The notes under the pieces: model-generated | What the model was told of the DNA's origin: nothing | What the model saw: the letters and a program-made list of their open reading frames with translations, nothing else | Databases searched by the model: none | Translations under genes and position numbers: made by a program | Part shown: positions 1-64,000 of the stretch, piece by piece | Layout of the letters: each line of letters starts with the position of its first letter | Position numbering within the stretch: position 1 is the first letter of the stretch | NCBI RefSeq assembly: GCF_037975245.1 | Contig: NC_092567.1 | Span: 15,679,876 to 15,743,875, forward strand | Direction: 5' to 3' | Length of the DNA: 64,000 nucleotides | DNA from: Apostichopus japonicus | Taxonomy: Eukaryota; Echinodermata; Holothuroidea; Aspidochirotida; Stichopodidae

Positions 1-636
1 GGTATTCGTTGTCATTACAGTGTGCCATGTATTGTGATGGCTGAGTTTGCACCACGAAAATAAAGCTGTTTCCCCATACTTTTCGAAATGTTAAATCTTG
101 TTTCGAAATTGGAATATTTATCTTCTTAAAAACATCGTTTACTTTGTCTCATAAATTGTGGTTCAACCCACTAATTTCAACAGAAAAGGTCGATACCTTG
201 ATATCCTACAATGACGTTCAACAGCCCCGTTTTTTATAGTTATAGTTTAAGTTATAACTTCTTGGGATATGTTTCATTATTGCAAAAATTTCATGAATGA
301 GATAAATTATTTATTTGTAAACGCTAAAGAAACTTTACACAGTCAAGTTTTGACGGCGGCACAATGTATGTAAGTTCAGAAGCAAGTGTTAGATATTTTT
401 AATTCTACACATGGTTTGAAATACTCATTTAACAATAAACGCTAAAGATAATTACAAACAAACTATTAAAACTATTGGATTTATTATTTTGTTTATACAT
501 CCACTAGCAATTATTGATCGACCACAGTCATATTTTTGCTACCGGCTTTCACCGTTTGATCAACGCCACTGAGCATGATGCATTAGCGTCACAATTTGGT
601 ATTTTTGTGTAATATAGTATTGAATATCATACTTAC

Positions 637-1116
637 CTTTAACTTTAATGAAAAATTTTCCTCTGGCGTTATGTTTGTAAGAACAGGAGAAATTCCTTTC
701 ACTATGTTGATTACCCTGCATTTCAACATTTAGAGACCATAACGTATCGTTGCAACTTCCCATTGAAATTCCGTCTATTGGCAGTTTTGGTACCGAGGTC
801 CTGAAAATATTCTTCGTATTTTCTTCCCAAGTAATGTGTGCAGTTGTCTTCTTTACTGGACAAACTAGACATACTAGTGTGTTAAGCTTTACGTGGCATT
901 CAATCTCATCTCCTGTAAACTCTGCAGTCGATGGACATATAATCAAATCTTGTAGAAAGGCTGGAAGTGCAAAAATAACATCTGATTGTAATTAAACGCA
1001 ATAAGTTGTTGTTCAGGATATGTAATTTGAAAATAAATAGTTAAATCCATACCTCTTTCAAATAGGAAAAGTAAGCCCAAGATGTTATACACAGTGGAGT
1101 ACCTGAAAGCTGCCAT
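637..1116 (-). CDS. Ig-like receptor, first two exons (rest off the left edge)
   Basis: Exon 1 is 1053-1116: an ATG at 1116 starts a hydrophobic signal peptide ([20 protein letters not shown]) and ends in phase 1 at an AG|GTATGG donor. Exon 2 is 637-960 (324 nt, phase 1 to 1) between a TTCCAG acceptor and an AAAG|GTAAGT donor. It encodes one cysteine-rich Ig-like domain with CPST, CLVCP, an ITW tryptophan and a late NFSC. It is the paralogue of the first two exons of the complete receptor at 48794-60057, differing at roughly a fifth of residues, mostly in the second half of the domain. The remaining exons, by analogy a membrane segment and a pseudokinase, should lie left of base 1. Positions 1-636 are intron. 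The gene points away from the + strand receptor starting at 5992, so the two are head to head. Confidence 0.82.
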
Positions 1117-1329
1117 TACACCAATAAATGCTTAGAAACACATTTATTAAAATATCTACTAACTATCCGTGCCAATCACGCGAAAGGAAATACTCACAAA
1201 GACTGTGCTTATCATTTCACAGGCAACTACAATGAAGAAAGTGAATGTTATGTGATACCCGAGCGTAAACAAGTATCACTCGAACGATTGTTTCATTTTT
1301 GGGCGTGCTGCTTTATGTATGCAAGTTTT

Positions 1330-3190
1330 AATTGGTCGAAGATCACAAGCTCAAATTTGGCTACAGGCGAAGCCCTGGAACCATTGTAGTTGCTTATTTG
1401 TTGACCAAGTTTTTACCTCGATGTGAACCCGTCAGAGGTTTGTGAACTGTTGTTGTTCGGAAGTACAACTCTTTCACAGGCTTGGAACAGAGAAGACATC
1501 GTTATGCGATTGTCAAGTATTTGTCTAAGCCATTGACAATGCCTATACCGGGTGGCATGTACCTAATGTTATACGCAGTACGGTACCAGTGTGGTTTATG
1601 AAGCCATTTAAAATATGGAAGCATCCGCGCAATTTGCTATTCGGCCATCCGGCGACCCTTAAATGCTTGGTTCAATGTGTGTATTCTATTGTAATCGACT
1701 CTCGCCTGCAATTATAGCGATTGTATTACTTTGGGACACCCATTGTTTTGCAATTGAAACATTGATCTATCCTGCAACGCTAAATACATTAACTTTCATT
1801 AAGAGTTCTTGTTGGACTAAGTGTTTGAAAATAAAACAAAATGTTGTCGTTTGTGAGAATATCCTCGGACACACGAAATTTTATGTTGTTCTCTGACACA
1901 CAACGCTATTTATTGGTCAAAAAGAATTGATTTGGGGCAAACGGTTTAGAATTGTAACCTACTAAGCAATGTCCTGCGGAAAATAATATCTTTCATGGTT
2001 ATGCTGACTAAAACAACGGTACTGTGTTGTGGGGATTAACGTACTGCACTATAATACACATGATCACTTTGAAATGCATAATTGTACTTATGTTTCCTAT
2101 GTTTATAACCACTCGCACGATATTATTCAAATTTGGTAGAATTTTGTCACATGACATGACCTTGAAGAACTTCCAGAGTGACTGCTGAGGTGTCAATGAC
2201 CCAATGATCTGAGAGTTCAATGACCCAATGATGCAAATAGTGATGTTTTGCTATGAAAAGAAGACAGACTTGAATAGATATGCAACTTTCTTATGTTCAG
2301 TACTATCAAAGTACATAGTACAATTGACGCCTTTGTGCAAAACGCAAAGGGTAACCGGACAACATGAAATATCAGCAGTACACAAAGTGATCAATTTAAG
2401 TCTCATGTGTTCGGCAAGATAAGCTGGCAATTGTATCTTCTTTGTAGTTTCTTTAATATACGAACTGTTTTGTACATGATTTGTATATTTCCTTTTTGTT
2501 CAGTTTTATTTGATTATTTGAGAGACGAGAGAGGGGGATGGGGAAGGGAAGGTTTTCATCCAGGCAATATGATGACTGATTAATAGTCAGAGCAGTCATA
2601 ATTGGTATGATAAATCCTTATATATTGCATGGATTTGATACGTAACCTCTACTATCAACTTGTTGTTTCTTTTGTAATGACAGCCTTATTTAAGTCTTAT
2701 AAATAAAGTGACTGTTTTGTAATTTAAGGCTGAGAAATAAATAGTCAAATACACAGTCCACATAAGTCACATGATATCGCTGTAACTGACTGTGCAGTTT
2801 GCATCTCTATAAAGTTGTAATGCCACAGAAGTAGACAAAAATAAAAAAGGGCTTCAGATTATATTATACATCAAGTTCCTGTAGGATTATATAACGTATC
2901 GTTTGCACTTTTCATTAACTAACAATTTAGTAAAAATAGTTATCAGTCAATGTACGTGGACTAACATTGTCCTCTCAACAATTGCTCTTGTCAACCAAAG
3001 TAGGGATTATTATATTTCCTTGTTTCGATTCAAACACTCTAATTCTCAAAAAGTGCTTCTATCTTCAGTTACATTAGCTCATTAGCTTTTATAGCATCTC
3101 ATGCAAAATCTAAAGTGCCCAATCTGCCAATCTAGATTGTAGGACTACATTGTTCTTAGATATCTCTAAAAGTTTGTAGTTGAAGGTAGT
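1330..3190. other. Noncoding insertion in the left duplication copy
   Basis: This stretch is absent from the right copy at the equivalent point (near 60290-60465). Short frames on both strands have no recognisable protein, start context or splice structure. A 16-bp direct repeat (TCAATGACCCAATGAT) occurs at 2193-2208 and 2217-2232. No terminal repeats were identified, so either gain here or loss on the right is possible. Confidence 0.5.
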
Positions 3191-5294
3191 TTCATGTATA
3201 ACAATAGACACACAGAACAATGTTTCTTCCTGATAAGGTGGGGGTTCCTGTACATATTTTGTACTTAATCTCCATTTTGTATTATTCAGATGTGTTTGGT
3301 ACAATTAAACTTGTCAATAATCTGAAAAAAACGTCTAAATATTGATTTTAATTCATCAAAATGATGCTATTACTCTAAACTAATAATTGTCAACATTTTT
3401 ATGAAACTTCCTCGTGTTCAAACCAACCAATCCTCCCGTCTCCTCCCCTAAAGAGGAGTAAAAGGAAATCGATGATATATTAGTTTTATAGTAAGGAAAC
3501 CGTATCGTCACAATTCGGAATGACCGATGAAGCATTACACAACCATGTACTCGCGCAGATATATTAATGTTCGATGAATTATCTTTTGGGATACATTGAT
3601 ATTTTATGCAAGTAATCTGGGGTACCACAGTAGTGTGGTATTTGACCTAAAGTTAATAATTACATTGGATACCACATTTTAAGAGGATTATGTCACTCTC
3701 AGGTTCACATCATGAAATGTATCGATGTACCTTGATTGGAGTCAATACGCTGTTAATCAGGGGTTATAGGGTAGGCGCAGGGAAATATATTGGTCAAGCT
3801 AGCAAAATACAATTAACATAGCAAATTGGGATACATGCAACTAACAAATGAGTTTTCTGAATAGCAAATAACATGCCATGTTGAATGAGGGCTGGATTGT
3901 AGTTAGAATGGAATGTGGGGAGTAACTTATGTAGTGAGTAAAAAGAATATGTAAATGTTCAAGAGTCAGTGGGACAATTTGGGTGCAGAGTAGATAAAGT
4001 CATCGACGTGTCCTACTTAAGTAAATACACACTGACGTAGGCAGAATTATTCTAAAGAGAGTAAATATAATTTAAAACTGAATTATTAGAAGCAAAATCA
4101 AAATGATGGCAGCGGCGTTACTAGGTCGGTGTCGCCATTGATAACCGTGAAAAGTACCGAAAAATTAACCAGCAATTCCCCGAAACCGGCAGTTGGAGCA
4201 GCCATTATTTATACTTAACGTGGAATCAGTAAACCTTAAGTGCCCATTGCTTATTCATCTAGATATACAAATTGGCCATTCTATGTTGATCCGTCGGGCC
4301 CACTAGAAACAGCAATCATACGGCCAGCCCAGTAATGACCAACGCCCCTAAATATGTTTAAGGCCGCTTGAAATCATCAAATCGGCTATAAAATTGGCAG
4401 TCTGGAAAACTAAAATATTAAATTGATAGTAAGTGTAGCAGAAGGTGAGGGGTGTTTGTAGGTAAGGGCAAGGGGTGTTTGGCAGGTTTACCAAACCAAC
4501 TTCCGATGAAGATAACGAAGTACAATTATACCTATACATGCCATGTCATTGATGTGTATTATCCCCATATGTAAGTGATGCAGTATTTGTTTAATTTGAT
4601 CTCATTTAGTGATTGCGGTATATCGGGGGTAGACAAATTGAGCTTCAAAACAATTCATTTCCCCCCGTGGGTCCGCTAGGTTTTGTGCACCGATCGCTCA
4701 TGCAGTATATTGAGCAGTGTTAAAGTGCAACACATAGTTTATTACAGTATGCTATTGTTGTAAATTCTTTCCCATATAGCTGTACATTCGGTGCATTGGC
4801 AGACGTCAACGTATTTGTGCCTTGTAAATTGTACAAGCCGTCATTCCTCAGTAAAGTATGATACGCCACGGTGTTGTGAACACCAATATATCACAGTTTA
4901 CCCATTGACCTTCGTACCGGGTTTGTTTGTGTTAGGTTATATGCATGTATATCACGTCTACCGTTAATTGTAGAGTACGTATCTTTGTTTAAACTGAAAC
5001 AAGTACAGTGAGCTCAACGTTGTACATTGGAAGAAACATCCATACGATATTTCGGTACGTTTAAACTTTATTTACTGCTTCAGGGAGTAATTGATCTAAA
5101 CGAAGTTAAGCTATATTGAAAAATATTGTTTCTGTTAAGGTTATTAAGCGTATAACTTATACTTTAAAGAAATCATTCTTTTTGAAAAATAATGAACAGC
5201 ATAATGAAGTATAGACACACAAAGTGTACAAAATTAACACTGTTTACGGTTGATCAGTAGGCCTCGTGAATTCAAGTACACACTGAATTTGTGG

Positions 5295-5991
5295 TTACAT
5301 AGACCTATGTAACCTGCAGAACGAAACCAGTACATTAAGATTAAAAGTGATATTCTTGTGGAAGACAATGTAAAACTTGTGCATCTTTGAGAAAATTATT
5401 CCAAATAAGTATTTTAGTTGAAACCTCATTTTAAGTATTGGCACAAACTCGAGAAGCCATCGATGGTTGAATTTAAACAGCTGGGTTTTGATTTCTAAAC
5501 GTCTTCTATCTACTGATAAATGATTGAAATATTATTAAGAAAAAATAAAGACGTTTTAAACTTTATTGCCCTGTAAGTGACAACGTTCAATTTGCTGTTG
5601 CCAAATGAATTCACAAAATAACAATAAATTTCACACATCTAACATATTTAGCATACAACATGCTACCCTGGAGACATCCTTCAACATATTTTGCTATGTC
5701 ATCAGTTCTAGCCATCAGAAGATCCTATATTAGATTCATTATCGTCTTGTAGGTGCTGATGAGCTAAATTTAGGTCAACCGGTGACAATAGTTTAACCTC
5801 GATGTCAATGTAGCTGTAAGTTAATTCAAGCCATTGGTTTCTTAACCATGGTTATATAGAACAGCATCGAACATCTTGTACGATTTTAAATTTAAATTTT
5901 ATAAGGAATTCTTAAGAAAACAGCGTTTCTTTCCTCAGAAAAATGAAACAAGTTAATCCATATTGCGATATATGAAGCCCGATAGTTCATC
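5295..5991. other. Upstream region of the 5992 receptor
   Basis: No coding sequence is seen. This is the presumed promoter and 5' leader region of the + strand gene. I see no convincing TATA box or other core promoter element near the ATG. Confidence 0.4.
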
Positions 5992-8900
5992 ATGACGTCA
6001 AATTATCTTTTGGGAGTTGCATTTTTCATTGCAACTGCTTTACCGACTAGCTATTCAGGTAAGTATTGAATTATTTGCTTTATCTTAACCGTAACTATAT
6101 GACACATTAGTTTATCTTAAAATAAAGGATGTTACTATACGACAGTAAAAGATCATCTTACTCACTTTAGAGTATAAATCTTTATATGATACTGGTTTTT
6201 AAATATAATAATGATGCTTATTAAGAATGACATTAAAATTTCTATAAATGGTCTTTTTAACAAAGCGTCGTCACTTAGATGTCCAGAAGAACTGTTTATT
6301 GAAGAAGGGAGCATCCACGTAGTCAACTGTTCACTCACCACGTCTACACTTACAGAGCTATACTGGTTCGTAGGAAATAGTACGAGCTCATTACCCATCG
6401 CGCAATTGGTATCTGGTGTCCAACACGTTTGGCCAGTGCAACACTACGATATCAGCGACGATGGTTCACTTATCATCAAGAGCGTTGGTCGTAATCAGAC
6501 AGGTCCTTACACCATCTTGCACTTCATGGAAGATGACGAGAAGGAACATGACACCGTGTATATAAATCTTATAGGTAATGATCATGTTATACAAGTAAAT
6601 ATGAAAGTCAGATCAATTTGATAAGATAAGATCTAGAAAACTGTTAGAATCAAACATCGAACATATTACATACCCGCTTACAATCATTTATCGAATAATC
6701 ATTCGAAAGTGACTGTTTTCCCATTACCTCTTGTTTGAAATTATTAGTGGCGATTCTTTTACTGACATGAATCAATGTAGTTGTTCCTCTGGCTTTGTAA
6801 ATACTCTACTTTCTGAAATTCAGCGAGCGGGTAGGATAATGAATCTTGTATATCACAAGATGCTTGTTTAATCTTCCTTATTCGATTTTGTTTTATTCCA
6901 TTAGAAGAGCCGTGTCCAATGATAGACCAGTGTACCTCATGTGAAGATTGTCTAATACAAGCCACTGAAGATCTAATATTTCTCACGTGCACTATCACCA
7001 GTCCAACCACAGAGAAAATATCACCAATCTGGACTTACAATAATGGAAGTATAATTCAAGGTCGAATACACGAAGAACGACTGTCGGATAATTCGTGGAA
7101 TGTCAGTGTCAGTTTGCACATTCAAAGCTTGAAATGTGGATTGACAGTTTTGCTATGCTCCAGTTCCATAAGAGGACATGATAAAACAGTAAGGGATGCT
7201 AGAGTAAATGTAACGTTTGGTGAGTGGTTTTTGTTGTATTGTTAGAATTTAGGTTATTATGTATAACCATTACTCAGACCCATTTATTTTATGTCATGTA
7301 ATGTTATGGTCAAACCTGATATTCTTACTTTCAGTGAAGTCAAAAACAGGAAGTGTCAAACTATGTCAAAGAGACATTCCAAACGGAATTTATTTGATTA
7401 CCAACACATATACGCGTTTAGTCAATTTCGACAAAAATAACTGGGATACTTTTTCGAACTATAATCTCGTGTCTAACCTATAGTTAATGCTGCCCTACAT
7501 AATGATGAACCTGATATGAAAGTTTACTTTTAGATTGAACATAATTTGTGCATGAAAAATCAGCTCAAAGCACCGTATTGCGTTCGTAACGTACATACAT
7601 GAGCACAGAGTTTAATTAGATGTAATAAGCAAGAAAGTGTCATAACGCATTCTGAATTAAGTTGTGTTAAGATTTCAGGTGTTTTGCAGTTTCATTAATT
7701 AGATGTGTAATTGGTCCAAGTTACGGGACAGCTAAAAAATCATCATTAAAATAATATCTTTCTTGTTTCAAATTTTCATTTAGATTTGTTTATATGTTTG
7801 TCTTTCTGTCACTGTCATTTACATTATATTTACTTATGAACCTATGCGTATGTTTTTTTCATTTCATATTAATAGTGTCATGTGATGATTTACAAATACC
7901 TGATGATGGAAATGATCCGATTCTCATTGTGACGTGCGTCATTGCAATCGTGATAATTCTTACTACGACTGTACTTATTGCACTGTATTGCGGTAAGTTA
8001 CTTTCTATTTAACAGTTTTACCATTCTATCAGAAAAAGAGAAAGAAAAATCGCAATGCTCACATTGCACAGAAAATAGATAAGCCAAAAAATATTAAGTG
8101 CAACAGGAGATGTATCTACATAAAGGCCCATGTTGCAGTTTACATTTATTCACATGTTGTATAATATCTTCCCGATCCCCTCTGGTAGGTCTACATGCAA
8201 AGTTGGTCGATAATTATAACAGTTCACTTTCTTACATTGTGCACATATTTTGTCATACAAAGGTTAGGGCATGTAGCACTAATACGTTGAAGATAAATGT
8301 TTTACAGGAGGTAATTACAAAATGCGAAGGCATCAAGTCATGAAATTCATGAAAGCATAATTCCTCCCAACAAGAAATAACTTTGGTAATAATAATTTTG
8401 GTAATGCTGTCGTTGGTTCAAGTTCATTTGCACAGTTTTCAAGTATACATACATTTCGTGGATAATGATTGATAAATCCAAGTATAAGAGACCTATTGTA
8501 ACGTTTACATTGCAGTAGATATCCACAGATTTAAGAATTGTGTATAGCCTCAGGTTTGCCCGATTGGTCATTGAATTTCAAAGCATGTTGTTACCTGCTA
8601 ACTTGCAATTTATGTAGTCAACCTTTCATCAAAAGATATGGTAGCTTTAACATATTGTTCTAATACACCTTTTGAAAAACCAAAAAATCAAGTGATCAAG
8701 TGATCAATGACAAACGTCACAATGAGACGCTTGAAGAATGGCAGCAATGAGTGATACACGAGTAACGAGAAAAAGCCGATCCAACAAGATCCTAAGAATA
8801 AGACCTTTAAAAGTGATCGAGATATTAACCAAATGGTAACAATCCTTAGCCTGCAATTGATGTGCTTGAAAGGAGGCTTAATGCGTTCAAAATGTTAAGA

Positions 8901-9004
8901 TATTAAATTACGTAAGATTGACAGTTTTTGTGATAAAAAGTACACCATTTCGATTTTTGATACTTTTGACTAATATGTGGCCAAAGATTACCTGAATTCT
9001 TTAT

Positions 9005-9043
<39 letters not shown>

Positions 9044-10192
9044 TTATTCTTGTCCATTTATTGATATCAACGAAGACTGTGTGATATGTTGTGAGTTCCT
9101 ATTTAATTTATCGAATTTCAAACAGGTCGCAGTTGCAATAGAAAGACGAAGAATGAAGATGAAGATGGAAAGGAAGATGAAGATGTAAGTTTGCTGAAAG
9201 CAAAGCTTTTCATTCATGTTTTAATTACAGCAATTACATTTAAGTTTTTCTAATTTGCATGTAAGCTCCAAGATTTTCATCACTGTGCAAGTAGCTTATT
9301 AGTTACACTATGGATGATACAAAATGAGCGATAGTAGCAGTTGTTACTCGTCGTTTGCATGTATCAATGTACAATACTATGATTGAAGCAAATGCTAGAA
9401 CAGAGGAAAATATCTCCACAATACAGATATCGCAAATAATTTACATTCGTGAGAGGAAAAAAATGTTAGAAAACTACTAATAAATACTGCAAACTGTTAA
9501 AATTGTTTCATAATCGACGGTGGTGACTACGATGTTCTGTTATGTCGATCTGTCTTTCACATTGAGTACGTTTGTTATTAATCTCACCTTTTTTGCAGCT
9601 TAAAGAAATCGAACCCTTGATCGACCGGTTCTTGAAGACACAGTTACAAATTGTAACTCCTAAAGGAGAACGGAAAGAGATGTCCGCTGCATCTTTCTTC
9701 AATTCTGATGTCGAATGGAAGAACACGAAGCGTATAATTTTTTTAGGGGATATTTTAACTGAAGAAACGCCGATTGTTAAACAGGCAAACTCGATGTGCT
9801 CTAAGGAGAACTACGATGAAACCCTTTTTATTGTTGATTTAAAGGAACTTAATTTTAAAGCAGATTTTGCTAAAGAAATTCATAAACAATTACCTCCAAA
9901 CAGCAAGTATTCTCTAGGTGAAGTAAATGACTTGTTATCGAGCAAGTGTTGGTTGATATTAGATGGTGGTGGTAAACCGTTGGAGCTACCGAAGCCTCCT
10001 GATTTGGAAGAAGATGTCGATGTAGATAAACTCACAACATTTGATATGTTATGTAAAAATGAGAATGATTTGCTAAGAGTTTGGGTTACTTCTTTACCTT
10101 CAGATCCTAGTAATTATTTCAAAGCTTATACGAAAATATATTTTCCGAAATCTAATGAAAATGAAACACAGAGCTCAATAACAAATCTTTGA
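5992..10192 (+). CDS. Ig-TM receptor with decayed NACHT domain
   Basis: Six exons with matching phases: 5992-6058, 6266-6574, 6905-7219, 7876-7992, 9126-9184 and 9599-10192, encoding 486 residues. Exon 1 encodes a signal peptide (MTSNYLLGVAFFIATALPTS). Exon 2 is an Ig-like domain (RCPE, VNCS, LYWF, DDGSLII, but QTGPYTILH where YxC is expected). Exon 3 is a second Ig-like domain with many Cys (about residues 131-230). Exon 4 is the membrane segment (about 246-268). Exon 5 is acidic (NEDEDGKEDED). Exon 6 (290-486) aligns with the NACHT exon of the 30094-42289 gene: KRIIFLGD, VKQ, EIHKQLPP, WLILDG, RVWVTSLPSD. The Walker A site reads GDILTEETP where the paralogue has GDIGCGKTS, so the Gly-Lys-Thr is gone. 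The Walker B region reads LILDGGGKP. The domain stops soon after the sensor region, with no winged-helix part. Binding of ATP is unlikely; a decoy or dominant-negative adaptor role is inference. Gene identity is strong; exon borders rest on splice consensus and phase. Confidence 0.84.
9008..9040. repeat. (AT)n microsatellite
   Basis: An uninterrupted AT dinucleotide tract of about 33 bp lies in intron 4 of the + strand receptor, roughly 90 bp upstream of its acidic exon 5. Confidence 0.95.
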
Positions 10193-12263
10193 ATGGAATG
10201 AAAATATGAGAAACAAAACACTCTCCTGTTATAATGGGAACGTACAAAGGATATAGTAGCTAACGTTACAGATCATATCCTCATTACGTTTGAATTATAT
10301 TTGACATAGACAATTAACTGCCAGATTGTTGCAATGATCAACCAAGGTCGGAATCTGTGTTTGTCTCCTACATTTTTTTTTATTTGTAAATCATGGAAGT
10401 TATATGTTTTTTTTTGTCTTCAAATTATAGCAATCGGGAACATAATGTAAAAATCATCGATTCTTCATATTAGTAGAAATGATATAAAAACTTATTCTGA
10501 TTTAGTTTATAAAAGTATAAAGATTCCGGCCTTGCTATCAATTAATTGTTCATTGCATATTACTTGGATTATAATCGAATAAAAAGCTTTTTCGTGAACT
10601 TAATGTTAGAAATGAATTAACTGCTTAGAAATTTAGTGTAGTACCTATGCAATTTGCTATCGAAAATGACCTTGTATGCATACATCATATGTCCTGAAAT
10701 TTATAGCGATATTCCGTATCAATTTGCGCTCCTTAGTACCATAGCTTTAGGCTGTTCGTTTAAAACATGCCGACGGCCTTAAATCTGCAAAGGTCTATTA
10801 CAGCTGGATTCCTTAACGTAATATAATAATTTCGACACGATCAATCATGATGTGTCCTACATATTCTCGACGTGAAGGTTTATTGAATTCACATGACTAA
10901 ATTTGAAATCATCAAATTGAATTCGTCTTTTGGCATGCAGTATTTGCAATATTCTGTTAACTATATCAAACTGATCGTTTGGGTCTATATAGTTGTCCTG
11001 TGGACAAAAGAAAGATAGGGAGAGGCGAGTAGGCCTACAGTGTACACGTATCACAAGTTGCATATGACGACATGATGGGTTATTTTCTTTTCACTTTATG
11101 AATCAATACCGTAAATAAAATTAGCCTGGGGAGGCAAGTTTCCTATTATATTTTGTCTTGACATGGAATCATGGTATCAATGTAAATGTCCTTCCTTTTA
11201 GCAAACATCCATTTCTTCCGAATCTGATTCGAATATGATATGATTGATTGGATTTGACGCAGCAAATTTGCGTGTGCAGCACAACGCCTTACGTCATTTA
11301 AACACTTTGGTTCCCACTGAGTGAAGGAACTAGGTTACTGTTATGTTATCTCAAATGATTGGCATATTCTCTTAACACAGACGTCGCTCTGATAAAAAAT
11401 TAAATTCATGATAACTGAAAGTTTCCTGGCGGTTTACTGATGTATATACATTATAACAGTTACATAGCTCTTTTGTTGTTACGAATCTAAGACTCCAAGC
11501 TCTTTTCAAGAAGCTTTAGATAGGAAAGGGACCTTTTCATACCTCTCACGAGAATCAAATCATCCTGGGTATTATTAAACTAGAAATGCTAAGACACTGA
11601 CTTATACTAATCGATTTGACTTTGAATATAAAGTTACCTCATTGAGGACAATGACTATCAGAAGACGTAATAACATAGAATCGTTTATCAATATCGTTAC
11701 GCCATTCACTAGCGGGACAGGGAACGTTTGGCTTAAACCTAGATCAACACTTGTATTGATGCACCTACACCCCTAATTTAACCGAGAATATTACACAGTG
11801 TCCACCTGAATACTGAACGTATATCACAGAGCACCCTCTATCAGACATCTTATCTGAACCACCAGCCTTTACCTTTCGACGAGCGAAAAATGTAAGCGAC
11901 TCTTGCATCAGAACGGGTCCCCTTTCAAAAACAGTCCGACACAGCAACGAACCCTGCCACTAAGTACTCTTGCAGGAACCAGTCAAACACACTACTTGTC
12001 CTGTGACACCTTTTTTTTGCAATCATACTAAAGTTTGTACCATTCGGCTACCGATGGGCACTTTACGTACATTCTGGCTGAACATGCATAGGTGTATAGT
12101 ATACCTACGATATACTAGCATGTTGGTAAGTGCTTATTATCAAGTCACAATGTAACATTTTCCATTCGTTGTGTGTTTTGATTGTGGTCTAATTATATTT
12201 AAATGGTATACTTGATATGTCAAGTGGTGTTTTCTACATGTGTAATGGTTTGCATGCCTTTAC
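10193..12263. other. Intergenic, no gene seen
   Basis: This is AT-rich sequence downstream of the receptor's TGA. Short frames near 10857-11063 and 11765-11947 lack recognisable domains or splice partners. I see no clear repeat or RNA gene. Confidence 0.55.
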
Positions 12264-12435
12264 TTAAAGAGGTTATGAAATGGACAGATTTTTCTTTATC
12301 ATTGTATTCTGTACACTGGTTGCTTCCAATGATACCCAATTTGTGGCAAACGAAGCTTGCATCCTCGAGTAATAAACGATCAAAAATTCGAGGGTAATAA
12401 AAACTTTCTAATTTTTTTGGTATATACGGTAATGC

Positions 12436-12475
12436 GGCGTGACGTCAGTCGAGGAACTCAGCTCACTTCCGGGAC
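12436..12475 (+). promoter_or_regulatory. CRE plus ETS-type sites upstream of a THAP-like start
   Basis: A perfect cAMP-response palindrome (TGACGTCA, 12440-12447) is followed 16 bp later by an ETS-type CACTTCCGGG (12464-12473). They lie about 130 bp upstream of the ATG at 12600 in a locally GC-richer patch. The pair resembles TATA-less promoters of ubiquitously expressed animal genes. Function is inferred from motifs only. Confidence 0.4.
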
Positions 12476-12599
12476 GCTATGTTTACATTCTTAAACGTCT
12501 GGGTACACACAGCATTACACTGTTGCAGTGCTCTGTAGTAATTGAGATTTGGTGTTTGGAGTTATTTTTTTACTTAAATTTATCTCGTAACTGTTAAAT

Positions 12600-12779
12600 A
12601 TGCTGAGCCGATGTGTGTCTACAGGTTGCTCCACCACAAGTAAAGACGGACTTCACCTGCACGCTTTTCCAAAGATGACAGAAATTGAAGAATGTGGACA
12701 CGATTCGTTCAAATCACTACACCTACACAACGTTACGAAAGCTGGTGGTCCTATACTATTGTCAAATTACTTGTTATGA
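12600..12779 (+). pseudogene. THAP-type zinc-finger N-terminal fragment
   Basis: The ATG at 12600 opens a 59-codon frame. Its first 25 residues fit the start of a THAP domain: MLSRCVSTGCSTTSKDG, then HLHAFPK. This gives the C-x4-C pair, the GCS-x-TSKDG stretch and the H-x-FP motif. After AFPK the frame no longer resembles THAP: the later Trp, Cys-x2-His and C-terminal AVPTIF-type parts are missing, and a stop follows at 12777. THAP domains are C2CH zinc fingers that bind DNA, found in cellular regulators and P-element transposases. Either this is a first exon whose partner exons I could not find (no good GT donor after FPK) or a broken copy. The upstream CRE/ETS pair favours a once-cellular promoter; the flanking inverted repeats favour a transposon. 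Confidence 0.45.
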
Positions 12780-13583
12780 CCATAGCCTAGGCCTCCTTGA
12801 TGCAGCAAATGACGATTTTTTTTTATTGGTCACCTAATATTTTACACAAAACTTAAATCCAGTTGGTTTGAACAATCAATACTAGATCTGCAATTTTTCT
12901 TTTGTGGTAAAACTGGCGTGTTATGATTTTACGTGACAGTTGAAAGATACAATTACACGGGCTAGCCTGTTATACGACGTCTATTAATTAGGTCTAGACC
13001 TCATGTTACCACTACTAGTACTATAGGGTTGCACTTGCACTGTACAGAATGTCACATTTTCCTTGCACTGTAACAACATTATAGAAGCTTCGCTACGAAG
13101 TTAAGTAGCAGGATCATCGACATTCGAGATCATTTAAATCATATTGTGGTCTTAATAACGGTGGTTTTGTTTATGCTAACCGACCAATTTCGGTTCAGGA
13201 TAGTCCAACCGTTCTGCTCGGGGACTTCGATCGGCAGCGACACGTCTCGGCCATCGGGATCGTTTAACAATTCTTCGAGAGGTCTCTGGGGGAATACTTT
13301 GACAGCGAATTTCTGGCGTCTGAAGCCGTTTTTGCGGAAAGTTGTGCATGGGTGGTGTTGTAGTAATGTAGATAAACCATTCCAAGACATGAAAACCCAC
13401 CACTTCATAACCTCTTTAAAGATATATGTATTACTAAGATCTAGAGTCAGAGAAGTTGTTTTATTCAACCATTTCCTTCTGGCAAATGAGGGTAGGAGGA
13501 AGTTGGAGGTCACTTATTGTGGTTCACTTCTCATCTCGTGGTCAAGGCGACAGATGGCGAGGCGACGAGTTTCAATTGAATAA

Positions 13584-15558
13584 TTTATCATAAATCATAT
13601 ATGTTAATGACGCATAGCTTTCGTTGGTGTTGTTGTTCCTATGTTCAAAAGATGGCGAAAAGGGGATCCGTACCCAGTTTAAAGTAAAGCAATAGAGTAC
13701 AAAATAAAAGTAAAAGAAAAGGCAAAAAAAATTAATTCCTATGATAACAATTACATCACACTGCTTCACTTTTGATATAGACTCTTTAAGGTTGAAATGT
13801 ACTATCTCGAAAACTGCATACTTTTAAGAATTGAATGAAAATTTTGAAGCAGGAAGCGCAGATTCAGTCCTTCAACATTAACATTTCAAAATCAGTCAAG
13901 TTATTTTCGTGGTATTACAGTAAGGGCTTGCTTGTGACAATGAAAAAAAAAGGTAGAAGAGCTCATTTATAAGTATATACAGCTTATTTCGCGGACATAA
14001 ATGTCAGAACTAATGCCAGCATTAAATAATAAATTTGCTCAAACAAAAGTCTACCGGGTAAGTTTCAGACGAGACCAAAAAATATTAAATGTATTCTGTT
14101 GGTGTAACACTTGCTGCAGGAGCTGCATGAAAGGTATTACAGATTAGTGAATAATAAGATACAATAGAATTAATCATATTACTTTGACATTTAGCTTGAA
14201 CGGTTAACCGCATTGAAAAGTGACAAGTCAGAGAGTAAGTGATAAACGGGGTGTTCTTTCTCAACAACCTCTTTTGTTAAAAAAAAAAAAAACGAACTTA
14301 AATTATATCCTTGTTTCGATTCAGACAATATTTTGCCACGAGTGGTCCTATTATTCGGTATGGAACATTAATCTTAACATACGATTGTTTTAAAAGCAAA
14401 AGTACTTGGCTGACGTTAGTTTCCAAGTATCTCTCAAAGTACAAGTTTAGCAATACTATTTATAGGCTCTTTCATAGTCAACTAATATATATCTATGAGT
14501 ACGCAATAAAGTACTTACTTTCCAATTGAAAGATGGATAGACTACATGAACTTTATCATACATAATATGATTACTTATGATAAACCTTACCTGCCCATAT
14601 CGGTGTATGTATTCCTAAAGCCTTAAGTCCATCAAACTGAAGTGATGCCATCTTGATCCCAGAATGCTTGGCTTACATAATTTGAAGAACAGTTCGATGA
14701 ATTTCTTAACTGAACAAAATAACTAAATTTACTTGCGCTTTAAATGCAAACTACGTCTTTCTGCAATATTGTGTGAATCTTAAAGATTGATATGTGATTG
14801 GTGAGTACGTTGCCATTAGTATTCTCGTTCTTTGAGAAAATTAAGAAATAAACATTGCGTTTGTTTCTCACCCGACTCCGATCAAATAAATCCGATAAGG
14901 TTACAAGTTTTGCGTTATCTAGTACCTTTTTAAAACAATAACAACATTGCAAGATATGCAACTTACATCTTAAAAAAAAAACAGACAGATGGGGGACAAG
15001 GGATATATTTCGTTGATCAAATTTGTTAATTGATATTTAACACATTTTCCCCGACAGAATCGAAAGTATCTTTTCGGAAATGTTGCTGCATTAAGAACTG
15101 TAGCAAACCTACCGAATATAAGGCAATCAAAATAAGGTTGCAAGTAAGCACACATATCTTAAATTAAATTGTCAAATACGTCTACAAAATAGCTTATATT
15201 AATAAATCCTTTGAAATGTCTTTCATATCATTTTAGCCACTATTTTAGTAGCAAATCTAAAAGACCAACATTTTTTACAAATGACAAAGTGGGGTTGGTT
15301 GATTAATTAGTGATGATATATTAGAAACACAAAACATCGCGAAAACCTAAATGCTGCATTAAATCATACGGTTCTTTAAGTAAAAAAACAAGAAAATCAA
15401 ACAACCAATTAACCTTTTTGCTTGTGTGTACTTTGTTACCAGGTGTATTCCATTATTTTTTTTTAATTCGTTGACAATGAAACAATGACTGTCCAGTTCC
15501 ACAGAAACTCTATAACTCTTACACTCAACATATTAGCAGAACTTTCATTTCTTTTTCA
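13584..15558. other. Intergenic, no gene seen
   Basis: AT-rich sequence with a short poly-A run near 14281. Scattered short frames on both strands show no family motif and no paired splice sites. Confidence 0.5.
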
Positions 15559-16033
15559 ATGGCAGACTTTAGGTTCTTCACTGTATACAACATACTGGGT
15601 TTATTTTGTCTACATGTTCGAAGTTTGGAGATTTAACTACCTATTTACATGTTGCATATCTTCATCTAACAGACCACGGTGTTTCAATCATATATTATAT
15701 TTTGTTTCCTTACAGCTTCCCTACAAGAGTAGATTTAAGATGTCCCGTGACGATCGAGTTTACAGGAGCTGAAACTGAATGCGTTGTACAGGGAAACACA
15801 AAAGTTTGTCTGGTTTTTCCAGTAAAAAAGAGGGTTGCCAACATAACTGGGAAAGAAACTACTGCCACTAGTTTTAGGACGTCGGTACGAACACGGCCTA
15901 TGGATTGAATTTAAGAAGGACCGTGTCACGACTCGTTTTGGTCTTTAATGGTTGGAATACAGAGTGTCAATCAAATGAAAGAATCTTCTCTTGCACTTAC
16001 AAAGTCATGCCAAACACGAACTTCAATTAAAAG
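15559..16033 (+). pseudogene. Inverted, broken copy of the Ig receptor's first two exons
   Basis: An ATG at 15559 opens a peptide clearly related to the signal peptides of the flanking receptors (MADFRFFTVYNILGLF), but the exon-1 donor has decayed from AG|GTATG to AGTTTG. The second exon (15716-16033) keeps its TTACAG acceptor and AAAAG|GTAAGT donor and still reads FTGAETECVVQGNTKVCLV then PVKK-VANIT-KETT, matching the Ig domain of the 48794-60057 receptor. It has a one-base deletion plus an in-frame stop near its start, and TGA and TAA stops at about 15906-15914. No membrane or kinase exons follow. It lies on the opposite strand to the two related genes, so the duplicate was inverted. Expression as a receptor is not possible as it stands. 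Confidence 0.82.
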
Positions 16034-16692
16034 GTAAGTAGAACTTCCAAAGTATACTTTGCAAAATGATGTGGTAATTAAGTCTCATAGTAGTTACGAA
16101 TGATATTGAAAAAATAATGCACGTTGCAAACGGATTAGCGCAATGTTTTTTTTTTTTAAATTTAAGTTAACAAATGGTAATTTCTTTGTCGGATCAAAAT
16201 GCATTAAGTTATTTATTTCAGGTATTTTAACATAGCTTAGATCAAGTGAATTATATATTTAAATATAGCCTACCGATGATTATGCAGTCACACAATTCGG
16301 TTAAACGATAAACTCCTTCCATTGCTGTAACATGAAACAAAATCAAATAGATTACTACACCCAATGCGTAACCTTCTTCCCCAGAAGTCGGCCAGTGCAG
16401 CACCTGGCGTATAGTAATGTTTAACTATATAACTTTGTTATAAATCTGAAGCAGCACGAATGACAGCACTCCTGGAAATTCGTAAGACAAAACTGTAGTA
16501 CTTTAATGACAACCGTGTCATGTTTTATCACATTGGAAACCCCGTTTTTTAGAGTGTAACTCGTTCTCGCAAGTAATTAGAAGGTTATTAAAATATTTAT
16601 GATTTAGAAGGCATTCAATTAATACAGTTTGTTGTCAATGACTAGTTTCGATTAAATTCCTGCGGTTAAAGATATTTGTGTGAAAGTAAGTT

Positions 16693-16731
16693 GGCCTGAC
16701 GTTTCGATCCTAGCAGGATCTTCTTCAAAGG
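16693..16731 (-). mobile_element. Short retroelement-like motif (GAAGAAGATCC...GAAACGTC)
   Basis: On the minus strand a GAAGAAGATCC arm and a GGATC arm flank a 3-nt gap and lead into GAAACGTCAGG. Hairpin-plus-GAAACGTC motifs of this shape are common in animal repeats, including Penelope-like elements with hammerhead-like cores. Only this motif is visible, with no reverse transcriptase nearby. Confidence 0.25.
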
Positions 16732-16800
16732 CAAAATGACAAGTAACAGTAACAGAAGGAAAAAAAAAACACGCACCGAATACAAACAGATCAATGAGCA

Positions 16801-17030
16801 TGGTGAACACAAAGAGATAGATGTAAGGGATTAGTAGACAAGGGATGGAGAGAAGAAAGAAAGAAACCAACAGGGGAAGAGGAGAGGTAGGAGATAAACA
16901 GTGGAGGGACAAAGAGAGGATTAAGGGAAGGGGTAGGGAATAAACTGGAGAAGGACAAAGACAGAGAGGTGTGGAGAAAAAAGAGTGATAGAGAGCTATG
17001 AGAAGAGGAGTGATGGAGGGGGGGGGGGAC
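16801..17030. repeat. Purine-rich low-complexity tract
   Basis: The + strand is strongly A/G biased (GGGAAGAGGAGAGG-like runs) and ends in a poly-G run at about 17020. The long minus-strand open frame across it, rich in Ser, Leu and Pro, is a by-product of this composition and not a gene. Confidence 0.8.
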
Positions 17031-20000
17031 ATGTCCTTCCTGAATGTTGATCCCATGAGGTTGAATGGTGCGAAGGCGTTGTATCTACACCCTCTCTCTG
17101 CTGAAAATATTTATACACCCAGTGGTTGAAAATAATAAACAAGACGATTATTAAGTCAGAGCAAATACATTAACGGAATGCATGGCTTTGTAAATCTGGG
17201 TGTATTGTTACTTCTCAACAACGTATGACCTTGGATGCTAATACAGATTTATCAACATTTAAAATACAAATTAACAAAGTATACAGAACGACTACCTCAT
17301 CAGCCTAATAATTAAACTAAAACACTCATGAATTTCTAATTGTAAACTGGTTTATTTCGGTAATTGAAATGGTTACATTAGCATGTCGAATATGAAGTAA
17401 ATGTTTTACAAAGTTCATATAATGTGAAACAGCCGAATGGGAATTATGAAAAGTAAGTATACACTTATTACTTAATAAAGGTACTCGCATTAACTTCACA
17501 TGTGATTTGTAATATTTCCTTTATATCATCAAGGCATTTATAAGAAGCCAAGATTAAGAAGAATTAAAATTATAAAGTTCCAACGACGTTAGTGTTTGGG
17601 GGTAAATATGTGTTTGAGCCATGAAATGATTATTTTATTATTGTTTGTTTTCTTCAAAAATCGATGCGTCCAGTGGCGTACATAAGGTACGGCAGTTATG
17701 GCACGTGGCCTGTCGCCACTTGAAGGGGACGCCACTGAGCAGTTTATATTTAAGTCAGAAAAGCCATCCTAGGATAGTGAACAGGCCTCGACAAATATTG
17801 ACTTTTATTATTTTTAGCAGATATTATGATAAAGTTAACTTATCTAATAGATGGGTGTCAGATGCTTGGACCTGGACGCATTTTCAGTGTTTGCCATCAT
17901 TATTATATCTTTAAAATATTTCTCTTTTAAGATGGGATCTATGTCCTTCTTTTTTTCTACATTTTTCCTTGCTCATTCTTTTCATCTTCTTCATCGAAAT
18001 GAGTACTTAGTAATGTAGCAATTTTTACAGAGCAATAATCATTGCTCTTTTTTCTTTTGGCAAACTCCTCCTTCTTAGTGGTTCTTTGTTAAATTTGCCA
18101 TGAATTTACTGCATGATCACTTGTTGCACAGAAACCTGTAAGCTTACTTTCTTGTGATTGAGGTATAAGTTCTAATGGTTCCACTGCTTTGTGTAAATTA
18201 TCTTCAACACAACCCTTAGATTATTGATAAATCCTCTTGAAGGTGTTACCTGCCACCTGGAATGTAGTCTAGGCTGTTGCTGGAATTGTGACAAGTAGAC
18301 TACCGTCAACTTGAAGTGTGTAACTGTATTGTTCATTTTCTATGTTACTAATCATAATAACTATAATCTTCAAAATGCATTTAATTGTGTAAGGTGTGTA
18401 AATGACTTGACAATTACACCTCGGATTTCTCACTTTTTTAAAAGAAGGAATTGATTTATCTAGTGTGGTACACCAAATTGCTGAGTCAAACTGAGGACTC
18501 TGCTATGAAAAAAAATTATATGTATGGTTGCATTTTTTTCTTATCTATCTATATCACAAAAACCATCTCTGTGATGTAAAATTGTCATCACAAATTAACT
18601 TCAAAAATATTAAGCATTACAAAAGTCTCGTCCTCTAAGAGTTTGTCTAAGTATATTTTGGAGCAGTTCTGTTCATGTGGGAAAGTCTCTGTCAACCTCT
18701 TTAGTACCGTTAGTTGAAAAAAAAACCATGAGGTCAGTTGATTTGCAGTACTTTCAATGTTTGGTACAATATCTTGTACTAATTACGGATGTAATATCTA
18801 CCTGCTGTGTTCAAGATAGTTTTGCAGTCGATATCCTTAGTTACCTATCAAAGTAAGCATATACGATTAGCAGGAGGCTTCGCTGGTAAGTGGAAACTTT
18901 GATCTCTTTCTACACAAATTGTGATATTGTGATATTCCAACGAAGCATGATGAATTTTGCGTGATGAACGCCTATCTTTCCCTGATAAATCATAGAAAGT
19001 TCTTTGTAATTCATGCTAAAGAACTTGTATGCAAACATCTATCAGTACATTTCGCATATAAGGTTTGACCAAGTTTCTCTGCATGGGTAACTTAGGAGGT
19101 CAAAGCAAGTATCAGAATGCATCTGGGTGCTGTGATCTTATTAAATGTGATGCCCACTGTAACTGTAAAACTTATAATGCAAACATACTTCACAAACTTC
19201 TGGCTATAATATATATATATATAGTTGTGCTATCATTACCACAGCTGGCCTGGGCTTGAAATTGTTTGTGCTTTTACTGAAGGAGAGAGTGAAACCTAAC
19301 TCAAAAATTCCTTTACTCATCTAAACATGAGAATTGTTAAGAAATCTTCAATACAGATCTGCGACCGGGATTATTTTTGTTCTATGATATCACTGATATT
19401 CCAGGCTAAGGTTTAGTAGGTGGGAAAGTTACATCTGTGAGACAATGGAAAGTGTTATAGTGAAGTGAAGCACAGAAACCTTGATGTATGATTTTATGAA
19501 GTTGTATGAAATATTACACTGTTAAGTTTAGGATATTGTAAGATTATGGGCTGTTATGGTATATCGTTAGTTATGGTCTTAGCTGTATAGGTACACTTCA
19601 CAAGATATATGAGGTATGATTAGGAAGAAATTGTACAAACATAGAGAAAACTTGGCAATTGTATTGTTAGCTTGCACTCGTGGGCCTAAGTTGTTGTTGT
19701 TATGTTACATTCGTTTTTACTTATCAGCATAGATGGGTTTAATTATTGGTCTTATATCCATGTTGTTATCTATAACTTAACACACTCATTACATGCTACA
19801 GATGTCGCCGTATTTTTTGCCTTGCTATCAATATAATCTGTTAAACGGATCATGTGATAAGAGTTAGAACTTTATATACCAAAGATAAACACATCATTCT
19901 ATCTATATCAGACAAGCCCTTAGAAAGAAACATATATAGCAGATACTTTGCAAGCGTCAAAGTGCAAAGTACAAACACTTGACAATTTTGAAGACATAAC

Positions 20001-22010
20001 CCAAGTTTGCCGCCATGAAGCAATAATAACGGGGAAAAAAAATGCTATGACTGATGTGGATTTTTGAAGCTGCTCATTTCTGCCCTCATTTTGGTCTTTG
20101 GTCAATGGTTGTTAGCAGCAACCATCTATTATGAATGAGCTCTGAGCTCTGAATGAGCTTTTCGCTTCATCATTCCACAGCATGACCTTGTCACCGAGGA
20201 TTCAATCTGACCGAATGCCGCCACTTTGGTTCTACCAGTGATAATTCTACCTGCGATATTGTTTCATGGTGGTAACATGCTGTGTCCCCCTGATGCGACT
20301 TTCATGATTATTCAGTGGGGGAGGGGAGGGGGGTAGCAGTACCAAGGATGGCATCATAAGCTTGTGTGATATTTGTGCTACTTTACCTCTAGTAGTTTTC
20401 TGTGATTATCTCTATTATTATTCTTATTTTCTCTTTCTGTTCTTCATATTTTGCCGCTGTAAGGCAATATCATACCGTAATGATATTTGTTTTGTCTGTT
20501 TTTATTATGTAATGGTGCCTTTTTAATAATGATGGTCCTATAACCAGGAAATGATGATACCAATTTAATGTCTTGCATGGTATTTGACCAAAAAGAAAAA
20601 AAGGAGTATAAAACTAAACATAAAAAAAAGACATGTTCATTCTGCTGGAGGAAGAAGAAAGAAAAAGAAAGTTTGTTCGCAGGTCACAAGTAGGGCAAGA
20701 ATATTAAAAAAAGGAAGGTTTAAAGAAATTGTGAATTAGTTTGCAGGATTTAGAGACAGCTGTAGATAACAGAGCCATATGTGCAATATATATACACCAT
20801 CTGAAGAAGAAAAATACAGTAGATTGTCAAAGAAATCAACATTTAATCTCATTTTGTTTGTAATCTCTTATCCAGAGTTGTCTTTATTGCGGGGATTTTT
20901 AAGAAACTTAATAGTGCACTTTGAATAAGAATATTATTGAGGAAACCTCTTATGATCATTCCTCTTCCCCGACCGCCCCAACCCCCCCCCCCCCGTCGGG
21001 AGATGTATTCACCAAATGAAGGTTACGGTGGAAGTGATTATGGAGTTCATTTGTTTCGCAACATATTACCTTCCAGACACCTCTTTCATGCTGTGAAAAG
21101 TAAACATAAATTCTTGAGATTGTATTTTAAATAGTATTTTGCAAGACAGTAATTGTAATGAGCGTATCGTTAAAGTGAATTTTAGGAATCGACAAAGTTA
21201 TCAAATTTAACCTCAGTGATATGGTGACAAATCAAAGGTGGGAGGGGTAGAGAGGAGGGGGTGGGGTGGGATATGGTCACAAAACTTGTTTTCTTGCCGT
21301 TACGAGCCTGTAAAATCATGAAATTTCTGACATCCTAATAACCACTAAAAACAGTTCAAGCCATACACACGGTTACAGCTGACGTGTTGAACGGTACTAG
21401 GGAGGGGTAAGAAAGACTGGCGCGTTTTAGCGGTCGTGTAAATCGTGATAGGGTTCAAGGTAGGTCGGAGTTCACACAATTGCGCTCTGGTATGGTACAT
21501 TTTGTTCCCTAGAAATCCCTTGGTATGTCTTTCTGGCTTTCACAAGATGACCGGTGGGCTGGTACATGTGGGTGGGGGATGTGAAAAGCGTCTGTCAAAT
21601 CTAGAAGCAACATGTGCCGTGCGAGAATCCTTGGCTTTGGCCGCAGGGTTGTTCAACTATCGACCGGCATGTACACCGCCGCTCATGTCTCCTAATGAGG
21701 ACCAAAGCCCCTAATAAAGAATCTACGGATGATGTTAAATGCCATAGTTTCATTTTTCTTTATAAATTAGCATAGGAATATCAACTAGCGCCACCATTTT
21801 TCATACCGTCATGTTCATTGTATTGTCGGCGCGAAAGCCTTTCTTCAACGGATTTTCTCTTGTCAGCTATTGTTCATAGTGTAACGTGCGTAGTTATGGA
21901 ATTAAAGGGGTTCAGGGTTTATCTGTAAGGACGTTGCTGCGTAGTGAGCTGTAGAGGGATACTCGGGCTAGAGAAAGAAACATACACGGTGTGTTGCATA
22001 CTTTGCATAT
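17031..22010. other. Long intergenic region, no gene seen
   Basis: No frame has a recognisable domain. Contents noticed: a CAGTGGCGTA-type repeat end near 17670, a short TA run near 19210, a poly-C run at about 20982, and G-rich patches near 20320 and 21240. The 89-codon frame at 21445-21714 has no family signature. Confidence 0.5.
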
Positions 22011-22013
22011 ATA

Positions 22014-22165
22014 CTTTTTAAGAAAAAGTCACCCAGGAAAGAACCTGGGCACGAAAACCAAACTACCAAACGACTGATCCGCTCTCAGCCCCAGTCCCCT
22101 TGCATCGGGACTGTGACTGTGTGATCATCGTCAGGTGTGTATCACCATATATGTATTTGTGAGGT
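22014..22165 (-). mobile_element. Copy of a structured SINE-like repeat (5' part missing)
   Basis: On the minus strand this matches the repeat at 47821-48010: the ACAGTCCCGATGCAAG stem region, a GCCCAGGTTCTTTCCTGGGT hairpin and a terminal GACTTTTTCTTAAAAAG. The U2-like 5' head is absent, as expected for a 5'-truncated retrocopy. Confidence 0.65.
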
Positions 22166-22589
22166 GTCTCACTCAAGACCCGGCACTCGAATGCCATCCA
22201 AAAGTAACAACAATTACAGCTGCTACTAAAACTTGTTAACATACAAATAAAAGAAATAGCATTGACATACACAGCCGTCAAAATACTTTCAATACGCAAA
22301 TAAGCTTCACATGACAATATAGCTAATTTACATAACATAACACACTCTTAAAATAGTATGATAGAGATGCATGATAGAGATGGTAGGAAACCAACAAGCA
22401 TTATCAACTGAACTTCAATACACTTCAATCAAGAGTTTTGGAACGTTTGATCGGATTATCGGACTAAAAAGTTTGAGTAGTGATAAGCTTCAGTTCTTAC
22501 TAAAAATGGATGTGCAGTCATCCCACTCTATCGACTATAATGTATGTATTTTAGATCCTCCTGTAAGTAGGATCTCGCGAAGAAGCCAT

Positions 22590-22777
22590 TATTAGCTTAA
22601 CAAATCCGCAAGCTGACCGAAGTCAGTCTCTTAGATTCATATTTAACGTCCATGATTATGAATTGTCAATTGTCAACAACTCTGTAACTGGACGACATAC
22701 ATTTATCTTGGAGTGACTCGAACTTGGGACCAATTATGATCGAAAGGCACCGGCGTTAACCACTGAGCTAACACTCC
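22590..22777 (-). mobile_element. tRNA-derived SINE candidate
   Basis: Reading the minus strand from 22777, the first 68 nt are tRNA-like. A 5' GGAGTG pairs with a 3' CACTCC (22710-22715), TTAGCTCAGTGGTTA fits an A box, and AGTTCGAGTC fits a B box. The anticodon arm does not fold well, so this is unlikely to be a working tRNA. The following ~120 nt (to about 22590) form a non-tRNA body with a GACTGACTTCGGTCAG hairpin-like stretch, as in a SINE. Confidence 0.55.
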
Positions 22778-23514
22778 TTGTATTTCATTGAAATACGAAG
22801 TGTAGAAGCAGCAAATTTATAGCGAAAGCGACTATGTAATACTTATATGTTTCATATCCCTGACATTATGTTATGTTGTTTAGAAATGCTACGACAACAA
22901 TTTTTTTGATATGAGTCAAACTTGTGCGGTTTAAGATTTCGCAGCTATACGTGTAGTCATGAGCTCACAATGGAATGTATACTTTATAAGGCTTTAGAAA
23001 CATTTATCATTAGGAAGTTGAATGTGGGATAAGAGGGAAGTAATAACGTTTGTGGACATTACGGTAAGTGCACGATTTCATTTTCTTACTAACTTGTTGC
23101 GATTTTCAAGACACTGTCATATGCTTCAAAGTTGTCGATATCTGGCGATACAGAAATCCACGTTTAAAAAGATCGTGCCAAAACAGGACCAGGAAGGATA
23201 AAATAATCAACTTATTTTAGGATTTCCAAAATATGAATATTGAAGAAACATGCATTAGTCTAACGGTAGAGTACACTACAAATATAGGCATTTTTCCTGA
23301 TATAGCTGAATATTGTAAAGTTTTCCTATATTCCTTTATAATACCATTTTAAGAAGCTGTCAACTTGATGAGAATTTTTCAAGTTTGTCATTAAAACAAA
23401 TTAAAAAAATAAATAAATAAAATTCAATTCAGGAAGGAAGGATTCAAGAATTACGCCTTGAAGAAGCTTCATGCGTCTTAATAAGAAAACAAATCCAATA
23501 AGAAGGTACTTTTT

Positions 23515-23690
23515 TAAAGTAAAGTCACATAGGAAAGAACCCAGTCACGAAAAACCAAACAACGAAACGGTTGATCACCTCTCAACCCCAGTCCCCTTGC
23601 ATGGAGACTGCGACTAGGCGCTCGTCGTTATTGGTGTGTGTCACGAATCCCCTACAAGGGGAACATGATGCTGCACATAGTGGTTGTGGT
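23515..23690 (-). mobile_element. Diverged copy of the structured SINE-like repeat
   Basis: Third member of the family at 22014 and 47821. On the minus strand it retains the CCCCTTGTAGGGG hairpin, a GGGGACTGGGG-type stem and a degenerated GGGTTCTTTCCT terminal hairpin, but not the U2-like head. Divergence from the other two suggests it is older. Confidence 0.55.
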
Positions 23691-23844
23691 TTATACAGTG
23701 ACATACTATTCGCCAAACACGGGGAAAACGTTCGTTTTAGTTGAGAAGCAACAGTCGGTGACAAACAACCCCTACCACCCCATCCGAACATTCACTATAT
23801 GTTACGATACTGTTGATCCAAACCAAGTTTGTTTTACTGCCTAG

Positions 23845-25325
23845 TCGTCTTTATCTTAGGATACAAGAAACCTCTGGAATAAAGTAATACCACATCTTGT
23901 TCATACTTTTTCTTATGAAAAGATCAGACTTTAAACTTTTCATTATAAAATTGATTATATCAAACTGCAATATTGTGGAAAGTTGTAAAGTCTTTCAATT
24001 GGTGTTCATAGAGTGCACTGTTTAACTCATCCCCGTAAGGTATGCAGTTTGCGTTATTAAACAGAATGTATATAGTGAGCTCAATGGAAATGTAAAAGTA
24101 ATTGTACGGGATTATGTAATTCTTGTGTGGAAGTAGATGCTAGGTAGACATGCAACATTGTCTTAGCTGGATTGGTCTCGTAATACTTGGTTAAAGTAGG
24201 TTCAATGAGGAATGGACAGCTTTCTGGTGAGATAAGAATAGAGGATAGCTAGCCTGCTCAGTTGGAGAGGGGCGTGAAAGTAACTCTTGGAGGAGACAGT
24301 TAGCAGTGTATTGTAATGTGGCGAATATCGCCTGTAGCTCGGTGGAGATGTTACTATCGTTACCCCTGGGGGAAATTACTTGGTAGGCCTAGGATGCCTA
24401 GCTCCAACAAGCACCACGCAAATTAAATGATTAAAAAGTTAAGATGATTTTAACATGATTTATTCTCTCCGGGATACAAATAATTGTTCAATTAAAAGCT
24501 GTAAAATTACTTGAAGATACTGCATGATTGGAAACAATTAATATGTATAAATTATTTGGCATCTTATACTGATCGTGAGAACTGGATGATTAAGTTCCAG
24601 GACTAATTTGCCTCTATAAAAAACCGGCTGATATCTGATCTGATCCATGATTGGTTCAAATATTACCTACTACTGTAAATGAACCAATCATGAGTAAGAA
24701 AGAAAACAACACGTGGTCCTAATTTATTCCTATGATTTTCTCTGTCTGAAAATACTGGCTCCTAAACTAAACGTCTGAAAATGGACCGAACAATTTCTAA
24801 TGTATTTCTTTGTTCGTACACCGTGGGAATTAACGAGGGGAGGCTCGAAGGTCAAAAGGTTAAAGGGTTAAAGACCTTGCAGGTGTTGGATAGGAACTTA
24901 AAGGGGCTAGAGTATCACTTTATGACAGTATTTCTATTGCAGAAGGATTATGCAATATTTCAACAGTGTATGAGAGTGTGCCATAGTTTTTACCCTGCAA
25001 GATAAGATCTCAAATATCTCTTGGAAGAAATATACCAGGTTCATTGTGATTATCTGTGGATATGGCTCTGTTGGTACTGATTGAACCAACGACACGTAAC
25101 TTAAACTTACAATCGACTAAACAAATAAGGGTAACACCCTAGTACAACTGAACAAGTAACCTTTTATTATATAAATATAAAAAAGCACTATACGACTAGT
25201 GCGTACATAACTCTCTAATGTTATTAGAGAATTACTAAACCTTGCAGGTTACGTTATTATTGATATAGAGGGAAATTCTCACCGGACTTGTTTTTTTCCT
25301 TTTTGTGTTTGCAAATAACTACGAG
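23845..25325. other. Region upstream of the transporter exon, no coding exon found
   Basis: The transporter exon at 25326 lacks its first membrane helices, so earlier exons should lie upstream, but none could be recognised here. A 74-codon frame at 24781-25005 is not hydrophobic and lacks family features. Confidence 0.45.
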
Positions 25326-26151
25326 GGAGCGAAGCACATTTAAAACTGCTGCAGTGCCCACTGACCCAATATTGCTCTGGCTCGGACCTGTTTTTCTGTT
25401 CGGTACTTTTTCTTGGTTATCACAAATCACGGTTTCGTTGTCTGTCTTCAGCATTGGCCCAGGCAACTCCGTAGCACTGACCTTCACCGTTACAATATTT
25501 TCCGTCATCTTTAGCGTCATATTTCTGAAAAGAGGATTCCAGGTCAAAGATTTTATATGCGCAATCTGTTCCACTGGTGGAGTGGCTTTAATAGCCATTA
25601 CAATCGATCAAGAAGAGTTGGTTATAGCCCAGTTTACCATACCGGTACCATACGGTATCATCTCGGCCCTCCTCGGAGCGATGACCTTCGCTGCCAGTTT
25701 CATCATTGGAAATCACCTAGCTTCATATGACAGTTCACACTCCATCGTAAATGTTCTCTCCTACGCATGTCAGTATTCTTTAGTTGCCTTGGTTCTGTGT
25801 ACATTGTTCAATGGATGGTCGATCCCCGAGACAACCCTGGATGTCCTCATTTTGACATCCACGGGTCTGACCACTTTTGGAGGAGTCTTATTCAGTTACC
25901 TTGCACTCGACAGTGAAAACCCCACAACCGTGTCAGTAATAATGACGTCACAGGTAATATTTAACTACGTTGGCCAATTCATATTCTTCGAGTATCGTTT
26001 TCACTGGGAGATACTTGCCGGGTCAATTCTGATTGTCGTATCGTGTATTGGAGTCCTGCTACGAGGCGAGGGCGAAGAGCATGAAAATAATGATAATGAA
26101 ACAAAATCTGACGATGGCCAACAGAACGAGCATCAACCAATTTTAGAATAA
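25326..26151 (+). CDS. SLC35G/EamA-type membrane transporter, 3' exon
   Basis: This is an open frame of about 275 codons ending in TAA at 26149, rich in hydrophobic helices. It shows the EamA (drug/metabolite transporter) pattern: a helix with ITVSLSVFSIGPGNSVALTF, then IFSVIFLKRGFQVKD and later VSVIMTSQVIFNYVGQFIFF. The second EamA-like half ends with IVVSCIGVLL, followed by an acidic tail. About seven or eight membrane helices are visible; SLC35G-type proteins usually have ten in about 350-400 residues, so the first pair is missing. The exon appears to start after an acceptor ACGAG| at 25325 (phase 2) behind a pyrimidine-rich run, so upstream exons are expected. Substrate is unknown; SLC35G members are orphan transporters. 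It could also be a truncated duplicate. It sits between the two receptor clusters with no evident functional link. Confidence 0.78.
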
Positions 26152-26310
26152 ACAACTTACAATAAAAATAACGAGCGAAACAACAACAATAATTTGGTGC
26201 ATTTTAAGGATTACGTTTTAAAGGTTCTGTGAGTGTCAATCAACGCTGGATATATAAGTGGGTTGGGATTTGGATAATGATCTTCCTAATGCATTGTTTT
26301 ATTTTTGCAG

Positions 26311-26436
26311 CAGGAAAGTGAAAATATAGATATAGCAGAAAGGCGGCGAAGTGCTGTGGACTTCATGTCCTTTCAAAACTGTTGTTGTTGTAAGAAGCAA
26401 GTGCAAATAAAATGGAAGACACAAAGTGATGATTAA
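26311..26436 (+). CDS. Possible alternative last exon (Cys-rich tail)
   Basis: A strong acceptor (TTTATTTTTGCAG, ending at 26310) is followed by a 41-codon open frame to a TAA at 26434. It contains ERRRSAVDFMSF then four consecutive Cys and Lys-rich residues, which looks like a palmitoylated or basic cytoplasmic tail. It lies 160 bp after the transporter's stop. No matching phase-0 donor was found in the transporter exon, so the link is unproven. Confidence 0.25.
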   Translation, partial: QESENIDIAERRRSAVDFMSFQNCCCCKKQVQIKWKTQSDD

Positions 26437-29400
26437 ACCGCTTTCATTTCATAGAGACATCACTAATGGAAAATCGTTGTAAATTTAAAGGGTGGGGGGG
26501 GGGGAAGGGGAAGTGGAAGGATGGTTTCCTTAAATTTATCAGTGCTGGGCTTAAATTTAACAAGGCTTATCATAAACTTGATTATCATTTTTGCACAGTA
26601 ATCTCCAGGAGATATTATTCATCTACATTATTCGCATTAATTGTAAAGTGTTATATAATAAAACATTTACGCTTCTCAACATGGTAAAAGACTTGGAGTC
26701 TAACAGCATTATGACTAATTGCAAACGTTACACGATTAACCTTCATATAACTTTGCGTCATATATTTGTCTGTTTGGTCTAAACTGACGACCTTTGATCC
26801 CACCTATAAGTATCACACAGACTAGAGGTCGACTCATATAAAAATAGATTCCAAACAACTAAAACTGATAAAACTTGTAATACGTTCCATGCACGCCATT
26901 GACATTAAAAACAAACAGTTTTACTTTAAACCAGTTACGACAAGACGGTCGTTTGGACGTGATGGATTACCGCGAAGCGTTAAAATAGTCCCATACACAG
27001 AAATGTCATTACTGATATTGATAGGAATGTGGATGGGTGGGGGAGGGGGTGTTGGTGGGGAGGTGGAAGTTGTGCTTCGCGATGTGAGGGATTCGTTATG
27101 TTTGTGCCTATTATCTTGCACGATGCTTGTTTACAGTTTATATGACAATTATTCAATTTACGCACATGATTATTTTACATCAGCTGACTGCACCATTTAA
27201 AGTTAATCATGTCGTTCGCTATGATGTCATTCGTTTTGTCTTATTCGGTTACAGAAGTTAATCATTTATACGAGTCACGTTTTCCCTGACAGATGTAAAA
27301 TGTTGCTTAGAGATAGTGTTGCAATTGAAATGTCTATAAAAATGAATGCAATTACTAGCTCTGTAATATCTTTTGTTGAATCCAAATTTATGTGACGTAT
27401 ATTAATAACTAAGGTAACTATCATTAGTGAATGCACTAAACGTATCGAGCAGTCTTATTAATGATACTGTACAAATATTTGCAGAAGAAACAGACAAATA
27501 CATATTAAGTGTGACTTCAAGTTCGCAGGAACTAGTCTGATTCATCATTTCAATGTTTCTATTATTCATGAAAGAGGTTAAAAAATTAGCCGATAGATAA
27601 AAAATCAATTTTGCAATAAAGAAGTATGACTTTTTGACTGAGTTAGTCCTTAAGATATGTAAGTTGGCCATCCACTAGCTAAAATGTTATATCACCAAAT
27701 CATCGAGTATAGGCCTAGCACAATGTTTAAATTGCACTACCAATGATACATATACAAATGTCTCAATATAAACGCCATTCGCTTTAAAAATGTCCCAGTT
27801 CGACGTCTTTACATTTGTAATGTTCGGACATTTTTATTTGTTTGTGTATATACGACAGGTCAAATTAAGTTTGAGCAATAGCCTAACCATGTATGCAGAG
27901 CGTATATAGGATACGGTAAATGTAACTTGTCATATCCAAGTGTATAATGCTTGGTTGCATCTTATCATTACACTAAGTTTAAGGAAACAAAATTTATAAC
28001 GTTGCTTCTCCCAACATAGCTGGGATATTAGATTGACGAGTATGTTCTTTGGAATACTTGACGTATGTTTGGCTCACCAATCCATTGGCTAACGTTAGAA
28101 TAAGTTCCCGTACACTTCCCCGAATTATAAACAAACTTCTCAGTTAAACTTACGCTATGTACTGTAATCCATTTAAGTTACACACAAGCGGCAACGAAGA
28201 ACATAAAAAAAATCATAAACATACTTGTCGAGTTCCCAAAACTACACAATATACATGATTAATTCGACACATGCATCGACTAAATAGTTATTACCATTAC
28301 CTAATTAAATTTTAACTCATGTGTGACATAATCACTTCAATGGAATGTGAAAAGTAGAATTTTTGTACATATACTGTTACGCTCCGGCTCAATTAGTTCA
28401 GGGCTCTGTTATTAAATAAGAAGAATTTAACATCAGATAAAGAGAAACTCCAGAATAAAGGTATACTTGTAGAATATAAGCTTTATTTATTCTGATATGA
28501 TGTTATTGCTGGAGTGCAGATCCAGAATAGTGTATCTGAACTACACACTCTGAAGTCTGGAATTCTAGTTTTTATCATACTAAAAAACTACATTATTTAA
28601 GTCTTTACAACTTCCTGGGATGCAGCAGGTTTTCATCTGTGGTTAAGCATGAATATTTCATGGAATTAAGACAAAAGGGGCTACTACTATGCTTTGGGTG
28701 AGGGGTGAATAAACTCGGGAACAGGAAGTAAGTAGTTACTCTTAAGACAAAGAGGCATGGAAGCACATGTTTAAGTAATATGATGTGGATATAACTACAT
28801 ACTATATTAGATCCCGTTTGGAAGTTTGCTGAAGAATTGAACTGAAGTGAAATTTTAAAGCAAGAAAAGAAAAGTGAAACAGTATACAACATAAATGGAT
28901 ACGAGGAGGGAAACGAAGAAAATATACACATTAAAAGATGAATGAGTACAAGAAATATAACATAGTAAACACAATCGTTATCAAAAACTCTCTAACCTTG
29001 CTGTGGAAGGTATCACATGAATTGTTCATCCATAAAATAATACCTAGTGGTATATTTTCACAATCACCGAGAAAGTTGGTGTGCTTTGGATATATAGTCG
29101 GCATATTTATGTTATGTAATGGGACAATTATTTACGTAACAGTTTTAAGCAAATAATTGTGTGATAGTTTCGTAATAGCGGTCGATTTGGATTAGCCTAT
29201 TTGTTTTTGAGTAAACAAAGTTTAGTTGAAGGTTTAATTAATCTGCTTTCTTCACATGTTCTTAGTCCAAAAAATGCATGTACGCACATCGTAAATGTTC
29301 GGAAACCTGTTTCCTCAATCAAAGAAGCGAGTAGAATGAAAGTAAGGGTGGTGACAAGTCTAATTGGGAATAATATAACATTATAATTTATGATAATACA

Positions 29401-30093
29401 AAGTCATTAGCAAACCCAGCTTTAAAAGAGATACAAAGTAGATACAACATTTGTATTGCTTGACCAGAAAAACAAACAATATTTCCTTGGCAAGAACATT
29501 CATCTGGTTATAAAACACAACTTGACGATGTATCGCAATGATGTTATGTTAATTAATCAACCTTCATCCAATTAAATCATACACGCAAATCAAAAGAAGA
29601 CGATAGCGACTCTATGCAATTAAGCTTTCACTTATATAAAAGCCGACAAACATTGTTGATATATAAGCCATGTACACACGTAAATGAACATCAAGATTAT
29701 AATTTTACATTTTTAAGATTGTGAAAACGCAGACTATACTTATAATTGACCATTACAAAACTGAGTAGTCAATATTGATGTATTGAAAAGCTGTTCATAT
29801 GAATATTAACTAAATATTTTGTTCGATACATAACTTGGTATGAGACTTAGATTGATTTGCATATTGTCGTATCGATATTGCCACAACTTTGTTGACTCGA
29901 AAGAAAAATTAAAACATACAATAAAGAACCAAACTACTATTAAATGATGCCTAACTTGATGACGGTTCCTCATGCGAAGAAAAAAAGACTGCCTTGGAAA
30001 CTGTTTTGTTTAAATGCTTGTAATTGATTAAGAATGAAGTCTAGCGGCTTTTCGATTTTACTTATTTGAAATAATTTCTATTTTGAAGTACTA
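26437..30093. other. Intergenic, no gene seen
   Basis: AT-rich, with poly-G runs near 26495 and 27040. Minus-strand frames at 28605-28931 and 27402-27671 have no recognisable domain. If the minus-strand NACHT gene has further 3' exons they would lie here, but none could be identified. Confidence 0.45.
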
Positions 30094-33000
30094 TCAGTTG
30101 TTATCAATAAACATAAGAATTCTTTTTTTCCTACCTGCATCGTTTTTATTTGATGATTTGCGAAAATCCCTCAATTTCTGCTCATCTGTGCTCACATATT
30201 TAGCAACACAAAGTTCTTGTATGAACTGGTGGCGACACCTAAAGCCATAACTAGTATTCGTGCTGTCCTTATCAAATTTACCTTCACCTGAATTAGGACA
30301 AATTTTCAGAATGCCGCACAACAAACTGATATCTCTTTTCCCTTCTTTTAGCTGCTCTATGGATAATGTATTCTCTTTTAGAAATAATCTGCCTATCATT
30401 AGTTCCATACTTTCAATGGCTGTAGCTGTTAGGATATGTTTCGTGACCACAACATGGCGTAGATAGAGACACTTTACGAGTCCTTTAATGATTGATGGAA
30501 AGGAAGTAAGATCGATACCGACAGTATGCTTGTTCATGATGCCATATTTGCTAGACACAAGAAGTTGAATAACAATCCCCATAAGAAGAGCATCTTCATC
30601 AAGTTTCAATAAATCATTTTTTTCAAGAATTGACCAAACTGAACGGCTTATAACATTAACATCATCATTACCATGTGGCTCTACCTCTGTTCCTCTGCTG
30701 AGTTCTTGGAAATTTTTAATTGGAAACTGAACTTGTTCCTTTAACGTTTTGTAGTAGATACACATTTGTTTTATATACGACTTTAAATCATCTTTTTCAA
30801 ATGATAAAAAGTTAACGACAGCGAATGAGTCACGGAACTGAGAAGGAAAACAGGGTCTCGAAGTCAACCAAATTCTTACATTATTATTGACTTCAGCAAT
30901 TTGAATAAACTTTTGAAACGTCAAATAACTTTGCTCACCACTTTCCTTGCGACCAAGTTTTGAATTTAAATCTGAAAATTCGTTACTGCCATCAAATATC
31001 AACAGACATCTTTCATTTTTAATAATGAACTCTATGTTTTCAATTTTGCAATCTTCTGGTAGCTGCTTTGAAATTTCCTCTGCCATATTTCCATTCAGAT
31101 TTGTATTTTGTAGGTTGAGGAAAAATAAAAATATTTCATCAGTTTTCATCTGCGAAAATAACAATGATACCTGCTTGACAAAAGAAGTCTTGCCACATCC
31201 AATATCTCCGACGAACAAAACACGTCTGACTGTTTTGCTCTTATCTGACTGAAAGAAAGAATAGGTAGACATTTGCTCCGTTTTTCCATCAGGCCATGTG
31301 ATAAGTACTTGCATCTCAGCGTAGAGGTTAGTATTTGAGATCAATTGGTCGTGTTGGATGGTCTTCTTTTCTCCGTCAGTGGCAAGAAAGTATTCTGGCC
31401 AAGGTAACGGTATCGGGCAGATATTTTGGTTATAAGCCTCCATTAGTGATGTCTTACCTAGGAAATAAAATGACGAGGTGGTGATGCTTATTACTGATGT
31501 GAGGAAGCTCCTTACTGTAAAACTCAAAATACTCTTAATTTTCTTCCCAAATAATTTGTATATAGGCTTGTGGATAGACTTGCAATATTACGTAATTTAT
31601 TTTTCCGAAGTTTAGTTCACGGTATTCTGTAAGCAAATTACATCTTCTCAATAAACTATTAAGTTACTTTTGCAAATGAATTTTCACGGTTGTTAGGTTA
31701 TGATAAAATCAAGAAGGAAATAAAAGGATTGAAGAAAATGTCACAAAGATGCTTGTTTACCAGGATGAAAACCTTTCTCTTCTGTATTCTGTTAACAAGA
31801 ATGTAAAATATAGGTTGTTATAGACAGGAAGGCTGGTACTACATTAGTATTTAACGTTGAACTTATATTTGTCTGATGAACTAAACGAAACATGTTGAAA
31901 AACTTATATGAGATGGACTGAAATCTGACGAAATATGTTGATTTTGTATTAAATATATTTGCCAACGAAAAAAGTTTGACTGATTGAATAAAATACATCA
32001 CCTGGTTACTTCCAGAGTCTTTAGCGCACCGAGCTAATGAAAAAAATATATATATAATAAACATTCTCTTCAAAATATGACAGCTTGGAATATCTCCTCG
32101 ACTTTTCCTCAAATTCGTACCTAAAAATAGTTAATTTAATAGCTGCTTAATATTTACGTACGTTTTTTGATAGACTTGCAATATTACGTAATTTATTTTT
32201 CCGAATTTTAGTCAACGATTTTCATTTAACTATTAAGTTACTTTTCCAATGAACTTTTACTCTTGTTAGGGAATGATATTATCAGGGAAAAAATGAAAGA
32301 TTGAAGGAAATGTAACAAAAGATGTTTATTTACCAGGATGTAAACCTTTCTCTTCTGTATTCTGTTAACAACAATGTATAATATAGGATGTTATAAACAG
32401 GTATATCTTATCACTTTTAAAAATATAGAAGGCTAGTACTTAATTTGTGTTTAACGTATAACCTATATTTTTCGGATGAACTAAACGACACATGTTGAAA
32501 AACTTAAATGAGATGGACTGAGTTCTGACAAAATATGTTGATTTTGTATTAAATATACCTGTCAACGAATAAGGTTTGACTGATTGAATAAAATACACCA
32601 CCTGGTTACTTCCAGAGTCTTTAGCGCTCCGAGCTAAGGAAAACAAAAATATATATAATAAACATTCTTTTCAAAATATGAATGCTTGGAATATCTCCTC
32701 GACTTTTCATCAAATTCGTACCTAAAAATAGTTAATTAAATAGCTGCTTAATTTTTACGTACGTTTGTTGATAGACTTGCAATATTACGTAATTTATTTT
32801 TCCGAATTGAAGTCAACGATTTTCGGTTAACTATTAAGTTACTTTTCCAATGACCTTTTACTCTTGTTAGGTAATGATATTATCAGGGAAAAAAGTGAAA
32901 AGATTGAAGGAAATGTAACAAAAGATGTTTATTTACCAGGATGTAAACCGTTCTCTTCTGTATTATGTTAACAACAATGTATAATATAGGTTGTTATAGA

Positions 33001-36000
33001 CAGGTATATCTAATCATTTTTAAAAATATAGAAGGCTAGTACTTAATTTGTGTTTAACGTATAACCTATATTTTTCGGATGAACTAAACGAAACATGTTG
33101 AAAAACTAAAATGAGATGGACTTAGTTCTGACAAAATATGTTGATTTTGTATTAAATATACCTGCCAACGAATAAAGTTTGACTGATTGAATAAAATACA
33201 TCACCTGGTTACTTCCAGATTCTTTAGCGCTCCGAGCTAATGACAAAAAGATGTAATAAACGTTCTTTTCAAAATATGACTGCTTGGAATATCTCCTCGA
33301 CTTTTCCTTAAATTCGTACCTAAAAATAGTTCATTAAATAGCTGCTTAACTTTTACGTACGTTTGTTGATAGACTTGCAATATTACGTAATTTATTTTTC
33401 CGAATTTTAGTCAACGATTTTCATTTAACTATTAAGTTACTTTTCCAATGAATTTTTACTCTTGTTAGGTAATGATATTATCAGGGAAAAAATGAAAGAT
33501 TGAAGGAAATGTAACAAAAGATGTTTATTTACCAGGATGTAAACCTTTCTCTTCTGTATTCTGTTAACAACAATGTATAATATAGGATGTTATAAACAGG
33601 TATATCTTATCACTTTTAAAAATATAGAAGGCTGGTACTTAATTTGTGTTTAACGTATAACCTATATTTTTCGGATGAACTAAACGACACATGTTGAAAA
33701 ACTTAAATGAGATGGACTGAGTTCTGACAAAATATGTTGATTTTGTATTAAATATACCTGCCAACGAATAAGGTTTGACTGATTGAATAAAATACACCAC
33801 CTGGTTACTTCCAGAGTCTTTAGCGCTCCGAGCTAAGGAAAACAAAAATATATATAATAAACATTCTTTTCAAAATATGAATGCTTGGAATATCTCCTCG
33901 ACTTTTCATCAAATTCGTACCTAAAAATAGTTAATTAAATAGCTGCTTAATTTTTACGTACGTTTGTTGATAGACTTGCAATATTACGTAATTTATTTTT
34001 CCGAATTGAAGTCAACGATTTTCGGTTAACTATTAAGTTACTTTTCCAATGACCTTTTACTCTTGTTAGGTAATGATATTATCAGGGAAAAAAGTGAAAA
34101 GATTGAAGGAAATGTAACAAAAGATGTTTATTTACCAGGATGTAAACCTTTCTCTTCTGTATTCTGTTAACAGCAATGTATAATATAGGATGTTATAAAC
34201 AGGTATATCTTATCACTTTTAAAAATATAGAAGGCTGGTACTTAATTTGTATTTAACGTATAACCTATATTTTTCGGATGAACTAAGAGACACATGTTGA
34301 AAATCTTAAATGAGATGGACTGAGTTCTGACGTAATATGTTGATTTTGTATTAAATATACCTGCCAACGAATAAGGTTTGACTGATTGAATAAAAATACA
34401 TCACCTGGTTACTTCCAGATTCTTTAGCGCTCAGAGCTAATGAAAAAAATGTAATAAACGTTCTTTTCAAAACATGACTGCTTGGAATATCTCCTCGACT
34501 TTTCATCAAATTCGTATCTAAAAATAGTTCATTAAATAGCTGCTTAATTTTTACGTACGTTTGTTGATAGACTTGCAATATTACGTAATTTATTTTTCCA
34601 AATTGAAGTCAACGATTTTCAGTTAACTATTAAGTTACTTTCCAATGAACTTTTACTCTTGTTAGGTAATGATATTATTAGGGAAAAAATGAAAAGATTG
34701 AAGGAAATGTAACAAAAGATGTTTATTTACCAGGATGTAAACCTTTCTCTTCTGTATTCTGTTAACAACAATGTATAATATAGGTTGTTATAGACAGGTA
34801 TATCTAATCATTTTTAAAAATATAGAAGGCTAGTACTTAATTTGTATTTAACGTATAACCTATATTTTTCGGATGAACTAAACGAAACATGTTGAAAAAC
34901 TAAAATGAGATGGACTTAGTTCTGACAAAATATGTTGATTTTGTATTAAATATACCTGCCAACGAATAAAGTTTTACTGATTGAAAAAATACATCACCTG
35001 GTTACTTCCAGATTCTTTAGCGCTCCGAGCTAATGACAAAAAGATGTAATAAACGTTCTTTTCAAAATATGACTGCTTGGAATATCTCCTCGACTTTTCC
35101 TTAAATTCGTACCTAAAAATAGTTCATTAAATAGCTGCTTAACTTTTACGTACGTTTGTTGATAGACTTGCAATATTACGTAATTTATTGTTCCGAATTT
35201 TAGTCAACGATTTTCATTTAACTATTAAGTTACTTTTCCAATGAACTTTTACTCTTGTTAGGTAATGATATTATCAGGGAAAAAATGAAAGATTGAAGGA
35301 AATGTAACAAAAGATGTTTATTTACCAGGATGTAAACCTTTCTCTTCTGTATTCTGTTAACAGCAATGTATAATATAGGATGTTATAAACAGGTATATCT
35401 TATCACTTTTAAAAATATAGAAGGCTGGTACTTAATTTGTGTTTAACGTAAAACCTATATTTTTCGGATGAACTAAACGACACATGTTGAAAAACTTAAA
35501 TGAGATGGACTGAGTTCTGACGAAATATGTTGATTTTGTATTAAATATACCTGCCAACGAATAAAGTTTGACTGATTGAAAAAATACATCACCTGGTTAC
35601 TTCCAGATTCTTTAGCGCTCCGAGCTAATGACAAAAAAATGTAATAAACGTTTTTTTTCAAAATATGACAGCTTGGAATATCTCCTCGACTTTTCCTTAA
35701 ATTCGTACCTAAAAATAGTTCATTAAATAGCTGCTTAACTTTTACGTACGTTTGTTGATAGACTTGCAATATTACGTAATTTATTGTTCCGAATTTTAGT
35801 CAACGATTTTCATTTAACTATTAAGTTACTTTTCCAATGAACTTTTACTCTTGTTAGGTAATGATGTTATCAGGGAAAAAATGAAAAGATTGAAGGAAAT
35901 GTAACAAAAGATGTTTATTTACCAGGATGTAAACCTTTCTCTTCTGTATTCTGTTAACAACAATGTATAATATAGGTTGTTATAGACAGGTATATCTAAT

Positions 36001-39000
36001 CACTTTTAAAAATATAGAAGGCTAGTACTTAATTTGTATTTAACGTATAACCTATATTTTTCGGATGAACTAAACGACACATGTTGAAAAACTAAAATGA
36101 GATGGATTTAGTTCTGACAAAATATGTTGATTTTGTATTAAATATACCTGCCAACGAATAAAGTTTGACTGATTGAATAAAATACATCACCTGGTTACTT
36201 CCAGATTCTTTAGCTCTTCGAGCTAACATAAAAAATATAATAAACATTCTTTTCAAAATATGACAGCTTGGAATATCTTCCGACTTTTCCTCAAATTCGT
36301 ACTTAAAAATAGTTCATTAAATAGCTGCTTAATTTTTACCTGGTTACTTCCAGATTCTCTAACGCTCCGAGCTAATGAAAAATAATCATAATAATATCAT
36401 TAAAAAACATCCCATTCATAATATGATTGCTTGGAAGACATTTTGAAGGTTTTCTGTGTTTAAATTATCCCAAGATTTCATACTTACTTGGGTTCCAATT
36501 GCGTAATAAACAACCATAATTGATACCGAGATATACTCATTAGGCGATCACATACATGTACATATTTCGTATCTATTAAAGGAAAAGATTTCGTATCAAT
36601 TGTATTTATTTGGTTTGCTAAACACAATTCCTATCATCATTTAGTTTATGAGTTTAGAAATAATGCAGTCTGGAAGTTCTTTTATTTCTGAAATTATGCA
36701 TTAACAGTGATAATTTTCGTTGATCAAAGTATGATATAATAGAACACAACTGGCTAAATGTTAACTTGTTTCAACATATTGACGTTATGAAACATACCAG
36801 GTTGACTAGCCCAAGCGCGATAAAACCCAATAACAAGAATGATGGCTAGAATTCCCGCTAACCACGCCAGTACTGAATAAAGTCCTGAAAGATAAAATAT
36901 TAGAAACTTTGCTGCCTCTTTTTACGTATTCATGGTATGCTACGTGGTATACATTTTGGGTAAGTATTAGTATAAGGGTTACCATATATCAGAATTCCCC
37001 GGATATGCTCTCATTTGGATTTATTAAGTTAGCGCCTGGGTGGACTTACAACCTTAAAACAATCTGGAATCTTTGTTAGACAACTTTGTAAGAATTAAAA
37101 CGTTTCTGTACCGAGCAGATCAATATCAGTTTTCCCACACGAAGAGGAGAAAGGCCTCCCCTAGCCCACCTTGTCCAACAGGCCGTGACAAATTCCATCA
37201 GATATAATTTGGTAACCATTAATGCGTGCTGATTCAGCCCTTACTTGCGTTTCATCCTACATGTCAAAATCTATGCTTGTTGGTCACAATTACTGTTTGA
37301 GGGATTATGTACGGCATCGACCATCAGACGTACATTAAGAAAAGTACAGAGAGACACATAAAATGCTTTATTTCTATTAGTCCATTTGAATTGTCCCGTG
37401 TGATTAATTCCTCACCGTATTTTCCTTAAAATACAGATAAAATGCAAGTCCGATACATCATCCGATACAAACATATGGAAGTACATTCTAATGAATGTTT
37501 AATGGAATATTTAAACAAAGTATTTATTGAAGAAACTTGTAAATAAACTATACGCACCCACATACTTGCACACAAAAGAAAGAAATGAAGCAACAACTTC
37601 AATTCTAACGGTGACCGCTTGTTTGACCATTTCCCCATCTGAAGAAACATGTTCAACAATGTATACGCCTTCCTGTTCACGACGAAGTTGGTTTATAATA
37701 AGTGAGCCGTCTTCTGTAATTCTGTAAATTTTACAGTTCGCCACTGACATTGTCCCATCTTCAATTTGTGCGACTGGGCTCGGGTGGGTTCCTTTGTACC
37801 ATTTCACGTTTCTCCCCACCAGGTTACAGTTGATGATTGCTGTACGTCCTTCTTCGTATGAAACAATGTCTCGACAAGTATGGAAGGAAGCTTGATGAGC
37901 AATAGAAAAGTAAAATGGTCGATTACAACTTAATTGGTATGGATTGGAAATAATATGCACCGTGGAGGCCTTTGAAGTATTAAAGTTTAAACCCACTCAG
38001 GTCAGTTAATATTGATTCGTAATAGAGTTTACAGCAATGAGAATCTTTTCAATTGAATCTCTCCGTCTGAGCTCAATCCTGTGTTGTGCCAAATAAACTT
38101 AACAATAGCACTCTCACTTTGCAATGTGTCGTCATTATAATTGATATTAATTTTAAACCCAAAACAAGTTTAAGGACATAAAAAGCGTTACCTCTTATAT
38201 AAACGTCGACCATTCTTGTTTGTTTTTCTCCATCTGGGGTTATATATTCAATATAATAGGATCCTTCTTGTTCATGACGAAGATGGTTTATAGTAAAAGA
38301 AACGTCTTCAGTAAATGCGTAAATGTTATTATCTGTCATTTGTATAGTTTCTTCTTCAGTTGTTGCAACAGGGTCTTGAGGAGCAGTTTCCCTGTACCAA
38401 TTGTTGATCAATCCACACCGGATCATGGCTTCACTTCCTTCCTTAGCTGAAACCGTTTTTGGACAATTAAGGTTCGAAGCTGTAAAGATATTTTCTAAAC
38501 CAGAAATAGAAACTGAGAGATCGTATGTGATTTCGCCGATATTGTGCCAAGTGAGTCAAATTATAATTACAATTATTCAAAAATAAAACGATCTTGAAGT
38601 TGTTTTCAAGGTAAAGGAAACGTAGAAGCTAGTTTATTTATTTAAAGCGTGTTCATCAAAATACTTTAAGCAGTCCTTTAGGAAATATACATTCCTGTCG
38701 CTTAAGTTGCTTTCTTTGCCAAAAGTTAATTTGAAAATTGAGTAGTTTATAAACGCGTGTTGGCAATACAGCATATGAACTGAAATAATTATAAAGTTTA
38801 CGCCTTTGTGCAGACACAAAACGAATTTTGTTTTATATCATTTCAATCAACTGATAAAATTTGAATAGTGTTAATACAATGAAGAAAGTAAGTAATGTTG
38901 GCAACAACTCGAACCATATATAGTCGACGTTAAACACAATTCATTTGGATGAAATATCCACCGTCCATTGTTGCTATTAGGTTTGTTTTAATCCGCAGTT

Positions 39001-42000
39001 GATTGTCAGTGCACTTCCTTCTACATCAGTTATTTCTTGTGGGCATTGGAAGGAGTAAGCTTTAACAGGGACACACATATATATATGTATCTATAGCTAT
39101 AAATAAAGCCTTTTATTGTATCAAAACCAAGTGGTACTATGTGTGAAATACAATGTATTTAATATACATTTCACTAGTATCTTTTCAGGCTAGCGATATA
39201 TATATGATATGATAGACTATATGTAAATGGTAAAGTATATGTCCCTTAAATTGTTATTCGTACAATACAGACATTCCCACGCATTAAAGGATTCATTCAA
39301 CAACAAATTCATCAAGACGACATTTTATCTCTCAAGGTAAAAACTAGCGTAATATTATTGATATATGGCAGAAGTACCTCTGAGTTTAAGAGCCAACGTA
39401 GATCTCTCTTTGGTTCCATCAGATTCAAGATGCTCTATAGTGTAGAACCATTCTTGTTCATGTTGGATATTCTTTATGACAAGAGACAAGTCTTCTTTTA
39501 TATCGTAAATATCTTGTCTCCCTATTAGTGTCGTTCCAATTATAGCTTCTGCAATTGGTTTCGTGTAAGGAGTGGTACCAAAATACCATTTACCGTTGGC
39601 CTTTCCTTCCATTCCACAGTTGATAATGACTTCACTACCTTTTTTTACTAACATATCCTCTCGACATTTGAATATGGCAGCTGTGCCGAGAAAAAAAGAA
39701 AACCAATGATGTCATTTATTTTCCTGTTGAATTGTAAGGAAGAACATCACATTAACACGAATCTCTACTTATTATTCGTTACCCTTAAAGGCTTGCAAAT
39801 TAAAACAGACGCTCTGTATGATTTAATTTGCATCATCATTCTGTCCGGCATATTACTTCTTCATAGCTTCATCACATTCAAATAAAAGTTTTTTTTTGTC
39901 TACATTAGAAATCGAGTAGACTGTCAACCGAAATATGCTTTTGAGTAAGTTATACTTATCTAACTTCTTTTTTATTAGAACAAGTCATTAAACAGAAGAG
40001 AAATGCGATTTCACTTTGTAATCAAAATTAAAGAATATAACACTTCTAAGCATAAGCAATATCAATTTTTAAGTCACAGTGAACTTGAATTTTGAATGAT
40101 CTATTACAAAACTAATGAACATAAATTTTCATCTCAGAGTGTCCCAATTGAGTAAAAACGTTAAAATGATGATAATACCCAAATATCCTCGAAGCATAAC
40201 CCCGCCGTTCGTTGCTATTATTGTGGTTAAAGGTGTCAAAAGATAGTAGATGTACCAATGAGATAACACGAATGATAGTAATAGAAAGTGTACGTAGTAC
40301 ATTGAACAACACCACGAGTATTAACCAAACGGATCTGATGCATAGCAAACTTCACACGCAGGTTTTTTTAGCAGCATGAACCAACGCGTTATTTCAGGAC
40401 AGCATGTAGCATAGGACACTAACATAACGGTCACTGACATGTACCATTTATACTTACTACACTACATTGTGTGTACTAAGCTATGGGTAGTGTACAATTG
40501 AGTCGGTACCTCACACAAGGACAACTCCACCGAGGAGAAAGCTCAAGCAAACAGTTACATTTGAAAGTTTTATGATTCCTTTATAACCTAACATGGAACA
40601 TATTTGATCAGACGGAAATATGTGTGAACCAGGACTTGAAACTTGTCTTAGCGTAGGCAGCTGAGATTACACTTACCTATCTAATTTCGTCTTTTTGAAC
40701 TAATATTCATTCGCCGGTTTACTATCCATTTTCTAAAAAAAAGGTCAGTTGACGAAACCACGGGCCAATCAGATTCGATCATTTTTAACAAATAGGAATG
40801 AACGACTATTACACAGAGTAAATTAGACAATACAACTAGCGTACATGGAGATTAAAGATCTACATCTTGCATTATGCGAGTGCCGCATTATCCTACTTGT
40901 GGTTGAACCGTACTAGAGTAGATACTACACCCAACTGCGGTTTACATTGCTGACATCGCATCACGTGTGATCGACTTACTCATGTCACAGATGGTGGCTT
41001 CGTTTGGAGTTAAAGCAGCACCGGACAGAGGTACAGACTTCTTTATGTGATTAGAGGTACATCATTATTTGTTGGGATACGATATTTGCTAAAAGGGACC
41101 CGCCTTGATAGAGGTCTAGTGCAAAAGTCGCCGGAACACGCACAATTTGAGGATGTTTTGTGTCTTTCCTTTTCATTGATACGAATGTGGTTAGACATTG
41201 GTAATCAAAACGGTGCCATGACCTGCAAGGAATGGGTACTCGTCTGATGACTTATCCTATGTGAATGGTAACATGTCTGTCTAGTAAGTTTGATATTCGT
41301 ACCATATAGACATGCCCACGCATTAAAGGGTTCATTCAACAACAAATTCACCAAGACGACATTTGATCTCTCAAGGTAAAGTCTGCGTGAAATAAAATGT
41401 ATTGCAAAAGTACCTCCTATTTGAAGAGCCAACGTTGATGTCGCTTTGGTTCCATCAGATTTAAGATGCTCAATTGTGTATGATCCTTCCTGTTTGTGTT
41501 GAACATTCTTTATAACAAGTGATGCATCTTCGTTTATGTCGTAAATATTGTAGTCCCGTATAAGTATTTTTCCATTCACAATTTCTGCGATGAGGCTGGA
41601 GTGGGGAGGGGTTCCGAAATACCATTTGCCATTGGCATTCTCTCCTAGTGAACAGTTGATACTGACTACACTTCCTCTTTGGACTAATACATCTTTTGGG
41701 CATTCCAAAGAAGTAACTATTCAGGTAAAAAGCACCAAAAGTGTAATTTATTACAGTTTTACAACATCAGTTAAATAAATTAAATACAAAACAAGATAAA
41801 TCAGCAAACATTTGTCTACAGCGATACCAGTCCCATTTGTTGTAACACATCACACAATTAACAAAAGTAAAAAAGAAAATACGGCTTTCCGGTTTATTTT
41901 ACATCGTTATTCCGTCCAAATTACTTCTCATATTTTTTTTCTAGACAATTTAACGAAAATGATTTTAGCAGGAAATCTTTTATTTCAACAAGCAGAAAGT

Positions 42001-42289
42001 TTACTTAATGACTAGTATATATTTTGAGAGAAAAAAACAAACAAAAGAAATATAGTCATATCACTTAATACCTGTTCCTTTTAGGAAGATATTTTAAGAA
42101 CCGAGCAAATATGAGGTGACCTTTATGACAATTTCAAGTATAAAATGTGTACATCATATCATATTAAATATAAATGTGTTTTAAATTTCATTTCCCTTTA
42201 GGTCTTAACTTATTTTACTATCAATAGTTACCCAATAAAGATAAGGCGAATATCATAATAGCTGTTGTTGCCAACTTGATGATGGACAT
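30094..42289 (-). CDS. Transmembrane Ig-NACHT receptor with mini-exon linker array
   Basis: Exons: signal peptide 42232-42289 (MSIIKLATTAIMIFALSLLG); Ig-like exons 41414-41716, 39378-39680, 38192-38479 and 37558-37890; membrane exon 36798-36884 (AWLAGILAIILVIGFY); A and C mini-exons in the repeat array; NACHT exon 31457-30094. All borders to the membrane exon are phase 1; only the last Ig donor (37558, GTGCGT) is doubtful. Each Ig domain has CP...INC, WYF or WYK, D-SL-I and QEG-Y but no YxC cysteine. The NACHT exon (453 residues) has an intact Walker A GDIGCGKTS (31183-31209), Walker B LLIFDGSNE (30979-31005), sensor-like WLTSRP, and a winged-helix motif RHQFIQELCVAKYVS. LRRs are absent. NACHT domains of NLRs oligomerise on ATP binding; here one would be tethered under a surface receptor. 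Total length is about 1051-1071 residues for 7-8 linker units. A possible donor at GATGCAG|GTAGGA near 30140 leaves room for other 3' exons. Confidence 0.83.
31540..36430 (-). repeat. Tandem ~598-bp array, each unit carrying two coding mini-exons
   Basis: Eight near-complete units plus a partial ninth, with A-to-A spacings of 593-604 bp (149 bp to the partial unit). Mini-exon A (32 nt, phase 1 to 0, AG acceptor, CAG|GTGATG or GTGGTG donor): 32002-32033, 32602-32633, 33205-33236, 33801-33832, 34405-34436, 34998-35029, 35593-35624, 36191-36222 and 36340-36371 (donor GTAAAA). Mini-exon C (28 nt, phase 0 to 1, AACAG acceptor, CCTG|GTAAAT donor): 31761-31788, 32334-32361, 32937-32964 (acceptor lost), 33533-33560, 34136-34163, 34731-34758, 35326-35353 and 35923-35950. 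One A plus C encodes ARSAKESGSNQNTEEKGLHP. Variants are confined to a few residues (RSAKD/E, RCAK, LSAK, RRAK). The array sits exactly between the membrane exon and the NACHT exon of the Ig-NACHT gene. Confidence 0.85.
39255..41716 (-). repeat. Tandem duplication of an Ig exon with its flanks
   Basis: The first two Ig exons (41414-41716 and 39378-39680) are both 303 nt and encode closely similar domains. The intron sequence just downstream is also shared: about 39255-39342 matches 41290-41380, including a CCCACGCATTAAAG block. The period is about 2036 bp. This is a recent exon duplication that added an extracellular domain. Confidence 0.75.
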
Positions 42290-45200
42290 GTTGGACAATG
42301 AGCGTTGCTGGGTGAGATTATCTGGTGGAAAAATGATACATTACTTTAATATGATATTAGTGGTCAAAGTAAGCTGTTCTGCTTCATTAAACAGAATTTT
42401 CAGCTACAGGAATAGGAGACAATAGAACCAACAGTTATCTTTACTTTCTGATAATAATATATTTAAAGAAGGGCTTCTGAAATATCTAGTGATATCCCTC
42501 CCCGTTTGGAAGACATCGTGGTTCACAAGAATCGCGTCAGAAGGCTACCGGTTTGTTAAAGTTTGATGTAATGGTTCACGAGGACGTAAAATTATATAGT
42601 GTCAAATAGTTCTCTTCCCCTACTTTTCAACGTGAACGTTAAAGGTGTTGACACCGGCACCGACGCCAAATATAAGATCATGTTAAGATAAATCATAATA
42701 ATATCTAGAATTCAGTATTTGCAGTATCATATCTATTCAATCAGTAAAAATAATGCACAAAGATGATGTCAAGTAATAGTGCAAATGAAAAAAATAAACC
42801 GAAAGAAAAATGTGTTTTTTCCTAAAAGTTGAGTGCAATCATACGATATTAAATTTGCAGGTATCTTGCTTGATTTCAACGCTGGAGGTACATTCACACC
42901 ACTGCTACCCCATCAAATGAGTGAGGGGTTCAACTGAATAACGTTAACGCGTTCCAACAGAGCGAATATAGCGATAGCGTGAATGAAGCATGTCGGAAGA
43001 CTTATCGAATTGATAACAATCTATTTGCATGTTCAAAAATGATACCGTCCATAAGAATTACAGGAAGCCCTAACATTGCAATATTTATGAAACGTCTCAA
43101 TACGTGTTTGCTGATGAATTTCGGAAACAAACGTAGTCCAATATTTGTATCATCCACTTTTAAAAATTCCACGGAGGAAACGTTTAAAAACACCTGTTTT
43201 CATTGCAATGTAAGGAAATGACACAACTTCGCAAGCAACATCGGTAAGACCAAAAGAAAGCTACAAGAGCAGGAACCTAAGACAATCTAGCCACGAAAGT
43301 GAAAGTAAGCCTAGGCTAGGCCTAACGGTCGTAAACAAAAAAGATAGATTTGATTGGCACATGATCTGTTGGGCGGGGCTTGCATGTTTATATAATCTAC
43401 GGACTGGTTAAAAAATCTGGCGAATTTCATTCAGGTCAAAGTTGTTAACGACAGATAACTAATTAATATTGATATGAAAATTGCATAAAACGGTGTCATT
43501 TTCACGGAACTTTTAGTGCAGTAAGCTGGAAAGGTCAAATTTTAAATTTGACAAATTATCTCGTTGCCTGCTAACTCAAAGTCCAACCTTGCAACCTGGT
43601 CCCATCAGGGAGTTGCTGTTGGGACAGCAGCTACCTGGTCCCATACATGGATATAATAATGTAGAATTACATGACTACCTACTGGCCATGTCTCTATCGT
43701 CAACTGTTGACGACCTGCACGAATGACCTCAAAAGCTAAAATCAAAATAAAATAAAATAAAACTGACCTCAAAAGCTGGCAGAACAGCAGTTAGCAAACC
43801 AATTTGCGTTGTTACCTGCAACTACTGATGTTTATATAAAAGTAAACAAATACGTTAGGTTTATTGAGTCTACGCTCTGATCCGCCGCTGGGAGAATGAC
43901 AGGGACATGTAGTTTTACCTGCTTTGAAATCTCTACATTACCCACTTTCTTTATCGTTTATTTTCTTTGAGGATGACCAGTCTTTTTGAGAAAATTCAAT
44001 TGGTTACTAGAATAGTGACCTCTTGCAAATTTAGATCATATCGTTTACATATAATGTTGAGTGAAGCCGAAAGAGTTAAATGTCTTCTTCGAAAGAGTTA
44101 TCATTCTGGACATTCTCAAAGAGGGAAGTTTTACTCTTAGGAAATGTAACTTTACAAAGTAGTGTGCTGTAAACTCTATTGAAACCAGGGAGTATTGAAC
44201 ATTCAAAGTAGGGGTAAATTCTCTTTACAAAAATACTCCACCCATTCCAGTTGATTAAAATAGGGATAAAACAAGAAGCATAAGAATCGCAAGTAATAAT
44301 ACCATTTAAATCTTTACTAATGTCATAAACTTTCTACCAAAGAATAAGAAATGTGATTTGGATAAGAAAAGTGTAAAAGGTGGTTTACAATAATATATAT
44401 ACATTACTACCGTGCTAGATCCTCACATATCAGCATATAATTTGGTTTTGTATGGGAAATATAATATCACAAACTACCTTTGTTAATGTCGTCGTTGTAA
44501 CAGCTGGCCTGTTGTGTACCAGTTTCGCGCGCTTTTTAACCGACAAAGTGACTCGGACCGAATCTGAATATATAGCATACCGTCGACGCAAATGCGTTTA
44601 CACAAGCTGTACACAAAATGTTTCTCTCGTCGTTGTATGTATTTTAGATGTTAACGCTACCAAAGATTCAGAGTCTCTTTGGAAAGGACTCTTTAAAACG
44701 GCTTCTACCCGGCAGTCTGTACCAAATCAATCGTCCTCTTTATATGATCTCTAAACCCGCGTTGTATGCACTCAAACGCGAAATAGAAGTTTATGCATAA
44801 ACAACGTCAACAAACATCAGAATATTACTGCCCTTGCTTAAACTAACGTGTATCCAAAACAAAATATTTTTAAATGTTATATTGGTTCTTACCTTTTACT
44901 TATAAGAGGTAGGCTTGCTGTACTCGTTTCGGTCAAAGAATTTAGAAAAATTACCGCTGCGAAGCAAGGTTATGAATTCTAACTAAACGTAAGATAACTG
45001 ACTGCAATAGCACGTCTAGTCTGGTTATCACGTAGCTACTACAGAGGGAATGATTCGCGGGAATGATACGCATAAGTTGACCTTTGTATTCAAACCGTTC
45101 ATGCAAGTACACGAAGAGTCATAGCTCAGCAGTTAATGATTGAACGAGCTGATAATGGCATATTTGTTTTCATATATCATATCATTAACATCAATATGTT

Positions 45201-45788
45201 AAGCATATGGTACGTGGTGTCATGTTCCTACTAACGACTTACCGATACTATATTAACGGTATATCAACAACTTGATGTTAATGGGACGTCTTATTCAACA
45301 GTTTAAGACATTACAATTTTTCCTCAGCATAATCGAAACTCTGACTTGGAATGCTGCATGTGCACTGGAATAGCCAGATGGGGTGGTGCGAATTGCATCC
45401 CCCAACTCACAGGACGAAACGGGGATGGCAGAATAACCTATGATATTGTAACGCCACCTCCGGATCCTCTGCCAGCGTTCCACCTGTCTGGCTCCTTCCA
45501 TTCGGTTGTAGAAAGGGATGTCAATGAAAGGGATAAGGGGAATGTATTCAGAGGCACCTTTACGGGGGATTTCTCTGGAATAACCAGCAGGAAAACCCAA
45601 AAAAGCAAACAAAGAAAATATAGTACGTTTTTACTATCTATTTACATTCTCTCTAAACTACATGATATTTGTCTACACGTTGTAAATTTTTGTTTGTACA
45701 TTACTCGACGTTGTAACCTTGACTAACTGGACTTGGCGCTAATTCCTCGGCTCCAAGTTCACAGTTATTGACTCGGCCCATTGACCTT
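42290..45788. other. Intergenic between the two minus-strand receptors
   Basis: Upstream of the Ig-NACHT gene. No convincing gene. A + strand frame at 44452-44754 (100 codons) is mildly hydrophobic near its start but matches nothing I know. A short AAAAT-type run lies near 43750. Confidence 0.45.
43371..43397 (+). promoter_or_regulatory. GC box followed by TATA-like element
   Basis: GGGCGGGGC (43371-43379) is followed eight bases later by TTTATATAAT (43387-43396) in + orientation. No + strand gene is recognised downstream, so this is only a motif pair; the spacing is shorter than in most characterised promoters. Confidence 0.2.
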
Positions 45789-45915
45789 GCTCCGAGCGCC
45801 AACCCATATCCGGCGTCCTGACCTTTGCGCCGAGCGCCAATCGTATTCGTTGCTGTAATTTTGGCGCTGAGCGGCAATCCTGACTTCGGTGCGGTTACCT
45901 CGGCGCCGAGCGCCA
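45789..45915. repeat. GC-rich ~38-bp minisatellite
   Basis: Four copies of a GCGCCGAGCGCCA-like core lie at 45789, 45827, 45864 and 45903 (spacings 38, 37, 39), with CpG-rich palindromic cores in otherwise AT-rich DNA. A degenerate fifth unit may start near 45735. Confidence 0.65.
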
Positions 45916-46879
45916 GACAAACATGCCTATCCCACCTATAGTGTCCCAGCAGGGCCGAATGTAGCTACCTACATGACAACTGGATTGAGAAACTACTGAT
46001 ATGTATGCACTGCCTTTAAGAAATATGCTCTTTGATAAATCATACTAGCTCTTCCAAAAATCCTCTTTTGAGTCTAGTGTTCTTCATTTTAACCCAAATA
46101 TAATTTGTGTACATACAACACGTATACTAATGATAACAGAGTAAAAAACCTGACCAATCAATCACTGGTAGATCATATAGAAGATACTTAACACTTCAAC
46201 TCGCAATATCCCGATTAGACTTTTAACCTCTGTCCCGCTTAGAAATTACAGATTAACAATGAATGGATTCATTCTTAAGCTAGGGTATGCGATCGATCAT
46301 TGGATCCAGCAGTAGCAGCGTTGTAGCCTAATCCTGAACATAAACAGGTTCAGTACAATACTGCTACACATAAACAGAATAATTCGATCTCAACGAGGCT
46401 TTCCCTCCCAAAAGGTCATTTTTACTAAAAACAAACAACAATATGCAAGCAATCACTTCACAATACAGTAGAAACGACGATAAAAGGGCCATTGTCACAA
46501 GGGCAATCGCCATATTGACTCGTATTACAAGATTACAAGATATTACAAGATACGTATTACAAGATACTGGCGGTGCTATTTGCTTCATAGTGCCGTGTGA
46601 CCTGTTTCTCAGAAAGCTTTACTCATTAGCCTTGCAATAGAACATTTGAATTTGGTTTTTGACAAATTTAGTGAAATTGTCCATTTCGGACCAAAAATTA
46701 ATGTTCTCAAAATAATGTCAGAATGTAACCCCCCGATTCGTGCGGCATCACTCAGAAAAATCTTCTTTCTGGACACATATGGCATTTTAAGAAGTTTAAG
46801 CCTATTAACTTGATATGAACTGACATCAATATATAATATTGAAATTTATTAATAAATTTCATCTTGAATCTAATCAAAA

Positions 46880-47115
46880 TAGCGCCATCGACCTTCCCTA
46901 CACCGCTCTCAAGAAGTTCTTCCAAATGGCTTATATATTTTATAACATACGCACTGAAAAGTCCTCAGAACAAAAAGATAAGTTAAATGGATGAAAATGA
47001 TTGCACCATTTTGCATCTTAACCTCCTTACCGAAAAAAGTTTTACAAAGGGGAGAGGACACCCCTTCAAATACCCTTTCCCAGAACGTACGGAAGCCAAT
47101 TCCGCCCCACATCTA
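46880..47115. mobile_element. Diverged relative of the 57350 MITE (possible)
   Basis: The order TTGCA...TTTTGCAT, then AAAGTTTTACAAAGGGGAGAGG and ACACCCCTTC resembles the inner part of the element at 57350-57716. Terminal repeats and target-site duplications were not found. Confidence 0.3.
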
Positions 47116-47820
47116 AAATTCAAATTCTTTTAAAGGGCGTAGATCTAGAAATGGTGTCTTGAAAAGTCATATCACTACAAGCGTTGATTATAATTGAGCT
47201 CCCTGACTCGAGGAGACTTTAGGAGACAAATTTGGCTTTGCCCCTCACACCTCGAAGGTTGGCTGTACGGATCAATGAGTTACTTAACAAGTATGTCGTT
47301 TTACTAAATGCTGTATTATATCAATCACCGAACCACGTGTAATTGAGCTAAACATTGAAGCACTATTGCAAACCTGGGCTTTATGTTGTGTATAATATAC
47401 ACATTGTGACTTTGCGGTGTAATTGCAAGATACACAGTTACCAGTTGTTTAAGTCAACAACATGTGGTTGACGGTGTCTATTAGGACAGCAAAAAGGTAA
47501 GGTCAACTCAACTACAACCTTATAAATGGAAAAGCAACGATAAAGTATTCAGGTTATCTTGGTGCTGGTTGATAATATTATGTAAAAATTATGTACGCTA
47601 TAGAAGAATTAAAACTATTTAACGATAAGATGTGTTTCAAGAGATAAAAAATTACTATAATATGCTGTAGACTGATTTAAAATATACTGCTTTCTGTCCA
47701 GGTTTATGACCACTTTTAAGCTTTAGATAAAAAACCCTTTTCAGCACCCGAGTTTTATCAATCAAAGTGCTTGAAGTTCATAGTCTATTGCACAGACCGT
47801 TGTCTCAGTTCCTCACATGC

Positions 47821-48010
47821 TTTTTAAGAAAAAGTCGCCCAGGAAAGAACCTGGGCACGAAAACCAAACCACCGAACGACTGATCCGCTCTCAACCACAG
47901 TCCCTTTGCATCGGGACTGTGACTGTGTGATCATCGTCGGGTGTGCATCATCATTCCCCTCGAAAGGGAAAAGATACTACACATGATCTTAACCAAAAGG
48001 CCGAGAAGCG
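47821..48010 (-). mobile_element. SINE-like repeat with U2 snRNA-derived 5' head
   Basis: Reading the minus strand from 48010, the first ~38 nt match the 5' end of U2 snRNA (CGCTTCTCGGCCTTTTGGTT, then AAGATCATGTGTAGTAT). The following ~150 nt are not U2: no Sm site or branch-site-downstream stems. They instead contain three clean hairpins: TTCCC/GGGAA arms near 47955-47970, CAGTCCC/GGGACTG around 47900-47920, and GCCCAGG/CCTGGGC at 47837-47856, followed by GACTTTTTCTT. Partial copies at 22014 and 23515 mark it as a repeat family. The full length (~190 nt) and intact head suggest a young insertion. A functional U2-like RNA is unlikely. Confidence 0.65.
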
Positions 48011-48793
48011 AAACATCTCAGGTTAATTAACAATAATCAGAAACACAATTAAGGTCTGATTCGACTTTACAACTCTCAGGACGTGACTGGCGGGAAAACC
48101 AGCAAAGGTCATTCCAGAAGCTTCGATTTGGGTCTCTTGATCACATCACATGACATACACGATAATGAATAGTTATGAACTAATAACTACTCAAAATACT
48201 AAAGATTACCGTTGATTATACCAAGGAGAGGAATTGAAATCCTCGGCACAACAACAAAAAGAAAAGGTTTTTCGATTACATTAAATGGATATTTGGTGAC
48301 TGAAGTTGAATGTTAAAATATGAAAAAGTTAATGAAACCCCCATTTCATGGCACTTTGCATGGTGAAACTCAATTTTTTTCATAGGAAATAATATTTACA
48401 TTAATATTGCATTTCGATGAAATTGTTATTCCAATGTATCCTGACAGCTAAGCAAACAATCCATATGCATCAGGTTTCAAGGATAACACAACAAGACGTT
48501 TATAACAGGAAATAAAGCTTTTGAAGAATATTTGCCTCAGTCTGTGAAATCACTCCAAAGGGAAGAATCGAACGTTAAAGAGTTTCCAATACCATTGAAG
48601 TTTAACAAAATCCAAACATAGAAATGCTTCAAAAATTGTAATAAGAAATGCAAGCAAGCCCTTATAAGATTTTATGACAAATCGCACGAGTTTTTTTTCG
48701 CTACTGAACTATACACACTTGCGCGAACTGTGGTCAAGCAATACCGTGAAGGCTACAATACATAATACGCATGTTTCGTAACTCATTGAGCAA

Positions 48794-51700
48794 TTACACA
48801 TAACCATCCATTTCCATTACGTGGTATGTGGGTATTTGGCGACATTCTTCTTTGACTTCATTCTAGAAAGAGAAACAAAACAAATGGAAACGATAATAAA
48901 TACTGCATATAGAGAAAAGTATGATTTGAAATGTGGCACAATAGTAAATTAAAATAAACAATCAATCATATCAATTAAATGTATTTTTTTTTGAGCGAAG
49001 AAGAACCAGGGATATAGAGACATTTTCTGAAGCATTAAAAGTGTCGCACAAGTAATAATATTGGAAATCATTTCAAACATGCATAAACTTACCATCTTTT
49101 GAATGTCACTTAAAGTCCCAACAAGTTGAGAAGCAATGTCTCCAAAAGTCAATCGCTGTGCCGCCGACATACTCCAACAAGTCAACATCATGTTGTAGCT
49201 GTATGTAAAATAAAACCGTTAATTTTTCTGTTAACGTTTACCTACGGCGAGTTAGTTACATCTTCCAGATTCAATAAATTATGCTTGCAAAAATCACCAT
49301 TGGTCTTTAATGTCAAGGAAAAAAATAACTTACATAGATCCAGGGCAACATGAGGGTTGATTTAATACATTTGATTGTCGAATGTTCTCTTCTAACTGTA
49401 TTTTATCAAGTCCGGCATGCGGAACTTTACCTGCAGTATTAAATATAAAAAAATATAATTCAATAAGTACTCTTAATGAATACTGAAAACAAAGCGTTAC
49501 ACAGTATTTTCACAGTCTTGTTAATTCACTACTTTATATTCCTATAATTGACCGAACCTATAAGGTGAGGTTCGATTGGGATTCTATCGATGCATCACAA
49601 GAACGGAAGGATTACATGGGATTGCACTGCTGACCTTCTTCAGTTTTTAAAGGATCGTGAATGGGCAACGCAACAAGGAAGGATTACCACAACGGGATTT
49701 GTGGGGAGAATATGACTACGCTGGGAGGGCATGTAATCCCTCTGTTTGTGTGATGCGTTGGTATACTCTCAATCAAACCTCAACTTAGGCTTAATTACAG
49801 GGTTCCATCCCCTAATCAAACTTCACTTAATGATATTTCAGAGTAGAGTGTCCATTAAAAGATGACAAGAAGACAGTCCATGACATTTATAAACTGTATT
49901 TACTTCAACATAAAGTTTCTTCCATTGAACTGAATACAAGTTTTTCTCAGTTCCTACCTGGTACAACTTAATGTATATTAAGATCTTTCTATTTCATTGC
50001 AGCAAGTTTAACTTTTGCAATGCAACTTCTTTATAACCGTACTCCTTTTATGCGGGCTTACTCTTACCAATTTGACTCTTGACATGTTACATAACAGAAT
50101 TTTTAAGACTTTCCCAAAATCGCATAACTAAAGAATTGATGACCTTGTATGAATTCTTTCTTATAGAAAGTAGCAAAAGTTTCCTCTGACTGCCAACCTC
50201 CGACTTGATGAATAACATTTATGAGGTACTATTGTAGCACTGGCAGCTGACCCTTCTGCAGCCCTTGTACTGTGAGTTTTCGAAGGAACCGGACATCTAT
50301 AACAGAGTGTTCAATGACTCATCTCAGCCACATAGATTAAGTGTATCTTGTAACAGACTTTTATGGCTTTGAATAACTTATAACGAATTGGTCCCCCCCC
50401 CTTCTCAGAAGACTGGTTGTCGTAAGGTAATGCAGTAGCACTTTATATACGCTAACCGGTTTGTCCTGAGGATAGTCACAAAGAATCACTGTTACAGGTT
50501 TCATACCTGGCCGATATTGCTTGAAATGGTTATTTATGTAAACTTTTACTTCAATTTCGTCAATATTCATGTCTGTAATATTAAGCAGTTGAATGGTTAG
50601 ACGATGAGTCGATACAAACATGACTAACTTCAAAAATACTTCTTCGAGGGTAAAAAATTGTCAAAAGATGTATGAACCTTAAATAGCTAAGAACTAATGA
50701 GGCATCTCATATTCTCTTGTATTAGATGTTGAGGTTCTAAGCTCAAAGGCACTCTTGAGGAACCTCCCAATAAGGAGGTGAGTCCCAATGGTCTTCCTGC
50801 TGCAGTAAAATGCTGACAAGGCTGACCTAGCTGTGTTTAGGGCGCTGTAACTCAATCCTCGGTTAAATACCATTGTATGACAGTCCAGTACTTGTTAAAT
50901 TTCTTTGTACTGCTGAAGTCTCTCATTTTGTTGTTGTAATTGACTTATGCCAATTAAATGACAATGCATCAATGTAGAGAGCCTCTGGGTTTGGCTTCCA
51001 TGAGGCAAACGTTTAAGTTGAGTATTCAAACGTGCCGTAAAAAGGTTAATGTCTGGCATGCCCGAACTTGTAGATATTTCCTAGTTATTATCGTCATAAA
51101 TACGTGACAACTTGTTAGCTTGTATATTTGCTTAGCCAGGTAAATAGCAGAATGACAGCCAAATATTTCTTTCCATATACCAATGCCAAATGGCTTTCGT
51201 TTTCTTAATTGTTTTGTGGTAAACATCGGTGATATCGTCAGATCACGCTGACTCTACCGTCAGTGTCAGTGTTAATGCTCAATATTTTAGTTCTTCGTGT
51301 TAATGAAACCAACAACCAGTGAAGTTCAGCTCGGTTCCGTCAGCGCATTGTGGTCATTTTCTTCAGCATATCATTAGGTTTAAGCCTATTGATTTGTATA
51401 ATATGTATAGCTAACAATTAAAGGAATGGCTAATGTTGAATTGGTTTACTTTTACTTTTAGTAGCTTTCACATTAGTAGTTTTCCAGATCCAATGGCCCT
51501 CTAAATATTTTACAAAGATTGAACGTCACTCTCCCACATGAAAGAAACAGACGAAATGAAAACTTGCCAACCTAATGAGAAAATTTCCCACAGTAACACA
51601 GCATAACTCCAAACGTCACAAGCAGATGTATATTCTTTCAAAAAGAGCGTTTCCGGTGATAACCAAGCTAGCGGTGGATATTTCTAGAAAGAAAGCAGAA

Positions 51701-54700
51701 CAAGTAGCGGTCTCGTACACAATCTATACATAAGCTTTCTCGAAGGTAGTTGTTCACCTTCATCTTAAATTTTAGATATATAATTGAGAAAATGTTACTT
51801 GAGCAACCGTTTGTCACCCTTGGCAAATCAGCTTCCGAGTTGCAACACAGTACTCTATAAATCCGATATTGAATATTTAAGTTTACATAATGATTTAGAC
51901 TAGAATGACTCATCCTTCTAAATAATATAAGTTAGAGAAAAAAGAAATCACTTCATGTTTCTCTTTGGATATCAAACTAAAGTATCAAGTGACAGACTGT
52001 TTTTTTTGGGCAGACGAAAAAGTTCTAATAATTACCTTTCTTAGTTCTTCTTCTACTTTTGGTATCGCCATATCTATCGGTCGGATGTCGTATAGTTTGC
52101 AGAGCCCGTCTCCGGTCAGAAGGACTTTTCTCAAGCATAGCACTGGATGACAAAACTTGACAAGAACAATTACATCACAAGCAATTTTCTCAATGTTCTG
52201 ATACCCTCTTTGTAATGCACATTAAACCTAGACGGTGCTCATCGCACCCAATGCAATCATTCACATCATACACAAGAAAACAACCGAACTGTTATTGCTT
52301 AGAGTCCGATGCAAAATTGTATAACTCATAGTTTTTCATTAAAAAATAGATCCAACCAAAAGATGTTATACACACGATTTGAGTGCCATACATTTCACCA
52401 ATGGATATTACTGTCAGTATAAAACTGTTAAATTACGTAACTAAATACGTTGGTTAGTACGCCAAATACATTGCAACAATTGTTTGGTTATGTAACTATT
52501 AACAAATACCTATGTAGGCCTATGTTTTTAAGTACCTTTTGCGACACAAGGAATTCCATTCCTTTCACAATATCATACGAGAATCCAAGAAGTTCTTCGA
52601 ATTGTTGTTCAGCTTTCGTTGCAAATCTCGAAAACTTCTCTTCCACCTCAGAGTACCGAGCCAGAATGAAATTTTGCAGGGAGCCATTTTCCAGATATTC
52701 GTAATATATTGTATATGGAACTGTAATAAAGTTGAGTAGTTCACGAAATTCAATAATGGTCTGCATTCTGCGAATAATTGACAGCATTTTATATGAACTT
52801 TGTCATTTACTTGAACCACAGTTCAACTAATAAACATTAACATTGGTGCCTTCAAGGTTTGTCTCTTTCATGATGTTAACTTCAACACGGTGACTAATAT
52901 TGCTTATATTATATATGTATTATATATATATATTATATATGATATATTATATTATATATGTTATATTATATTATATATATATATTATATATGTTTTATCC
53001 ATAACTCGACATATTGTTATGATGATTCCTATTTTGACAAGCTAACCACCCGGGCCCGTTAATCCTATTGTTGGAGCACAGCAAACGATGTGTGATATCA
53101 AATATTCTAGTATTCATGATGACTCATCAATGGAATGTTATACATTTGGAATGTGTGCTCAGCTGTTAATCAGTGCTGTATGTATTTACATAGATAAGAA
53201 ATGGGTTTTACCCATTTTGTTATTCAAACTCATATGGAATATCCGTCTCTGCAAGTTAACAATGCATTAGTTAATGTAAAACACGAAAGGTCACATGATT
53301 AGAAGATGACACTATTCAACTTATAACAGGATAGAATCCGAACTTGGTGGTTTGAGTGTATGCCTGGTCGTTTGCTATACTGCGTCATTTGAGTTATGAC
53401 GTCATGCATAGGTCATAGCTCATATAACCACAAAGCAGCACTTTGGCTATTACAAATCTACCGAATGACACAATGTTCGGAATCACAATCCAATGTGGGA
53501 TATCTGAAGTTATCAATACATGAATTAATGTAAAATGCAACATGTGATTACAGAAGATCAAAGGTCACAATTAGCTGAGACTGCGATATTTTCACTTGCA
53601 AACATAATGGTGTCATAAGTTAATGATGTAGGGAAATGCAGATTAAAGAATAACATATAGCTCATCAAGATAGACTCTTTAAATTTCACCGAGCTGCCTA
53701 ATGCAATTTATTATTTTAGCCTAATGTGGGTATTCTGAATGATATGAGAAGGAATAAGTAAAACAACTTACACTCAGTAATCGAAATGAATAAACATTCC
53801 ACTATATGAGGATGAATCCGAAGGCTTTTAATACTTCTTGCAACGCGTTGGAAATTTCGAGCATCCTCTATGCTACATATCTCTGCAAAAGATATAAATA
53901 TGGTCATAATTCCGAGTTCTTTTTCATAATTAATTAATGTATCACTCGTACGCTAACTTCATTACGCATCTGCGGTTTGTTTAATATCAATCAGCAATAT
54001 GTTTAGCCAAGCAACAAGTGCATTACACTTATTGCCATGTTTGATTCGTTTCTATCTGGTATTCCTTCTAGTCATTCTCAATAATTTAAAGCAGTGCAAG
54101 TCGCTTGATAGTTTGGACGTTATTTAGCATGTAGTTACTCGACATCGAGAATTGTAAAAAAGACCCCTTTTAATTATCATTTGCATACTATGTAGTCATG
54201 CAATTCTTGATTAAAATGTTTGGCAAAACTGCTACGAAAAAAAGTCCGTTTACATATCTCGCCTGGCTGATTGATATTGTGTTGATCAATTTCAATTTAA
54301 AACTATCTTTCAAATCAACACTTTTGTCAAGCTGATACTTACCCCGTAGGCTTTTGGCAAAACAAGTATGTTCTTTCCTGTCTTTGGTTCGAAAGTTACC
54401 TCGACGATATTCAAACAAACAGCCAACATCAACGCACGGTTCAGAGTAAATAGGAAATTTGTAGTTTGCCATGATGCTTTGTCTCTTTCGAACAAGAGTT
54501 GGTGATGCGTCCGTAGTAACGTCAAGGTCAACTGTGACAGAACCTAGTAAATGAAAGATAGCATTCAGTCCATGTTGTAGCTGACTGCATTTTCGATTTC
54601 TCTTTTGTTTTGAACAAGATGAACGCTTCGAATTCCTGGCCGAGAATACAGTCAGAATCATTAAGAAGTCAAAAACAGAAAACCGTACACTGTATATTGT

Positions 54701-57700
54701 TACGGGGCGAGGAGGTGCATATATATAAATAATATATATATATATATATATATACATTTGTATGTATATCGGTAGATGTGTATTTAGGTATTACCATCAA
54801 AAATAGTTGTATCTTGCAAAGTCTTCGAATTGGTCATTTGTGTTCCCATGTCAAGACTCCGCCTTAGAAAGTAGAAAGAGAAGATACATGGATAGTGGAC
54901 ATCATCATATCATTAGAGAGCATTTCAGTGTAATACAAACCATCAAGGCAGTAAGTGCAAACGCCAAAAGAATCGCATATTGTTTTTCTGTGTTAAGTAC
55001 CATTATTTACTTTTGGAACTCCCTATTACTTATCATAGTTAAAACGATCGTCATGTATATGATAAGTTACATCATGTTTGTTTATATATATATTGCTCAA
55101 AGTTCAAGGAGATTGTGATGCTACAGTTCATTAATAGCGATTTTGGCATGTGCATGTAAAATCTGCAATCCGCTCAATGAATTTGTTTCGCTTTTCACCT
55201 ACGGTATTTCAGACGTATCGTAAGCCTCATCAAAGAGACTGTACGTACATACCTGACCACCTAATTGTAACCCAAAATTATAGTAGTGACATACATATAA
55301 ATAAAAGCCCCTCTCCTATCATATTTAATGTCATCATCCATTCCGTAAGTCCTGACCTCTTTTCAGAAGTCTAAGTTTATATGTGGCACATTATAACTAG
55401 CTTACCCTCAATCATCCACATCGTCCTTCAATTTTACTTTCCTCGTTACCATATATCCATATTCTCTTTCATGGGATGAAAAAGGGTTACGAGTTTTTAT
55501 AGGTTAGCACCCAAATTTCAATAAATGATATATGTTTAATGGCAGGACAAAGAAAAGTGAGGAGGGTAACTTCGATGGGTTTAAATACGTATGTCTATTG
55601 AATAACTCAATGATATATATATATATATAAGCAATTTATAAATACCATACCTTTCAGTTTCTCTCTTTGTGTTACCTATAAAATTTCAACGAAGCAGACA
55701 GAATTAAGAATAGTGTAAATCATTTGGTAGAGATCACATCGTCCGGCGTCTTATATTCTATTAAAAGGTTAGGGATTTTTTTCTCTTTAACTTGTGAATA
55801 TACAGCATGTAAATTTACTTTAGAGAGTGCTAAGAACATAGACTAGCTGCATAATCTGTTCTCTAAAATACTTACAGTGTCTTCGGACTAAACAGCACAA
55901 TGCAGTTAAGATCGCAATGAAGAATATTGTTCCACTGAGTATTAATGGGAGCATCTTATCTGATAGCAAATTAGATAAATGATGATTGTTTTGTGTTAAT
56001 CTGCGATTATGGTTCAAAATATCAAAATTCACGTAAAATGGAATTAACAACATCTTACACTGTTAAAAGAAAATCTGTTAAAAAACAAATTTCTGTTGGC
56101 AGCAAGGTTTCCAGGAAATGACCGTTATTTCAAAACTGCACTGAGATAATCAAGGTAAAATATACAGTCTAAATGTTATCTATAGTATTTTCTTGCATTA
56201 TAAGACTTTGTCCGTAAAATTATTATGATACGACGACCGTTATTTGACACTATATTATATGTAAAATAAATAGTCTAAACACGTTATTTATTCAGTATTT
56301 TTCTTGCAATAAATGGGTCTTTGTCTGTAAAATTGCTTTATTTTGAAGGTTACTAAACACTATGTTCTGGGTAGATATACAGCCTATAAATTTACATTAT
56401 ACAGTGTTTTTTCTTATGGTCGCTGTGTTTTCTTATGGTCATATGATCGCTGTGATTATATTGTATGTTAAATAGAAAAAAAAAGATAAACAAGGTCAAG
56501 GAAGGTTAAAGTAATCTTTGTCACATAGCAGATAAAAGTTTAATTTAAAGTTTCTGTTATAATCACAAGAAAAGTCACTCTCTTAATTACAAATTTGATA
56601 TGCTACAAAATTACCCAAACATGTGTCAATTACAGTTGTAATCACTCCAGCTTGTCTGATAGAATTACTCATTATCAGTGAGATTATAAAAGAACACAAA
56701 CAACAAATTATTGTTCTCTGAACTTTTATAAGCTGAAGTCATACATAAGATTAAACTTCAATAAGACAGGCGTTGATTGAGGGGTTGGGAAATTGCTGGG
56801 TGCCCCAGCCTTCCTTTCGAAAAAAAATCCGTTTTGTTATACTGACCGTACTTTCATTGCTTGAGAAATGTACTGATAATTCCGTATGTGACCATATTTG
56901 TCTCTCAGGACACTTCAGGAAATCCTGGATCAGAGAGCTGAAAATGTTCACAACTAACTAATAATAAAACACTAGCTTTAACACTTGAGACTTGCTCCAC
57001 TCCCACTAGTGTCACAAACACATTCTGTGTTGCTCTACAACAAGAGTTAGTTACATATGTACTTGATGCATTTTAAGTTCATTGCATTATGTGACTACAG
57101 GAAGTATTTTTCATTATGCATTGCTTCACTTTCATGCTTTTGGCATCTGTCATCCACTCCAGATCGCCCTCAATGCAGCCCTCATTGTCATATTGGCAGA
57201 TGATGTATTGGACTGACTTTACTATCCAGTCCGTAAAGTAAATTTTGAGCAAACTCCAATGTAACTGCACATTACCACGGATAGTTAAGGTCAAAGACAT
57301 AGAATAACTTTAGGCAAACATCAAGAGCCTTCAGTAAGGTCTACTGATGCAAGGGCGTAGGAACGGGGGGGGGGGGGGCGCCAGCCCCCCCCCCAGTGAA
57401 AAACATGGGGGCGGAAGTATCATTCCGCCCCCCGCTCCGCAAGTCAGAAAACCCATTTTTCATTTCCAAATGAGAAAAAAATCTCATTTGGAGCACCAAA
57501 TTGCATTTAAGGCCAGGTGAAAATGCAAAATTCTTTACAAAATGGAGTGAGAGTTGAAGTATGCTATATTGCACCAAATTGCATCTGAGGCCACCTGGAA
57601 ATGCAAAAAAATTCCAAAGGGGAGGGGGACACCCCCTCCCCTTAGACCCCTCCCCCAGGCCGGCTATCAGTCTTTAGCCCCCCCCCCCCACTCAAAAGTA

Positions 57701-60057
57701 CCTTCCTACGCCACTGTACTGATATGTTCTATGCCAATCCGCAACAACGAAACTTTAATGGGCAGCATCACGATCACCCACTATTAAAACAAAAACCTGG
57801 CGGTACTTATTCCTCCAAGTATTTCGGCGCAGTGGTACGCAGTGGTACCTACCTTCAACATTCAAATAAACAAAGTGGCTAAGCATAATACCGTTTCCTA
57901 AAGCCCTTCCAACCTTTTTGCAACAAATGCATCAGAACTTGTATATCAAAGTAGGGTAGCTCATTGACATTCATTGCAAACCTATACCTATCCATGTAAG
58001 TTTACCTATATATAGCCTAGGTTACATTCTAACAGGGACACAGCCTACATAAACAAAAACAGATTTATGTTATAGTACTAACAAATTGGCCTAGCTTAAC
58101 TTGGTAGTAGGTGTGTCTAACGCTGGTCAAGGCGTAGCCGTTTGTACTAACGGGTCTAGCCTAATGTCAGGCTATGCGTAGACACACTGTGGGAATATTT
58201 ACTGCACAATAGAACCAAACTTAGATTCTGAAGACCCTCAAATTCCAATGCATAATGGAGCTTTAACCCTGATAAAGCATTGTTAGCATTAAATATCACA
58301 GTTCCGCAAATATCCAAATGCGTCAGTCGAACAAGCAAGCTATAGATAAATATAGACAGTAATATCAGATTCATTTTCTCTCTTTATATTTTATTTTATA
58401 TTTATATTTTATATATTTTCTCTATATTTATATTCTTACTCGATGAGGTGGCTTTATCCTTCGTAATGCAATTCTGTGTGGTACTAATTGGAATTATATC
58501 TGTTAACAACAAAAACAAAAATAATAGTCGTCATTACAGTGTGCCATGTATTGTGATGGCTGAGCTTGCCTTACAATAATAAAGCTGTTTCCACAGGCTT
58601 TTCGAAATGTCAAATCTTGTTTCAAAATTGCAACCTGTAATTATCTTCGAATATCTATCATCTTAATAACAACAATTGCTTCATCTCTTAAATTGTGGTT
58701 CATTCATACTTCCTAAATCCTATTGGTCCATTCAGGTCAGCTGACCGTGGTTAATCCTGTGAGTAACGCACGGTAAAATTACGGGGCATCACTTTAATAA
58801 ATCTTTGGTTATATGTAACCAAAAATGTTTTGTTTTATGATTTTTCCCCCACACAAATGGTAGTGTATGAATGAACGGGGTTAGTCAACGGTCTAGCGTG
58901 ATTGTGCATTAATCCTGTGAGTAACGCACGCTAGACCGTTGACTAACCCCTTATTCATTCTAATAATTTAAACAGAAAAGTTCGATACCTTCATATCCTA
59001 CATTGAAGTTCAACATTTCTTTTTGGGTATATAGCCTATTTTAATCCAAATATTGGACTTTTTCTGGAAACTTTATTGAAATGTATAAAGTATTGAAATG
59101 TTTACTTTTTATTCCAAAATGTTGGCGTTTCATCTCAACTTTCGAATTTGCTCTCGGATATCAAACATGCCAATATATCCTCGAAGTTATAACTTTTTGG
59201 GATAGGTTGTATTAATGCAATAATTTTATGAATGAGATAAAGTATTTATTTGTAAACACTAATGAAAACTCACACAAGCACGTGTTGACGGCGGCACAAT
59301 TTATATAAGTTCCGAACCCAGTGCTTGATATTTTTTATTCCATACATGGATTGTAATACTCATTAAACAATAAACGCTTAAGATAATTTCAAACAGACTT
59401 TTAAACTTATTGGATTTATGATTTTGTTTATAAATCAACTAGCAATTATTGATCGACAACAGTCATATCATTGGTGCCGACTTCACCGTTTGATCAACGC
59501 CACTGAGCATGATGCAATAGCGTCAAAATGCGTTATACTTGTTTACTATCGTATGAAAAACGACACATACCTTTTACTTTAAAGAGAAATTTGCGTCTGG
59601 AGTAACGTTTGTCGGTACAGGAGAAATTCCTTTCACTCAGTTGATTTCCCTGTATTTTAACATTAAGAGACCAAAACGTATAGCTGCAATTTCCCATTGA
59701 AATTCCGTCTATTGGCCGTTTTGGTACCGAGGTCCTGAAAATAATCTTCGTAGTTTCTCTCCAAGTAATGTTTGCAGTCGTCTTCTTTACTGGGCAAACT
59801 AGACAAACTAGTGTGTTAAGCTGTACTGGACATTCAATCTCATCTCCTGTAAACTCTGCTGTCGATGGACATTTTATAATAGTATCTTGCAGAGTGGCTG
59901 GAATTGCAAAATATAACAACTGGTTGAAATAAATAAACACTATAATTTGTTGCTCAGGATATGTAATTTGCATATGGATTGTTAAATACATACCTCTTTC
60001 AAATAGGAAAAGTAAGCCCAAGATGATGTACACAATGGAGTACCTGTAGGCTGCCAT
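48794..60057 (-). CDS. Ig-like receptor pseudokinase (RTK-like), 491 residues
   Basis: Eleven exons with matching phases: 59994-60057, 59571-59897, 55876-55959, 54343-54543, 53772-53882, 52536-52720, 52036-52155, 51572-51683, 49334-49430, 49093-49198 and 48794-48862 (TAA). Exon 1 encodes a signal peptide, exon 2 one Cys-rich Ig-like domain, and exon 3 the membrane segment (about residues 134-154). The rest is a tyrosine-kinase fold: FAKSL (VAIK Lys, 222), [13 protein letters not shown] hinge, [23 protein letters not shown] (APE), [23 protein letters not shown]. The glycine loop is absent (LFEYRRGNF). HRDLAARN is HPVLCLRK, so catalytic Asp becomes Val329 and Asn becomes Lys334. DFG is DIR. It should not phosphorylate. 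The tail contains YHVM, a YxxM (PI3K SH2-type) motif. It is the paralogue of 637-1116. The intron donor at 51572 (GTTGGC) is the weakest site. Confidence 0.87.
49557..49790. repeat. Imperfect ~60-bp inverted repeat
   Basis: About 49557-49620 and 49729-49790 are reverse complements at roughly three quarters of positions (left arm GGATTACATGG, right arm CATGTAATCC). The ~110-bp centre contains AAGGAAGGATTACCACAACG. It lies 340 bp from the tyrosine-recombinase fragment and may be an end of that element or a separate MITE. Confidence 0.6.
50130..50633 (-). mobile_element. Decayed tyrosine recombinase (DIRS/Ngaro or Crypton type)
   Basis: The minus strand reads a broken tyrosine-recombinase catalytic domain: [17 protein letters not shown], then [25 protein letters not shown] then ISYSKP. 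After a stop and a frame change come [13 protein letters not shown], containing the His-x-x-Arg motif (50263-50274), and, after another shift, [17 protein letters not shown] with the catalytic Tyr near 50163-50165. This order is typical of recombinases in DIRS/Ngaro retrotransposons and Cryptons. At least three frame breaks make it inactive. No reverse transcriptase was found nearby. It lies inside the intron between kinase exons 8 and 9 of the receptor. Confidence 0.75.
52905..52992. repeat. AT-only palindromic tract
   Basis: About 90 bp made almost entirely of A and T with alternating TATATATT blocks, in an intron of the pseudokinase receptor. It is likely able to form cruciforms. Confidence 0.9.
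54719..54754. repeat. (TA)n microsatellite
   Basis: TA dinucleotide run just upstream of a receptor exon acceptor region. It makes a spurious Tyr-Ile N-terminus in the minus-strand frame; the true exon starts at 54543. A similar run lies at 55611-55629. Confidence 0.9.
57350..57716. mobile_element. hAT-like MITE with poly-G/poly-C ends
   Basis: Terminal inverted repeats CAAGGGCGTAGGAAC (left) and CAGTGGCGTAGGAAGG (right, reversed) flank 367 bp. They are bounded by 8-bp near-direct repeats TACTGATG (57342-57349) and TACTGATA (57717-57724), fitting hAT target-site duplication. Long G and C runs lie inside both ends, with an internal repeated CACCAAATTGCAT block (57496 and 57574). It has no coding capacity and sits in the large intron 2 of the pseudokinase receptor. 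Positions 55960-59570 otherwise show no exon. Confidence 0.7.
58706..58953. mobile_element. Foldback insertion with perfect 24-bp arms
   Basis: Present only in the right duplication copy. It is flanked by TTCATTC at 58699-58705 and 58954-58960, which could be target-site duplications. Inside, 58877-58900 and 58927-58950 are exact reverse complements over 24 bp around a 26-bp loop. The motif AATCCTGTGAGTAACGCACG occurs twice, at about 58754 and 58911. Confidence 0.6.
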
Positions 60058-61977
60058 TCCACCAGTAAATACTCAGAAATACATTAAATGAAATATCTAA
60101 TAACTATCCGTGCGCAGTCGACACTCACGCAAACGACATCATAAAGATTGGGCGTATCATTTTACAGGCAACTACAAGATAGAAAGTGAATGTAAGGCAA
60201 TACCCGAATGTTAACAAGTATCACTCGAACGATTGTTTCACTTTGTTTTGTGCGTGCTGCTTCGTGTTCAAGTTCATTTTATATATCAAGGGTACTGTGC
60301 AGTCGAGCCACTTTACACTCAATACGTTCGCTAAACGCAATCAGACGTAATTTTGTGAGGGTAAAAATCACAATGTGTAAGGTTAATTAATGCCTGTAAT
60401 TAGGTTCTGTATTTGAAGTTAGTTACCTGTATAACAATAAAACAAACATGACAATGTAACTTCAGTACATGCTTTTGTACTTCATCTACATTTTGTATAA
60501 TCAGATATGTTTGGTACAATGGAATTGTCAATAATCTGAAAAATGTCTTAATATAGATGTTAATTTATCATAATGATGCATTTACTTTGAACTTATCATT
60601 TTCAACACTTTTGTGAAACTTCCTCGTGTCCAAACCAACTAATCCTCCCTCTTCTCCAACTAAAGAGGAAGAAAAGGAAACCGATGCTATATTATTTTTA
60701 ATATTAAGGAAACCGTATCGTCACAAATCTGGATGACCGATACAGCATTACACAACCATGTACACGCGCAGATACATTTTGTGTTCGATGTATTTTCTTT
60801 TGGAGTACATTGATATATTATGTAAGTAATTCTTAGCGTACCACAGTAGCGGGGTATTGGACCAATAGTTAAAGTTTTCATTACGCACCACATTTTAATA
60901 GAATGAAGTCACATATATAAAATGTTTTAATGTTCCTTGATTGGAGATTTAAATCGTCAATATGCTGTTTTGAAGGTGTTAGAGGGTAGGCGGAAAGAAA
61001 TTTATCGATCGAGCGAGCAAAAAACAACAAACATAGCAAAGTGAGAAACATTACAAAGAACACAGTAACAACTGTAAATCTTAAAGTTTTGTACCAAAGT
61101 AAACACTGGATCGTGCTATAAATCAGTAGCATGTGCTATTAGGATTACAGTAAGAGGTGGGGATACGGTTACCCTCAACAAATCCAGGTTGATGCATTTG
61201 TTGGTATGACACATATCCTCAGTTCTTACTATAAACCTAATAGCACTTGCGACCGATTTATCCTATTTATCAACACGATTCAGTTTTTACTGTCGTACTA
61301 CACTTTAAGATTGGCAGTAGTAACTGTAATCTCTGTATGAATCAGTTGGATCCATGCTACTAACAATACGAGTACTCTGAACAGCGAATAACATGTCATG
61401 TTGAATCAGGGCTGGATTGTAGTTAGTATATATATTGGGAGTCACTTATGTAGTGACTTAAAAGTAATTCGAAAGAATGATATGTAAAAATATTCAAGGA
61501 TCAGTGGGACAATGTGGATGCAGAGTAGAGTTAAAGTCATCAACGTGTCCCAATTAAGTTAATATAGTCACGTAGACAGAATCATTTTAAAAAGATAGTA
61601 AATCTAATTAAAATATGAATTATTAGAAACAAAGGCAATATGATGGCAGATGCGCAACTAGGCCGGTGTCGCCAATAATATCCGTGACAAGCACCGAAAT
61701 AATAAACCGTCATTCCGCCGAAACCGGCAGTTGAAGCGACCATTATTTCTACTTAACGTGGAATCAGTAAACCTATAGTGCCCAATGCTTATCTAGATAT
61801 TCAGATGGCCCCTTTTATATTTAGAAATCGAATGAATACGGCAAGCCAAGAAATAACAAACGCCCCTAAGTATTGTTTAAGGCACCTCGGAATCACCAAA
61901 TTGGGAATGGCATATAGGAATGGCAGTCTGGTCAACTAAAAGGTAATCGATTAAATTGACAGTAAGTATAGCAGGAA

Positions 61978-63125
61978 TATTTTCACGTGATATTCACACA
62001 GTGCACATATGGACGGCGTTCATTAATAACATAAAACCGAGGTTACCACCTTACGTTAAGACCACTCTTATTTGCTGCTTTTTGCACTATTCTAGATACC
62101 TATAGACACTAGGTAAGTTTTGCTATCTGTCCATTCTTAACTCAACATAATTCTTGTTGCCCAACGATTTCCGTGGTTCTCCCTCCCTCTTTCCGAATAA
62201 AAATTCATGTAAACAAGACATACTTATATACAGTAGTTAGGATGATGTAGTATAAATTCACAATCAGGGCCGCAACCAAGTATACTTTTTGGGAGGAAGT
62301 GAGCCCGCCCAACCCCACCCTTCTTCACGCTGGTAAACAAAATGTAATAACGATCTTTGTGTACAGTTTATAAATTCATAACATGTATATACATGGGGTT
62401 CAACCTATACAGTCGAACATTCTTCAACATCGTTTAAAATTTTTCAAAATAGCAACATCTTACACCTGACTTCATGCATTGTCAATACCACATCCCTCAC
62501 CCCAGGACAAGAAAAGTGGTTGCTTCTCTGCTCACATTGCATTGCTTCATTTCTTCTTATGCTTTAATGATTATTAAGTGCAGTTCTTAAAGTTCTATTC
62601 CGGTACCCATCAAATAGGAATTCAAACGAAATCATGTCCTCAGCGGAAAGAGCATAGGAGTACCATATCCGAGCGTCTAGAGGTGTCAATTACAAATAAA
62701 AAACTGTTCCAAACTTAAACCATGATGATCTTGAGTGCGGCGCTTCAGGATGTTATTTATTTATTTATTTATTTATTTATTTTTCAAATTTTCTATAGCG
62801 CCTTATCCAATCAGAAATTGTTTTAAGGCGCTTTACAGTAAAATACATTCAAACATGATATACAAAAATATAAATCGAAAGTGTAATGTATAAAAAGGGT
62901 AGAAATTTGTTATATACAATCTGACAATAAAATGGGAAATCGAAAATTATACAAACAAGTTCTTAAAATTTAAAATATATATGTTATGCTAGATGAGGCA
63001 GTCTGCAAAGAGTATCAATGAATATTCTAGATACAACACCTTTATAAATATGAATCAATAAAAGTAATTCAAGATTCAACACTTTTATCAATTTGGAATA
63101 GTCAACATAATGGTAAAGTATTCCA
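61978..63125. mobile_element. Insertion of ~1.15 kb in the right duplication copy
   Basis: The left copy is continuous across this point (near 4440-4480), so this sequence was inserted on the right or lost on the left. It contains a (TTAT)n run (62752-62782), followed by a short palindrome AGCGCCTTA/TAAGGCGCT (62797-62805 and 62824-62832). That pairing is common at ends of marine-invertebrate interspersed repeats. No open frame is recognisable and no clear terminal repeats were found. Confidence 0.5.
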
Positions 63126-64000
63126 GTAAGGAGAGTGGTGTTTAGCAGGTTCATCAACCAACTTTCGATGACGATAACGAAGTAAAATAAATTACATTTC
63201 TACTTTTTTTTTCATCCATTTCTACAAATTCATCCATGCTTAGTGTTTATTATCCGCATATTTAAGTGATACAGTATTTGGTTAATTTGATAGTCATTTA
63301 GTGATAACGGTATATCAGGGTCTGACAAATTCAACAAATTAGGCTTCAGAAATACATTTCCCAAGTGGGTCTACTGGGTTTTGTGCACCGATAGCTCATG
63401 TAGTATATCGAGCAGTGCTAAAAGTGAAACAAATAGTTTAATACAGAAGGCTACTGTTGTAAGTTCTTTCCCATATAGCTTGTACATTCGGTGCATTGGC
63501 AGACGACAACGTATTTGTAACTTGTGAATTGTAAAGACTTCCATTCCTGAGTAAATAATGATAACCCACGGTGTTTTAAACATTAATATATATCACAGTT
63601 TACCCATTGACCTTCGTACCGGGATTGTTTGTGTTAGGTAATATGCATAATATCACGTCTACAGCTAACTGTACAGTACTTCTCTTTGTGTTAACTGAAA
63701 CAAATGAAGTACAGTGAGCTCAACGTTATACATTGTAAGTAACATCCGTTCGGTATTTTGGTACTTTTGAACATTATTTACTGCTTCAGGGAGTAATTGA
63801 TCTAACGAATTTGAACTATATTGAAAAATACTGTTACTTTTAAAGTTATTAAGCGTATCATTTAGCTCCAAAGAAATCATTTTATTGGTAAAATAATGTA
63901 CAGTATAATGAACTATGGACGCACATAGTGTACACAAAATATACTGTCCACGGTTGATCAGCAGGCCTCGTTTGTACTCAAGTACACACTGAATTTGTGG

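Follow-up and report, generated by a model that had tools for sequence, protein, structure and literature searches.

A tandem array of candidate mini-exon pairs between the membrane and NACHT exons of an immune-type receptor gene in Apostichopus japonicus

Reports exist on receptors of Apostichopus japonicus that combine Ig, membrane and NACHT modules. AjNLRC4 has been described with an Ig ectodomain, a transmembrane (TM) helix and an intracellular NACHT domain (PMC8699970), and this Ig-TM-NACHT layout is common to it and the gene studied here. AjNLR-new, from the same species, has been reported as Ig-TM-NACHT with two TMs and an extracellular NACHT (PMC13133943); it shares the layout with the present gene by description, its locus not being placed here. 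The word 'exon' is absent from the main text of both papers (PMC8699970; PMC13133943). The AjNLRC4 gene is probably the locus C16:4497304, where the AjNLRC4 EX-F primer aligns with a single mismatch in 25 and a NACHT exon lies downstream. This assignment rests on one primer and on gene order, because a search of 20 kb at the locus did not recover the EX-R primer and the single tested frame containing EX-F gave no Pfam family. The AjNLRC4 gene is separate from the present gene and absent among the matches listed; about 1.4 kb separate its TM and NACHT open frames, with no direct repeats of at least 30 nt.

Tandem coding units and very short exons are also described. The kringle IV type 2 (KIV-2) region of LPA is a two-exon coding tandem unit whose repeat number has been measured in the protein (PMC11201333). 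The present array is like it in having tandem units with the same exon set and the frame kept, the members here being exon-like pieces only (A and C), with one A lacking its C and one C lacking its acceptor. In LPA the unit encodes a kringle domain and is established at both the protein and the population level (PMC11201333), whereas the array described here consists of putative exons, 28 and 32 nt long, that would form part of a receptor linker. Schistosome micro-exon genes are built from very short exons of 3–81 bp; they encode secreted proteins of flatworms, and the abstract of the report mentions no tandem exon pair between receptor domains (PMC10526429). The original prediction held that no receptor with such an array had been described. 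A narrow search of the open-access literature found none with a comparable mini-exon array, but the receptor architecture itself had already been published for AjNLRC4.

The window, meaning the whole stretch of 64,000 nt that was analysed, carries on its minus strand a membrane immune-type receptor gene with Ig domains, a membrane anchor and a NACHT domain, in the AjNLRC4-like arrangement of a NACHT with P-loop, upstream Ig and a TM between them. Its main exons are as follows.

37595..41711 (approximate span), minus strand: four Ig-type exons and one fragment (BLAST, Pfam)
36798..36884, minus strand: membrane (TM) exon, 87 nt, phase 1-1, ending ...AIILVIGFYRAWASQP/G
30135..31457, minus strand: NACHT exon, 1323 nt, phase 1-1, Pfam NACHT E 1.7e-12

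Pfam assigned V-set to two of the four Ig exons, one of them above the cut-off, and gave no family for the other two, whose Ig identity is by BLAST similarity only. A crude pattern count of two Ig exons was dropped and the BLAST matches were used, because these give four. The TM exon has an open translation, the acceptor TTTCAG and the donor GTATGT, and the mean hydropathy of its helix was computed as 2.47 across 19 residues. The NACHT exon starts with GKTSLMEAYNQ and contains the Walker A motif GDIGCGKT and LLIFDG; its 3' end is provisionally placed at a GTAGGA donor.

Between the TM and NACHT exons lie eight head-to-tail units of ~598 bp (~4.8 kb), containing nine A (32 nt) and eight C (28 nt) exon-like pieces within 31761-36371, all on the minus strand. 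The pieces were re-found by a script allowing up to 8 mismatches on both strands of the window, and this search gave no A or C on the plus strand.

36340..36371, minus strand: A copy 1, ARSVRESGSNQ; extra A without its own C, truncated unit, differing donor context gtaaaaatta
36191..36222, minus strand: A copy 2, ARRAKESGSNQ; script search
35923..35950, minus strand: C copy 1, NTEEKGLHP
35593..35624, minus strand: A copy 3, consensus ARSAKESGSNQ
35326..35353, minus strand: C copy 2, script search
34998..35029, minus strand: A copy 4, script search
34731..34758, minus strand: C copy 3, script search
34405..34436, minus strand: A copy 5, ALSAKESGSNQ
34136..34163, minus strand: C copy 4, script search
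33801..33832, minus strand: A copy 6, ARSAKDSGSNQ
33533..33560, minus strand: C copy 5, script search
33205..33236, minus strand: A copy 7, script search
32937..32964, minus strand: C copy 6, acceptor AG changed to AT; K to N
32602..32633, minus strand: A copy 8, ARSAKDSGSNQ
32334..32361, minus strand: C copy 7, script search
32002..32033, minus strand: A copy 9, ARCAKDSGSNQ
31761..31788, minus strand: C copy 8, NTEEKGFHP

Seven units measure 593-604 bp each, which confirms the predicted ~598-bp period with its 32- and 28-nt pieces, and the last unit reaches the NACHT exon after 576 bp (578 in the alignment, which included two NACHT-exon bases). Splice sites had been said to persist in almost every copy, and they do: AG and GT flank 9/9 A, while C has AG in 7/8, GT in 8/8 and both in 7/8. 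The eight units follow the regular A-C alternation that had been proposed, except that A36340 and A36191 adjoin without an intervening C and that C32937 has AT in place of its acceptor AG, which makes it unspliceable as drawn. Identity between units is 92.6-95.4% at offsets one to six and 88.4% at offset seven. Such matching at offsets one to seven is what tandem amplification would give, in agreement with the anticipated pattern of unequal crossing-over. The array is absent from the list of Tandem Repeats Finder, in which the longest period is 500. A whole-genome DNA search with the unit and a degenerate C exon found no such array elsewhere and returned, besides the array, A-like pieces and short stretches of intron in paralogs. 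In positions 1-31000 of the window, direct repeats of at least 60 nt comprised one two-copy family only (22054 and 23551), unrelated to the array.

One A-C pair amounts to 60 nt, or 20 residues, reading ARSAKESGSNQNTEEKGLHP. The TM exon ends in CCT/G, A runs from phase 1 to 0 and C from 0 to 1, and the NACHT exon is entered in phase 1; the sum and the fit to both neighbouring exons are thus as originally predicted. Balanced pairs preserve the reading frame unit by unit, and a lone A or a lone C shifts it. Inclusion of both A36340 and A36191 breaks the frame because no C lies between them, and the maximal in-frame product has 7 A-C pairs. The repeat has a second frame that is largely open, but this was discarded as a coding frame since it meets stops both in A34405 and within the NACHT exon.

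The preferred explanation, to which we give an even chance, is that A-C is a real exon pair, recently amplified, so that some transcripts would have a linker of 0-7 repeats. It is favoured by the position of the pair exactly between the TM and NACHT exons of one gene, with phases fitting both sides. It is quite possible, though short of probable, that the array is an intronic tandem duplication only, with A and C exon-like by chance or decayed and the mRNA joining TM to NACHT. Chance resemblance is opposed by the retained splice dinucleotides and by a control in which a comparable frame-balanced open pair occurred in just 6 of 3,589 pieces of 638 bp drawn at random from the same 64 kb at thresholds taken from the array unit, these thresholds having been picked after the unit was seen and the splice matrices being generic ones. 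In a second run with 1,500 windows per setting, 6, 25, 135 and 557 windows contained a pair as the thresholds were loosened, so that the support varies with threshold: chance seldom yields such a pair when the splice scores of A and C themselves are required, and does so more readily when lower scores are allowed. Unit u2 contains no candidate exon of 20-60 nt other than A and C when the thresholds are set slightly under their scores. At slightly looser thresholds one balanced pair appears in 6/7 tested units, all but the one whose C is dead, and none of the 7 has a candidate exon on its opposite strand. Weak acceptors favour the intronic explanation: the TM and NACHT exons score 4.5 and 5.4, but 7/9 A and every one of the 7 scorable C reach 0.3 at most. 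The dead acceptor at 32937 and the two adjoining As point the same way.

The variation among units also bears on the intronic explanation. Variable sites in units 1-7 are equally frequent in exons (5/60) and in the rest (37/433; p 1.0), and 8/9 distinct exon changes in the array alter an amino acid (74/96 of the possible single changes in A do so); both observations are what an intron would give. With unit 8 included the counts are 7/60 and 86/405 (p 0.12), and private changes of this most diverged unit fall at 2/60 exon sites and 53/405 sites elsewhere (p 0.03), a difference that speaks for the exon-pair explanation. The evidence for selection on A and C is poor.

Paralogs have been compared as well. 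Only one close paralog, C7:15543684, looks intact; its TM and NACHT exons lie about 420 bp apart, and A and C are both absent from this interval. This paralog must join TM to NACHT directly, as the intronic explanation supposes for the window gene, and because it looks intact without the pair the linker would be dispensable in it. The original interpretation of a repeat linker keeps its support from position and phases, while this paralog, and exons no more conserved than the rest of units 1-7, speak against the linker being needed. C7:15617526 holds A with its acceptor twice, the donor being lost in both copies. One copy departs from the array consensus at three sites, and under the claimed frame 3/3 of these changes are synonymous (a chance of 0.013, with one of the three sitting at a duplication junction), which argues against a purely intronic origin; in the other, 1/4 is synonymous and three of the four changes lie in altered codons. 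None of 18 comparisons of A with its flank in one paralog was significant (29/32 vs 87/102, p 0.56, for one pair; p 0.24-1.0 in the other 17), and C was not found in the genome outside the array at the sensitivities used.

C7:15617526 belongs to the same gene cluster as the window gene and resembles it in having an exon amplified in the TM-NACHT interval, but the amplified exon is the TM exon instead of A-C, with seven TM-like matches, one of them partial; its NACHT match consists of two overlapping pieces with one TGA. C7:15543684 is without one stretch of the unit, and C7:15668215 and the last interval of C7:15617526 are without another, shared stretch; these differing gaps suggest loss of A-C. 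An ancestral A-C common to all four genes was not retained as a conclusion, since an insertion in the ancestor of the window gene and C7:15617526 fits C7:15543684 equally. Three of the four sister genes have one exon-module difference each at the DNA level.

It is quite improbable that the array serves as a frame switch, in which unbalanced inclusion of A (32 nt) or C (28 nt), for example of A36340 plus A36191 or of an A whose C is dead, puts NACHT off-frame and yields an Ig-TM receptor without NACHT, or mRNA decay. Both wrong-frame entries do run into a stop in the first 15 nt of the NACHT exon, and the 16 spliceable copies allow 65,536 inclusion patterns, of which 3,631 stay open through the tested 1,158 nt of this exon; however, any asymmetric exon has the same effect, and the NACHT-exon stops are possibly chance. 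Tandem repeats are prone to assembly error, but misassembly of the repeat number or of the whole array is very improbable, since units 1-7 differ from one another by 1.4-5.1% and ~4.8 kb is short relative to HiFi reads. The matching published assembly is described as made with HiFi reads (PMC10344927).

Under the preferred explanation, A and C would be true small exons of an Ig-TM-NACHT receptor gene, located between its TM and NACHT exons. A, at least, would predate the array, and the pair-bearing stretch would have been amplified recently to eight units, most simply by unequal exchange. Spliced jointly, A and C would keep the frame, and each pair would insert 20 polar residues into the stretch that joins membrane and NACHT and presumably lies in the cytosol. 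The number of pairs might then, as originally proposed, tune the reach of the NACHT domain. Incomplete inclusion is predicted because of the low acceptor scores and the exon lengths of 28 and 32 nt, and transcripts would therefore vary in their number of pairs, from none to seven. Entry into NACHT in a wrong frame would lead to an early stop and to a NACHT-less product or decay. That the membrane-NACHT distance is set in 20-residue steps, altered from one individual to another by unequal exchange and from one transcript to another by splicing, with unbalanced splicing turning NACHT off, is a more specific proposal that we regard as doubtful.

If A-C pairs are spliced in, this one gene would naturally provide a cytosolic receptor linker in a series of lengths and would offer a test case for the importance of NACHT-to-membrane spacing. 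A further implication would be that receptors of this type diversify through amplification of different modules in sister genes, whether Ig exons, the membrane exon or the linker.

The array is hosted by a minus-strand gene of Ig-TM-NACHT architecture, the exons of which are as follows.

37595-41711 overall, minus strand: Ig-type exons, four plus one fragment
36798-36884, minus strand: membrane (TM) exon, 87 nt, ending ...RAWASQP/G
30135-31457, minus strand: NACHT exon, starting GKTSLMEAYNQ, with Walker A GDIGCGKT; 3' end inferred from a GTAGGA donor

A script search of the TM-to-NACHT interval recovered nine copies of a 32-nt piece (A) and eight of a 28-nt piece (C) on the minus strand, and none of either on the plus strand. 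Seven units measure 593-604 bp and the last runs 576 bp up to the NACHT exon. The phases are 1 to 0 for A and 0 to 1 for C, which bears out the balanced mini-exon pairs of the original prediction; a single A-C pair translates as ARSAKESGSNQNTEEKGLHP. That every unit carries both pieces with nearly universal splice sites holds for most copies but not for all. No C separates the two most upstream A copies (36340 and 36191), and the acceptor of the C at 32937 reads AT instead of AG, so at most seven balanced pairs (140 residues) are spliceable. The 16 spliceable copies allow 65,536 inclusion patterns, of which 21,845 have a length that is a multiple of three, 3,631 keep the frame open across the NACHT exon (1,158 nt of exon tested) and 1,419, counting the empty pattern, alternate A and C strictly. 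Both wrong frames into the NACHT exon meet a stop within 15 nt.

Splice signals were scored with generic matrices, at thresholds fixed after array unit u2 had been inspected. In u2, A and C are the only candidate exons of 20-60 nt, and the opposite strand has none of that size. Under these thresholds, chosen after seeing u2, a frame-balanced open pair of any kind occurred in 6 of 3,589 random 638-bp control windows drawn from the same 64 kb with the array excluded, and in 0.1% of 3,000 first-order Markov controls. A second run, in which the thresholds were loosened stepwise and 1,500 windows were drawn for each setting, returned 6, 25, 135 and 557 positives. A pair as good as A-C is therefore unusual, whereas poorer pairs are not. 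By these scores A-C is itself only modest: the acceptor scores at most 0.3 in seven of nine A copies and all seven scorable C copies, while the TM acceptor reaches 4.5 and the NACHT acceptor 5.4. The A donors (2.3-4.3) are comparable to the TM donor (3.9), and the C donors (1.6-1.9) are weaker.

Sequence variation leans towards weak or no constraint on individual A and C copies. Variable sites among units 1-7 fall at 5/60 exon positions versus 37/433 elsewhere (p 1.0), and among units 1-8 at 7/60 versus 86/405 (p 0.12); the private changes of the diverged unit 8 fall at 2/60 versus 53/405 (p 0.03). By our count, eight of the nine distinct exon changes within the array are non-synonymous. One paralog has A twice; all three differences in one copy are synonymous (chance 0.013), as is one of four in the other. 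Exon and flank identity of paralog A did not differ significantly in 18 comparisons (p 0.24-1.0).

The architecture is that of AjNLRC4, an Apostichopus japonicus membrane receptor with an intracellular NACHT, reported to bind microbes via its Ig domain (PMC8699970). AjNLRC4 is probably a gene on C16, where its EX-F primer matches with one mismatch; the EX-R primer was not found at that locus, and the TM-NACHT interval holds no direct repeat of at least 30 nt. Table 1 of PMC8699970 lists two AjNLRC4-IN primers, both of which have exact matches not in that gene but at G000:C14:1474164-1477174 in the genome. The C14 locus encodes PB1, ZZ and UBA domains. We take it to be p62/sequestosome-like. 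The primer entry in that table may be erroneous, and the intracellular-domain constructs of PMC8699970 merit checking.

Elsewhere in the window, 6190-10192 (plus strand) holds a relative with a weak V-set exon below the Pfam cut-off and a NACHT-like match interrupted by two TGA; its frame 9566-10192 (plus strand) matches no Pfam family. It is one of eight plus-strand NACHT-like matches on the contig among those listed. An open frame at 52488-52802 (minus strand) looks, on visual inspection alone, like a portion of a tyrosine kinase domain, and 25264-26148 (plus strand) is an EamA-type transporter exon (Pfam E 2e-14).

Beyond the DNA, each step of the proposed mechanism is a reading from sequence. 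A and C would be real exons, and the chances that some transcripts use them appear about even. Array units match one another at every offset from one to seven, which suggests recent amplification by unequal exchange. Inclusion would be variable and inefficient, each transcript carrying between none and seven copies of the linker repeat, which is polar and presumably lies in the cytosol; that repeat number tunes reach seems unlikely. Narrow terms, applied to the open-access literature and mostly at title level, turned up no comparable array in any NACHT receptor, in agreement with the expectation that none had been described. Tandem two-exon units whose repeat number changes are already known from LPA KIV-2 (PMC11201333).

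Three close relatives of the NACHT exon lie on its contig, in the same orientation: C7:15543684 (83% identity), C7:15668215 (87%) and C7:15617526, matched in two overlapping pieces (81% and 83%) with one TGA. In 20 kb of minus strand each, searched with a tolerance of 10 mismatches (A) or 8 (C), the first two contain neither piece; C7:15617526 contains two A-like pieces, both without a donor, and no C. C7:15543684 has an open NACHT frame, and its TM-to-NACHT interval of ~420 bp with matching splice signals would make a direct TM-NACHT join the natural product. One stretch of the unit is missing from it, and a different one from the last intervals of both C7:15668215 and C7:15617526; loss of an older A-C would fit these gaps, though an insertion may also explain them. 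The TM acceptor of C7:15668215 appears lost (CAGG to CCGG). By BLAST, C7:15543684 has 13 Ig matches where the window gene has four plus a fragment, and neither C7:15668215 nor C7:15617526 has an Ig match under E 0.6 in 20 kb each. The 13 lie within G000:C7:15546190-15558596, and ectodomain size differs strongly among paralogs. C7:15617526 has seven tandem TM-like matches, one partial; these are of two kinds (G000:C7:15619498-15623058), the second being shorter by three residues and, on visual inspection, less hydrophobic. Ig count, tandem TM matches and the A-C array are thus unequal across the sister genes, which differ in the modules that are amplified.

Follow-up and report, generated by a model that had tools for sequence, protein, structure and literature searches.

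A 64,000-nucleotide stretch of the Apostichopus japonicus genome (the window) carries, at positions 30094..42289 on the minus strand, a single real gene that combines an immunoglobulin (Ig) ectodomain, one transmembrane (TM) helix and an intact NACHT. The seven-exon model reads in frame from a start codon at 42289 to a stop codon at 30094, with all introns in phase 1. The 911-residue product starts with a signal peptide, after which come four V-type Ig domains, a single TM segment and the NACHT module (Table 1). The predicted NCBI isoform P0014, from a contig whose 26,897,543 bases equal the length of C7, is identical to this product except for two insertions, 11 residues where Ig3 begins and 40 of spacer after the TM segment; because the two otherwise agree, annotation treats the gene as a single unit, with many predicted isoforms. 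Model and isoform thus bear out the exon order, on one strand, proposed in the initial annotation. P0002-P0004, P0009-P0010 and P0014-P0016 are taken as RefSeq models from their "isoform X.." names. The gene product is probably a pattern-recognition receptor of the A. japonicus Ig-TM-NACHT kind, placed at the cell surface in type I orientation, a reading to which we assign a probability of about 0.6.

Table 1. Features of the two Ig-TM-NACHT genes in the window
Feature	Position	Strand	Basis or remark
Exon 1, with initiation codon; encodes signal peptide (MSIIKLATTAIMIFALSLL); donor in phase 1	42232..42289	-	also in P0014; hydropathy 2.14
Ig exon 1 (V-set)	41414..41716	-	model and P0014; dN/dS 0.54 vs copy A
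Ig exon 2	39378..39680	-	model and P0014; dN/dS 0.51 vs copy A
Dead Ig exon remnant, two stop codons	38965..39054	-	similarity
Ig exon 3	38192..38512	-	P0014 acceptor 38512; model uses inner acceptor, exon start 38479
Ig exon 4 and stalk residues	37558..37890	-	weak donor GTGCGT; used in P0014
TM exon (GLYSVLAWLAGILAIILVIGFYRAWASQP)	36798..36884	-	model and P0014; hydropathy 2.47
Array of paired microexons	31761..36371	-	spliced in P0014, P0015, P0016
NACHT exon, ends in stop, no LRR	30094..31457	-	model, Pfam, motifs
Second gene, signal peptide exon	5992..6058	+	exon model
Second gene, V-type Ig exon	6266..6574	+	V-set 21.7 bits, below cut-off
Second gene, Cys-rich second ectodomain exon	6905..7219	+	taken as Ig from position and resemblance alone; no Pfam family matched
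Second gene, TM exon	7876..7992	+	read by eye
Second gene, charged juxtamembrane exon, phase 1 to 0	9126..9184	+	
Second gene, short pseudo-NACHT exon	9599..10192	+	Walker A lysine absent (GDILTEETP)

Ectodomain, membrane helix and NACHT module

On the whole P0014 chain both Ig and NACHT score above their Pfam cut-offs (V-set 72.1, NACHT 46.0). Taken singly, the Ig exons score 31.6 (Ig1), 15.3 (Ig2), 18.2 (Ig3) and 23 bits (Ig4) against V-set, so that one of the four passes the 26-bit cut-off alone. The B-strand Cys, C-strand Trp and F-strand Tyr, strand names being given by analogy, are present in 20/20 aligned Ig domains. A Cys at the YxC position of the canonical B-F disulfide is found in none of these 20; instead all of them keep an N-terminal Cys. 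Ig3 has four residues fewer before the Trp than its copy-A counterpart, with a dN/dS of 1.78, and the homologous donor of Ig exon 4 in copy A is GTGAGC. As in the AjNLRC4 type of receptor, a signal peptide, judged by hydropathy and position, precedes the Ig ectodomain, and a single protein carries a TM segment, judged by hydropathy, between its Ig and NACHT parts. Over the 25 TM codons dN/dS ranges from 0.75 to 1.75, none significant, and no constraint is visible.

The NACHT exon scores 47.7 bits against a Pfam cut-off of 26.7 and codes for an NBD-HD1-winged-helix module of NLR type. Walker A (GDIGCGKTS), Walker B (LLIFDGSNE), WLTSRP and the winged-helix motif (RHQFIQEL) are all present, in agreement with the claim of an intact module and with membership of the NLR family (STAND NACHT). 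The sensor and effector ends of that family have no counterpart in the Pfam searches at E 0.01, which matched neither LRR nor CARD on P0014 or P0016. P0014 has no C-terminal LRR sensor, its chain extending 38 residues beyond the winged-helix motif (917-924 of 962), and no N-terminal death-fold effector was matched, Ig domains and the TM segment standing in that place. Foldseek whole-chain TM-scores were modest (top rows 0.40-0.56, rmsd 7-13); a first AlphaFold model of P0001 (14 rows, pLDDT 50) was set aside. NACHT dN/dS between this gene (copy D) and copy A is 0.74, not significant; the significant pair is D-C, in which copy C itself looks broken upstream.

Paired microexons between membrane helix and NACHT

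The TM-NACHT intron holds nine 32-nt and eight 28-nt microexons in units of about 597 bases, 16 of the 17 found having both AG and GT; the search tolerated substitutions but not indels, and indel-bearing copies would escape it. One microexon pair codes for a 20-residue juxtamembrane repeat, ARSAKESGSNQNTEEKGLHP, of which P0014 and P0015 each carry two copies and P0016 five. Across eight aligned pairs the exon columns are free of gaps, whereas the intron has 1444 gapped pair-columns. When one repeat unit was searched against the genome, with very common words skipped, 13 matches were returned, every one in the 15.618-15.717 Mb interval of C7. Nine lie in the gene's own intron and four are short and weak, three near copy B and one near copy C. 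Confinement to C7, mostly to this intron, led us to reject a transposon or plain minisatellite as the 31.7-36.4 kb repeat, and by the same single-unit search tandem paired microexons occur in this gene only. The initial annotation was silent on the array, as it was on the dead Ig exon near 39.0 kb and the published precedents. No such spacer or array was found among the open-licence papers listed, nor, for AjNLRC4, in the available parts of PMC8699970 and PMC11932488. The paired array between TM and NACHT, with a spacer copy number that differs between isoforms, appears to be new.

Paralogues and the second gene

The view that such genes form a family held up in the genome. At least 68 related NACHT loci, grouped by similarity at E 0.001, were found. 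Of these, 43 are preceded by an Ig exon on their own strand and none by one on the opposite strand. The tally omits 2 of 52 rows, the second piece of copy B and one fragment. Ig matches on contigs without a related NACHT locus were left out (most on C16, all on C1, C4, C9, C11 and C13, and likewise those on C15, C17-C20, C22 and C23). The placement test took in every V-set row (140) and 156 NACHT rows (106 plus 50 of the 52), counting the nearest NACHT only; for random placement, contigs except C7, C12, C16 and C21 were set to 30 Mb. A chance alignment of exons was rejected on the in-frame phases, the genome-wide upstream placement of Ig and the Ig exons of paralogue A, which number 13, 13/13 in phase. 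Paralogue C has no Ig exon in the stretch fetched, and this spread in Ig exon number, 13 in A against none there in C, looks new. Copies B and C have lost the acceptor at which A and D splice their TM exon, with an in-frame AG 12 nt further along.

A TM exon lies between Ig and NACHT in both C12 loci fetched with enough flank. A scan of about 1.4 kb upstream of 28 loci gave two candidate TM exons (L020 and L025), neither convincing; this scarcity is not counted against the family, because the upstream stretch was too short. Seven C12 loci at 18.15-18.32 Mb showed no Ig exon with the queries used. The NCBI proteins P0002-P0004, P0009 and P0010, also on C12, match the NACHT exon of one locus among these seven at 66-82% identity. 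They resemble the present gene in that they read as signal peptide, two ectodomain units, TM and NACHT, the last above the Pfam cut-off in 5/5. They differ in being 23-25% identical to P0001; only P0009 has a Pfam Ig match, the others being Ig by eye, and P0010 has a doubled juxtamembrane segment. P0001 itself has Ser in place of Gly in Walker A (GDIGCSKTS). Protein searches, which needed shared 5-residue words and one of which scored the best 7994 candidates, gave 1, 12 and 6 matches, from A. japonicus only.

The claim of a degenerate second example at 5992-10192, a gene of the short subfamily, stands. Signal peptide, two ectodomain exons, TM, juxtamembrane and NACHT-like exon are there. The last has no Pfam match at E 0.1 and lacks the Walker A lysine; its assignment to NACHT comes from an alignment with the first gene (30.7% over 189 residues, E 6.5e-19). 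The same lysine is missing from 8/8 neighbouring short NACHT exons, an observation that looks new. Several of the eight contain stops within the aligned stretch, and one, L034, has no AG at the acceptor position of the others. Selection on these exons is not claimed, since their dN/dS is weak (median 0.84) and none of 28 pairs is significant.

Alternative readings, mode of action and known systems

An Ig-TM receptor gene and an adjacent gene for a cytosolic NACHT protein might have been taken for one, given the long TM-NACHT intron (36797 to 31458) and an early ATG in the NACHT exon (GKTSLMEAY). Predicted NCBI isoforms that join Ig/TM to NACHT contradict both separate units and a gene that begins at the NACHT exon, and P0001, which lies on another contig (231,129 bases), is joined likewise. 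Phases match at every junction, the TM and NACHT exons of copies A, B and C are only 420, 615 and 620 bases apart, and Ig lies upstream of NACHT genome-wide, so that two genes are scarcely credible. Very improbable, too, is an inverted receptor with NACHT outside and Ig inside, although that topology has been published for a relative, AjNLR-new (PMC13133943). Hydropathy points to a signal peptide at the N-terminus and one strong TM after it. A weak hydrophobic stretch downstream of it (P0014 798-816, 1.66) corresponds to a helix within the NACHT fold model, and three Arg/Lys lie within 15 residues on the C-terminal side of the TM, compared with one within 15 on the N-terminal side. A predictor that counted the signal peptide as a TM would yield the published AjNLR-new topology.

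That the gene is an ordinary family member decaying to a pseudogene is unlikely. The dead Ig remnant, shortened Ig3 and weak Ig4 donor would fit decay, as would a selection signal that is weak or absent and the state of its relatives: copy B has a frameshifted NACHT, and copy C, besides its missing Ig exons, has a signal-peptide relic containing a stop. Against this stand an entire reading frame that is open, intact nucleotide motifs, the many annotated isoforms, and microexons whose splice sites and gapless exon columns persist within a heavily gapped intron. A decoy or adhesion receptor, with NACHT as scaffold and not a working ATPase, is also rather unlikely. The 8/8 short paralogues without the Walker A lysine favour it, and imply that some family members, if they function, do so without ATP hydrolysis; moreover, the published accounts of AjNLRC4, as far as available, report binding of caspase-1 through Ig and not NACHT (PMC8699970, PMC11932488). 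The gene at 30094..42289, however, has kept its nucleotide motifs.

As a surface pattern-recognition receptor, the protein would bind microbial surfaces through its outer Ig array. Clustering of receptors would gather NACHT modules beneath the membrane, and their ATP-dependent oligomerisation may then recruit effectors. An extracellular ligand might drive that oligomerisation directly, as the initial annotation proposed. AjNLRC4 suggests actin and Arp2/3 as the effectors, with engulfment and then lysosomal killing as the outcome and caspase activation as a further possibility; surface sensing, NACHT clustering and phagocytosis are thus the action suggested by this analogy. Since no LRR is present to keep the receptor shut, gating may depend on whether ADP or ATP is bound, on dimerisation through the Ig domains and on the spacer, the length of which would be set by the number of microexon pairs spliced in. 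More tentatively, and doubtful as yet, the array might be a splicing device that sets tether length (2 to about 8 20-residue units), cell by cell or after challenge, and so tunes co-oligomerisation, with neighbouring pseudo-NACHT receptors as dominant-negative or co-receptor partners of ATPase-competent ones.

If NACHT motors do work under a surface receptor, the split between surface Toll-type sensing and the cytosolic NLR inflammasome is not universal, and the step from ligand to oligomer would be open to study from outside the cell. A spliced spacer would be an unusual case of sensor-motor distance as a genetic variable. The Ig-TM-NACHT family is large and clustered, which makes these ideas testable.

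Vertebrate NLRC4, NOD2 and NLRP3 are cytosolic, with an LRR sensor and other N-terminal domains; they are alike in the NACHT-HD1-winged-helix fold, as judged from models. No Ig-NACHT fusion appears in the available parts of PMC9646362 (pearl oyster), PMC13228809 and PMC13428168. In another sea cucumber, Chiridota heheva, the accessible text describes NLRs with NACHT and Ig V-set, said to be absent from sea urchin NLRs and counted among six NLRs with other domains (PMC8913654). The closest systems come from A. japonicus itself. AjNLR-new (PIK48001.1; JBC 2026, PMC13133943), of 1197 residues, has Ig, TM and NACHT and differs in that its authors put NACHT outside and Ig inside; compared by its published description, the first of its two TMs is suspected to be a signal peptide. 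AjNLRC4 (MN607598; PLoS Pathog 2021, PMC8699970, and 2025, PMC11932488) is, in the parts of these papers available, an Ig/TM/NACHT membrane receptor for which surface localisation, microbe binding and actin binding are published. By that description it shares with the present gene an extracellular Ig region, TM and NACHT, and has neither LRR nor CARD; it differs in having two Ig domains and two annotated TMs. The Ig/TM/NACHT architecture, whose novelty the initial annotation had implied, is therefore not new: AjNLRC4 (2021) and AjNLR-new (2026) precede it in the same species.

Exon organization of the window gene

Region 42289-30094 on the minus strand is, judged from its sequence, one gene. 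As read in the initial annotation, a signal peptide exon, four Ig exons, a single transmembrane (TM) exon and a NACHT exon lie in order on one strand and in compatible phases. The seven-exon model runs from ATG to TGA with no internal stops and with all introns in phase 1. The protein search matched it to three annotated NCBI isoforms, P0014 (isoform X25), P0015 (X24) and P0016 (X8), all from a contig as long as C7, the window's contig. P0016 represents 20 clustered sequences from a single contig, and one sequence per cluster was compared. P0014 differs from the 911-residue model by 11 residues at the Ig3 start and 40 residues after the TM and is otherwise identical. It uses the doubtful Ig4 donor GTGCGT, the equivalent of which is GTGAGC in a paralogue, copy A. 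Separate transcription units are not borne out: P0014 and P0001, an A. japonicus protein from another contig, are predicted models that each join Ig, TM and NACHT in one protein.

Pfam profiles placed the NACHT exon at 47.7 bits against a cut-off of 26.7. One of the four Ig exons scored above the cut-off when taken singly and the other three fell below. Full-length P0014 is above the cut-off for both domains (V-set 72.1 bits, NACHT 46.0 bits). Its hydropathy profile shows an N-terminal signal-like segment and one strong TM (2.47; overlapping flank 427-445, 1.74). A weak hydrophobic stretch at residues 798-816 (1.66), which begins near residue 290 counted along the NACHT exon, is a helix in the NACHT structure model.

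Features of the window and related copies (window positions unless contig C7, the window's contig, is named; L numbers are related NACHT loci)
Feature	Position	Strand	Basis or content
Signal peptide exon	42289-42232	-	exon model
Ig1 exon	41716-41414	-	exon model
Ig2 exon	39680-39378	-	exon model
Ig3 exon	38479-38192 (start 38512 in P0014)	-	exon model and NCBI isoform
Ig4 exon	37890-37558	-	exon model
TM exon	36884-36798	-	exon model
Paired microexon array	31761-36371	-	nine 32-nt and eight 28-nt exons found
NACHT exon	31457-30094	-	exon model
Short gene, window copy (L027)	5992-10192	+	signal peptide, V-type Ig, Cys-rich second ectodomain exon, TM, juxtamembrane exon, short NACHT-like exon
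Short NACHT-like exons, n=8 (L025-L030, L032, L034)	C7:15586352-15821741		window copy L027 at 9599-10192
Copy A (L044/L045)	C7:15545001-15560000	-	13 in-phase Ig exons, TM, NACHT

Of the 20 Ig domains aligned, the two window genes contributed 4 and 1, copy A 13 and contig C12 2. The B-strand Cys, the Trp and the F-strand Tyr are conserved in 20/20, as is an additional Cys close to the N-terminus, and the usual F-strand Cys is absent from all 20. A disulfide between the two remaining cysteines is predicted.

The juxtamembrane spacer

The unexpected part of the window gene is its spacer array. A 20-residue repeat (ARSAKESGSNQNTEEKGLHP and variants) stands between TM and NACHT in 2, 2 and 5 copies in P0014, P0015 and P0016, respectively. 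Its genomic source is a tandem array in the TM-NACHT intron with units of ~597 bases, each containing one 32-nt exon that runs from phase 1 to 0 and one 28-nt exon that runs from phase 0 to 1. AG and GT flank 9/9 of the 32-nt exons and 7/8 of the 28-nt exons, one having AT for AG. Eight aligned units have no gaps in exon columns and many in intron columns. Identity between the outlying first copy and the other copies is 88-94% in the exon, against 47-52% in the 3' flank and 60-77% in the 5' flank, and the last unit differs from the rest by 5.5% in exons and 14.4% in introns. This pattern fits constraint on the microexons, the units being so alike and non-independent that they give no firm test.

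A genome-wide search with the unit gave 13 matches, nine in the window gene intron and four short ones near paralogues B and C; in this assembly the unit is in tandem only in the window gene. The TM-NACHT distance is 420 bases in copy A, 615 in B and 620 in C. Because the juxtamembrane segment is doubled in P0010, an NCBI protein from C12 (RNDNS...LSEV twice), a varying tether may be a wider habit.

Paralogues and the receptor cluster

A search with the window NACHT found three long paralogues on C7, at 82%, 86% and 81% (copy B, in two pieces). The other matches were eight short plus-strand relatives and one fragment, plus relatives on C12, C21 and C8. All 13 Ig exons of copy A have in-phase AG and GT. 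A frameshift disrupts the NACHT of copy B. In copy C the NACHT frame is open, the signal peptide is a relic carrying a stop, and the stretch fetched contains no Ig exon. In B and C the TM acceptor used by A and the window gene (D) is lost, with an in-frame AG 12 nt further on. NACHT exon dN/dS is 0.50 for D-C (p 0.0024), and 0.74 for D-A and 0.75 for A-C, neither significant; no constraint was detected over 25 TM codons. Against copy A, point estimates without a significance test are 0.54 (Ig1), 0.51 (Ig2), 1.78 (Ig3) and 0.38 (Ig4).

Other TM-NACHT genes, anticipated in the initial annotation, were found. Two merged similarity searches gave 68 related NACHT loci, a count that takes in broken copies, and both C12 loci taken with flank (L047, L048) have a TM exon between Ig and NACHT. 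At 43/68 loci an Ig exon on the same strand lies upstream within 13 kb (1000 trials with shifted Ig positions: mean 8.9, maximum 17). At 8/68 a same-strand Ig exon lies downstream, 7.9-11.3 kb off, as expected if these exons belong to the next tandem gene; an opposite-strand Ig exon occurs at none of the 68, and 19 lack any. In a separate test, 26 of 140 V-set matches fall within 20 kb of a NACHT match, at 20 distinct NACHT loci, and all 26 are upstream and in the same orientation; 500 random placements averaged 1.63 such cases and never exceeded 6. Other large NACHT families with open frames of ~510-540 residues, missed by the window NACHT search, occur on C16 and at 3-12 Mb of C7.

The second, degenerate example is also present, from signal peptide through a short NACHT-like exon. 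The Walker A lysine is absent from 8/8 such exons, whose frame closes 162-203 residues from the common exon start. All eight are preceded on their own strand by a V-type Ig exon. The median dN/dS between them is 0.84, with significance in 0/28 pairs. Over much of C7 15.54-15.82 Mb, long genes on the minus strand alternate with short ones on the plus strand, and duplicated pieces at both window ends are 76-84% identical and 57.2-58.9 kb apart; the cluster therefore appears to have expanded through segmental duplication.

The window also contains three related stretches at 560-991 (-), 59533-60072 (-) and ~15558-16033 (+), 68-84% identical at the DNA level, the first two coding for Cys-rich, Ig-like looking sequence with no significant Pfam match. 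An EamA-type transporter open frame at 25264-26151 (+; 54.5 bits) is unrelated to the receptor.

Comparison with published receptors

AjNLRC4 of the same species is described in PMC8699970 as a membrane receptor that lacks LRR and CARD, its Ig facing outward and its NACHT lying inside the cell. Phagocytosis is reported to follow from microbe binding by the Ig and actin binding by the intracellular part. Passages of PMC11932488 describe a caspase-1 complex formed via the Ig domains. By analogy with AjNLRC4 or NLR biology, the Ig array would most likely bind microbial surfaces, whereupon receptors would cluster, NACHT modules would oligomerise at the membrane and the engulfment machinery would be recruited; the microexon spacer would set reach and spacing. 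The anatomy alone is directly supported; each signalling step is carried over from those systems.

In the literature searched no precedent was found for the paralogue with 13 Ig exons, the spacer spliced from microexons or the pseudo-NACHT neighbours. By comparison with P0014, a signal peptide or the NACHT helix counted as a TM may account for the 'second TM' reported in AjNLRC4 and for the inverted topology given for AjNLR-new. The Ig-TM-NACHT architecture of the initial annotation is real and was correctly read but is already known from AjNLRC4 and AjNLR-new (another Ig/TM/NACHT protein, PMC13133943); NLRs that include a V-set domain are also described from Chiridota heheva (PMC8913654).
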